Source: Robiginitomaculum sp. (GTDB lineage: Bacteria > Pseudomonadota > Alphaproteobacteria > Caulobacterales > Maricaulaceae). Taken from it: DNA of 34,391 bases. This document shows positions 1 through 34,391 of the stretch, one piece after another; position 1 is the first letter of the stretch; every line of letters starts with the position of its first letter. The translations under genes were made by a program, and so were the position numbers. The DNA lies in NCBI GenBank assembly GCA_016765135.1, contig JAESQN010000050.1:1-34391 (forward strand). Direction: 5' to 3'. The notes under the pieces are model-generated. The model was given only the letters and a program-made list of their open reading frames with translations, made no database searches and was not told the origin of the DNA.

Positions 1-118
1 ACAATATATTGATGCCAAAATCCGTAACCAAATCAACCGCGCTCGGCTCCTCGGCATTTAGAAATGACATTGTATTTCCTGAACAGGCTCCGCCTTGAAG
101 CCACAACAAATTGGCCAT
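1..118 (-). CDS. hupS: [NiFe] uptake hydrogenase small subunit, group 2a (5' part only)
   Basis: Partial gene: it starts at the ATG at 118-116 and leaves the window at position 1, so only 39 codons are visible. A very strong Shine-Dalgarno (GAGGAGG) lies just upstream at about 124-130. The translation opens MANLLWLQGGACSGNTMS and continues with FLNAEEPS and DFGINIL. This is the N-terminus typical of cyanobacterial-type (group 2a) uptake hydrogenase small subunits. These lack a Tat signal peptide and carry Cys12, the first ligand of the proximal Fe-S cluster. The protein would pass electrons from H2 oxidation in the large subunit into the respiratory chain at the cytoplasmic face. The HoxA/NtrC-type regulator upstream on the same strand fits a hydrogenase locus. 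The large subunit and maturation genes should lie left of the window. The family call is firm; the subgroup call rests on 39 residues. Confidence 0.88.
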   Translation of the reverse strand, partial: MANLLWLQGGACSGNTMSFLNAEEPSAVDLVTDFGINIL

Positions 119-611
119 ATTTTTCCTCCTCGTTTGTTATATGTGCAACCGCACTTGCTTTACATACTAATCGGATAGGGCTTTTTAACAAGCCAAGCAG
201 ATTTACAGTTGTCGTGGTTTTCTTTTGTAAAGGGTGAATAGATAACAAAAACAATACCTTAACTAACTTGCGGCAGGAATGTTTCTTTGAAATAACTGGT
301 GATGCAAACTTACTTTGCAGTGGAATTGCAAACAACATAATCACTAATCGTGCTGACAAGCGTTTAACCTTGGCGATTCCCACATTTTGGGCATTCGATT
401 TCGAGTAAATATCCAAACCAGATTCCTTCGCAGCGCGAGCACCAATGGCCGGATAATTGTTCCTTGGGAGGCCATACTTATCGCCCATATTTCCCTTGCC
501 TAAATCTTTAAAACTCTTATCCGCAGGTTGCGGCAAAACCCGTGAGTGCGGAAAAGCAATAACGCTTGGATTTGGCTTGCTACCTTGCTCTTTTTGGTCA
601 TCGTCACTCAT
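33..611 (-). CDS. Uncertain ORF between hydrogenase regulator and hupS
   Basis: An open frame of 192 codons starts 7 nt after the regulator's stop, with a weak AGCAGG Shine-Dalgarno. I recognise no family. The first ~70 residues are hydrophilic and look protein-like (SVIAFPHSRVLPQPADKSF; YGLPRNNYPAIGARAAKESG), so a small gene co-transcribed with the regulator is possible. The rest is basic and irregular, and the last ~85 nt overlap the start of hupS in another frame, so the full length is unlikely to be real. Either a short gene has been frameshifted around codons 75-90, or the frame is fortuitous. If it is not coding, positions 119-618 are a 500-bp leader containing the hupS promoter. I saw no sigma-54 -24/-12 element (GG-N10-GC with TTGCA) there. 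Confidence 0.25.
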   Translation of the reverse strand: MSDDDQKEQGSKPNPSVIAFPHSRVLPQPADKSFKDLGKGNMGDKYGLPRNNYPAIGARAAKESGLDIYSKSNAQNVGIAKVKRLSARLVIMLFAIPLQSKFASPVISKKHSCRKLVKVLFLLSIHPLQKKTTTTVNLLGLLKSPIRLVCKASAVAHITNEEEKYGQFVVASRRSLFRKYNVISKCRGAERG

Positions 612-618
612 GGCCTGC

Positions 619-2076
619 TCAACTGGTATTGGCGAGTTGGTAACGTTTTATTTTATTGGCAAGGCCCACTCTGGAAAGCCCTAGCTCTTTTGCAACTTTG
701 CTTTGGTTCCAACGCAGTCTTCCCAGCGCCTCTTTCACCAAATGCTTTTCCAAGCTTTCGACTTTCTCTTTTAGTGTGTCCCCAGCAATAGCCAAATTTG
801 GGTGCGTATCATCAAGAGCCGGGTTTGGAATAATAGCCAAAAATTCTTCAGACATATGACGGCTGGTTATATATTCGCCGTCGCTGGCCAGTGCGACCAT
901 GCGCTGGATTTCATTTTCAAGTTCACGGACATTGCCCGGATAGGGATGGTGCTGCAAGCGCTCTAAAACATTATTGGAAATACCCAGCAGTTTGACATTG
1001 GTAAGCTCTGTATATTTTTGCGTAAAAAATTCTGCCAGTACGGCAATATCATCGCGGCGATCCCGAAGCGGCGGGACAACCAATTCAAAGCCTTTGAGGC
1101 GAAAATACAAATCTTGGCGAAATTCGCCTTTGCTGACCATTTCGGACAACCGCCGATTGGACGCGCAAATAATCCTGACATCACAATGATAGACATGATC
1201 CGAGCCTAAGGGTTTAACCTCGCCCTCTTGCACTAACCTAAGTAAGCTGACTTGAAATGCAGGAGAGATTTCAGAAATTTCGTCCAAAAATACAGTACCG
1301 CCGTCCGCCGCCCGAAACAGCCCGAGCCGGTCACTGATAGCGCCAGGGAACGCCCCGCGCATATGGCCAAACAATTCGGAATGCAGCATTTCATCGGATA
1401 TGCCGCCGCAATTTTGCACAATCAACGGGCTACCGGTTCTGTTTGAGTTAAAATGAATGGCGCGCGCCATCAGCTCTTTGCCCGTACCGGTTTCGCCTTG
1501 AATAAGTATAGGTAAGTCCGTGCCCGCCGCCTGTTTGGCAATATTGCAAAGTTTTGCCATAGGTTCCGAAACATAAACCAGTTTTTCAAAATTACTACAA
1601 TCGGCAGAGACCCGTCCATTTGGTTTGCTGGCAAAAACCGGGCTGTCGTCATTAAGTTTAAGTTCGCGGGAAATCAGCCTATGGCGCCGGGATAACTCGG
1701 CAGTTTCCAGCGCCCGTTTCACCACCATGCCGACCTGCTCGACATCAATCGGCTTTCTGATAAATTGGTAAATCGCGGCGCGTTCGGCAGCCTCATGGTC
1801 TTTCTTATCATCGCCATTTTGCTCTTTAACCAAGATGCGCATGGCATTCGGGCAAGTGACCCGGCATTGTTGAAGAACATTTAACGCGCTCTTGCCCTCA
1901 AGATAGGCTTCGCAAATAACAAGGTCTATATTGGCTTCTTCCGTAAGCTTTAGCGCCTTTTTGGCCGTGCTTGCAATAAGCACCCGATAACCGTATTCAT
2001 CAGAAAGAACAGATTTGACCGCAGCCCACTCTTGCTCATAAGCAATCGCCAACAATACTGTGCTAACACCCGTCAT
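619..2076 (-). CDS. NtrC/HoxA-type AAA+ activator with degenerate receiver domain
   Basis: 485-residue protein with three parts: a receiver-like domain (about 5-125), a sigma-54-activator AAA+ domain (about 165-390) and a C-terminal Fis-type helix-turn-helix (about 445-482, ending in the SRVGLANKIKRYQL region). Walker A (GETGTGKE, about 194-201) and Walker B (TVFLDEI, 261-267) are intact. Two departures stand out. The receiver has Glu56 (DLVICEAYLEG) where the phosphorylated Asp belongs, and it lacks the usual DD acidic pair near its N-terminus, although the Lys of FIRKPID (108) is kept. The GAFTGA loop that contacts sigma-54 reads GAFPGA (241-246). Its position directly upstream of hupS suggests a HoxA/HupR-like role in controlling hydrogenase genes. 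Phosphorylation-independent activity is my inference. No histidine kinase is visible in the window. Confidence 0.88.
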   Translation of the reverse strand: MTGVSTVLLAIAYEQEWAAVKSVLSDEYGYRVLIASTAKKALKLTEEANIDLVICEAYLEGKSALNVLQQCRVTCPNAMRILVKEQNGDDKKDHEAAERAAIYQFIRKPIDVEQVGMVVKRALETAELSRRHRLISRELKLNDDSPVFASKPNGRVSADCSNFEKLVYVSEPMAKLCNIAKQAAGTDLPILIQGETGTGKELMARAIHFNSNRTGSPLIVQNCGGISDEMLHSELFGHMRGAFPGAISDRLGLFRAADGGTVFLDEISEISPAFQVSLLRLVQEGEVKPLGSDHVYHCDVRIICASNRRLSEMVSKGEFRQDLYFRLKGFELVVPPLRDRRDDIAVLAEFFTQKYTELTNVKLLGISNNVLERLQHHPYPGNVRELENEIQRMVALASDGEYITSRHMSEEFLAIIPNPALDDTHPNLAIAGDTLKEKVESLEKHLVKEALGRLRWNQSKVAKELGLSRVGLANKIKRYQLANTS

Positions 2077-2235
2077 TCACCCGAAACCTTATTATCTAAT
2101 TGCATACTTTGTTAGCATGGTAATTTTGGCGGTGCAATGGGAATTATATGGATGTGCTTCAGCATAGAAAAGCTATTTTCATTTTTACTGTCACAAATTT
2201 GGTTTGGCTCCGCACACGGAGACGAACCTGATATA

Positions 2236-2270
2236 AGATTCATTTTGGATACTTAGTGAGATTCATTTTG
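2236..2270. repeat. Pair of 12-bp direct repeats in intergenic region
   Basis: AGATTCATTTTG occurs at 2236-2247 and again at 2259-2270, about two helical turns apart (23 bp). It lies in the AT-rich 279-bp gap between the hydrogenase regulator and the hipA remnant. It could be a pair of protein-binding sites or chance in AT-rich DNA. Nothing else gene-like is seen in 2077-2355. Confidence 0.3.
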
Positions 2271-2355
2271 ATTATGAAATGGATTTAAGTCATTGTAATT
2301 ATTTAATTATATTGAAAGGCATGAGTCCTGCTTGCGGCTCTATACTTTTCGAGTC

Positions 2356-2790
2356 TTAAAACTCACCTTTTATGTGCTTCGCGCGCTTCCTTATCACCGC
2401 AATTATATCGTCAAATATTTCGGATTTGATGCCTTGGGATTCAAGATTTGAGCGCAGATCTTCGGATTTTTCTGCGCAAACATCAGCCATTTTCATGAGC
2501 TGATTTTTAAGGTTTTTGTATGCTGCTTTTGTATCAGGAACCAAGAGGTTCCAATGCCGTAAAAACACATCATCGGGCTTGTATTTTTTACCAATTTTCA
2601 TGGCCATGCGGATTGATAATTCGGGGTAAACTTTTGTGCACAAAAGATCATAAGCAGGGGCAAGATGCGGCTTGGCATTTGTGTAGAGCAAAGAATAGTT
2701 CTTGCCGTGCGCGTCTGCATTTCCGATTAGATATACCCAGAATCCTGAATGAACCATTTTTTGCTTGCGGTTTTTGTTTGGATTGATTCT
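2356..2790 (-). pseudogene. hipA: hipA kinase-toxin, C-terminal fragment
   Basis: The open frame here encodes about 143 residues that match the C-terminal lobe of HipA-type Ser/Thr kinases, the toxins of HipBA pairs, which phosphorylate aminoacyl-tRNA synthetases. Visible motifs are the catalytic loop LIGNADAHGKNYSLLY, the metal-binding segment APAYDLLCTKVYPELS and the following RMAMKIG. Full HipA proteins are about 400-440 residues. Here everything upstream of roughly KNRKQKMVHSGFWVY is missing, because the IS630-type element abuts at about 2790. No hipB antitoxin is nearby. The fragment lacks the ATP-binding N-lobe and should be inactive. Confidence 0.82.
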
Positions 2791-3902
2791 AAGGGGGTAT
2801 GAGGCGATCTTTTTCATTGTCACCGAGCGAACGTCGTGAACTTTTGTCGGTGCTGCGTCGGCACAAGGAGGACGGTCTGGTTGTACGCCGTGCCAACGCT
2901 CTGATTTTGCTGGATGACGGCAGGAGTTCCATGGCGATTGCTGATTTTCTGTATCTTGATGTCGGGACAGTGCGCACATGGCGACGCGCCTATGAAGCCG
3001 AGGGGATGTCCAGCCTCGCCATTGCTGGCTATTCAAAGCGCGAGGGCTATCTGAGCTTTGAACAAGAAGTCGAATTACGGGTGCATTTGACCACCCATCC
3101 GATGCGGACTGCGGACGAGGTTCGTGCCTATATTGAACAGACTTACGGGCAGGAATATTCCAAACCGGGTGCGATGACCGCAGGGAATGCCTCTTGTGAA
3201 AATTGATGAGCCGCCTTGGCTTTACTTATAAGAAGCCCAAGCTTTTACCGCTACAAGCCAGCCCCTAATCTCAAGAGAAGTTCATCGCGGGTTATGAGGC
3301 TTTATGCACCGGGTTACCTGCTGATGAAGCGATTGTATTCGCCGACGCAGTGCATCCTGAACATCAAAGCCGCCCGGCTTATGGCTGGTTTCCCAAGGAT
3401 CGTCAACCGGTGTTGGCCGCAAATTCAGGCCGCAGGCGGATGAATATTCACGCCGCCCTTAATCTTGAAACCTTCCAGTTCCAGCATGTGGAAGCCGTAA
3501 AAATCAACGCGGAAAGTACATTGCACCTGCTCAACAAGATAGAAACTACCTATCCGGACAAGCGGCATATTCATGTGTTTCTGGATAATGCCCGCTATCA
3601 CCATGCGCGGATTCTGAAACCGTGGCTGGGCGCAAATAATCGGCGGATAAAACTACACTTTCTGCCCGCCTATGCACCGCATTTAAACCCGATTGAGCGA
3701 CTGTGGGGTGTCATGCACAAGCATGTAACCCATAATAAACATTATGCCAAATTCAATGACTTTGCTGCTGCTATTTTGGCGTTCTTCTACAAAACCTTGC
3801 CAGACAAGTGGCCAATATTTCGTGATACCATAACCGATAACTTCAGAGTCATAACCAGCGAAAAACATATGCTTGTTCAGTGAACGGGGTATATATACCT
3901 TA
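2790..3902 (+). mobile_element. Degenerate IS630-family insertion sequence
   Basis: A block of about 1.1 kb, the usual IS630 size, carries a broken IS630-type transposase gene. I set the ends at TA dinucleotides (2790-2791 and 3901-3902), because IS630/Tc1-type elements duplicate a TA target and both flanking gene fragments stop there. The terminal sequences share AGG and TAT motifs but do not form a convincing long inverted repeat, so the ends are good to about 10 bp. The left flank is the 3' part of hipA and the right flank is the 5' part of a different gene. The element therefore marks a deletion junction as well as an insertion. Confidence 0.72.
2799..3883 (+). pseudogene. IS630-type transposase, disrupted by frameshift and nonsense codon
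   Basis: The N-terminal part (2799-3206) encodes a helix-turn-helix region (VVRRANALILLDDGRSSMAI; VGTVRTWRRAYEAEG). The catalytic part lies in another frame (from about 3206 to 3883) and holds all three acidic residues of the DDE domain: FADAVHPEH, VFLDNARYHH and HLNPIERLWG. The frame changes near 3185-3206, where the sequence between GAMTA and SRLGFTYKKPK carries extra bases. A TAA at 3266-3268 then interrupts the second frame, probably a GAA-to-TAA change judging from the following SQEKFIAGYEAL. An intact protein would be about 350-360 residues. With two independent lesions it should be unable to transpose unless complemented in trans. Confidence 0.8.
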
Positions 3903-4060
3903 GCAGGTTTGTATCTGATACGAGGGGCTACGCTAAAACTCATTGCGTTGCGGATAATGCCAATTTTCCCCGTCTCGGTCGCGAGCATGTATTTAGCCAG
4001 TTCATTGGCTGAAATGCGAGGGTGTTCGTAAGTTGTTGTGTAATTTGGAGAACGTGCCAT
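3903..4060 (-). pseudogene. 5' fragment of unknown gene cut by the IS630-type element
   Basis: Reading from the ATG at 4060-4058 gives 53 residues beginning MARSPNYTTTYEHPRISAN and continuing ELAKYMLATETGKIGI and PRIRYKPAK before entering IS sequence. The composition is that of a genuine protein, and a possible Shine-Dalgarno (AAAGG) sits 9 nt upstream. I cannot name the family. The frame continues into the element as VYIPRSLNKHM, which is IS-derived. An alternative start at 4096 adds 12 residues. The fragment and the hipA remnant on the far side of the element are on the same strand but belong to different genes. Confidence 0.55.
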
Positions 4061-4316
4061 GAGTGAAGACCTTTTCGTAGTTGATAGAATCGACAAGAAT
4101 CGCTCGATCTGTATATCAACGCTTGCAAAAAGTACAGTTGCAGGAAATGACGTAGCTCATTTAGGCAACGAGACAGGCTATTTCATTTATGAAGTAGACA
4201 ACCGCCCAAACTTTGGCGGTATAATTGTGCTCGCTAAGGCCGCTTCATCAGAAGCGGCTGTGCGGTTAGCGGAAATGTGGATGTCAAAGACTAAGGCAAT
4301 GCACCAGTCGATTTAA
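4059..4316 (+). CDS. Hypothetical protein, 85 aa
   Basis: Small acidic to neutral protein (opening MSEDLFVVDRIDKNRSICI, with GNETGYFIYEVDN and AAVRLAEMW later). A good Shine-Dalgarno (TTTGGAG, 8 nt before the ATG) and sensible residue composition support it as a real gene. I see no signal peptide, membrane segment or motif I can name. Its ATG overlaps the start codon of the truncated gene on the opposite strand by 2 nt, and its 3' end overlaps the 3' end of rhuM by 26 nt in convergent orientation. It is therefore squeezed between two minus-strand genes. It may belong to the accessory island; the function is unknown. Confidence 0.55.
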   Translation: MSEDLFVVDRIDKNRSICISTLAKSTVAGNDVAHLGNETGYFIYEVDNRPNFGGIIVLAKAASSEAAVRLAEMWMSKTKAMHQSI

Positions 4317-5403
4317 TGGTTTCTATGGCCTTATCAAAATCTGATTTGTAGCTATCGTCTTGTATGGGCTTGAACTTAGTAAATTCTACAGCGGCAGTTT
4401 TATCTGCGGTCGTCTTCTTAACCCGCCCATAACCTCTCAAAATTTGATACTCGTTGAAGTTTAAGAAGTCATCCAGTTTGCTATGCCAGTCTTTCATGGC
4501 CATGCGTCTACCTTTCTGGGCAAGGTTCTCTGCATAATCTAAAAACATGGTCACGAGTCTGTTCAGGTCTGATACTTCGTCCTCAGTGAGGTAATTTTTA
4601 GCTACTGATACATCAGACTTACGAATTTTGCCGCCAGAGCCTTGGTTTGCCCAAGTGGTTAACCCCATATTCGGCAGGTTATGGTCTGCTCGAAGTTTAA
4701 CAATTTCGGCAGCGGTCATTCCCGTAACTGCGTATTCAAGTTTGTTTTGAGTATGGGAAAAGAATTTTTTTGTCAGATCAGATCTAGCGTCATAATCATG
4801 ACTACACTGAATGTAGATTTCAGTAACCTTTTGATAGAAACGCCGTTCAGACGCTCGTATATCACGAATGCGCTCAAGCAATTCATCGAAATAATCTTTT
4901 TCGAATAACTGACTTCCCTGTTTAAGGCGGGCGTCATCCATAGCAAAGCCTTTGACAAGGTACTCTCGCAAAATTGAACTAGCCCACTGCCTAAACTGAA
5001 TAGCTTTTCTAGAATTAGCGCGGTAACCTACAGATAAAATGGCATCGAGATTGTAATGTTCAACTTTATAAGTTCTGCCATTTGGTAGAACTGTTGCAAT
5101 TTTTGCAACAGTTCTATCTTTAACAAGCTCGCCAGAATCAAAAATGTTCTTTAGATGTCGAGAAACCCCTGATTTATCGATTCCAAATATTTCGGTCATC
5201 GCAGATTGAGTGACCCACACATCTTCATGGGCAACAAAAACCCGTATTTTATCAGCGCCATTACCAGAGCTATAAAATAGAAAGTCACTTTGTTCAGGTA
5301 TTTCAGGTGTGGCAAATGAAAGCGTTGTTGATGACATGAGATTATCAGCAATATCATCAAAATCCGCATCAATAGGTTCAATTATGCTTGGTACTTTAGC
5401 CAT
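4291..5403 (-). CDS. rhuM: RhuM family protein
   Basis: Full-length member (370 residues) of the RhuM ('virulence protein') family, common in pathogenicity and defence islands, often near restriction-modification genes; the molecular function is not established. Family hallmarks are all visible: the helix-turn-helix-like VWVTQSAMTEIFGIDKSGVS about residues 62-82, HLKNIFDSGEL, the YNLDAILSVGYRANS segment with FRQWASSILREYLVKGF, then DYFDELLERIRDIRASERRF, TGMTAAEIVKLRAD, PNMGLTTW, KNYLTEDE and the closing LDDFLNFNEYQIL. The N-terminus carries about 45 extra residues before the conserved core. Its ATG (5403-5401) overlaps the end of an upstream reading frame, as in a translationally coupled operon whose first gene has been lost to the IS1595-type element. 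Confidence 0.85.
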   Translation of the reverse strand: MAKVPSIIEPIDADFDDIADNLMSSTTLSFATPEIPEQSDFLFYSSGNGADKIRVFVAHEDVWVTQSAMTEIFGIDKSGVSRHLKNIFDSGELVKDRTVAKIATVLPNGRTYKVEHYNLDAILSVGYRANSRKAIQFRQWASSILREYLVKGFAMDDARLKQGSQLFEKDYFDELLERIRDIRASERRFYQKVTEIYIQCSHDYDARSDLTKKFFSHTQNKLEYAVTGMTAAEIVKLRADHNLPNMGLTTWANQGSGGKIRKSDVSVAKNYLTEDEVSDLNRLVTMFLDYAENLAQKGRRMAMKDWHSKLDDFLNFNEYQILRGYGRVKKTTADKTAAVEFTKFKPIQDDSYKSDFDKAIETIKSTGALP

Positions 5404-5506
5404 TAGTAAGTTCCTTATAAGTGAGGCGTTTGCCTATACCAGCTTTAATGGTAGAGGAAATAAAGTCGAGAGTCCCGGTTTTTGCGGCGTTTATGGCGAT
5501 TTGAAA
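5396..5506 (-). pseudogene. 3' remnant of the gene once upstream of rhuM
   Basis: A 36-codon open frame (containing AAKTGTLDFISSTIKAGIGK and RLTYKELTNG) ends in a TAA at 5398-5396 that overlaps the rhuM start codon in the arrangement ATGGCTAA. Such overlaps normally mark translationally coupled genes, and the sequence is protein-like. The frame ends abruptly at about 5506, exactly where the IS1595-type transposase frame stops resembling its family. I read this as the C-terminus of a gene truncated by the insertion. Whether it was a restriction-modification subunit, as rhuM context often suggests, cannot be told from 36 residues. Confidence 0.5.
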
Positions 5507-6107
5507 ATTCGTTCACATAGCGGTGTAAGGTTTGTGCCTTGGTATTCGGGATAGGTTTGGCAGTGACTTTTCCGCCGCGCTTTAATACACCAATGACAGC
5601 CGTTTTACCAACCGCACCACGGCCTTTATTGAGTTTCTTGCTCTTATGTTTGTTCTTTTCTTTGCCGCCAATAAAAGTTTCGTCAACTTCGATTGTGGAG
5701 CCGCTATCATTATCGGCATTACTATCGCTCGACAACCAACATTCACGAATACGTTGTGATAGAAACCAAACGGTCTTTTGAGTGACACCAAGTTCTTTAG
5801 CCATTTGTACGCTGGATATGCCTTTGCGGGCAGTTGTAAGCATATACATAGCCATTAGCCACTTGTGAAGTGGTAAGCGAGATTCAGCAAGCACTGTGCC
5901 TGTGCGAACGCTAAAATGCTTACGGCAAGATTTACAACGATAAGCCATTGGCTTGTGGTTTTTGGTTTCGGTAATGGTATGGCTACCACAGTGAGGGCAA
6001 ACAGGTTGACCAGCCCAGCGTTTTTCTTCGAAGTAAAGGCGAGCGGATTCCTCATTAGGGAATTTCTCAAAAAACTGATATAGGCTTATAGTTTCTGGCT
6101 TAGTCAT
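5445..6107 (-). pseudogene. IS1595-family transposase, C-terminally truncated
   Basis: 220 residues against a family norm of about 300. The N-terminal zinc-ribbon is complete (VCPHCGSHTI ... YRCKSCRKHFSV, about residues 36-66), followed by the helix-turn-helix-like region with SVQMAKELGVTQKTVWFLSQRI and the first catalytic acidic residue in STIEVDETFIGGKEK. The conserved GVLKRGGKV and NTKAQTLHRYVNEF are present. After this the protein runs into unrelated sequence (SNRHKRRKNRDS) and stops, so the later acidic and His/Asn residues of the ISXO2-like DDE domain are absent. It should be catalytically dead. Confidence 0.82.
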
Positions 6108-6190
6108 GGTATTATCCTTAGTTTACAAGAATAATATCTATCTAGCCAAATAAGTCAAGGGTTAAGTGGCTAGTTAAGTATGTAGTTCCC
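5505..6190 (-). mobile_element. Truncated IS1595-type element
   Basis: The region carries the 5' two-thirds of an IS1595-type transposase gene. The promoter-side end is tentatively placed at GGG (6190-6188, read on the minus strand as GGGAACTACATACTT), upstream of the transposase. The distal end is missing: transposase similarity stops at about 5505, where the remnant of the gene upstream of rhuM begins. With one end lost it cannot be mobile. The outer limit at 6190 is an inference from the GGG terminus, not from a matched repeat. Confidence 0.55.
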
Positions 6191-6294
6191 AAAATGAAAT
6201 ACAGTTGCTGGGCTCATAAAATATCGGTTTCTTTTTCCTGAAAGCAGATTATATTGTTTGGCAAATAACGTCAAACATAGAGAATAAATCGGTC

Positions 6295-6765
6295 ATGAAA
6301 CCTCTTGATAAAATCGACAGAAAAATATTGCATGTCCTGCAAAAAAATGGGCGGATGTTTAATGTCGACTTGTCAAAACAAGTGAATTTAAGCCCAACAC
6401 CCTGTCTTGATCGTGTGCGCCGCTTAGAGCGCGACGGGTATATTGAAGGGTATCACGCCAAGCTCAATGCTGAAAAAATGAAAGTGAGCTTTCTGACATT
6501 TATGACGGTTTCCCTCGATCAGACGAATGAGGGGGTTTTTGAAGGGTTTAAAACTGCCATTGAAAACATTGATGAAATTGTCGAATGCCATATGGTCGGC
6601 GGCGGATTTGACTATCTTATAAAAATAAGAACGGAGTCTATGGCAGCCTATCGGCAGCTTATGGGGGAGAGGTTTTCAGAAATTCCGGGAATAGCTTCGA
6701 CCAACAGCTATTTTGTCATGGAAGAAATCAAGAACACACGGTTTTACAAAATTCCTGAAACCTGA
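6295..6765 (+). CDS. putR: Lrp/AsnC-family regulator, probable putA activator
   Basis: 156 residues with an N-terminal helix-turn-helix (LDKIDRKILHVLQKNGRMFN; DLSKQVNLSPTPCLDRVRRLE, residues 4-50) and a C-terminal RAM ligand-sensing domain (about 65-150, with VECHMVGGGFDYLIKI). This is the canonical Lrp/AsnC architecture and length. In alphaproteobacteria an Lrp-type PutR next to putA activates it in response to proline. Here the two genes are tandem on the same strand, with 148 bp of very AT-rich DNA between them, a plausible binding region for this family. The gene symbol rests on this context and could be wrong if the protein senses another amino acid. Confidence 0.82.
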   Translation: MKPLDKIDRKILHVLQKNGRMFNVDLSKQVNLSPTPCLDRVRRLERDGYIEGYHAKLNAEKMKVSFLTFMTVSLDQTNEGVFEGFKTAIENIDEIVECHMVGGGFDYLIKIRTESMAAYRQLMGERFSEIPGIASTNSYFVMEEIKNTRFYKIPET

Positions 6766-6913
6766 GGATTTTCGCTCCATATAATATACTGAAATAATAC
6801 ATATAACCCAGATTATATAACTGAATAGCCTGCAATATAGGCACACATGTTGCGAAATTTATGATTTCTATATCAGAGCAATTTTGCTTTGATGAAAACC
6901 TTCAGGTTTGTAA
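6766..6913 (+). promoter_or_regulatory. putA: AT-rich putA upstream region
   Basis: These 148 bp between putR and putA are markedly AT-rich (repeated ATAATATA-, ATATAAC- and TTATATAAC-like strings between 6779 and 6840). Lrp-family regulators bind such DNA. No single convincing -35/-10 pair or perfect palindrome is seen. Assignment as the PutR-controlled putA promoter is inferred from position. Confidence 0.4.
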
Positions 6914-9900
6914 ATGTCCGCTTCCACTTCCAATAGAAATACGGTCAAGAGTTCCGCATCATTATCAAAAATGGCAATGGGTAAATATGCGCCAGAAACA
7001 GACATTGTTGAAGAGCTTTTGCGGGACAATAAAATTTCGGTGCAAGACCTGAAACATATTGAGACGGACGCAGTTTTTCTGGTGAAGGCTTTTCGCGCGC
7101 GGCCAGACAAGCAATCCATGCTCGATGCTTTTTTACAAGAATACGGGCTTTCAAATAAAGAAGGTATCGCCTTGATGTGTCTCGCCGAGGCCTTGTTGCG
7201 TGTCCCCGATGCCAAGACGCGTGATGATTTAATTGCCGATAAAATTGCGCCTGGTGATTGGGCATCCCACCTTGGAAATGCCAGCACGCTCCTAGTCAAT
7301 AGCTCAACATGGGGGTTGATGTTGACGGGGCGAGTGATTGCGCTGGACGCAGAATGGGCCGTTAAGCCTTCAGGGTTTATTGGCCGCCTGACTAATAAAA
7401 TAGGGGAGCCTGTTATCCGGCGGGCTGTCGGCCATGCTATGAAAATACTCGGCGGTGAATTTGTTTTGGGCGAAACGATTAGCCAAGCGATCAAGCGTGG
7501 CCAAGAGCTTTTTTCTCGCAAGCAAATTTATTCATTCGATATGCTGGGCGAAGGGGCCAGGACATATGGGGATGCTGACCGTCATTACCGTTCTTACCTC
7601 GAAGCCATTCGGCGCACGGGTGAAATCGGCGAAAAAGGATCTGTGCTGGAGCGTTCCGGTGTTTCAGTTAAGCTCTCGGCGATCCACCCGCGCTATGAAT
7701 ATGCCAACCGTGAGCAGGTCATAGAAAGCGTGGGGGCGCTGCTGTTGAAACTGGCGCGGGAAGCGGCGCACGCCAATGTAAAGCTGACCGTCGATGCTGA
7801 AGAGGCGGACCGGCTTGAATTGTCATTAGAGATTTTTGAGTTTGTTGCCCGCTCGCTTGATTTGACAAGCTGGCCGGGTTTTGGCTTGGCTATTCAGGCT
7901 TACGGCAAGCGGGCGCGTAGCGTTATTACCTGGATCGCCGATCTGGGAGCAGAACTGGAATGCAAATTCATGGTGCGCCTGGTCAAGGGCGCTTATTGGG
8001 ACGCGGAAATTAAACATGCGCAAGAATTAAGCCTGCCAAATTTTACTGTGTTTACACGCAAATCCACAACGGATTTATCCTATATGGTGTGTGCGCAAGA
8101 TATGCTGGCGCGGCGGGGAACTCTATTTTGTCAGTTTGCGACCCATAATGCCCACACTGTTGCTGCCATTATGCATCTGGGGAAAAACATGCCGGGCGCG
8201 TTTGAATTTCAACGTCTGCACGGCATGGGCGAAGCGGTTTACGCGGTTGCGCGAGACCATTTCAAGGATTTTCCGACGGTTCGTATTTACGCACCTGTCG
8301 GCGGGCATAAGGATCTTTTGGCTTATCTGGTTCGGCGCCTGCTGGAAAACGGTGCTAATAGTTCATTTGTTAATCGGTTTATGGATGCGAAGATTGCCCC
8401 TGAAGATGTTGTTCGCGACCCCGTAGAGATTACCCGAAATTTACCAATTGTCCCCCATCCGAAAATTTCAAACCCGGAAAATATATTTAGCCCTGAAAGT
8501 GTATCTGATATGTCCCGTTCTAATTCGAAAGGTTTCGACCTGACAGCGGCTAGTTCTATTGCCGCGCTACATACCGAAATTGACCGCCTCTATAAGGAAA
8601 CATTTCGGGTAAGCTCTCTGTTGGGCGGTACGGCCTTGACACCAAGGGACGAAGAAGGACACGAGGAAGCGGTTGTCAATCCTGCCAATACCCAAGATGT
8701 TTTAGGACAGGCGCAATGGGCAAATATTGATGATCTTGATGCGGCTTTTGACAAAGCAAAAACCGCGCAACCAGCTTGGGACTTGCGCGGCGGGGCGAAG
8801 CGGGCAGAAATTTTAAACCGCACCGCCGACATGCTTGAAGATCAAATGTTGCGCTTTATGGCTATTTTAATACGCGAGGCGGGCAAGACATATGATGACG
8901 CCGTCGCCGAAGTTCGCGAGGCTGTGGATTTTTGCCGCTATTACGCCCAGCGTGCCAAGGCCGAGTTTACAAAGCCAACAATGCTACCTGGGCCGTCCGG
9001 GGAGGCCAATTCTATATTGCTATGCGGGCGCGGTGTGTTTGTTTGTATCAGCCCGTGGAATTTTCCGTTGGCTATTTTCATGGGCCAAACCGTAGCCGCC
9101 CTTGCCGCTGGCAATAGCGTGCTGACAAAGCCAGCCGAGCAGACACCGATCATCGCCTTTGAGGCCGTTAAACTCTTGCACGAGGCTGGCGTCCCAAAAG
9201 ATGTGCTGATGATGGTGCTCGGCGACGGCGGCGTAGGCGCGGCATTGATTAAGCACCCTTCAGTCGCGGGTGTGGCTTTCACAGGTAGCACCGAAACCGC
9301 GAAGCGCATCAATCTGACATTAGCCGAAAAGCCGGGGCCTATTGTGCCCTTCATTGCGGAAACCGGGGGGCAAAATGTGATGTTTGTGGACAGCACGGCT
9401 TTGCTGGAACAAGTCACAGATGATGTAGTTCAGTCTGCTTTTAAATCTGCGGGACAGCGTTGCTCCGCCTTGCGGGTTCTCTATCTGCAAGACGATATCG
9501 CAGACGAGGCTATTGCCATGATTGCGGGCGCGATGCAGACATTGATACTTGGCGACCCGCGCCATCTTGTAACCGATATTGGGCCGATTATAGACCGGGG
9601 CGCAGCGGATATGCTCCAGCGGCATATTTCGGAGATGAAAGCGCACATGAAAACGAAAGGTTTGCCCGTCTATACAGTTCCGGCTCCTAAGAATCTCAAA
9701 CAGGGTATATTTGTCGTGCCGCATCTGTTTGAAATTGATGATATTGCACAATTGAAGAAAGAGCATTTTGGCCCCATCCTGCACGTCATTCGCTATAAGG
9801 CCTCGGATTTGGACGAAACTCTCAAGAGTGCTTTTTCGACAGGTTACGGCCTGACATTGGGCATTCATACAAGGATGGATCGCCGCTGGGCCAGCATTTT

Positions 9901-10108
9901 CAAAAAAGCGCCTGTCGGCAATACATATGTTAACCGCAATATTACGGGCGCGGTTGTCGGCTCGCAACCCTTTGGTGGTCAAGGGCTTTCAGGCACGGGC
10001 TTTAAAGCGGGCGGCCCCCGATATCTTTATAAATTTGCATCTGAAAAGACATTATCCGTGAACACCATGGCCTCGGGCGGAAATACTGAATTATTGACAC
10101 TGGATTAA
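6914..10108 (+). CDS. putA: Bifunctional proline dehydrogenase / L-glutamate-gamma-semialdehyde dehydrogenase
   Basis: 1064-residue PutA that oxidises proline to glutamate in two steps. No N-terminal ribbon-helix-helix DNA-binding domain is present, so it is probably not an autorepressor; the neighbouring Lrp-type regulator would do that job. The FAD-dependent proline dehydrogenase barrel (about 160-480) shows SVKLSAIHPRYE, LTVDAEEADRLE, RLVKGAYWDAEIK, FATHNAHT, FQRLHGMGE and RIYAPVGGHKDLLAYLVRRL. The aldehyde dehydrogenase half (about 570-1040) shows ISPWNFPLAIF, TGSTETAK, the general base Glu816 (AETGGQN) and the nucleophile Cys850 (SAGQRCSALR). Near the C-terminus is QPFGGQGLSGTGFKAGGP. 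The start at 6914 has only a weak Shine-Dalgarno; an in-frame ATG at 6971 is an alternative that removes 19 non-conserved residues. Confidence 0.96.
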   Translation: MSASTSNRNTVKSSASLSKMAMGKYAPETDIVEELLRDNKISVQDLKHIETDAVFLVKAFRARPDKQSMLDAFLQEYGLSNKEGIALMCLAEALLRVPDAKTRDDLIADKIAPGDWASHLGNASTLLVNSSTWGLMLTGRVIALDAEWAVKPSGFIGRLTNKIGEPVIRRAVGHAMKILGGEFVLGETISQAIKRGQELFSRKQIYSFDMLGEGARTYGDADRHYRSYLEAIRRTGEIGEKGSVLERSGVSVKLSAIHPRYEYANREQVIESVGALLLKLAREAAHANVKLTVDAEEADRLELSLEIFEFVARSLDLTSWPGFGLAIQAYGKRARSVITWIADLGAELECKFMVRLVKGAYWDAEIKHAQELSLPNFTVFTRKSTTDLSYMVCAQDMLARRGTLFCQFATHNAHTVAAIMHLGKNMPGAFEFQRLHGMGEAVYAVARDHFKDFPTVRIYAPVGGHKDLLAYLVRRLLENGANSSFVNRFMDAKIAPEDVVRDPVEITRNLPIVPHPKISNPENIFSPESVSDMSRSNSKGFDLTAASSIAALHTEIDRLYKETFRVSSLLGGTALTPRDEEGHEEAVVNPANTQDVLGQAQWANIDDLDAAFDKAKTAQPAWDLRGGAKRAEILNRTADMLEDQMLRFMAILIREAGKTYDDAVAEVREAVDFCRYYAQRAKAEFTKPTMLPGPSGEANSILLCGRGVFVCISPWNFPLAIFMGQTVAALAAGNSVLTKPAEQTPIIAFEAVKLLHEAGVPKDVLMMVLGDGGVGAALIKHPSVAGVAFTGSTETAKRINLTLAEKPGPIVPFIAETGGQNVMFVDSTALLEQVTDDVVQSAFKSAGQRCSALRVLYLQDDIADEAIAMIAGAMQTLILGDPRHLVTDIGPIIDRGAADMLQRHISEMKAHMKTKGLPVYTVPAPKNLKQGIFVVPHLFEIDDIAQLKKEHFGPILHVIRYKASDLDETLKSAFSTGYGLTLGIHTRMDRRWASIFKKAPVGNTYVNRNITGAVVGSQPFGGQGLSGTGFKAGGPRYLYKFASEKTLSVNTMASGGNTELLTLD

Positions 10109-10310
10109 GCGATAAGACCCGTAAAACCGAAGCCTTCATTATATGCCTGTTTTGACATTGCGACCAGATACTGCTATCTGACAGGATAAGAAGGTGCCAA
10201 ATGATTTCGGATATTTTTGGGGGTTCGGGCTTAATTTGCACTCTTTATCTGTAAGGTTCACTAAACAGTGAATGAATCTAAGGTAATTTCGGTGGTAAAG
10301 TCGCTTAACT

Positions 10311-10901
10311 ATGAATGAGACACCTAAAAACATTGAAAAACTATCAATGCAAGATGCCTTCATTGCGCATAGGGGTGTTTTGGTCGCTTATATCTCTCGG
10401 TACCTCCTCAATCCTGAAGATGTTGAGGATATTTTGCAAGAAACCTTTCTCAAATCTTTGGTGGCCAGTCGGCAGAAGGATATATTGTCCCCCAGGTCCT
10501 ATCTTTTCATAGTTGCCAGAAACTTGATGTTTGGCAAACTTAGAAAAAAATCCCGAGACATAATGAAAGAGATCGGCGAGATAGACGAGCGGTATCTTGC
10601 ATCAAATGACGTTCCCGCAGATATCAGCCTTCACCAAAAACAAAAAATGACGGCATTCATTACGGCGACGAACCAATTACCGTCTCAGTGTCGCCGGGTA
10701 TTTTTGATGCGAAAACTGATGGGTCTGTCACAGGTTGAGATTTCCCAAGAGCTGGGGATTTCCAAAAGCACTGTTGAGCGCCATATTACGAATGCTATAA
10801 AGAAATGCCAACTGATCATGGCCAAAGAGGGATATGAGGTAGGTGTAAAGCATACGGATAAAACGCTGGTTCCACTAAAGCAGGTACGTGCAGATGACTG
10901 A
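10311..10901 (+). CDS. FecI-type ECF sigma factor
   Basis: 196 residues with sigma region 2 at about 13-80 (LVAYISRYLLNPEDVEDILQ; ETFLK; SPRSYLFIVARNLMFGKLRK) and region 4 at about 125-175 (LPSQCRRVFLMRKLMGLSQV; EISQELGISKSTVERHITNA). This is the FecI pattern: a small sigma factor released by a FecR-type membrane anti-sigma factor when an outer-membrane receptor binds its ligand. Its last codons overlap the start of the FecR-like gene, and a TonB receptor with an STN domain follows, so the trio is a complete cell-surface signalling set. I saw no obvious Fur box in the 200 bp upstream, where the only structure is a small hairpin (CAGATA-CTGC-TATCTG, 10165-10180). Confidence 0.92.
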   Translation: MNETPKNIEKLSMQDAFIAHRGVLVAYISRYLLNPEDVEDILQETFLKSLVASRQKDILSPRSYLFIVARNLMFGKLRKKSRDIMKEIGEIDERYLASNDVPADISLHQKQKMTAFITATNQLPSQCRRVFLMRKLMGLSQVEISQELGISKSTVERHITNAIKKCQLIMAKEGYEVGVKHTDKTLVPLKQVRADD

Positions 10902-11988
10902 CGAAAAAGGAAAAATCACAAACTTGAACACAAGCCTGGACACAAGTGCTATCACAGCGGAGGCTGCATCGTGGGTAGCGCAGCTTGATGGTGAAAGCAT
11001 AAACAATGCTGATCGGTTAGCTCTAAGAGAGTGGGCGTCAAGAAGCCCAAAGCATATGTCTGAACTTCGCCGGTTGGGTGAAATATGGCTTGATATAGAC
11101 GCCGTACTAGAGGCCGAAATTCAAAAATTTGGTGTGCGCCCGTCATTAAGAGGGGTGACGGCTGCAGCCATTAAAACAAGACCCAAAGCGGCTTCGGGAC
11201 TGACCGCGATTGCAGCGGCATTACTTTTTGTCTGCGCGTTTATTTGGGTGTCCCTGCCAAATACGTCTGAGGCTCCCCCCGTTCAAATCGTCTATAGTGT
11301 CCCGTACGGCGAAAACAAGGTCTTTAATTTGGACGATGGTTCCACCATTCATGCGAATACAGATAGTTTTCTTGAGGTCGAGTATAATCAAAAACAACGC
11401 ATCATTAGACTGATTAAGGGCGAAGCTTATTTTGACGTCGCACATGATGCTAAAAGACCCTTCCTTGTTTACGCCAACGGCAGTATCGTCAGGGCTGTGG
11501 GCACGGCATTTTCAGTTCGTATTGGTGTTGGCGAAACCTCTGTCATTGTGACAGAAGGCAAGGTGGAATTGATCAGTATAAAGCGCGGCTCTGCCCAGCA
11601 AAGCAAGTCAGATATTGCCGTCAAGCCGAGAAAAAAACCGACGTTCGTTTCGGCCAAAGAAAGCCTTACCATTACTGCGAAAAATATTGATTTGGTCGCA
11701 GAAGTAAAACCCATTAGTGAGGACGTCATTAACAGAAAACTAGCCTGGCGTCAGGGGTTGGTCATATTTGAAGGTGACCCGCTTGTTGATGTGGTTGACG
11801 AAATTTCGAGATATACTGATTTCCAAATCATCATCTCCGACCCGGAAATAAGAAATATTCCTATTGGTGGTGCGTTTCCGGCAGGTAAGGTGGACGCTCT
11901 GTTGGGAGCGCTTCAAACATCATTTGGCATATCAGTAGAACGTGTTAGTGATGATGTTATCTATCTTAAAAAGGCGGTGGATAATTAA
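10894..11988 (+). CDS. FecR-type anti-sigma / sigma-regulator membrane protein
   Basis: About 364 residues. The N-terminal cytoplasmic domain (DUF4880-like; ITAEAASWVAQLDG, ADRLALREWASRSPKH) binds the sigma factor. One membrane segment follows at about 101-121 (GLTAIAAALLFVCAFIWVSL). The periplasmic FecR domain comes next (YSVPYGENKVFNLDDGSTIH; GEAYFDVAHDAKRPFLVYAN; VRAVGTAFSVRI), and the C-terminus resembles DUF4974/STN (AWRQGLVIFEGDPLVDVVDE). The ATG at 10894 overlaps the sigma-factor stop by 8 nt (a GTG at 10888 is also possible), so the two are translationally coupled. The expected partner is the STN domain of the receptor encoded next. Confidence 0.92.
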   Translation: MTDEKGKITNLNTSLDTSAITAEAASWVAQLDGESINNADRLALREWASRSPKHMSELRRLGEIWLDIDAVLEAEIQKFGVRPSLRGVTAAAIKTRPKAASGLTAIAAALLFVCAFIWVSLPNTSEAPPVQIVYSVPYGENKVFNLDDGSTIHANTDSFLEVEYNQKQRIIRLIKGEAYFDVAHDAKRPFLVYANGSIVRAVGTAFSVRIGVGETSVIVTEGKVELISIKRGSAQQSKSDIAVKPRKKPTFVSAKESLTITAKNIDLVAEVKPISEDVINRKLAWRQGLVIFEGDPLVDVVDEISRYTDFQIIISDPEIRNIPIGGAFPAGKVDALLGALQTSFGISVERVSDDVIYLKKAVDN

Positions 11989-11991
11989 GCC

Positions 11992-12009
11992 TGTTGCTGG
12001 AATGCAACA
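11992..12009 (+). promoter_or_regulatory. Hairpin between fecR-like gene and TonB receptor
   Basis: A perfect inverted repeat TGTTGC-TGGAAT-GCAACA begins 4 nt after the anti-sigma stop codon. No T-run follows, so it is not a classical terminator. It may be an RNA processing or attenuation point that lets the receptor be expressed differently from the sigma/anti-sigma pair, or an operator for the receptor gene promoter in the 128-bp gap. Confidence 0.4.
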
Positions 12010-12117
12010 CCTTTATGTTATTATGAATTAACACACATTAGTTTTGGGGGTTGCTCCGCTCCCACGGCTCTTTATGTACGAGCCTCTGGAACAAGAGTGT
12101 CGTAAGAAAGGAGGGGG

Positions 12118-15000
12118 ATGATATATCGGTGGAATCGATTGTTACTAACGCTAGTCGTATCGGCCACAGCAAATTTTGCTGTGCTGGCGGCAGCGACAGA
12201 AACAGCTTATGATATTCCAGCACTGCCTTTGGCAGATGCTTTAAATCAGCTAGCCCAACAATCTAATCGACCTTTGCTTTTCCCTTACAATGATGTGCGT
12301 TTGCTGAAAACTGGTGGTGTTTCTGGCAATCACACATTTGAAGACGCACTTGACCTTTTGCTGACAGGCACTGGTCTTCAGGCTCACATAACCAAAGAGG
12401 GGGTTATGACAATTGTTGTCATAGCTGAACCTGATATTACGGAGCAGGAAGACATAATGAAAAAACTATCAATTAAGAATAAACTCATCAGCGGAGCTTC
12501 GGCAGTCATTATTGCCAGTACTTTACCCGCGCAGAGTATTGCACAAACACCAGACGCACCTACAATTAATAATGATGAAATCATTGTTTTAGGGTCGCGC
12601 CGTGCGCAAGTTCGCTCAACATTGACGGCCCCCGTTCCTGTTGATGTTATTACAGCCGAGGACCTTACCGCACAAGGCAGCACAGATATTATTGATACGC
12701 TTATTTCCGTTGTACCGTCCCTAAATGCTAACCGTGAGCCGATTAGCGATGCCGCTACATTGGTGCGCCCCGTCAATCTTCGGGCTTTGCCAGCCGATCA
12801 TACACTGGTGCTTGTGAACGGTAAACGCCGCCACAGGGGCGCTGTTGTCGGCGAGTTTGTTTCGGGTGTAAACCGGGGCGCGCAAGGCGTCGATATTAAC
12901 CCTCTGTTTGGAGCCAGCCTAAAGTCTGTCGAAATTCTTCGTGATGGTGCTGCGGCGCAATATGGTTCAGATGCCATCGCTGGCGTTATCAATTATTCAC
13001 TTCTTGATGATCCGGACATCCGCCAAGTGACATTGCAATACGGTCAGGCTTATGCGGGCGACGGTACAACGATAGAAGTTTCTGGAGCGTTTGGTTTTCA
13101 TCTGGGCGATGAAGGTTTCTTGACACTGGCCGTACAGCTTAAAGATCAAAACCCGACTAGCCGGGGTGTCCAGGACGGCGAAGGCACGAATAGTGGTGCG
13201 TCGGCCCTGCAAGCCGCAGGTTTTCCGGTAGCCGACCCTGTGGTTGTTTGGGGACAACCCGAGGTTAAGAATGATTTTAAATTTGCCCTAAACTCTGCAA
13301 TCCCTGCGGGTGCAGGTGAAGTTTATCTATTCGGAACCTATGCGACCCGCGAAGTTGACGGTAGTTTCTTCTATCGTAACCCAACGAACCGGGCTGGCGT
13401 ATTTGCCTCTGATGGCAATGCTCTATTTGCTGATCTAACGGGTGCAGGATGTCCCGTTGGTGCCCTTCCAACAGGAAGCTTTACCGCTGCGCAGGCCTTT
13501 ATTGATAGCGCGCCGGACAATTGCTTTTCGTTCTTCAATCAATTTCCGGGCGGATTTACCCCTCGTTTTGGCGGCACAGTGGACGATCAGGCACTGACGG
13601 CAGGTTTTAGAGGCGATACGGACGGCGGACTTGGCTATGACTTCAGTGTTGGCTTTGGGTCTAACAATGTCGATTATAGAATTTCAAACACCGTCAATGC
13701 CTCTTTGGGGCCAAACACCCCGACCAGCTTTGAACTTGGGGCGCAAACGCAATCCGAAATCGTTGCCAATGCCGATTTTACCTATGGTGTTGACATGGGT
13801 CTTGCTTCAGATCTGAACGTGGCATTTGGTGCTCAATACCATACCGAGGAATTTGAAATTACGGCAGGTGAACCTGCGTCTTTTGCGGTTGGCCCGTTTA
13901 TTGATCAAGGTTTCTCCGCAGGCTCAAACGGATTTCAAGGTTTTAGCGATGACGTTGCGGGCGCATTCGAACGCAATAGTGTCGGCCTCTATCTTGATTT
14001 GGAAGCTGATGTCACAGATAATTTCATCCTCACAGGTGCGGCGCGATATGAAAGCTTCTCTGATTTTGGTGATACATTTAACATTAAAGTAGCCAGCCTT
14101 TATCAGTTCAATGATAATTTTGCCGTTCGCGGCTCGTTCAGTACGGGTTTTCGTGCGCCTACTTTAGGGCAATCAAACCTACAGCGTTCCTCTACCGGTT
14201 TTGACGCCGGGCAATTGATTGAACAATTGGTAATCGCCAGCACAAATCCGATTGCGGAATTCTTTGGCGGCGGTCAACTCGATTCGGAAAAAGCTCGAAA
14301 TATTAGTTTGGGCTTTACAGCGAGACTTGGTGCTTTGAGTTTCACTGCTGATTATTTCGACATCAAAGTAGATGACCGGGTGGCGTTAACGTCATCTGAT
14401 ATTAGCGATGCAGACCGCGCAACGCTCATTGCAAGCGGGCTCCCTGAAGCTGCGACGATCAGTAATGTTCAGTTCTTCGTGAATGATTTTGATACAAAAA
14501 CCAGCGGTTTTGATATTGTGGCTAACTACCCAATCTCCTCTGATTTTGGTGACACCAAATTTACACTGGCTTTCAATTATAATGATACGCAAGTCACAAA
14601 TCGTGGTGCAACAATTGATGATGGCAGACAGCGCGAAATCGAAGATGCGCTGCCGTCAACGCGGACAACATTTACGGCGTCTCACGATGCGGGTGCGTTC
14701 GATGGTCTTGTACGGCTAAACCTCTTTGGTGAAGCCTTCGAAAACCTGTTTAATGACAGCACATTGCCGGTTGTGACGCCATCTTTGCTTATTGTGGATG
14801 CCGAAATCGGGTATGAGATCAATGATCACTTCCGGGTCGCGGTTGGTGCTAAAAACCTGTTTGATACTTTCCCGGCTGAGTGGGCAACAGCTGGTTTCAC
14901 GGGTCGTGACGGTGGATTTTTGGGAGCAATTTATCCTCTGAACCACCCCGCAGGCTTTAACGGTGGTAGCTATTACCTCCGCATAAGCTCAAACTTCTAA
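12118..15000 (+). CDS. STN-domain TonB-dependent receptor with internal second signal peptide
   Basis: 960 residues behind a very strong Shine-Dalgarno (AAGGAGGGGG). Order of parts: signal peptide 1 (residues 1-27, LLLTLVVSATANFAVLAAA), an STN signalling domain (about 30-105, YDIPALPLADALNQLAQQSN; FEDALDLLLTGTGLQ), then a second Met114 followed by a complete signal peptide (KKLSIKNKLISGASAVII; ASTLPAQSIAQ, to about 143). Next come a TonB-box-like DEIIVLGSRR, the plug (VPVDVITAEDLTAQGSTDII; VRPVNLRALPADHTLVLVNG; EILRDGAAAQYGSDAIAGVI) and a beta-barrel ending in the expected aromatic (YYLRISSNF). With the sigma/anti-sigma genes just upstream, it should import a TonB-dependent ligand and report its binding. 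The ligand is unknown. The internal signal peptide is abnormal: signalling receptors normally run directly from STN to TonB box. Confidence 0.93.
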   Translation: MIYRWNRLLLTLVVSATANFAVLAAATETAYDIPALPLADALNQLAQQSNRPLLFPYNDVRLLKTGGVSGNHTFEDALDLLLTGTGLQAHITKEGVMTIVVIAEPDITEQEDIMKKLSIKNKLISGASAVIIASTLPAQSIAQTPDAPTINNDEIIVLGSRRAQVRSTLTAPVPVDVITAEDLTAQGSTDIIDTLISVVPSLNANREPISDAATLVRPVNLRALPADHTLVLVNGKRRHRGAVVGEFVSGVNRGAQGVDINPLFGASLKSVEILRDGAAAQYGSDAIAGVINYSLLDDPDIRQVTLQYGQAYAGDGTTIEVSGAFGFHLGDEGFLTLAVQLKDQNPTSRGVQDGEGTNSGASALQAAGFPVADPVVVWGQPEVKNDFKFALNSAIPAGAGEVYLFGTYATREVDGSFFYRNPTNRAGVFASDGNALFADLTGAGCPVGALPTGSFTAAQAFIDSAPDNCFSFFNQFPGGFTPRFGGTVDDQALTAGFRGDTDGGLGYDFSVGFGSNNVDYRISNTVNASLGPNTPTSFELGAQTQSEIVANADFTYGVDMGLASDLNVAFGAQYHTEEFEITAGEPASFAVGPFIDQGFSAGSNGFQGFSDDVAGAFERNSVGLYLDLEADVTDNFILTGAARYESFSDFGDTFNIKVASLYQFNDNFAVRGSFSTGFRAPTLGQSNLQRSSTGFDAGQLIEQLVIASTNPIAEFFGGGQLDSEKARNISLGFTARLGALSFTADYFDIKVDDRVALTSSDISDADRATLIASGLPEAATISNVQFFVNDFDTKTSGFDIVANYPISSDFGDTKFTLAFNYNDTQVTNRGATIDDGRQREIEDALPSTRTTFTASHDAGAFDGLVRLNLFGEAFENLFNDSTLPVVTPSLLIVDAEIGYEINDHFRVAVGAKNLFDTFPAEWATAGFTGRDGGFLGAIYPLNHPAGFNGGSYYLRISSNF
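12441..12459 (+). promoter_or_regulatory. Internal ribosome binding site and ATG inside the TonB receptor gene
   Basis: GGAGCAGGAAGACATAATG places an AGGA Shine-Dalgarno 7 nt before an in-frame ATG (12457-12459, codon 114). The ATG opens a textbook signal peptide (KK, hydrophobic core, AxA-like end at about residue 142). It could direct synthesis of a shorter receptor lacking the STN domain. Confidence 0.5.
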
Positions 15001-15020
15001 GTATTGCCTTTGGTTGACTG

Positions 15021-15049
15021 GGGACAGTGATAAACTATATCACTGTCCC
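15021..15049. terminator. Perfect 12-bp hairpin between convergent TonB receptor and uvrD
   Basis: GGGACAGTGATA and TATCACTGTCCC pair perfectly around the 5-nt loop AACTA. It lies 21 nt after the receptor stop and about 110 nt after the uvrD stop, so it could end transcripts from both sides. Neither strand has a T-run after the stem, so an intrinsic terminator is not certain. It may act as a 3'-end stabilising structure. Confidence 0.5.
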
Positions 15050-15158
15050 ATTAACCAGGAAAAAAACTGACACCGACAGGAATAGTATTGCTGCACCAAT
15101 AGCGTATTTGTTCCGAAAGATGACCGCGCTGAAAGCTTAAATAAACACGTCAGTTTTA

Positions 15159-17492
15159 TCAAACCCGCTCCACGAAACCGTCCAGGACTTTCTTATCTCC
15201 GGCTTTTTCGAATGCTACGGTTAGTTTATTGCCGCTAATATTAGTGATGTGGCCGTAGCCAAATTTTTGGTGAAAAATCCGCTCTCCGGTTTTGAAATTT
15301 GAACCTGGTTCTTGAGCCGGTTTGCGTGTAGCGGAACCTTCTATGGTTTTACTTTGGTTTTGCTGGTAACGGTTCCAACCAGGTGATCTAGGCTTGGTAT
15401 AGCCCACATCGAAACTATCGGCAAAGCTTTCCGCTACCCCCGTATAACCGCCCGCCATATTATTCTCGCCGCTAAAATACCCGGTGTCGGATTTAACCTC
15501 CACATGCTCGGGCGGTAATTCGTCGATAAATCTGGACGGAATGCTGGACTGCCATTGGCCGTAAATCTGGCGGTTGGCGGTGAAATAAATTTCGGCGCGT
15601 TCTCTGGCTCGCGTAATGCCTACATAAGCCAGGCGGCGTTCTTCTTCGAGGCCGGCCATACCGCTTTCGTCCAAGGATTTTTGCGACGGGAACGAACCCT
15701 CTTCCCAGCCCGGTAAAAACACCAATGGAAATTCCAAACCTTTGGATCCGTGCAAAGTCATCAAGCTTATCTTGTCATCATCGGCTGCACCCGTATCCAA
15801 ATCCATGACCAGGCTGACATGCTCCAGATAGGCCTCTAACGTGTCAAATTCGCCCATGGCCTGGATCAGTTCTTTCAAATTCTCCAAACGGCCTTCGGCC
15901 TTGGGGTCACGGTCTCTTTTCCACATGGCAGTATAACCGCTCTCGTCCAAAATCCGTTCGGCCAGTTCGGTGTGGGACAAATCTGCGCCCGCCGTCCGCC
16001 AACGGTCTATGTCGAAAATAAAAGCTCTAAGCGCCGAGCGGGCCTTGCCGCGAATTTCGTCGGTTTTCCCCAGTTCCCGCACTGCCGTCTCCAAAGACAC
16101 GCCCATAGACCGCGCCGCCATTTGCAATTTCTGCACAGTGACCGCACCAATGCCGCGCTTGGGCACATTAACAATGCGCTCGAAAGCCAAGTCGTCCGTG
16201 TCGGATTTAACCGTGCGCAGATAGGCATGAGCATCGCGGATTTCGGCCCTCTCGAAAAAGCGCGGCCCGCCTATAACCCGGTAAGGCAAACCTAGGGCAA
16301 TAAAGCGTTCCTCAAAACTACGCATCTGCCGCGAGGCCCGCACCAACACCGCCACATCATTATATTTACGCCCATTGCTGAACCAGTTTTCGATCTCGCC
16401 AGCAATCACGCGGGCTTCTGCGGCCCCGTCCCACACGCCGCTGACGACTACCTTTTCACCGCCCTTATCGTCCGTCCACAAGGTCTTGCCGAGACGATCT
16501 TTATTGGCGGTAATCAGTCCGGACGCGGCAGCCAGAATATGCTCGGTCGAGCGGTAATTGCGTTCAAGTCGTACCACTTTTGCGCCGGGAAAATCGGTTT
16601 CAAAGCGCAATATATTATCAACCTCCGCACCGCGCCAACCGTAAATCGACTGGTCATCATCCCCGACAACACACAGGTTTTGCTCACTTTTATCAGGACG
16701 TTGCGCCAACAGGCGCAGCCACAAATATTGCGCTACATTGGTATCCTGGTACTCGTCCACCAGCAGGTATTTAAATTTGGCGTGATATTTGGCCAACACG
16801 TCCGGGTGTTTTTGGAAAATGGTCAGATTATGGAGCAGCAGATCACCAAAATCCACCGCATTTAAATCTTTCAGCCGGCTTTGATAAATCCGGTATAATT
16901 TAGCCCCGCGACCTTCAGCAAACCCGTAGCCGTCCCCGGACGATAATTTATCTGGCGTCTTGCCTTTGTTTTTCCAACCATCGATTAAATGACCCAAATG
17001 ACGGGGCGTCCAGCGTTTTTCGTCGATGTTTTCGGCCCGCAGAATTTGTTTAAGCAGCCGTAACTGATCGTCCGTATCCAATATGGTGAAGCTGGATTTA
17101 AGGCCGACCAGTTCGGCGTGGATGCGCAAGATTTTGGCGGCAACCGAATGAAATGTGCCGAGCCAGGGCAGTCCCTCGACCCGTTCGCCAATAAGTTCGC
17201 TGACCCGTTCACGCATTTCGCGGGCCGCTTTATTGGTGAAGGTGACGCATAATATTTGCGACGGCCAAGCTTTGCCCTGGGCCAAAATATGGGTAAAGCG
17301 CGTGGTCAAAACCCGCGTCTTGCCCGTCCCCGCCCCGGCCAAAACCAAAAGCGGCCCGTCAATGGCTTCCACCGCCGCACGCTGTTCAGGGTTAAGCCCG
17401 TCCAGATAAGGTGCTGCGCTCATTACGCCGACCATAGCTTGTTGGGAAATGGGTATAGAATCAGGTGAAGACATAGCTAGAACATAAGGCAA
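15159..17492 (-). CDS. uvrD: UvrD/PcrA-type superfamily 1 DNA helicase
   Basis: 777-residue 3'-5' helicase of the UvrD/PcrA group, acting in nucleotide-excision and mismatch repair and in removing proteins from DNA. Motifs in order: Q-motif LNPEQRAAVE; Walker A AGAGTGKT (52-59); VTFTNKAAREMRERV; GTFHS; Walker B LLVDEYQDTN; VVGDDDQSIYGWRGA; LERNYRST; LMTLHGSKGLEFPLVFLPGW; and EERRLAYVGITRARE. The C-terminus (FKTGERIFHQKFGYGHITNI) is the Tudor-like RNA-polymerase-binding domain found in UvrD/PcrA. The most upstream start (17492) is shown; Met7 (17474) and Met24 (17423) are alternatives, since conservation begins near residue 29. It follows gst by 32 bp on the same strand. Confidence 0.96.
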   Translation of the reverse strand: MPYVLAMSSPDSIPISQQAMVGVMSAAPYLDGLNPEQRAAVEAIDGPLLVLAGAGTGKTRVLTTRFTHILAQGKAWPSQILCVTFTNKAAREMRERVSELIGERVEGLPWLGTFHSVAAKILRIHAELVGLKSSFTILDTDDQLRLLKQILRAENIDEKRWTPRHLGHLIDGWKNKGKTPDKLSSGDGYGFAEGRGAKLYRIYQSRLKDLNAVDFGDLLLHNLTIFQKHPDVLAKYHAKFKYLLVDEYQDTNVAQYLWLRLLAQRPDKSEQNLCVVGDDDQSIYGWRGAEVDNILRFETDFPGAKVVRLERNYRSTEHILAAASGLITANKDRLGKTLWTDDKGGEKVVVSGVWDGAAEARVIAGEIENWFSNGRKYNDVAVLVRASRQMRSFEERFIALGLPYRVIGGPRFFERAEIRDAHAYLRTVKSDTDDLAFERIVNVPKRGIGAVTVQKLQMAARSMGVSLETAVRELGKTDEIRGKARSALRAFIFDIDRWRTAGADLSHTELAERILDESGYTAMWKRDRDPKAEGRLENLKELIQAMGEFDTLEAYLEHVSLVMDLDTGAADDDKISLMTLHGSKGLEFPLVFLPGWEEGSFPSQKSLDESGMAGLEEERRLAYVGITRARERAEIYFTANRQIYGQWQSSIPSRFIDELPPEHVEVKSDTGYFSGENNMAGGYTGVAESFADSFDVGYTKPRSPGWNRYQQNQSKTIEGSATRKPAQEPGSNFKTGERIFHQKFGYGHITNISGNKLTVAFEKAGDKKVLDGFVERV

Positions 17493-17524
17493 ACAAATCT
17501 TGGGGTAAACCGTGCTTATGTAAA

Positions 17525-18118
17525 TTATTCCTGCGGCGCGGTATCTTTGTAGGATTTTTGTGCTTCAAAGGGCTCGAACCATTTGGCGAGTTTGGGGGCA
17601 TGGGTGCGCCAGCTCATATCGGCGGCGCGAAAATCTATATAGCCAAGGGCGCAGGCTATAGCCAGATTACCGTATTGCCACGGCTCGCCGAGTTCATCGA
17701 CGATATCTTCAAGATGCAAGAGCGCCCTGCCCGTAGCGTTTTCCTGGCGCATAGCCCAGAAATCCCACCATTGCTCTTGCGGGCGAATGCGCTCCATACG
17801 AAAGGTCAGCACCGCGTCTATGATACCGTCCCCAAGCGCATGTAGAGTTTTTTGTCGCCATGCCGCCTGGCCTTTCGGTAACCAGGGCTTGTCCAGGTTA
17901 TCCAAGTATTCACAAATCACCGGGCTGTCATAAATGGCCGTTTCGCCAAGCAATAAAGCCGGGACTTTGCCGAGCGGGTTAGCGTTGTGCAACACATCCT
18001 CATCATCAAAGGGTAGGGTTTCGATCTCCGTAACATCCAACCCTTTTTCGCGCACAAGAATGCGGATTTTGCGAGAATAAGGGGATGTTTTCGAGATGAG
18101 GAGTTTCACGGGTTTCAC
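17525..18118 (-). CDS. Glutathione S-transferase family protein
   Basis: About 197 residues with an N-terminal thioredoxin-like GST domain (VKLLISKTSPYSRKIRILVR; NPLGKVPALLLGETAIYDSP; VICEYLD) and an all-helical C-terminal domain (ALGDGIIDAVLTFRMERIRP; GNLAIACALGYIDFR). It resembles bacterial YibF-like GSTs; the substrate is unknown. I chose a GTG start (18118, or 18109), because family proteins begin at the KLLISKTSP segment. The longer frame back to 18169 is simply the palindromic repeat (18122-18217) read through. That repeat ends only a few bases before the start codon, and no clear Shine-Dalgarno remains, so translation may be weak or coupled differently. Confidence 0.87.
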   Translation of the reverse strand: MKPVKLLISKTSPYSRKIRILVREKGLDVTEIETLPFDDEDVLHNANPLGKVPALLLGETAIYDSPVICEYLDNLDKPWLPKGQAAWRQKTLHALGDGIIDAVLTFRMERIRPQEQWWDFWAMRQENATGRALLHLEDIVDELGEPWQYGNLAIACALGYIDFRAADMSWRTHAPKLAKWFEPFEAQKSYKDTAPQE

Positions 18119-18121
18119 ATA

Positions 18122-18217
18122 AATTGTAGGGTGGATTAGCGCTTCTTGTGCGTAATCCACCATTGGCATTCACTGCAAGGTGGATTACGGCTAAGAAGCC
18201 TAATCCACCCTACAATT
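18122..18217. repeat. Palindromic dispersed repeat, copy 1
   Basis: Imperfect palindrome of 96 bp. Outer arms are AATTGTAGGGTGGATTAG and its complement; inner arms are CGTAATCCACC and GGTGGATTACG, with CTTCTT/AAGAAG between. The other copies are at 27757-27845 and 30289-30375. It fills the space between sufA and gst and probably forms a long hairpin in RNA. No coding capacity is evident. The structure resembles REP/MITE-type elements rather than a classical IS. Confidence 0.88.
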
Positions 18218-18227
18218 CGAATTTCGT

Positions 18228-18602
18228 TCAAGCGTCCGCGACCTCTACCGGGATGATGGTTACGCTTTCACCGCAGCCGCAGGCATCGGTCTGGTTCGGG
18301 TTTCTGAACACGAATTTTGAGTGCAGAATTTCGGTTTCGTAATCGACGACAGAGCCGAGCAGAAACAGCACCGCTTTGGCGTCCACGACGATTTGCACGC
18401 CGTTGTCCTCAACCACCTCGTCAAATTTTTCAGGCTGTTCCACATATTCCATCAGATATTCCATGCCCGCGCAGCCGCCGTTCGTCACACCAACCCGCAA
18501 AAAACCCTGATCTCGTTCGGCAAGGATTTCTCGTACCCGCGCTGCTGCCGCGTCCGTTAAGGTCACAAGCTTTGGTATTTGTCTTTTTTTAGTTTGGGCC
18601 AT
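18228..18602 (-). CDS. sufA: SufA/ErpA-type Fe-S carrier protein
   Basis: 124-residue A-type carrier (HesB/IscA family) that receives clusters from SufBCD and passes them to target proteins. The three conserved cysteines are present: Cys44 in GVTNGGCAGMEY and Cys108/Cys110 in DACGCGES. The N-terminus has the usual LTDAAAARVREIL helix. It is the last gene of the SUF series, 54 bp after sufT, and is followed by the palindromic repeat. It could equally be called erpA on sequence alone; sufA is chosen from operon position. Confidence 0.93.
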   Translation of the reverse strand: MAQTKKRQIPKLVTLTDAAAARVREILAERDQGFLRVGVTNGGCAGMEYLMEYVEQPEKFDEVVEDNGVQIVVDAKAVLFLLGSVVDYETEILHSKFVFRNPNQTDACGCGESVTIIPVEVADA

Positions 18603-18656
18603 TATAGTTCCTTTATGCTTCCCGGTCGGTCGCTTTCGCTCCCTCTTCGCCTCTTG

Positions 18657-19052
18657 TTAAAACATATTCAATTCGAGCCGTGCTTCGTCGCTCATTAAAT
18701 CGGGCGTCCAAGGCGGGTCGAACACCATATCGACCTCAACCTTGTTGACACCGTCGATCATGATACAGGCATCGTGCACCCATATTGGCATTTCTCCAGC
18801 CACAGGGCAACCCGGCGCGGTTAGTGTCATATCAACTTTTAGTGTGCGGTCATCCTCAAGCTCAACCTTGTAAATCAAACCCAGCTCATAAATATCCACC
18901 GGGATTTCCGGATCGTAAATGGTTTTAATCTGGGACACGACTTCCGACGAAATCCGTTCAATATCCGCGTCCGTAGGTTTGGACGTATCAGGCGGCGGGC
19001 CGACGTCAATCACATCGCGTTTCGTTTCTGTATCTGTTTTCATATCTTCCAT
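18657..19052 (-). CDS. sufT: SufT, DUF59/MIP18-type Fe-S maturation factor
   Basis: 131 residues. After about 35 variable residues comes the DUF59 fold: IKTIYDPEIPVDIYELGLIY, then VDMTLTAPGCPVAGEMP with the conserved Cys, and VDMVFDPPWTPDLMSDEARL. SufT helps mature Fe-S proteins and is a regular member of SUF operons. It is preceded by a strong-looking terminator, so sufT-sufA may be made in lower amount than the upstream genes or from a separate promoter. Confidence 0.93.
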   Translation of the reverse strand: MEDMKTDTETKRDVIDVGPPPDTSKPTDADIERISSEVVSQIKTIYDPEIPVDIYELGLIYKVELEDDRTLKVDMTLTAPGCPVAGEMPIWVHDACIMIDGVNKVEVDMVFDPPWTPDLMSDEARLELNMF

Positions 19053-19083
19053 AATCTCACCTATATAGTGTCTTTATTACGAT

Positions 19084-19103
19084 AAAAAAGCCCTCTTGGC
19101 TTT
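19084..19103 (-). terminator. Intrinsic terminator between sufS and sufT
   Basis: Read on the minus strand: AAAGCC-AAGAG-GGCTTT followed directly by TTT, a 6-bp stem with a run of six T in all. It lies just after the sufS stop (19113) and 32 nt before the sufT start. A second palindrome, TTTTGTCATGACAAAA (19108-19123), overlaps the sufS stop. It would attenuate read-through into sufT-sufA. Confidence 0.6.
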
Positions 19104-19112
19104 GTCGTTTTG

Positions 19113-20330
19113 TCATGACAAAAACTTTCGCGCTTTGTGGACGGCTTTTACCAGCCGGTCTACTTCGTCCTCGGTGTTGTAAATGCCGAAACTGGCACGG
19201 GCGGTAGAATGAACGCCAAAGCTTTCCATCAAGGGCTGAGTGCAATGCTGCCCGGCGCGAATGGCAATGCCGTATTTGTCAACAATTTGCGCAATGTCGT
19301 GGGCGTGTGCGCCTTCCAATGTGAAGGATAATACCGCGCCTTTGTTAGGCGCATCACCAATAAGCTTGAACGCGTTAACCTCACGAAGGCCCGCCAAGGC
19401 GCGGTCATAAAGCTTCATTTCGTGGGCTTCGATCTCGGCCCGGTCATATTGGTTCAACCAATCAATAGCCGCTCCCAGCCCGATAGCTTCGATGATCGGC
19501 GGCGTGCCTGCCTCGAATTTATGGGGGATGTCAGCATAGGTAATGCGGTCTAAAAACACATCTTCTATCATCTCGCCGCCGCCTTGAAATGGCAACAGAC
19601 GTTCCAACATTTCCCGCTTGCCGTATAGTGCGCCAATACCGGTGGGGCCATATAATTTATGCCCGGTCATCGCGTAAAAATCCGCATCTATATCCAGCAC
19701 ATCCACCGGGAAATGTACCGCCGCCTGGGTGCCGTCCACCACGAAAATACAGCCCTTGTCATGGGCGGTTTTGGCCATAGCCTTAACCGGGTTTATGGTG
19801 CCCAGAACATTGGACATATGGACGACCGACACGATTTTTGTGCGCGCCGTAAACAGGTTTTCATAGGCTTCCAGATCCAATGTACCGTCCGCGTTAACTG
19901 GCACCCATTTGATTACCGCCCCCAATCGTTCGCGCAAAAAATGCCACGGCACGATGTTGGAATGATGTTCCATTTTTGTCAGGATTATTTCGTCGCCCGC
20001 TTTAATCTCGCCCATCAAACCATAAGCCACCAGGTTCAAGGCTTCGGTAGCTCCTTTGGTAAATATGATTTCATTTGCTTCTGCCGCCCCCAGGAACTGA
20101 CAAACCTTTTGTCGGGCCGCTTCAAAAGCTTCGGTGGTCTCGTTGGCCATTGTGTGCAAGCCTCGGTGCACATTGGCATAGCTGTGCTGCATTTGGCCTT
20201 GCATGGCTTCGATCACTGCCGCCGGTTTTTGGGCACTGGCCGCATTGTCAAGATAGGCCAAAGGCTTACCGTTTATTATGCGCGACAGGATCGGAAATTC
20301 GGCGCGGATATTTTCCACATTCAAGCTCAT
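19113..20330 (-). CDS. sufS: SufS group II cysteine desulfurase
   Basis: 405-residue PLP enzyme that takes sulfur from cysteine for Fe-S assembly. The PLP Lys225 lies in AMTGHKLYGPTGIG and the persulfide Cys363 in AIRAGQHCTQPLMESFG, the SufS (type II) arrangement. The motif KMEHHSNIVPWH (about 119-130) and the C-terminal ASFGIYNTEDEVDRLV are also typical. No SufE is seen in the window. The start codon overlaps the sufD stop (ATGA), indicating translational coupling. Confidence 0.96.
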   Translation of the reverse strand: MSLNVENIRAEFPILSRIINGKPLAYLDNAASAQKPAAVIEAMQGQMQHSYANVHRGLHTMANETTEAFEAARQKVCQFLGAAEANEIIFTKGATEALNLVAYGLMGEIKAGDEIILTKMEHHSNIVPWHFLRERLGAVIKWVPVNADGTLDLEAYENLFTARTKIVSVVHMSNVLGTINPVKAMAKTAHDKGCIFVVDGTQAAVHFPVDVLDIDADFYAMTGHKLYGPTGIGALYGKREMLERLLPFQGGGEMIEDVFLDRITYADIPHKFEAGTPPIIEAIGLGAAIDWLNQYDRAEIEAHEMKLYDRALAGLREVNAFKLIGDAPNKGAVLSFTLEGAHAHDIAQIVDKYGIAIRAGQHCTQPLMESFGVHSTARASFGIYNTEDEVDRLVKAVHKARKFLS

Positions 20331-21358
20331 GAATTTTGCTCAAGCCAGGCTGTGATGCGGGACATGAAATCCTTATTGTCATCCATGCCGTCAAAAGCTC
20401 CGGCCACGAAAGCCTGGGTCAAAAGCGCGCGGGCCTCGCCCAGAGGAATGCCCCGTGTACGCATATAGAACAGTGCCGTTTCGTCCAGCGCACCTATGGT
20501 ATTGCCGTGGGCGCAAGCCACATCATCGGCGTAAATCTCCAGCTCTGGCTTGGCACGTATATGGGCCGTGTCCGACAGCATAATCGCGTCGTGGCGCATC
20601 TCCGCATCAGCTAATTGTGCCGGGCGGCGCACATGGAACTTGCCCTGAAACACACCCCTTGCCTTATCGGTGACAACGCCCTTGACCGATTGACGAACGC
20701 GAGCATTTTCCGCGCCCAGATCAATATAACTGGTCATGTCCAGATGGCGTTTACCGCCGAGCAAATACGCCCCATGAATGTTGCATTCAAAATCTTTGCC
20801 CAGCGCCGCAATCCGGGTTTCGAATCGGGTTAATCCAGCCCCGAAACCCAAACTATGCTGCGTAATTTTTGCTCCGCCCCAGGCACTGATATGGGTGGTA
20901 GCTATGCGGGTGGTTTCCGCGTGGTCGTCTTGCAAAATGGTGCGGGTTAGATGCGCACTCTCGGCCAGATCAAAGCTGACCTCGATATTGACAAAGCTTG
21001 GATTGTTACTGTTATGGGTTTCAACCACATGTAATTTCGCACCCTTACCAAGTTTAAAAACAATACGGGCATGACCGGAATTCAGCCCGCTAATATTGAC
21101 ATGTTCACCGGATGTAAAACCGTCCGGCACGATAATACTATAGGCATCGCCAGCAAAATTGGCGGCCAACTTGCCCATCACACTATCACCGGGAGATTTG
21201 ATTTCGCGGGTAACAATCAGGCCAGTCGGCACGGTCAATTTCGGCTCACAAGCAGACGTTAATCCAGACTTCTCGCCCCCCAAAGCCGCACGTACATCCG
21301 TCCATTTCCAGGCTTCCATACGGCGGTGCGGAAGGGTTTCTATGATAGCTTTGGTCAT
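20327..21358 (-). CDS. sufD: SufD, scaffold subunit of SufBCD
   Basis: 343 residues with the right-handed beta-helix SufB/SufD core and the characteristic C-terminus: KGVVTDKARGVFQGKFHVRR, DDVACAHGNTIGALDETALF, YMRTRGIPLGEARALLTQAF. The N-terminus has HRRMEAWKWTDVR, where SufD usually has a YRTE/EAWKYT-like motif. SufD partners SufB and the ATPase SufC in the cytoplasmic scaffold. A run of ten C (21362-21371) lies just upstream of the start and may be prone to slippage or sequencing error. Confidence 0.94.
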   Translation of the reverse strand: MTKAIIETLPHRRMEAWKWTDVRAALGGEKSGLTSACEPKLTVPTGLIVTREIKSPGDSVMGKLAANFAGDAYSIIVPDGFTSGEHVNISGLNSGHARIVFKLGKGAKLHVVETHNSNNPSFVNIEVSFDLAESAHLTRTILQDDHAETTRIATTHISAWGGAKITQHSLGFGAGLTRFETRIAALGKDFECNIHGAYLLGGKRHLDMTSYIDLGAENARVRQSVKGVVTDKARGVFQGKFHVRRPAQLADAEMRHDAIMLSDTAHIRAKPELEIYADDVACAHGNTIGALDETALFYMRTRGIPLGEARALLTQAFVAGAFDGMDDNKDFMSRITAWLEQNS

Positions 21359-21371
21359 GACGCCCCCCCCC

Positions 21372-21396
21372 GTTCATCCCCATGACAATGGGGAAC
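21372..21396. repeat. Small hairpin between sufC and sufD
   Basis: CCCCAT-GACA-ATGGGG, extended by GTTC/GAAC. It sits in the 129-bp gap together with one copy of the 29-bp repeat. It might fold in the mRNA and adjust relative output of sufC and sufD. Confidence 0.45.
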
Positions 21397-21438
21397 CAGC
21401 GTATAAAGAGTGCGCAAAGCGCACACATGATTTCTCAC

Positions 21439-21467
21439 TGGATACCCGCTTTCGCGGGTATGAGCGG
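21439..21467. repeat. 29-bp palindromic repeat, single copy downstream of sufC
   Basis: The core is the perfect hairpin ATACCCGC-TTTC-GCGGGTAT, flanked by TGG and GAGCGG. The same 29-mer occurs twice more, as an inverted pair, at 22262-22333 upstream of sufC. It is a REP-type element. Confidence 0.85.
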
Positions 21468-21487
21468 AGAAAAAAGAACGTGTTAGT

Positions 21488-22234
21488 TCAAGCCGCATAT
21501 TTGTCATAGCCTTCTTTCTCAAGCTGCTTTGCAAAGTCCGCCCCGCCGCTGGCGACGATTTTTCCGGCTGACAGCACATGCACCCGGTCGGGTACGATAT
21601 AATCCAAAAGCCGTTGGTAATGGGTAATAATCAACATGCCGCGCTCAGGGTTACGCAGGGCGTTGACCCCGTCGGCGACAATACGCAATGCGTCCACATC
21701 CAGCCCGCTATCGGTTTCGTCCATGATGAGAAATTTAGGCTCCAGCATCATCATCTGAAATATTTCCATGCGCTTTTTCTCGCCGCCCGAAAACCCGACA
21801 TTGAGGGGGCGTTTGAGCATGTCCGGTTTGACCTTGAGATCCGCTGCAATAGCGCGGGCTTTTTTCAAAAACTCCGGTGCGGACATCGGTTCTTCGCCGC
21901 GTGCTTTAAGCTGTGCGTTTAGCGCCGTGCGCAAAAAATGCATGGTCGGCACGCCGGGAATTTCCAGCGGATATTGAAACGACAAAAACAACCCCGCCGC
22001 CGCCCGTTCTTCGGGTAACATGGCGAGCAAATCCTGGCCTAGATATTCAGCACTGCCCCCGGTGACATCATAGCCGTCCTTGCCCGTAAGCACATAAGAC
22101 AAAGTAGATTTCCCAGACCCGTTAGGCCCCATAATAGCATGGACTTCGCCAGCCGGAACTTCGAGGCTAAGCCCGTTCAATATAGTCTGTTGGCCATCAT
22201 TCACAGTGGCCGTTATGTTGTTAACTTTTAGCAT
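21488..22234 (-). CDS. sufC: SufC, ABC-type ATPase of SufBCD
   Basis: 248 residues with the complete ABC ATPase motif set: Walker A GPNGSGKST (36-44), Q-loop LFLSFQYPLEIPG, signature VGFSGGEKKRMEIFQM, Walker B FLIMDETDSGLDVDAL and the switch His in IITHYQRLL. The YPLEIPGVP Q-loop stretch is a SufC hallmark. It drives conformational change of SufB-SufD. Gaps on both sides are filled by 29-bp palindromic repeats, unlike the tightly packed rest of the operon. Confidence 0.96.
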   Translation of the reverse strand: MLKVNNITATVNDGQQTILNGLSLEVPAGEVHAIMGPNGSGKSTLSYVLTGKDGYDVTGGSAEYLGQDLLAMLPEERAAAGLFLSFQYPLEIPGVPTMHFLRTALNAQLKARGEEPMSAPEFLKKARAIAADLKVKPDMLKRPLNVGFSGGEKKRMEIFQMMMLEPKFLIMDETDSGLDVDALRIVADGVNALRNPERGMLIITHYQRLLDYIVPDRVHVLSAGKIVASGGADFAKQLEKEGYDKYAA

Positions 22235-22261
22235 TTTTCACTTTCATAATTCCTAAATTTT

Positions 22262-22333
22262 CCGCTCATACCCGCGAAAGCGGGTATCCAGCTTGATATC
22301 CAGATGGATACCCGCTTTCGCGGGTATGAGCGG
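22262..22333. repeat. Inverted pair of the 29-bp repeat upstream of sufC
   Basis: Two perfect 29-nt arms (22262-22290 and 22305-22333) in opposite orientation around a 14-nt spacer. Each arm is itself a hairpin (ATACCCGC-TTTC-GCGGGTAT), so the region can fold as two small stems or one long stem. It lies between the second cupin gene and sufC. Confidence 0.88.
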
Positions 22334-22364
22334 GGTTTGGGGCAGTGGTGTATATGGGTGCCCA

Positions 22365-22892
22365 TCATTCTTCACCGTCAAAATAGTCTGCGGCTCCAAC
22401 GCCGATTTTACCGAGATGGTGGAATTTAGCATCTCTTGAGGAACCGCCTTGGGGGATATCTGCGCCGACCAGAAATTTGTCTGAATCCGGGTAGACCACA
22501 ACGGACGTGCTGCCATTGGTAGAGAACGCCAGATATTTTAGATCGGTTTTCCCTGTATTGATCAATTGGTGGGCCACTTCCGCCCCACCCGGCGGTGCGC
22601 CCAACATATCGCCGGCTTTGACGGGATATGTGGCATCGCCAAACCGGTATTCGCCGCTTCCGTCCAGGATAAACATCATTTCATCATCAAGCAGGTGCGC
22701 GTGAAACGGAAAGGCACATTTGCCGGGCGGCACTATGGTTAGCATACAGCCCAAATTTTTCGCACCCAAAGCAGGCCCGAGCCGACCAAGTTTGGCGGCA
22801 AATTTTTCACCGTTTCCAAACTCTATCATCGGCACATCATCAATGTTAAGCACGGGCGGGTTTGGTTTAGTTTTTGGCTTGGTATTTGTCAT
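22365..22892 (-). CDS. Cupin-domain protein in SUF operon
   Basis: 175 residues with one cupin barrel. The two cupin motifs are PPGKCAFPFHAHLLDDEMMFILDG (metal-binding His-His-Glu pattern) and GDMLGAPPGGAEVAHQLINT. No signal peptide. It lies 9 nt after the preceding small cupin gene, so the two are surely co-transcribed with the SUF genes. Small cupins of this type are found as isomerases, dioxygenases or binding proteins; the substrate cannot be read from the sequence. Its place between sufB and sufC is not part of the standard operon. Confidence 0.85.
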   Translation of the reverse strand: MTNTKPKTKPNPPVLNIDDVPMIEFGNGEKFAAKLGRLGPALGAKNLGCMLTIVPPGKCAFPFHAHLLDDEMMFILDGSGEYRFGDATYPVKAGDMLGAPPGGAEVAHQLINTGKTDLKYLAFSTNGSTSVVVYPDSDKFLVGADIPQGGSSRDAKFHHLGKIGVGAADYFDGEE

Positions 22893-22901
22893 GTGAACCT
22901 C

Positions 22902-23270
22902 CTATATCCAAACATCATTAGGCGCATTGTATTTGTCTGCCACATCTGCGTCGCCATTGTTTTTTGTGGCTTTGGGTTCGATCAGAAATACCTGGGCTTC
23001 ACCGTGGGCTACGGGGCGGTGCTCAACGCCCCTCGGGACGACGATGGCCTCACCTGTGCTTAACTCGACTTTATGGGTGCGAAATTCCAGGGTGATATTG
23101 CCCTTCCAGATAAAAAACATTTCGTCTGCGTCGGCATGGCTGTGCCAAGGGTATTCGCCCTTAATCTTGGCCAATTTAAATTCCTGCCCGTTCAGCTCCG
23201 CCACGATTTTCGGACGGAAGTGCTCCGAGAACAAAGAGAATTTTTCGTCAATGTTGATTTTATCAATCAT
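22902..23270 (-). CDS. Small cupin-domain protein in SUF operon
   Basis: 122 residues, essentially one cupin barrel. Motif 1 is YPWHSHADADEMFFIWKG, with the two His and the Glu of a metal site; motif 2 is GEAIVVPRGVEHRPVA, with the second-motif His. The fold resembles mannose-6-phosphate-isomerase-like small cupins. It begins 4 nt after the RidA-like gene stop and ends 9 nt before the next cupin, indicating a tight three-gene block. Function unknown. Confidence 0.85.
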   Translation of the reverse strand: MIDKINIDEKFSLFSEHFRPKIVAELNGQEFKLAKIKGEYPWHSHADADEMFFIWKGNITLEFRTHKVELSTGEAIVVPRGVEHRPVAHGEAQVFLIEPKATKNNGDADVADKYNAPNDVWI

Positions 23271-23274
23271 CTCC

Positions 23275-23673
23275 CTAACCCTTAAACGCCGTGACTTCGA
23301 TCTCGACTTTCATGCCGTCTTCAATCAAACCCGCAATTACCATTGTTGCGGCGGGTTTTATGGCGCCGAATGCGCGCTGGAGTTCGGGCTGGATTTGCTC
23401 GATCACATCGCGGCTGGTCACCGTGTATTGCACCCGCACCACATGACCCATTTCAAACCCGGCGGCTTGGAGGGCGGCGTCGATTGTGGTGACGGCATTG
23501 CGGGTTTGTTGGGCGGCGCTTTCTGGCATTTTCCCGGTTTCGTAATTCGTGCCGGTTGTGCCCGATACAAAACAAAAATCACCCTGAGCCACGGCCCGTG
23601 AATAGCCAAATTTGACCTCCCACTCAGAGCCGCTGGACACATGTTTACGTGTTGGCTTTTTGGTTTTAGACAT
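23275..23673 (-). CDS. RidA/YjgF-family protein lacking the catalytic Arg
   Basis: 132 residues with the YjgF/Rid fold: the GDFCFVSGTTG strand, QQTRNAVTTIDAALQAAGFE and the closing KVEIEVTAFKG. Archetypal RidA hydrolyses reactive enamines such as 2-aminoacrylate made by PLP enzymes, using an Arg in the PARS segment. Here the equivalent reads KPAATMVIAGL, so the Arg is replaced by Ala, and deaminase activity is doubtful. It most likely belongs to one of the Arg-less Rid subfamilies of unknown function. It is 36 nt downstream of sufB, and the two cupin genes follow immediately. Confidence 0.88.
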   Translation of the reverse strand: MSKTKKPTRKHVSSGSEWEVKFGYSRAVAQGDFCFVSGTTGTNYETGKMPESAAQQTRNAVTTIDAALQAAGFEMGHVVRVQYTVTSRDVIEQIQPELQRAFGAIKPAATMVIAGLIEDGMKVEIEVTAFKG

Positions 23674-23709
23674 TGTGTTTTCCTTTAAATATTTCTGTGA
23701 TGAAATTAT

Positions 23710-25212
23710 TCATCCGACACTTCCTTCCAAGCTTATCGCCACCAATTTCTGCGCCTCTACCGCAAATTCCATTGGTAATTTTTGCAGTACATCGCGGCAA
23801 AAGCCGTTGACCAATAACGCCACCGCTTCTTCTTCGGAAAGCCCGCGCTGGCGACAATAAAACAATTGTTCTTCGGAGAGTTTCGATGTGGTGGCTTCGT
23901 GTTCAAACTGGGCCGTGGGCGTATCGCTGGCAATATAAGGCACCGTGTGGGCACCGCATTGATCGCCAATCAGAAGACTGTCGCACTGAGTGAAATTGCG
24001 TGTACCTGTAGCTTTTTTATGGGCGCTAACTAGTCCCCGATAGGTTTGGTTTGAACGGCCCGCAGATATACCTTTGGAGATAATTCTGGATTTAGTATTT
24101 TTACCCAGATGGATCATTTTGGTACCAGTGTCGGCTTGCTGAAATCCGTTGGTGATGGCGATAGAATAAAATTCTCCGGATGAGCCATCTCCGCGCAAGA
24201 TGCATGATGGATATTTCCAGGTAATGGCCGAGCCGGTCTCGACCTGTGTCCAGCTTACCTTGGAATTATTGCCCCGACAATCGGCGCGTTTGGTGACGAA
24301 ATTATAGACCCCGCCCTTGCCTTCCGCGTCGCCCGGCCACCAGTTTTGGACGGTGGAATATTTTATCTCCGCGTCTTCCAACAAGATCAATTCCACGACC
24401 GCTGCATGCAATTGATTTTCGTCGCGCATGGGCGCGGTGCAGCCTTCCAGATAGGAAACATAGCTGCCCTTGTCGGCAATGATCAAGGTGCGCTCAAACT
24501 GGCCCGTACCCTGGGCGTTCATGCGAAAATAGGTCGAGAGTTCCATAGGGCAACGCACGCCGGGCGGAATATAAACGAAGCTGCCTTCTGAAAACACGGC
24601 GGTGTTTAAGGTGGCGAAATAATTATCCGTGGGCGGCACTACGGTGCCGAGATATTTGCGCACCAGTTCAGGATGTTTCTGCACGGCTTCGGACAGCGGG
24701 CAGAAAATCACCCCGACTTTGGCCAACTCTTCCTTGAACGTAGTGACCACAGACACACTGTCAAACACGGCATCCACGGCCACACGCGGCGCGCCCTGCA
24801 CCCCGGCTAAAACCTCTTGTTCCCTGAGCGGGATACCGAGCTTTGCGTAAACTTCCAGCAAGTCCGGATCGACCTCGTCCAAGCTTTTTGGCCCGTCCTT
24901 GTCGCTTTTTGGCGCGGCGTAATAATAGGCGTCCTGGTAATCAATCTTGGGGTAATCGACCATGGCCCATGTGGGTTCTTCCATAGTCAACCAACGGGCA
25001 TAGGCGTCGAGTCGCCATTTGAGCATCCAGTCCGGTTCGTTTTTCTTCGCCGAAATAAACCGGACGATATCCTCGTTCAGGCCCTTTGGCGCAAATTCTT
25101 GCTCGATATCGCTCTCGAACCCGTATTTGTATTTGTCGGCTTCCAAGGCGCGAACGCCCTCTACGGTACCTTGTTCGATAGCGTCTTTTGCGATGTTGTC
25201 TTGCTTGCCCAT
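23710..25212 (-). CDS. sufB: SufB, scaffold subunit of SufBCD
   Basis: 500 residues, the normal SufB length. Visible family segments are [98 protein letters not shown], the beta-helix core and the C-terminal [20 protein letters not shown] with [20 protein letters not shown]. SufB is the assembly site of nascent clusters. Its ATG overlaps the stop of the desulfurase gene (TAATG), so the two are coupled. Confidence 0.97.
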
Positions 25213-26354
25213 TATGCGGCTCCCTTAAATGCCTGGCGGCGAATTTTAGTCCATGCTTTCAAAAATATATCTGCGTCTTCGGGCTTGGACGTATATCCCA
25301 AAGACAAACGTATTGCGCCTTTGGGGGCTTTGTCTGCCAGCCCCATGGCGGTGACGGCGCGGCTTGCACCTGTCTTTCCCGATGAACAAGCCAGCCCGGT
25401 GGAGACGCTAACACCCTCCAAATCCAGCCCCATCATCAAAGTCGATGAGGCGGTGTCCGGCACGGCAAAAAATGATGTGTTGGGCAAGCGCGGCGCGCCT
25501 GCACCGAAGATAACCAAATTTGGCTCCATAGATTTCAAGCCCGCCTCAATAGCATCCCTAATATCGCTAGTGTTGGACATATCCGACACCGACACCGTTT
25601 TGGCCGCAACACCAAACCCGGCAATGCCGGCCACGTTGAGCGTCCCGGCCCGGCGGCGTTTTTCCTGCCCGCCGCCAATCATCAAGGACGTAAACGGTGC
25701 GTCCGGCGACACATAAAGCGCCCCCACCCCTTGCGGGCCACCAATTTTATGGGCGGAAACGGCAACATAATCCGCCAGCCCTACGACACTGAGCGGAATT
25801 TTGCCCAAGGCCTGCACGGCATCAAACAGCAAAAGCCCGTTCATATCGCCCACCAAATCTACAATTCGCGCCGCGTCCTGAATAACGCCCGTCTCGCTAT
25901 TGGCCACAGCTACGGCCACGAATGGCCGTCCGTATTTCGCCGCGTCGTGGCGGGCCAGTTCTGCACTTAGCCACTTCAAATCCAAAAGACCGGACGCCAG
26001 GGCAGGGATTATTTCCACCTCTGCGCCGCATTTCTCACTCATGGCTTCGGCCATCGAAATTGAAGCCGGATGATCCATACTTGATATGAACAAACGCTTG
26101 CTGCCTGCGTCTACTACAGACTTTATCACGGTGTTGAGGGCTTCGGTGCCGTTGGCCGTAAAGATCAAATCCTGAGCGCAGACCCCCATTGCCAAAGCCA
26201 CCGCTTCGCGCCCGTCCTCAACCAATTTACGGGCGGCGCGGCCATGACCGTGGGGCGCGGACGCATTGCCCGGCGTAATCAGCGCTGCAAGCATAGCTTC
26301 AATCACGTCCGGCCTGGCCGGAGAGGAAGCATTATGGTCCAGATAAAGTCCCAT
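25212..26354 (-). CDS. NifS/IscS-type (group I) cysteine desulfurase
   Basis: 380 residues from the ATG at 26354, which overlaps the iscR stop (TAATG). A longer frame from 26393 lies inside iscR and is not needed. PLP-binding Lys203 lies in [16 protein letters not shown] and the active Cys323 in [14 protein letters not shown]. The N-terminal [15 protein letters not shown] and DHPASIS segments fit the NifS/IscS group rather than SufS. Many alphaproteobacterial SUF operons carry such a second desulfurase directly after iscR, so the sulfur source may be duplicated or specialised. I leave the symbol blank because iscS, nifS and sufS names are all used for it. Confidence 0.93.
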
Positions 26355-26812
26355 TATTCCGCCGCCTCCATCTTGGCCACTAATTCGGGGCAAATTTGCG
26401 GGAAACGCTGGTCAATGACATCCTGGATAGATATGGCGTCCAAAAACCCTTCAATATGGTCTTCCATCGCTTGCCACAGATCATGGGATAGACATTTCGC
26501 ACCTTTAACTGTGCAACCAATCCCCGTATCGCCGCAGCGCTTGGTCTGGATTTCCTCCTCAACCGCCCGCATGACGCTGCCAATATATATATGACTGGCA
26601 GGCGCGGCCAATTTATACCCGCCTTGGGCGCCGCGTTCGCTGTCCACAAGGCCAGCCTTGCGCAATTTTCCAAACAATTGCTCCAAAAATGCCAGCGAAA
26701 TATCCTGACGCAGGGAAATGTCCGACAAGCTGACAGCGCCTTGATCTTTGCTCGAAACGGCAATGTCGGTGATGGCCATAACAGCGTAACGGGCTTTGGC
26801 GGTCAGTTTCAT
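26354..26812 (-). CDS. iscR: IscR, Rrf2-family Fe-S-sensing repressor
   Basis: 152 residues with an N-terminal winged helix (MKLTAKARYAVMAITDIA; ISLAFLEQLFGKLRKAGLVD; RGAQGGYKLA) and three cysteines (Cys93, Cys100, Cys107 in the KRCGDTGIGC-TVKGAKCLSHDLW region) that would ligate a [2Fe-2S] cluster. Holo-IscR represses Fe-S assembly genes, so the operon is expected to rise on iron starvation or oxidative stress. It is the first gene of the SUF operon, and a matching operator lies about 175 bp upstream. Confidence 0.95.
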   Translation of the reverse strand: MKLTAKARYAVMAITDIAVSSKDQGAVSLSDISLRQDISLAFLEQLFGKLRKAGLVDSERGAQGGYKLAAPASHIYIGSVMRAVEEEIQTKRCGDTGIGCTVKGAKCLSHDLWQAMEDHIEGFLDAISIQDVIDQRFPQICPELVAKMEAAE

Positions 26813-26822
26813 AGCTTACTTT

Positions 26823-26866
26823 CAGTCATGTGCCGGGCATTTGGCAGTCATGTGCCCAACATTCGG
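26823..26866. repeat. 22-bp tandem repeat just upstream of iscR
   Basis: Two adjacent 22-bp units begin CAGTCATGTGCC (26823-26834 and 26845-26856) and differ at about four positions. They start 11 nt upstream of the iscR ATG, in the 5' untranslated region. Spacing of two helical turns would suit a DNA-binding protein; a role in RNA is also possible. Confidence 0.55.
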
Positions 26867-26985
26867 TGGTCTTTCGGGCGTTGGATCCGTTTTCAGGCGC
26901 TTGATATGTCTTTTTTTTTGCATTTTGCGGAAAGGCCTGTTAGAAGCCCGCAACAACAAGGTTTCAAACACGCGATTTACTAATT

Positions 26986-27006
26986 CCGACTAAAACAGTC
27001 AAGTAT
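26986..27006. promoter_or_regulatory. IscR type-1-like operator
   Basis: CCGACTAAAACAGTCAAGTA followed by T fits the known IscR type-1 pattern YYGACTRwwwYAGTCRRSTAT at every position on the plus strand. It contains the inverted GACT-AAAAC-AGTC core. It lies in the divergent region between iscR and the hydrolase gene, where holo-IscR could repress both. Confidence 0.65.
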
Positions 27007-27012
27007 TATAAT
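27007..27012 (+). promoter_or_regulatory. -10 element (TATAAT) abutting the IscR box
   Basis: A perfect TATAAT lies within the palindrome TATTATAATA (27005-27014), so it can be read as a -10 on either strand. For the plus strand a poor -35 (TTCCGA, 26984-26989) sits 17 bp upstream and the IscR box fills the spacer. On the minus strand an alternative iscR promoter is TTGACT (27002-26997) with TAAATC 17 bp downstream, again overlapping the box. Confidence 0.45.
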
Positions 27013-27054
27013 ACTGATTTTTTTGGAAATTTTCGCGCAAAAAGAGTGAATTTT

Positions 27055-27741
27055 ATGCCAGAAGTAATTTTTGCCGGCCCTGAAGGTCGGCTTGAGGGGC
27101 GCTATCACCCCAGTGATGATGCCGCCGCGCCGTGTGCCATCATTTTATCCCCCCACCCAAAGGCGGGCGGGCACATGGATCACCGCATTCCGGTAGCCAT
27201 GTATGAGTGCTATAAACGGCGCGGGTTTTCCGTGCTGCGGTTTAATTTTCGCGGTATTGGTCGCTCCAAGGGCGTGTATGATCACGGCAGTGGCGAATTA
27301 CAAGATGCGGCCTATGCGCTGGATTACCTGCAAAGTTTCAATCAAAACGCACCGTTTTCCTGGGTCAGCGGGTATTCTTTCGGGGCCTGGATAGGCATGC
27401 AACTTTTGATGCGCCGCCCGGAAGTATCAGGCTTTATCTCCATGTCTCTACCGACCAATACTTATGATCTGGCATTTCTGGCCCCGTGCCCGGCTTCAGG
27501 TTTGATTACATATGGCAGTCTGGATAGTGTCGTGCCGCCCGAAGAGGTTGAGCGAGCCATTGAAAATATCCGCATCCAAAAAGGCAGAAAAATCCACGGC
27601 GCGTTGATTGAAGGCGCGGATCATTTCTACAGTGAGAATTTGGATGTAGCCTTGGAAGAAATCGAAAAATACCTCGATACAGTTTTCGAAGAAAGTTATT
27701 GCCCACCAAGAGAGCCGGGGCTGATCGGGTTTGAAGCTTAG
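27055..27741 (+). CDS. Alpha/beta hydrolase family protein
   Basis: About 228 residues from the ATG at 27055, where the family's MPEV(I/V)F..GPEGRLEGRY begins; a GTG at 27046 would add three residues. It shows LSPHPKAGGHMDHRI, the VLRFNFRGIGRSKG strand-turn, the nucleophile elbow GYSFGAW, and late acidic and His positions (GSLDSVVPPEE; EGADHFYSENLD). This is the COG2945-type hydrolase common in alphaproteobacteria; its substrate is unknown. It is divergent from iscR, and the shared IscR-box promoter suggests it belongs to the same regulon. Confidence 0.9.
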   Translation: MPEVIFAGPEGRLEGRYHPSDDAAAPCAIILSPHPKAGGHMDHRIPVAMYECYKRRGFSVLRFNFRGIGRSKGVYDHGSGELQDAAYALDYLQSFNQNAPFSWVSGYSFGAWIGMQLLMRRPEVSGFISMSLPTNTYDLAFLAPCPASGLITYGSLDSVVPPEEVERAIENIRIQKGRKIHGALIEGADHFYSENLDVALEEIEKYLDTVFEESYCPPREPGLIGFEA

Positions 27742-27756
27742 AAAACTGTAAAGCCC

Positions 27757-27845
27757 TGTAGGGTGGATTAGCTTCTTTAGCGTAATCCACCTTTTGTGTA
27801 CACCACATGGTGGATTACGCGCAAGAAGCGCTAATCCACCCTACA
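27757..27845. repeat. Palindromic dispersed repeat, copy 2
   Basis: Same family as 18122-18217, with TGTAGGGTGGATTAG arms and inner CGTAATCCACC/GGTGGATTACG. It lies between the convergent hydrolase and anmK genes. Its right arm supplies the last four codons and the stop codon of anmK (CRVD-TAG). It could also form a transcript-ending hairpin for both genes. Confidence 0.88.
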
Positions 27846-28958
27846 AGTCTTTCCACCGTGCGCCGGTTTTGCCACACCCGTAGTACCGGGATATGACAAC
27901 GACAATCCTTTGACACTGCGCACAGCGAGATAGGCGAAAGCTTCCGCTTCCAGATCATCGCCGCGCCAGCCTATTTGCTCAGCCGCGATTATTTTACCAA
28001 TGGATTGTTCTCGTAAGGCCGCCATGATCATGGGGTTTTTTCTGCCGCCGCCGCACACTATAATGGTTTCAATTTTCTGCTGGTTGTGCTGGTAATGGGC
28101 CAATGTGTTGGCAATGGCCATGGCAGTAAATGCGACCAAAGTCGCGGCGCCGTCTTCGGATGTCTGGTTTTTTACATCAACCAGCACATCAAAATCCCAG
28201 CGGTCTGCGGATTTGGGTACGGGTTTATTGAAAAACTCCGCCCCTAACCATTTATCTATCAAGGCAAAATCCGGCGTGCCTGCCCGTGCCAAAGCTCCGT
28301 CTTTGTCATAACTGCCCAGCCCGCAAGATTGTACCCAGTTATCTAATGGCCCATTGCCAGGCCCGCAGTCCGTGGCCAGTAATTCACCGTCCGGCGTTAC
28401 AATCGTGATATTGGATACACCGCCAATGTTCAGCACTGCGGCGTGCAATATTTGTGGTTTTTCCAGCAAAGCCTGGTGATAAACGGGCGCGAGAGGCGCG
28501 CCCTGCCCGCCCGCTTGCACATCTTTGGTGCGAAAATCATAAACCACATCCACATCCAACGCATCCGCCAAGACCTGACCATCACCCAATTGCAAAGTTT
28601 GCCCGTTTTGTCCACCTGTTGGTGGGCGATGTAAAACCGTCTGCCCGTGAAATCCGATTAAGTCTATATCCTCATTTTTGTCATCTGTCATCAAGGCTTG
28701 CGCGGCTTCGATGTGGGCTTGGTGAATAATGGTTTCCGCCTGAGCAAATATGTTTGGCGGCGTCCCTTTGAAATTCCACTGCAAGGCCGCTTGGGTGGCC
28801 GCACCCAATATGTCTTTCTCCTCATCGGTGTAAGCGCGAAAATACGTGGCACCAAATCCGAAAACCCGCTCCCCGTCCGTCTCAATGACCGCCGCGTCAA
28901 CGCCGTCCAAAGACGTGCCACTCATCAGGCCTAAAGCTTTATATCTAGTCTTGCCCAT
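27831..28958 (-). CDS. anmK: Anhydro-N-acetylmuramic acid kinase
   Basis: About 375 residues from the ATG at 28958, chosen because the family begins at YKALGLMSGTSLDGVDAAVI. AnmK phosphorylates and opens 1,6-anhydroMurNAc in peptidoglycan recycling. Other family segments are LIGFHGQTVLHRPP, LQLGDGQVLA, VVYDFRTKDVQAGGQGAPLA, NIGGVSNIT, DCGPGNGPLDNWV (with the catalytic Asp), CGGGRKNPMIM and GWRGDDLEAEAFAYLAVRS. The extreme C-terminus (CRVD) and the stop codon come from the palindromic repeat. It is divergent from tyrS with a 51-bp gap, as in many proteobacterial genomes. Confidence 0.95.
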   Translation of the reverse strand: MGKTRYKALGLMSGTSLDGVDAAVIETDGERVFGFGATYFRAYTDEEKDILGAATQAALQWNFKGTPPNIFAQAETIIHQAHIEAAQALMTDDKNEDIDLIGFHGQTVLHRPPTGGQNGQTLQLGDGQVLADALDVDVVYDFRTKDVQAGGQGAPLAPVYHQALLEKPQILHAAVLNIGGVSNITIVTPDGELLATDCGPGNGPLDNWVQSCGLGSYDKDGALARAGTPDFALIDKWLGAEFFNKPVPKSADRWDFDVLVDVKNQTSEDGAATLVAFTAMAIANTLAHYQHNQQKIETIIVCGGGRKNPMIMAALREQSIGKIIAAEQIGWRGDDLEAEAFAYLAVRSVKGLSLSYPGTTGVAKPAHGGKTCRVD

Positions 28959-29009
28959 TAACCCGCTTTCCCTATAAAGAAGTTCATTCACCTAGCCTAG
29001 AGCAATACC

Positions 29010-30278
29010 ATGAGCAAATACAAATCCGAATTGATGAAAACCCTGACGGAACGCGGTTTTTTGTATCAGTGTACCGACGAGGCAGCACTGGACGCTTTGG
29101 CCAGCAAAGGTGATTTGAGCGGCTATATTGGTTTTGATTGCACGGCTCCGAGCCTACATGTCGGCTCATTGGTGCAAATCATGATGCTGCGGATTTTGCA
29201 AAAATCCGGCGGACGGCCCATTGTGCTTTTAGGCGGCGGCACCACCAAAATCGGTGACCCGTCCGACAAGGACAAATCCCGGCCCATATTGACACCCGAA
29301 AACATTGAAGACAACAAAAACGGTATCAAACAAGTGTTCTCAAAGTTTCTGGACTTTGATGGCCCCAATGCTGCGATCATGGTCGATAATGCCGATTGGC
29401 TCGACAAGCTTGGCTATATCGAGTTTTTGCGCACTATCGGCACACATTTCACCATCAATAAAATGGTGGCCCTGGAGAGCGTCAAACGCAGGCTCGATAA
29501 TGAACAGCCCATGACGTTTTTGGAATTTAATTACACTCTGTTGCAATCCTATGATTATCTCGAACTCTACCGCCGCCATGATTGCCGTTTGCAAATGGGC
29601 GGGTCTGATCAATGGGGTAATATTCTTGGCGGAGCCGATCTGACACGGCGCATTGAAGGCGCAAACGTGTTCGGTTTTACCACACCCCTGATCACTACGG
29701 CGTCCGGAGCCAAAATGGGCAAGACGGCGGCCGGAGCGCGGTGGTTAAATGCGGACGCAAATTTGGGCAGTGGGTTTACCCTGTCGCCCTATGATTACTG
29801 GCAGTTTTGGCGAAATACCGAAGATGCAGATGTGGCCCGGTTTTTACGCCTGTTTACGGATTTACCTTTGGAAGAAATTACGCGGCTGGAAGCCTTTGAG
29901 GGTATGGAGATCAACACCGCCAAAATCCGTCTGGCCAATGAGGCCACGACAATGTTGCACGGCGTGGATGCGGCCAAAGCAGCCGAGCAAACCGCACAAA
30001 AAACATTTGAGCAAGGCGGAACCGCCGCTGGCCTGCCTACCTTTGAAGTGCCTGTCGGAGATTTGGAAAATATATCCGCCACCGAAGCAGGTGTCCTCAC
30101 CGGGCTTTGCGCTTCAAACGGCGAAGCCAAACGCCATATCAAAGCCGGGGCGCTCAAGATCAATGACGAGAAAACCACAGACGGTAATGCAAAATTATCG
30201 GCAAGTGATGTCAATGCTGACGGGGTTATAAAAATATCCGTCGGTAAGAAAAAACACGCGCTGATCAAGCCAGTTTAG
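29010..30278 (+). CDS. tyrS: Tyrosyl-tRNA synthetase
   Basis: 422-residue class I synthetase that charges tRNA-Tyr. It shows YIGFDCTAPSLHVGSLVQIM with the HIGH-type signature HVGS (50-53), GGGTTKIGDPS, the tyrosine-pocket LQSYDYLELYRRHDCRLQMG and GSDQWGN, and the KMSKS-type KMGKT in TASGAKMGKTAAGARWLN. A C-terminal S4 RNA-binding domain is present (NGEAKRHIKAGALKINDEKT). Length and motif order match bacterial TyrRS, and all catalytic motifs are intact. Confidence 0.97.
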   Translation: MSKYKSELMKTLTERGFLYQCTDEAALDALASKGDLSGYIGFDCTAPSLHVGSLVQIMMLRILQKSGGRPIVLLGGGTTKIGDPSDKDKSRPILTPENIEDNKNGIKQVFSKFLDFDGPNAAIMVDNADWLDKLGYIEFLRTIGTHFTINKMVALESVKRRLDNEQPMTFLEFNYTLLQSYDYLELYRRHDCRLQMGGSDQWGNILGGADLTRRIEGANVFGFTTPLITTASGAKMGKTAAGARWLNADANLGSGFTLSPYDYWQFWRNTEDADVARFLRLFTDLPLEEITRLEAFEGMEINTAKIRLANEATTMLHGVDAAKAAEQTAQKTFEQGGTAAGLPTFEVPVGDLENISATEAGVLTGLCASNGEAKRHIKAGALKINDEKTTDGNAKLSASDVNADGVIKISVGKKKHALIKPV

Positions 30279-30288
30279 GTACAAGTTT

Positions 30289-30375
30289 TGTAGGGTGGAT
30301 TAGCCTCTTGGCGTAATCCACCTTGCGGCGTGTGCCAATGGTGGATTACGGTTAAGAAACCTAATCCACCCTACA
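30289..30375. repeat. Palindromic dispersed repeat, copy 3
   Basis: Same family and layout as the copies at 18122-18217 and 27757-27845. It lies between the convergent tyrS and YafY-type regulator genes, and its right arm supplies the regulator's terminal CRVD and TAG stop. Confidence 0.88.
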
Positions 30376-31071
30376 TTTTTTGGCTTTCTCCCGTCTTATT
30401 TCTGCGTCTACCTGCGTCTTATAGCCCCGCAGCAATGCGCGTTTTTCTCGGACAAAATTTGCGCCTGTATCGCGGGCGGAGATGATGCGGTCTACACGAA
30501 AATTGCGGTAGTCTTCGCGCAGTTCGCACCATGTGGCCAACAAATGAGCGTTTGGGAAAAATATCAACGCCAAAGGTTTGACGATGCGCCTTGTCATTTC
30601 GCCTGAAAGAGCCTCATATTCCAAATCCATCACCGTAGCACCCCGAATAGCCAGACGCATGATGCTCATCATATGCAAGTGTTCGTGATGACCAAAGCCC
30701 GGCGCATAAAGCGCCGTGTCCTCGGGCGCAAAATCTGTGGTTGAAACGGCCCGGATTTTCTCCAAAGCCGACAAGGCCGCGCCTTGCAGTATCGGGTCAG
30801 CCTCGCGGCCAACAAACCGCAAGCCGATAACCAAGGCGTCCAACTCGTCGCGGTCAAAAGACATGGGCGGGGCATCAAATCCGGCCCCCAGCATATAACC
30901 AACACCCGCCTCACCCTCGACCGGAATGGCTTGGTCTTCCAATGATTTCATGTCCCGGTATATCGTGCGTTCGGAGACTGCAAATTCAGCAGCAAGTTGG
31001 GCCGCCGTCACGGCAACACTGTGGCCGCGCAAGCGGTCTATGATGCGAAATAAGCGTTCAGTTTTTTTCAC
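30361..31071 (-). CDS. YafY/WYL-type transcriptional regulator
   Basis: About 236 residues from a GTG at 31071, preceded by AGGAG at 6 nt spacing; a longer frame to 31137 crosses the operator and is unlikely. An N-terminal helix-turn-helix (RLFRIIDRLRGHSVAVTAAQ; LAAEFAVSERTIYRDMKSLE) is followed by a WYL-type ligand-sensing domain (VMDLEYEALSGEMTRRIVKP; LATWCELREDYRNFRVDRII). Such regulators often repress a divergent detoxification gene. Here the divergent neighbours encode a VOC-fold protein and a GST, with overlapping palindromes in the gap. The C-terminal KKCRVD derives from the repeat at 30289-30375. Confidence 0.88.
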   Translation of the reverse strand: MKKTERLFRIIDRLRGHSVAVTAAQLAAEFAVSERTIYRDMKSLEDQAIPVEGEAGVGYMLGAGFDAPPMSFDRDELDALVIGLRFVGREADPILQGAALSALEKIRAVSTTDFAPEDTALYAPGFGHHEHLHMMSIMRLAIRGATVMDLEYEALSGEMTRRIVKPLALIFFPNAHLLATWCELREDYRNFRVDRIISARDTGANFVREKRALLRGYKTQVDAEIRREKAKKCRVD

Positions 31072-31080
31072 TTGCCTCTC

Positions 31081-31102
31081 CTGACATACTGCTGTCAGTA
31101 TG
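31081..31102. promoter_or_regulatory. Overlapping palindromic operators between regulator and VOC gene
   Basis: Two perfect palindromes overlap: CTGACA-TACTGC-TGTCAG (31081-31098) and CATACTG-CTGT-CAGTATG (31085-31102). They lie 10 nt upstream of the regulator start and 34 nt upstream of the VOC start. Position and symmetry suggest an operator for the YafY-type regulator controlling both directions. Confidence 0.65.
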
Positions 31103-31135
31103 GGTGTGTTAGAGGTGCCCGTAAAGGAGAAAATC

Positions 31136-31513
31136 ATGATCGGATATCAAACCGTAGGTACGAATAAACTCAGCAAAGCGACCGTTTTTTACGACACGCT
31201 GTTGTCGAAACTCGGCGCAAAAATCACCATGGAGGAGGCAGATAAATTTGTCTATTGGTCGACGGCACCAGACAAGCCGGGCTTTTGTGTCCATGTGCCC
31301 TTTGACGGCGATAAAGCAACCATAGGCAATGGCTCCATGACGGCTTTTGCCGTAGAAACGCCCGAAATGGTCGATGAAATGTACGCCTTGGCCATAAAGT
31401 TTGGTGCCAGCGACGAAGGCCCGTCCGGGCCACGCGGCGGCGGATTTTACGCCGGGTTTTGCCGTGATCTGGACGGCAATAAATTCAATTTCTTCTGCAT
31501 GACAGAAGCTTAA
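31136..31513 (+). CDS. VOC-superfamily (glyoxalase-like) protein
   Basis: About 125 residues from the ATG at 31136, which has an excellent AAAGGAG Shine-Dalgarno; an upstream ATG at 31100 lies in the operator. It has a VOC fold with IGYQTVGTNKLSKATVFYDT and the closing YAGFCRDLDGNKFNFFCM. The usual first metal His near the N-terminus is absent (GYQTVGTN), as in the YCII/glyoxalase-like group found next to YafY-type regulators, so true glyoxalase I activity is unlikely. It is 23 nt upstream of a GST gene, and the pair probably forms a small detoxification operon. Confidence 0.87.
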   Translation: MIGYQTVGTNKLSKATVFYDTLLSKLGAKITMEEADKFVYWSTAPDKPGFCVHVPFDGDKATIGNGSMTAFAVETPEMVDEMYALAIKFGASDEGPSGPRGGGFYAGFCRDLDGNKFNFFCMTEA

Positions 31514-31536
31514 ATCCCTTTACGAAAGAAATTAAA

Positions 31537-32235
31537 ATGATTGAACTATACAAATTCGTCCCGCAATTTGGCATGCGCGATGCTAGCCCATTTGCCCTTA
31601 AACTTGAGACCTATTTACGTCTTGCCGGGCTTGATTATACCGTCAATGAGGTCATTGATCCCAGTAAAGCTCCCAAAGCGAAAATTCCGTATATTGTGGA
31701 CGGCGATCAAACTATTGCCGATTCCAGCCTGTGCATCACCTATCTGAAAGACAAATACGGCGACCCTTTGGGAGAGAATTTATCACCTGAGCAACATGCT
31801 ATTGGCCATGCCCTAAAAACCATGCTTGAAGAGCGAACCTATTGGGTCATGGTCAACACTCGCTGGATGGATGAAGAAAACCAAAAATTGATAAAGTCCA
31901 CATGGTTTGGCGGCATACCCGCACCCATACGTGGATTTATTTTCGGTAAAATTATCAAAGGCATGAAAAAAACCATGCACGGACACGGCATAGGCCGCCA
32001 TACTGACGCAGAAATTATGAACTTTGGGTTGGCTGATTTAGCTGCTTTTGAAAATATCCTTGGCGATAAATCCTATTTATTCGGGGATACCCCGTCCGAA
32101 TACGACGCCACGGGCTACGGCTTCCTTGCCAATATCATGGCCAAACCGTTCCCAACGCCCATGTCGACATTTATAGAAAACTCAAAAAACCTGTCAGCAT
32201 ATATCAAGCGGGTGGAAACAAAAGCGTTTGATTAA
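31537..32235 (+). CDS. Fax-type glutathione S-transferase-like protein
   Basis: 232 residues. The N-terminal thioredoxin-like domain (LYKFVPQFGMRDASPFALKL; AKIPYIVDGDQTIADSSLCI; TYLKDKYGD) and C-terminal helical domain (HALKTMLEERTYWVMVNTRW; TDAEIMNFGLADLAAFENIL; PSEYDATGYGFLANIM) match the 'failed axon connections' GST subgroup found in many alphaproteobacteria. The substrate is not known. It lies directly downstream of the VOC gene and is probably under the same regulator. It converges on the lipoprotein gene with only 4 nt between stops. Confidence 0.88.
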   Translation: MIELYKFVPQFGMRDASPFALKLETYLRLAGLDYTVNEVIDPSKAPKAKIPYIVDGDQTIADSSLCITYLKDKYGDPLGENLSPEQHAIGHALKTMLEERTYWVMVNTRWMDEENQKLIKSTWFGGIPAPIRGFIFGKIIKGMKKTMHGHGIGRHTDAEIMNFGLADLAAFENILGDKSYLFGDTPSEYDATGYGFLANIMAKPFPTPMSTFIENSKNLSAYIKRVETKAFD

Positions 32236-32239
32236 ACGC

Positions 32240-32800
32240 TTATTTCTCAATCGTTTCTTCTGCTTCCATGACGATAATTTTGCCGCCGTCTTTGGTGTCT
32301 TCCACAGTGAATTTTTGCTCAACTTTTGGATATAGCTTTGGATCGCCCACATAGATGGCGACGCCGTAGCTCCGCAACATCACCTGGCCACTACCATCAT
32401 TGGCGCGTGCTTGCAAATTCACATAATATTTATTCGGCGTTTGCGCACTGACACTAATATTTAAGGTGCGTACTGCATCGCCTGACATAGAAAAACTGGT
32501 CTGACTATTTGCTGTTAGCGTCAGGCCTTCACTGGCATTCATACTGATATCTAATGTACCAGCGTCATATCCCTCCTGGATAAATATCTGGAAATTTTCC
32601 ACAAAACCCGGATCAGTATTGCCGTCATAATTGTGAGAAAAACTGACATCAGCACCTTGTTTTATAGTTGCGGTTTCCACCAATATTGGTTGGTCTTTCG
32701 CTACCGTTTGTTGCTCCACTGCACCCTGGCTGGAACAGGCTGAAATCGCAGTCAAGGCAAGGCCGCTCACAATAGCAGATATAGTTTTATATATAGTCAT
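32240..32800 (-). CDS. Putative lipoprotein
   Basis: 186 residues starting with a lipoprotein signal peptide: a hydrophobic stretch ending in the lipobox LTAISAC (Cys at about residue 22), followed by a SSQG linker. The remainder is rich in beta-strand-type sequence (VSFSHNYDGNTDPGFVENFQ; VRTLNISVSAQTPNKYYVNL) with no motif I can name. A good Shine-Dalgarno (TTTGGAG) is present. The gene begins 14 nt after the stop of the secreted metallopeptidase and is surely co-transcribed with it, so a role as its partner, inhibitor or anchor at the cell surface is possible. Confidence 0.75.
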   Translation of the reverse strand: MTIYKTISAIVSGLALTAISACSSQGAVEQQTVAKDQPILVETATIKQGADVSFSHNYDGNTDPGFVENFQIFIQEGYDAGTLDISMNASEGLTLTANSQTSFSMSGDAVRTLNISVSAQTPNKYYVNLQARANDGSGQVMLRSYGVAIYVGDPKLYPKVEQKFTVEDTKDGGKIIVMEAEETIEK

Positions 32801-32814
32801 TTTATCACTCCAAA

Positions 32815-34391
32815 TTAGTCTGTTGCTACAATATCAAAACACGAATCACCGGCATTTGTCGTAATGCTGTTGAGGTTATGGAAATCATAAGCATCTAGCA
32901 CATGTGTGCCCGCAGATAACGTACCTGTAAATGTCTCGGTTTCAGCCAGCGAGCTTTCCGCCCTAGCCACAAGAGAGCCGTTCCTCCAAATTAGGAAGTC
33001 GGGATCACGACCAGTGTCTCCCGATGTTCTCGTCATGGTGATAGTATAGGTTCCAGCCGTAGCTAAATCCAACTGAACAAGGGCACGATTGCCAAGCCTG
33101 TTAAATTCACCAGCATCATTTAGCGAACAAACTTCAACCGCAGCCCCGTTAAGCGGAAGAATTTTATAGACGGGAAGCGCTGACGCAATGCCGCCATTGT
33201 TGGTTTCTCCGGCACCGTTAGGCCCCGTGCCATTGATCATTTGCCCGGTGAGCAAGGCATCCATATTTGCAACACTGCCGGGCTGTTGGATTCTAAGTTC
33301 ATTCATGAATGCAAATATGCTGATAAAAAGAGCGCTGCCTGTATAGTCGTCCGCCGTCAACGCTTCATAGATGGGTCCTATGCCCAGTGATATAACATCG
33401 ACACCATCATCGTCTGCGTCGTACAGGTCGTACAAAATTGACTGAACAGACGCGGCACTAAACCAGCCCTGGGTCGCATTTGCATTATTTTCGACATTGA
33501 TTAAAAACCCATTTGCTTGCTGGTTGCCTGAACTATCACGGTAAAACGGATCGTCCATAATAATACCCGACAGGGCATTACCGAAACCTTCACCAAAAGC
33601 AATCCTGGGGTCCAGCCTGCTATTGCCACTCCATGCGCCACCCATAGAATCGGACCTCGACAGACGGTCTTCAAAATAATGTCCCCATTCATGAACAACA
33701 ACGTGGGCATCATATTCGTCCGTATCATTATTGGCATCACCTAGAATAAACACATTGCCGGTAACACCATTGGACACATAGGAAGATGTGCCGATTTCGC
33801 CATCTGCCCGATCGCCACTAACGGCTCTATTATTGACACTCCAGCGAAATTCGACCGGCGGGAAAACTACATCAGCGTCGACCGCAACGATTCTTTGAAT
33901 GCCAGTGTAGACAGGGTCGAGTATTGCAAAAGGCCCTGCGGCTCTCGTGCCCGTGTATGAACTTCCACCCCAACCCGACCCGGCATTGAGGTTTCGAGTA
34001 GAATTTGCCGCCCCTGACGAGGTCAAACTGCCCGCCAAAGTATAGAGCGCATTGCTATTCGTATTGTCGGTAACACTAACATCCCATCTAGCACCCGTGG
34101 TTTGTACAACCCTCGCACTGGCGCGAATACGAACATTTGTGTTGGAATTCACAGTAAATGTATAATTACCATTATCATCAGATGTAACGGTTTCCAAAAC
34201 GGCACCGCCATTATCAAGCATATCAACAGGCACGCCCCGAACAGGTCTGGTGCTGATATTGTTGTAATCCAACCCGTTTGTAGCTGTATTAAACGGTACA
34301 AAATCAAAGGTGATTGTTCCGCTAATTGTGACACTGGTTGGAGGAGGCGGAGGTGGAGGTGGAGGGGGCGGAGGGGCAGCTGGTGGTGGAG
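32815..34391 (-). CDS. Secreted HExxH metallopeptidase-like protein (5' end missing)
   Basis: The frame is open to the right edge, so the true start is beyond 34391; position 34272 is an internal TTG codon, not a clear start. Visible order, numbered from 34272: a proline-rich linker before position 1 (PPPAA then 12 Pro), a short beta segment (TSVTISGTITFDF), a carboxypeptidase-regulatory-like domain (GVPVDMLDNGG; VTSDDNGNYTFTV), then the catalytic region with the zinc motif HVVVHEWGHYFEDRL (about 190-204) and a downstream GEGFGNALSG that probably gives the third ligand Glu. The C-terminus resembles a beta-sandwich PPC-like domain (TYTITMTRTSGDTGRDPDFL; GTLSAGTHVLDAYDF). This looks like an exported gluzincin-type peptidase tethered or spaced by poly-proline. 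The substrate is unknown. Confidence 0.82.
   Translation of the reverse strand, partial: PPPAAPPPPPPPPPPPPTSVTISGTITFDFVPFNTATNGLDYNNISTRPVRGVPVDMLDNGGAVLETVTSDDNGNYTFTVNSNTNVRIRASARVVQTTGARWDVSVTDNTNSNALYTLAGSLTSSGAANSTRNLNAGSGWGGSSYTGTRAAGPFAILDPVYTGIQRIVAVDADVVFPPVEFRWSVNNRAVSGDRADGEIGTSSYVSNGVTGNVFILGDANNDTDEYDAHVVVHEWGHYFEDRLSRSDSMGGAWSGNSRLDPRIAFGEGFGNALSGIIMDDPFYRDSSGNQQANGFLINVENNANATQGWFSAASVQSILYDLYDADDDGVDVISLGIGPIYEALTADDYTGSALFISIFAFMNELRIQQPGSVANMDALLTGQMINGTGPNGAGETNNGGIASALPVYKILPLNGAAVEVCSLNDAGEFNRLGNRALVQLDLATAGTYTITMTRTSGDTGRDPDFLIWRNGSLVARAESSLAETETFTGTLSAGTHVLDAYDFHNLNSITTNAGDSCFDIVATD

Follow-up and report, generated by a model that had tools for sequence, protein, structure and literature searches.

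The window, i.e. the whole analysed stretch of 34,391 nt, contains two genes that lie head to head near position 4059. They were designated S (plus strand) and B (minus strand). The genes and signals of this region are as follows.

2356–2800, minus strand: hipA-like gene, 3' fragment, on the far side of the insertion element (Pfam domains)
2799–3883, plus strand: IS630-like transposase in two pieces (2799–3206, HTH part; 3350–3883, DDE part)
3897–4060, minus strand: gene B, 5' remnant with about 55 of roughly 250 codons (homology to full-length B)
4047–4050, plus strand: Shine-Dalgarno site of S, GGAG, antisense to B codons 4–5, spacing 8 nt
4058–4061, strandless: CATG with both start codons (25 of the 27 homologous pairs share it)
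4059–4316, plus strand: gene S, intact, 85 aa, a conserved small protein without family assignment (homologues, pN/pS)
4070–4073, minus strand: Shine-Dalgarno-like site of B, AAGG, antisense to S codons 4–5, spacing 9 nt
4291–5403, minus strand: rhuM-family gene, tail to tail with S and overlapping it by 26 bp

An earlier note on this DNA had described two divergent ATG codons that overlap by two bases. This description is correct: the ATG of S occupies positions 4059–4061 (+), that of B positions 4060–4058 (−), and positions 4059–4060 are common to both. The note had also assigned to each gene a plausible Shine-Dalgarno site inside the coding region of the other, which agrees with GGAG at 4047–4050 and AAGG at 4073–4070 (−), and had rightly reported the tail-to-tail overlap of the 85-codon gene with rhuM. 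In the S frame, the ATG at 4059–4061 is the sole ATG, GTG or TTG codon between the previous stop and codon 12. Upstream of the conserved PR motif of B, the only other such codon on the minus strand is a TTG located 12 codons upstream, the use of which would make the overlap longer.

The minus-strand frame was considered a fragment in the earlier note, and comparison with homologues showed it to be a stump of B that ends at the insertion element. Full-length B proteins normally comprise 236–261 aa, while homology of the window copy extends from position 4060 to about 3897, and the open frame beyond this point is chance read-through to 3683. The element, whose IS630 label is our own naming based on the HTH and DDE_3 domains, was found in the genome as a single full copy, with one 81-base partial match elsewhere. 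Since the rest of B is absent beyond the element and the 3' end of the hipA-like gene is found there instead, the event was more than a simple insertion and involved a rearrangement. The cassette of the window is a relic, in which the IS630-like element and the rearrangement took away most of B and left S intact; with B destroyed, the arrangement is no longer able to serve a pair. The same genome also carries a C-terminal piece of a B-family gene (L034, C26:1146–1458), located after a truncated conjugative-transfer gene (T4SS-DNA_transf); it may come from the same original gene as the window remnant or from another.

Homologous pairs and the shared start codons

With one sequence as query, 6 of 299 genomes of the order yielded S-type proteins, the copy in one of them (G119) containing a stop; a profile search detected them in 5 of 385 genomes of the class. 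B was detected in 8 of 299 genomes of the order, in 6 of 385 of the class, in 4 of 43 genomes from the order of G402, in 1 of 2 from the order of G523, and in 4 of 279 genomes of a phylum draw. The window's own genome is included in the tallies for S (6/299, 5/385) and B (8/299, 6/385, 4/279). With the short window fragment of B as the sole query, matches were obtained in 2 of 299 genomes, its own included. Further loci came from genome contig records (8) and from IMG/VR (3, 6, 3 and 11, with repeats). The eight named contig records bear alphaproteobacterial names; the lineage was looked up for Algimonas and Chelatococcus. Carriers with a named strain include Chelatococcus asaccharovorans DSM 6462 (L024) and Stella sp. 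ATCC 35155 (L017/L021), neither of which is known to be pathogenic. A tblastn search with three B proteins against plasmids and with one against phage records gave no match, and neither did the first viral scan with the S alignment.

After duplicate removal, 27 loci with both main-clade genes and four pairs of a distant form were retained. The dropped fetch duplicates were L001, L002, L008, L035, L067 and L073 (identical to the window); L005, L009 and L030 (L010); L004, L019 and L027 (L012); L006 and L029 (L013); L007, L022, L028 and L069 (L014); L036 (L015); L039 (L016); L021, L038 and L045 (L017); L037 (L018); L054 (L044); L055 (L046); L059 (L047); L060 (L048); L057 (L049); L062 (L050); and L061 (L051). 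By coordinates, L003 lies inside L011, and L071 is the same gene as L032. Outside the 27 loci remained copies of S without B (L011, in which S contains a stop, and L058, L064, L065 and L066) and copies of B without a detected S (L033; L070/L072/L074; L034). In L011, the S-like frame broken by the stop is located at 831–1040, and no B was found adjoining it. In L070/L074 (G786), an insertion of about 1.1 kb interrupts the distant B, next to a frame resembling a transposase by eye, and a profile search found no S there.

In five loci with several CATG pairs (L014, L020, L046, L052, L063), the pair matching the aligned starts of the family was chosen by hand; the B start of L026 was read from the sequence, and the starts of L010 and L056 were set by hand. 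With these assignments, the start codons overlap in all 27 main-clade divergent pairs (the B start of L056 being inferred), and in 25 of them the ATG of S and the ATG of B lie in one CATG. Of the two exceptions, L010 has CAATG, a TTG start of B and one shared base, and in L056 the B codon at the shared site is ATC, the nearest in-frame ATG lying 9 nt further into S, with an inferred overlap of 11 bases. This geometry spans a strongly diverged family: clustering of the 24 full-length B proteins gave 20 groups at 70% identity, 9 at 50% and 6 at 40%, and the least similar pair is 18% identical. Recurrence of the same geometry in 25 of 27 homologous pairs indicates that the overlap in the window is more than chance.

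At 24 of 27 loci, B contains no in-frame ATG, GTG or TTG between the shared start and the conserved PR motif (in L041 this motif was not found, and codons 2–12 were scanned for later starts instead), so the overlap at these loci cannot be shortened by re-annotation. The exceptions are L010, L018 and L052, where a later GTG or TTG could shorten it. S has no other start in codons 2–12 at 18 of 27 loci. Alternative starts upstream are present in many loci and would lengthen the overlap. An in-frame ATG of B located 9 nt upstream of the shared start was seen in L014, L020, L024, L046, L049, L053 and L056; it arises from a C as the last base of S codon 3 followed by AT at the start of codon 4, and in L014 and L046 it gives a second, nested CATG pair.

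In the four distant divergent pairs, the ATG starts are separated by gaps of 21 (L032), 29 (L040), 28 (L042) and 19 nt (L043), and in L032 the sequence GGAGGAG precedes S inside the gap. The CATG is also lacking in 4 of 4 copies of S without B (L058, L064, L065, L066), which correspond to about two independent cases as L064–L066 are near-identical, L011 being outside this count. S and B, located on opposite strands with overlapping 5' ends, are a divergent overlapping gene pair, and their overlap is conserved across relatives and is not a start misannotation.

Both genes showed low pN (0.08–0.33) against high pS (0.57–0.87) in 10 comparisons with the window left out; in two of these, S of L051 was read only up to its stop. 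For the S genes of the window and L063, pN was 0.34 and pS 0.85; the corresponding comparison of B was left out because the window frame there continues into the insertion element. Methionine is aligned at the shared start in both families. Judging from these substitution patterns, S and B are both under purifying selection. Distances between S proteins correlate with those between B proteins (r 0.86 over 23 loci, a value reached in 0 of 1000 shuffles), which indicates that the pair is inherited as a unit.

One survey of overlapping genes (PMC2478687) counts 38,563 co-directional, 3,035 convergent and 457 divergent overlaps. The divergent class is therefore the least frequent, with 457 of 42,055 well-characterised overlaps (the total being our sum of the three classes); the earlier note likewise called genuine head-to-head overlaps rare. 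This rarity (1% of overlaps), together with the finding in the same survey that 75 of 75 divergent overlaps longer than 60 bp were start misannotations, is what speaks for one of the two frames being spurious and the other the only gene, an option raised in the earlier note, which expected one of the proteins to be without any homologue in that case. Both families proved to be conserved: their homologues evolve like proteins, with pN low and pS high, and the pairs retain their divergent order and overlapping starts; in addition, the methionine at the shared start is aligned, a later start of B is missing at 24 of 27 loci, and the overlap is 2 bases rather than more than 60. A false frame is thus excluded.

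S and B resemble the divergent overlapping prokaryotic pairs described in the surveys (PMC2478687, PMC2174442) in their location on opposite strands with overlapping 5' ends. They differ from the divergent overlaps as counted in PMC2478687 in having embedded ribosome-binding sites and in preserving the same short overlap exactly while the family has diverged deeply. Retention of a two-base divergent overlap at such depth is notable, its rarity being that of the PMC2478687 counts.

Properties of the S and B proteins

S and B are divergent overlapping genes of two families described in none of the libraries searched. The proteins fit no family in Pfam, NCBIfam, PADLOC or PHROGs, with only weak partial hits. 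Pfam and NCBIfam searches gave no hit at the curated cut-off for either protein, a comparison of 16 members of B with Pfam showed no PD-(D/E)XK family, and four B proteins compared with NCBIfam and PHROGs gave weak partial matches (best PHROGs E 0.005 over 33 residues). PADLOC analysis of eight proteins from complete pairs and the S protein of the window found no match; neither a Pfam toxin-antitoxin family nor a PADLOC model was assigned to the S and B proteins searched. No paper on the S/B gene pair was among the literature matches listed, which does not prove its absence.

The AlphaFold2 model of B, built on 16 sequences, had a pLDDT of 92. According to the Foldseek analysis, its top six matches among solved structures are AdnAB, Dna2, AddB and Cas4 (probability 0.90–1.00, TM 0.41–0.51), with a best E of 2e-3 and none at or below 0.001. 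In the viral library BFVD, the top match was a haloarchaeal virus protein, a PD-(D/E)XK nuclease (E 6e-4, TM about 0.5). Acidic residues are conserved in B at positions 92 (16/16), 139 (14/16) and 203 (16/16). The (D/E)xK motif was found in at most 1 of 16 sequences at any column after 125, so the catalytic motif is not seen as a conserved feature and nuclease activity is doubtful. B additionally has a helical N-terminal part, with a weak HTH match in one member. The likeness of B to RecB/Cas4-like PD-(D/E)XK nucleases lies in these Foldseek matches of its predicted structure; it differs from them in having neither a Pfam family match nor a conserved (D/E)xK. With its putative RecB/Cas4-like fold, B probably handles or binds nucleic acid.

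The model of S, built on 22 sequences, had a pLDDT of 76 and a beta-beta-alpha-beta-beta-alpha order of elements, with no convincing fold match in Foldseek (best E 0.37). Solved relatives were also sought by sequence. For B, only a centrosomal protein and STIM1 fragments were obtained, with E of 0.03 or worse. For S, the only candidates were helical-repeat PPR-type chains with E down to 3e-14, a value judged spurious since it results from summed repeats of one 23-residue stretch. S and B represent two conserved unnamed protein families, one of them with a predicted RecB/Cas4-like fold.

Embedded signals and possible regulation

For the sequence upstream of each start, the pairing energy to the anti-Shine-Dalgarno was set against values obtained after synonymously resampling the codons of the opposite gene. 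With 500 resamplings per locus, the embedded Shine-Dalgarno sites gave z values of −5.9 for S and −4.4 for B over the 27 loci, which are related, so that these values are not independent tests; in this run, other DNA entered the codon-usage tables of the three loci with a broken B, and the table for L010 was out of frame. When the measure was slid along the genes in a second run (60 resamplings), the junction gave −4.7 for S and −3.9 for B. Among the control windows, which began at codon 13, the 94 antisense to B had a mean of +0.36 and a lowest value of −2.94, and the 25 antisense to S a mean of +0.85 and a lowest value of −0.56. In the window itself, the Shine-Dalgarno-like site of B is no stronger than in synonymous shuffles (a share of 0.44 of 500 was as strong or stronger). 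Across the family, the opening codons of each gene carry, in antisense, the predicted Shine-Dalgarno site of the other to a degree that synonymous codon choice does not account for. Synonymous conservation near the junction was mixed: it was raised for S codons 2–9 in subfamily G1 (0.62 vs 0.36) and for B codons 2–25 in subfamily G2 (0.40–0.48 vs 0.36), and was not raised for B in G1 (0.22–0.32 vs 0.36) or S in G2 (0.33–0.42 vs 0.39).

A sigma-70-like site for B was found at about −47, within S codons roughly 15–24, and 0 of 200 synonymous shuffles reached it, both in G1 and over all 27 loci. The site is clear in six loci (L047–L051, L056), where the Arg-Gln codons CGT CAA provide the −35 box TTGACG. 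Of the other paired loci, only L046, L052 and L063 have Arg-Gln at this place, not spelled CGT CAA, and the unpaired S copies L064–L066 spell it CGG CAG. In G2 alone, a B promoter at a fixed position was unsupported (23/200 shuffles). For S, a promoter at a fixed position was reached in 94/200 shuffles over all loci and 162/200 in G2; only G1 gave a low value (3/200). When promoters were sought with the position left free, the result did not reach significance (z 0.25 for S, 1.4 for B), and no B promoter stands out in the window (2.5 vs a shuffle mean of 5.3).

Since both predicted ribosome-binding sites are located inside the opposite gene, both transcripts would have to begin there, so that their 5' ends would overlap. 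The promoters of S and B would face each other, and the two mRNAs would have complementary 5' ends covering both start sites. Polymerase interference and pairing of the 5' RNAs could then lead to mutual inhibition, favouring one gene at a time, with S as the small co-inherited partner or antagonist of B. Mutual interference appears to be the likeliest consequence of the arrangement, and coupling by transcription interference, the second option of the earlier note, fits the embedded ribosome-binding sites and the promoter-like site of B in six loci; we infer this regulation from the geometry. S and B are two real genes of an undescribed two-gene cassette seen in alphaproteobacterial genomes and predicted phage DNA, arranged head to head on one CATG, and on balance we consider it probable that their expression is mutually inhibitory. 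It is a more tentative suggestion that the cassette may be a mobile switch, in which the shared start, reciprocal embedded ribosome-binding sites and face-to-face promoters would ensure mutually exclusive expression at the level of the DNA alone, without a dedicated regulator.

In phages P2 and 186, face-to-face promoters serve divergent genes with overlapping 5' transcripts and alternative expression states, and the coding sequences are not known to share start codons. S/B would resemble these switches in its predicted facing promoters, overlapping 5' transcripts and alternative expression states, and differs in the shared start codons; S is at most a putative repressor. In an excludon, one long 5' leader runs over the neighbouring gene, whereas the coding sequences of S and B meet on the start codon, and their predicted leaders are short and reciprocal. 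The likeness to the excludon (review: PMC7154746) consists in divergent genes with mutually antisense 5' parts of the mRNAs, presumed for S/B, from which mutual repression would be expected. Among gene overlaps, the divergent kind is both the rarest and the one most often doubted, and S/B offers a clean natural system for asking whether such overlaps regulate expression or merely persist.

The main rival to mutual inhibition is that the arrangement persists with no regulatory benefit, the shared starts and embedded signals blocking separation of the genes by small mutations. The embedded signals are exactly what would make the overlap hard to undo, and it is kept down to 18% identity of B although nothing shows regulation; L010, with its one-base overlap and TTG, and L056, with the B start apparently 9 nt upstream, look like small shifts that keep the interlock. 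On the other hand, the gaps of 19–29 nt in the four distant pairs, including L032 with GGAGGAG in the gap, show that a separated form is viable, and the maintenance of two sets of embedded signals suggests, without proving it, some benefit. We regard such passive persistence as a possibility that falls well short of being the expected explanation. Leaderless mRNAs occur in bacteria, and the geometry would allow the S and B transcripts to start back to back at the shared CATG and barely overlap. This is improbable, as both Shine-Dalgarno sites exceed the synonymous expectation over the 27 loci and the promoter-like site of B at −47 would imply a leader of about 35 nt.

It is also conceivable, though rather unlikely, that the genes form a toxin-antitoxin or defence pair in which S neutralises B. 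A small and a larger protein are co-inherited, and their distribution is patchy, with B carried by 8 of the 299 genomes from the order. Some pairs are located near phage genes: the neighbour survey, in which ten proteins were given to Pfam, revealed phage integrases (L020, L052) and a gene of the terminase small subunit (L050), as well as genes with the SocA/Panacea antitoxin domain within 1 kb of the pair (L018:1881–2468, L044:3818–4336, L053:6350–6832). Moreover, B is broken and S intact in 3 of 27 pairs (the window, L026 and L063), as would be expected of a dispensable toxin. In contrast, B is intact in L051 despite the internal stop in S, and the distant B of L033 has no detected S, which together argue against a strict antitoxin role for S; the lack of a PADLOC match mentioned above also speaks against a toxin-antitoxin or defence pair. 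Finally, toxin-antitoxin genes are mostly co-directional, whereas S and B are divergent.

Genomic context and mobile elements

Twelve of the 27 pairs are located on IMG/VR contigs, i.e. predicted phage DNA; 11 were found only there, and L017 was also obtained as L045. This share reflects where the searches were made. In the window, a gene of an IS1595-type transposase (5445–6107) adjoins the rhuM-family gene at 4291–5403. A similar transposase frame, recognised by eye, is present in L023 (1323–3288) beside an unrelated gene that adjoins S; the genes next to S in these two loci are perhaps passenger genes.

Follow-up and report, generated by a model that had tools for sequence, protein, structure and literature searches.

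A conserved internal start and a second signal peptide suggest that one TonB-dependent transducer gene yields a signalling and a transport-only receptor

The TonB-dependent transducers FecA, FpvA, PupA/PupB, FoxA and HasR, which are receptors of cell-surface signalling, have, to our knowledge, one start and one signal peptide each. N-terminal extensions of TonB receptors have been described as either of the transducer type or Oar-like (PMC1790865). In the PUMA3 system, VreA is portrayed as a barrel-less protein with a TolA/TonB-like C-terminal domain and with a domain of the STN type that is proposed to act on a FecR-type regulator (PMC2729926). For Pseudomonas FoxA, the observation of two bands led the authors to propose cleavage of the signalling domain, and the overproduced domain stabilises the anti-sigma factor (PMC11637429). 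Two proteoforms from a single frame, the short one devoid of the N-terminal part, are described for CheA (long and short), infB and CcmM, and the same source mentions short forms of the exported proteins OmpX and PagC that come without a signal peptide (PMC11005335).

Here, we describe a receptor gene in a stretch of DNA of 34,391 nucleotides (the window) that resembles the known transducers in its domains and its neighbours. The features are as follows.

10311 to 10901, plus strand: gene for a FecI-like ECF sigma factor (Pfam Sigma70_r2 and Sigma70_r4_2; NCBIfam ECF superfamily model over its cut-off)
10888 to 11988, plus strand: gene for a FecR-like anti-sigma regulator (Pfam FecR, 6.9e-18; FecR_C, 1.8e-6)
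12107 to 12117, plus strand: Shine-Dalgarno-like aaaggaggggg of the long form (from the sequence)
12118 to 15000, plus strand: putative long form, a 960-residue STN TonB-dependent receptor (predicted 101.7 kDa as precursor, 98.9 kDa when mature)
12118 to 12195, plus strand: signal peptide 1 (SP1), residues 1-26 (from the sequence, by eye)
12199 to 12429, plus strand: STN signalling domain, residues ~28-104, Pfam core 57-99 (PF07660, E 8.2e-9; phmmer matches to PupA and PupB)
12441 to 12450, plus strand: internal Shine-Dalgarno sequence ggagcaggaa, with AGGA at 12446-12449 (from the sequence; duplex energy -5.8)
12457 to 15000, plus strand: putative short form, an 847-residue receptor from an internal ATG (predicted 89.5 kDa as precursor, 86.5 kDa when mature; from conservation of start and Shine-Dalgarno over 94 genes)
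12457 to 12543, plus strand: signal peptide 2 (SP2), residues 114-142, likely cut before Gln143 (by homology; cut site by eye)
12574 to 12594, plus strand: TonB-box-like DEIIVLG, residues 153-159 (by eye)
12625 to 12987, plus strand: plug domain, residues 170-290 (Pfam PF07715, 1.7e-15)
13540 to 14859, plus strand: beta-barrel, residues 475-914 (Pfam PF00593, 4.4e-35)

The receptor frame lies directly behind the FecI- and FecR-type genes on the same strand; for the sigma factor, FecI-named NCBIfam models score below their cut-offs. What is expected of a TonB-dependent transducer is found here: an N-terminal STN domain, a plug and a barrel (Pfam), a TonB box (by eye) and ECF sigma and FecR-type neighbours. 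The STN core exceeds the Pfam cut-off, and residues 28-96 and 28-90 match the solved STN domains of PupA and PupB, respectively. The plug region differs from the STN half in its nearest solved proteins, which are BtuB and the ferric enterobactin and colicin I receptors. None of these three receptors is known to have an STN domain. A usual, if not strictly defining, trait of transducers is absent, namely a single signal peptide with STN running straight to the TonB box. In its place, codon 114 is an ATG (12457-12459), the upstream ggagcaggaagacata provides AGGA at a spacing of 7 nt, and residues 114-143, MKKLSIKNKLISGASAVIIASTLPAQSIAQ, consist of a basic n-region followed by a hydrophobic core and S-I-A ahead of Q. 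This succession of SP1, STN, a Met114 with its own Shine-Dalgarno, a complete SP2 and a TonB box in one 960-codon frame had been pointed out in a first-pass annotation, and sequence, Pfam and homology bear it out. Elsewhere, the window holds a gene for a RhuM-family protein (4291-5403; Pfam PF13310, 1.1e-102), an IS1595-family transposase gene (5445-6107) near genes for an Lrp-type regulator (6295-6765) and the proline dehydrogenase PutA (6914-10108), and, on the minus strand (19113-26393), SUF-type iron-sulphur assembly genes encoding two SufBD-core proteins, an ABC ATPase and two class-V aminotransferases.

We propose that this gene gives rise to a pair of outer-membrane receptors, of which the long form signals and the short form serves transport only, and regard this as the best explanation, with a probability of about 0.8. 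Initiation at 12118 would yield the long form, exported via SP1 with STN ahead of the plug, which would talk to the FecR protein encoded just upstream; in this form, SP2 would serve as the linker between STN and the TonB box. Initiation at 12457 would yield the short form, exported via SP2 as a complete receptor without STN, which could take up the same ligand and would be unable to signal. We infer that both proteins are made, in a certain ratio and with separate tasks, and that the Sec channel lets the long form through in one piece. Two products with an internal start were one of two readings offered in the first-pass annotation, and this reading is best supported by the conservation of start codon, Shine-Dalgarno and frame over 94 genes.

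The origin of SP2 can be traced in the window's own family, where the protein was matched with an E-value of 1e-60 or better in 90 of the 137 genomes searched. We compared the 29 best-ranked relatives (L005-L033) from these 90 matching genomes. All are receptors and none has an STN domain; in 24 of them the alignment begins exactly at the residue equivalent to Met114, and in 28 the reading frame is closed by a stop no more than 47 codons ahead of the alignment. The exception, L009, has 308 open codons upstream, likewise without STN. Since most of these alignments to STN-less receptors start at the Met114 equivalent, the SP2 segment is homologous to N-terminal signal peptides. Judged by this homology, SP2 is a signal peptide by descent. 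The first-pass annotation had asked whether close relatives lack codons 1-113, and these best 29 lack STN; the outcome named there as refuting, homologues in which residues 114-143 are conserved as a plain linker without signal-peptide features, did not arise. Further down the ranking of the same search, at least two genes do combine STN with a second signal peptide (G109:C1 and G033:C96).

Profiles built from six, later fifteen, double-signal N-termini were run alongside Pfam STN searches on genomes of the family (137), the class (386), the phylum (397) and three further families (167, 62 and 29). From 332 loci, 225 distinct STN frames were extracted, and a rule based on hydrophobicity, basic residues, a cut motif and the absence of a TonB box upstream called 95 of them double-signal. 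Revision by eye removed three false calls (L148, L264, L202) and admitted two genes (L258, L260), giving 94; L178, likely a genuine double-signal gene, failed the rule and is kept outside this number. There are thus at least 94 double-signal genes, from 72 genomes, 36 genera, 8 families and at least two classes of the phylum. By family they comprise 39 genes in f185, 26 in f5, 15 in f176, nine in f1, two in f207 and one each in f9, f121 and f114, where f185 and f207, of the same phylum and another class than the window, are by inference Gammaproteobacteria. As the searches were aimed at the double-signal architecture, 94 of 225 is no prevalence. Clustering at 50% identity leaves 39 clusters, and SP1 with the usual start passes a simple rule in only 84 of the 94 genes. 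We consider it probable that these genes form a widespread and hitherto unnamed class of signalling receptors, in at least two classes of one phylum, probably Alpha- and Gammaproteobacteria, with dual starts that each have a signal peptide and with translation setting the ratio of signalling to transport, and that the arrangement occurs in several receptor families and is gained or lost as a unit.

The genome of the window contains a second double-signal STN receptor (L035, G000:C7:60000-70000, frame from 4096); its third STN receptor is an ordinary one. Behind its SP2, L035 has an apparent Oar-like extension (carboxypeptidase-regulatory type, by eye), so that both known types of N-terminal extension occur in one gene. 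Another genome of the same genus, G109, has five double-signal receptors (L166, L167, L168, L169 and L038). A scan of genome contigs with the full protein returned one distant locus (L034). A plasmid search with the N-terminus of a relative gave three weak matches, the first of them ordinary, and one with the N-terminus of the window's receptor gave no match. Regulatory neighbours recur across the class: of the 94 double-signal loci, 73 have a FecR-like gene upstream in the same orientation (in 72 as the immediate neighbour) and 16 more have one on the opposite strand, divergently, which amounts to 89 of 94. In the other five, no FecR-like gene was found within the upstream DNA covered (2.7-3.2 kb for three, 1.3-1.4 kb for two). 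Of 129 other STN frames, 119 directly follow a FecR-like gene of the same orientation.

All 94 genes have a start codon at SP2 (ATG in 71, GTG in 20 and TTG in 3). In a fixed interval, stretching between the last acidic residue and the hydrophobic core and set without regard to codons, a start codon is found in 86 of the 95 rule-called genes (62 ATG, 20 GTG, 4 TTG). When equal intervals were drawn at random from the same receptors 1000 times, the count averaged 28.4 and never exceeded 43. Six of the nine genes without a start in the interval have one just upstream, and the remaining three are the false calls. The codon choice itself is informative: in the 33 of 95 genes that have no ATG in the interval, 21 of the 28 valine codons are GTG (GTT 6, GTA 1), while GTG makes up 24.7% of valine codons in the receptor bodies (binomial 3.2e-8, with relatedness ignored); in the same 33 intervals, TTG accounts for 7 of 18 leucine codons, as against 16.1% in the bodies. 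Given the excess of GTG among the valine codons, a protein-level need for valine in the long form cannot explain the bias. The search profiles contained a Met column and so mildly favoured ATG, but did not favour GTG over other valine codons.

A second signal lies upstream of these starts. The duplex energy of the Shine-Dalgarno has a mean of -6.53 ahead of the picked starts and of -2.26 ahead of other positions with the same codon within the same genes (p 7.4e-14). When the codons are redrawn synonymously, the mean is -3.97 (p 2.4e-13), and, as the redraws pair more weakly, the pairing goes beyond what the amino acids require. The 9-mers pair best if they end 5 nt before the start, which is normal spacing, and local RNA structure at the internal start is weaker (-4.0 versus -8.1), where GC content is also lower (0.39 versus 0.48). 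A linker start combined with a Shine-Dalgarno of -6 or better occurs in 62 of 94 double-signal genes versus 19 of 131 other STN frames; the figures are 72 versus 36 at -5 and 52 versus 13 at -7. The gene in the window has an internal Shine-Dalgarno of -5.8, weaker than the class mean and matched by equally low values upstream of 13% of the gene's codons; likewise, the first six genes ranked by Shine-Dalgarno were unremarkable (0.13-0.57), and the signal appeared only in the larger set. The Shine-Dalgarno signal is statistical over the double-signal class, and that of the window is moderate. In some genes (e.g. L234, L246, L325 and L330) a candidate other than the picked start looks better by eye, and five of the 39 clusters mix ATG with GTG or TTG. 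Altogether, the internal start and its Shine-Dalgarno show signs of selection across the 94 genes, although a conserved initiation site does not by itself prove a product.

Two genes have lost these elements. L335 (in G1294) and L336 (in G1249) extend two genes first seen as L226 and L231. Compared with double-signal receptors, L226 shows 73% identity over 696 residues and L231 shows 74% over 671. In both, the internal start is replaced (by CTA and TTA) and the former hydrophobic core is an ordinary linker, and the long frames are intact with 1125 and 1094 codons. Start and SP2 have been lost together here, so the long frame can persist without SP2. The pair offers a ready-made comparison for experiments.

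Other explanations of the architecture have to be weighed against two starts. Only or mainly the long protein might be made, and signal peptidase might cut it at SP2, freeing STN as a periplasmic protein and leaving the receptor alone. The end of SP2 carries, by eye, a good cleavage motif, and a built-in cut would fit the cleavage model put forward for the FoxA signalling domain (PMC11637429). Neither a start codon nor a Shine-Dalgarno is needed for such a polyprotein, yet both are conserved, with GTG favoured among valine codons, and L335 and L336 kept the long frame after losing SP2. By the rules of membrane topology, SP2 in the long form would be oriented the wrong way for regular cleavage, since its N-terminal side would already be outside. 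We consider the polyprotein unlikely, although cleavage at SP2 and dual initiation could operate together. An outcome of still lower probability is a chance sharing of one frame by two genes, for a small STN protein and for a receptor, with the joined product as a by-product. Each half does have its own Shine-Dalgarno, start and signal peptide, and split genes may be under-seen, because most searches were aimed at joined ones. A stop between STN and SP2, however, is seen in none of the six STN frames, out of 225, that end within 350 residues past STN with a stop inside the locus. The short frames found later were rejected as split STN genes: L333 is a decayed copy broken inside SP2, L334 stops shortly past STN and its frame holds no second signal peptide, L342 meets a contig end, L341 is an STN protein with a TonB-like end and L343 is a broken copy. 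In a search of the 137 family genomes with Pfam STN alone, none of the four listed frames below 600 codons (G116, G119, G109:C11 and G008) has a second signal peptide. STN as a separate gene in relatives, which the first-pass annotation had envisaged, was not seen in intact form among the matches listed, most of which come from searches favouring joined genes. As observations on their own, L341 (G262:C1, frame from 1431) and L144 are STN proteins of 220 and 280 codons without a receptor, and L341 is VreA-like in having, by eye, a TonB-like C-terminal part.

Between STN and the internal start lies a linker of 5 to 29 residues (median 12); its being in frame in 94 of 94 genes is only suggestive, since the searches would mostly show in-frame cases. 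Median dN/dS is 0.17 for STN (47 pairs), 0.21 for SP2 (48 pairs) and 0.06 for the plug region (69 pairs), all from non-independent pairs; as far as these ratios indicate, the STN part is under purifying selection. They also bear on a reading in which only the long form is made, and SP2 and its start are a vestige left when an STN module was fused to a complete receptor. Such a fusion accounts for the origin of the segment, which is homologous to the signal peptides of STN-less receptors. A vestige should decay, yet SP2 has the low median dN/dS just given, is present in 92 distinct versions among the 94 genes from 36 genera, and, where it did decay, start and hydrophobic core went together. This makes mere vestigiality highly improbable, more so than a chance sharing of the frame. 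An artefact of assembly or a frameshift joining two genes in the contig has a negligible probability and is refuted by the same architecture in G000:C7 of the same genome and in genes of 72 genomes.

A fusion origin also entered the second reading of the first-pass annotation, according to which an STN module had recently been joined to a complete receptor, so that a cut at SP2 would free STN. The joining holds up, given the homology to STN-less N-termini; its recency lacks support, the architecture being common to the window's family and a family outside its class. In the receptor tree, L039 from the window's family groups with L294 and L301 from that outside family at full support, which implies that the architecture is old or was transferred. 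In this tree, whose entries for L010 and L022 probably represent wrong frames, the window's receptor sits on a long branch at an open fork, with STN-less receptors to one side and double-signal receptors to the other; by identity it is nearer the STN-less receptors. With the receptor so placed and the architecture old or transferred, a recent fusion is unproven. The STN tree requires 15 changes between double-signal and other STN frames, compared to ~72 with shuffled labels; owing to its few columns, one origin and several are indistinguishable on it.

If two receptors are indeed made from one gene, those with and without STN would be separable in their roles by a single codon change, gene finders would be recording just one of two receptors for such genes, and bacteria would offer a clear case of N-terminal proteoforms that both keep an export signal. 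No earlier description of double-signal receptors was found in the open-licence literature, which is weak evidence of absence.

In comparison with known systems, the locus shares STN, plug, barrel, TonB box and FecI/FecR-type neighbours with FecA, FpvA, PupA/PupB, FoxA and HasR, and is distinguished from them by what lies between STN and the TonB box, namely an internal start that is conserved and heads a signal peptide of its own. It resembles VreA in pairing an STN-type domain with a FecR-type regulator; here, however, STN is in frame with a receptor whose barrel is recognised by Pfam, so that the locus is not of the VreA type. With FoxA it would share the coexistence of receptors with and without the signalling domain, brought about in FoxA by the proposed proteolysis after synthesis and here by a proposed second translation start. 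The closest likeness in translation is to CheA, infB and CcmM, whose proteins are not known to be exported: two proteoforms are proposed from one frame, the short one minus the N-terminal part, and, as in CheA, an internal start with a Shine-Dalgarno at normal spacing is conserved in relatives. Unlike the short forms of OmpX and PagC, the short form proposed here would carry a signal peptide of its own and is expected to arrive at the same membrane.
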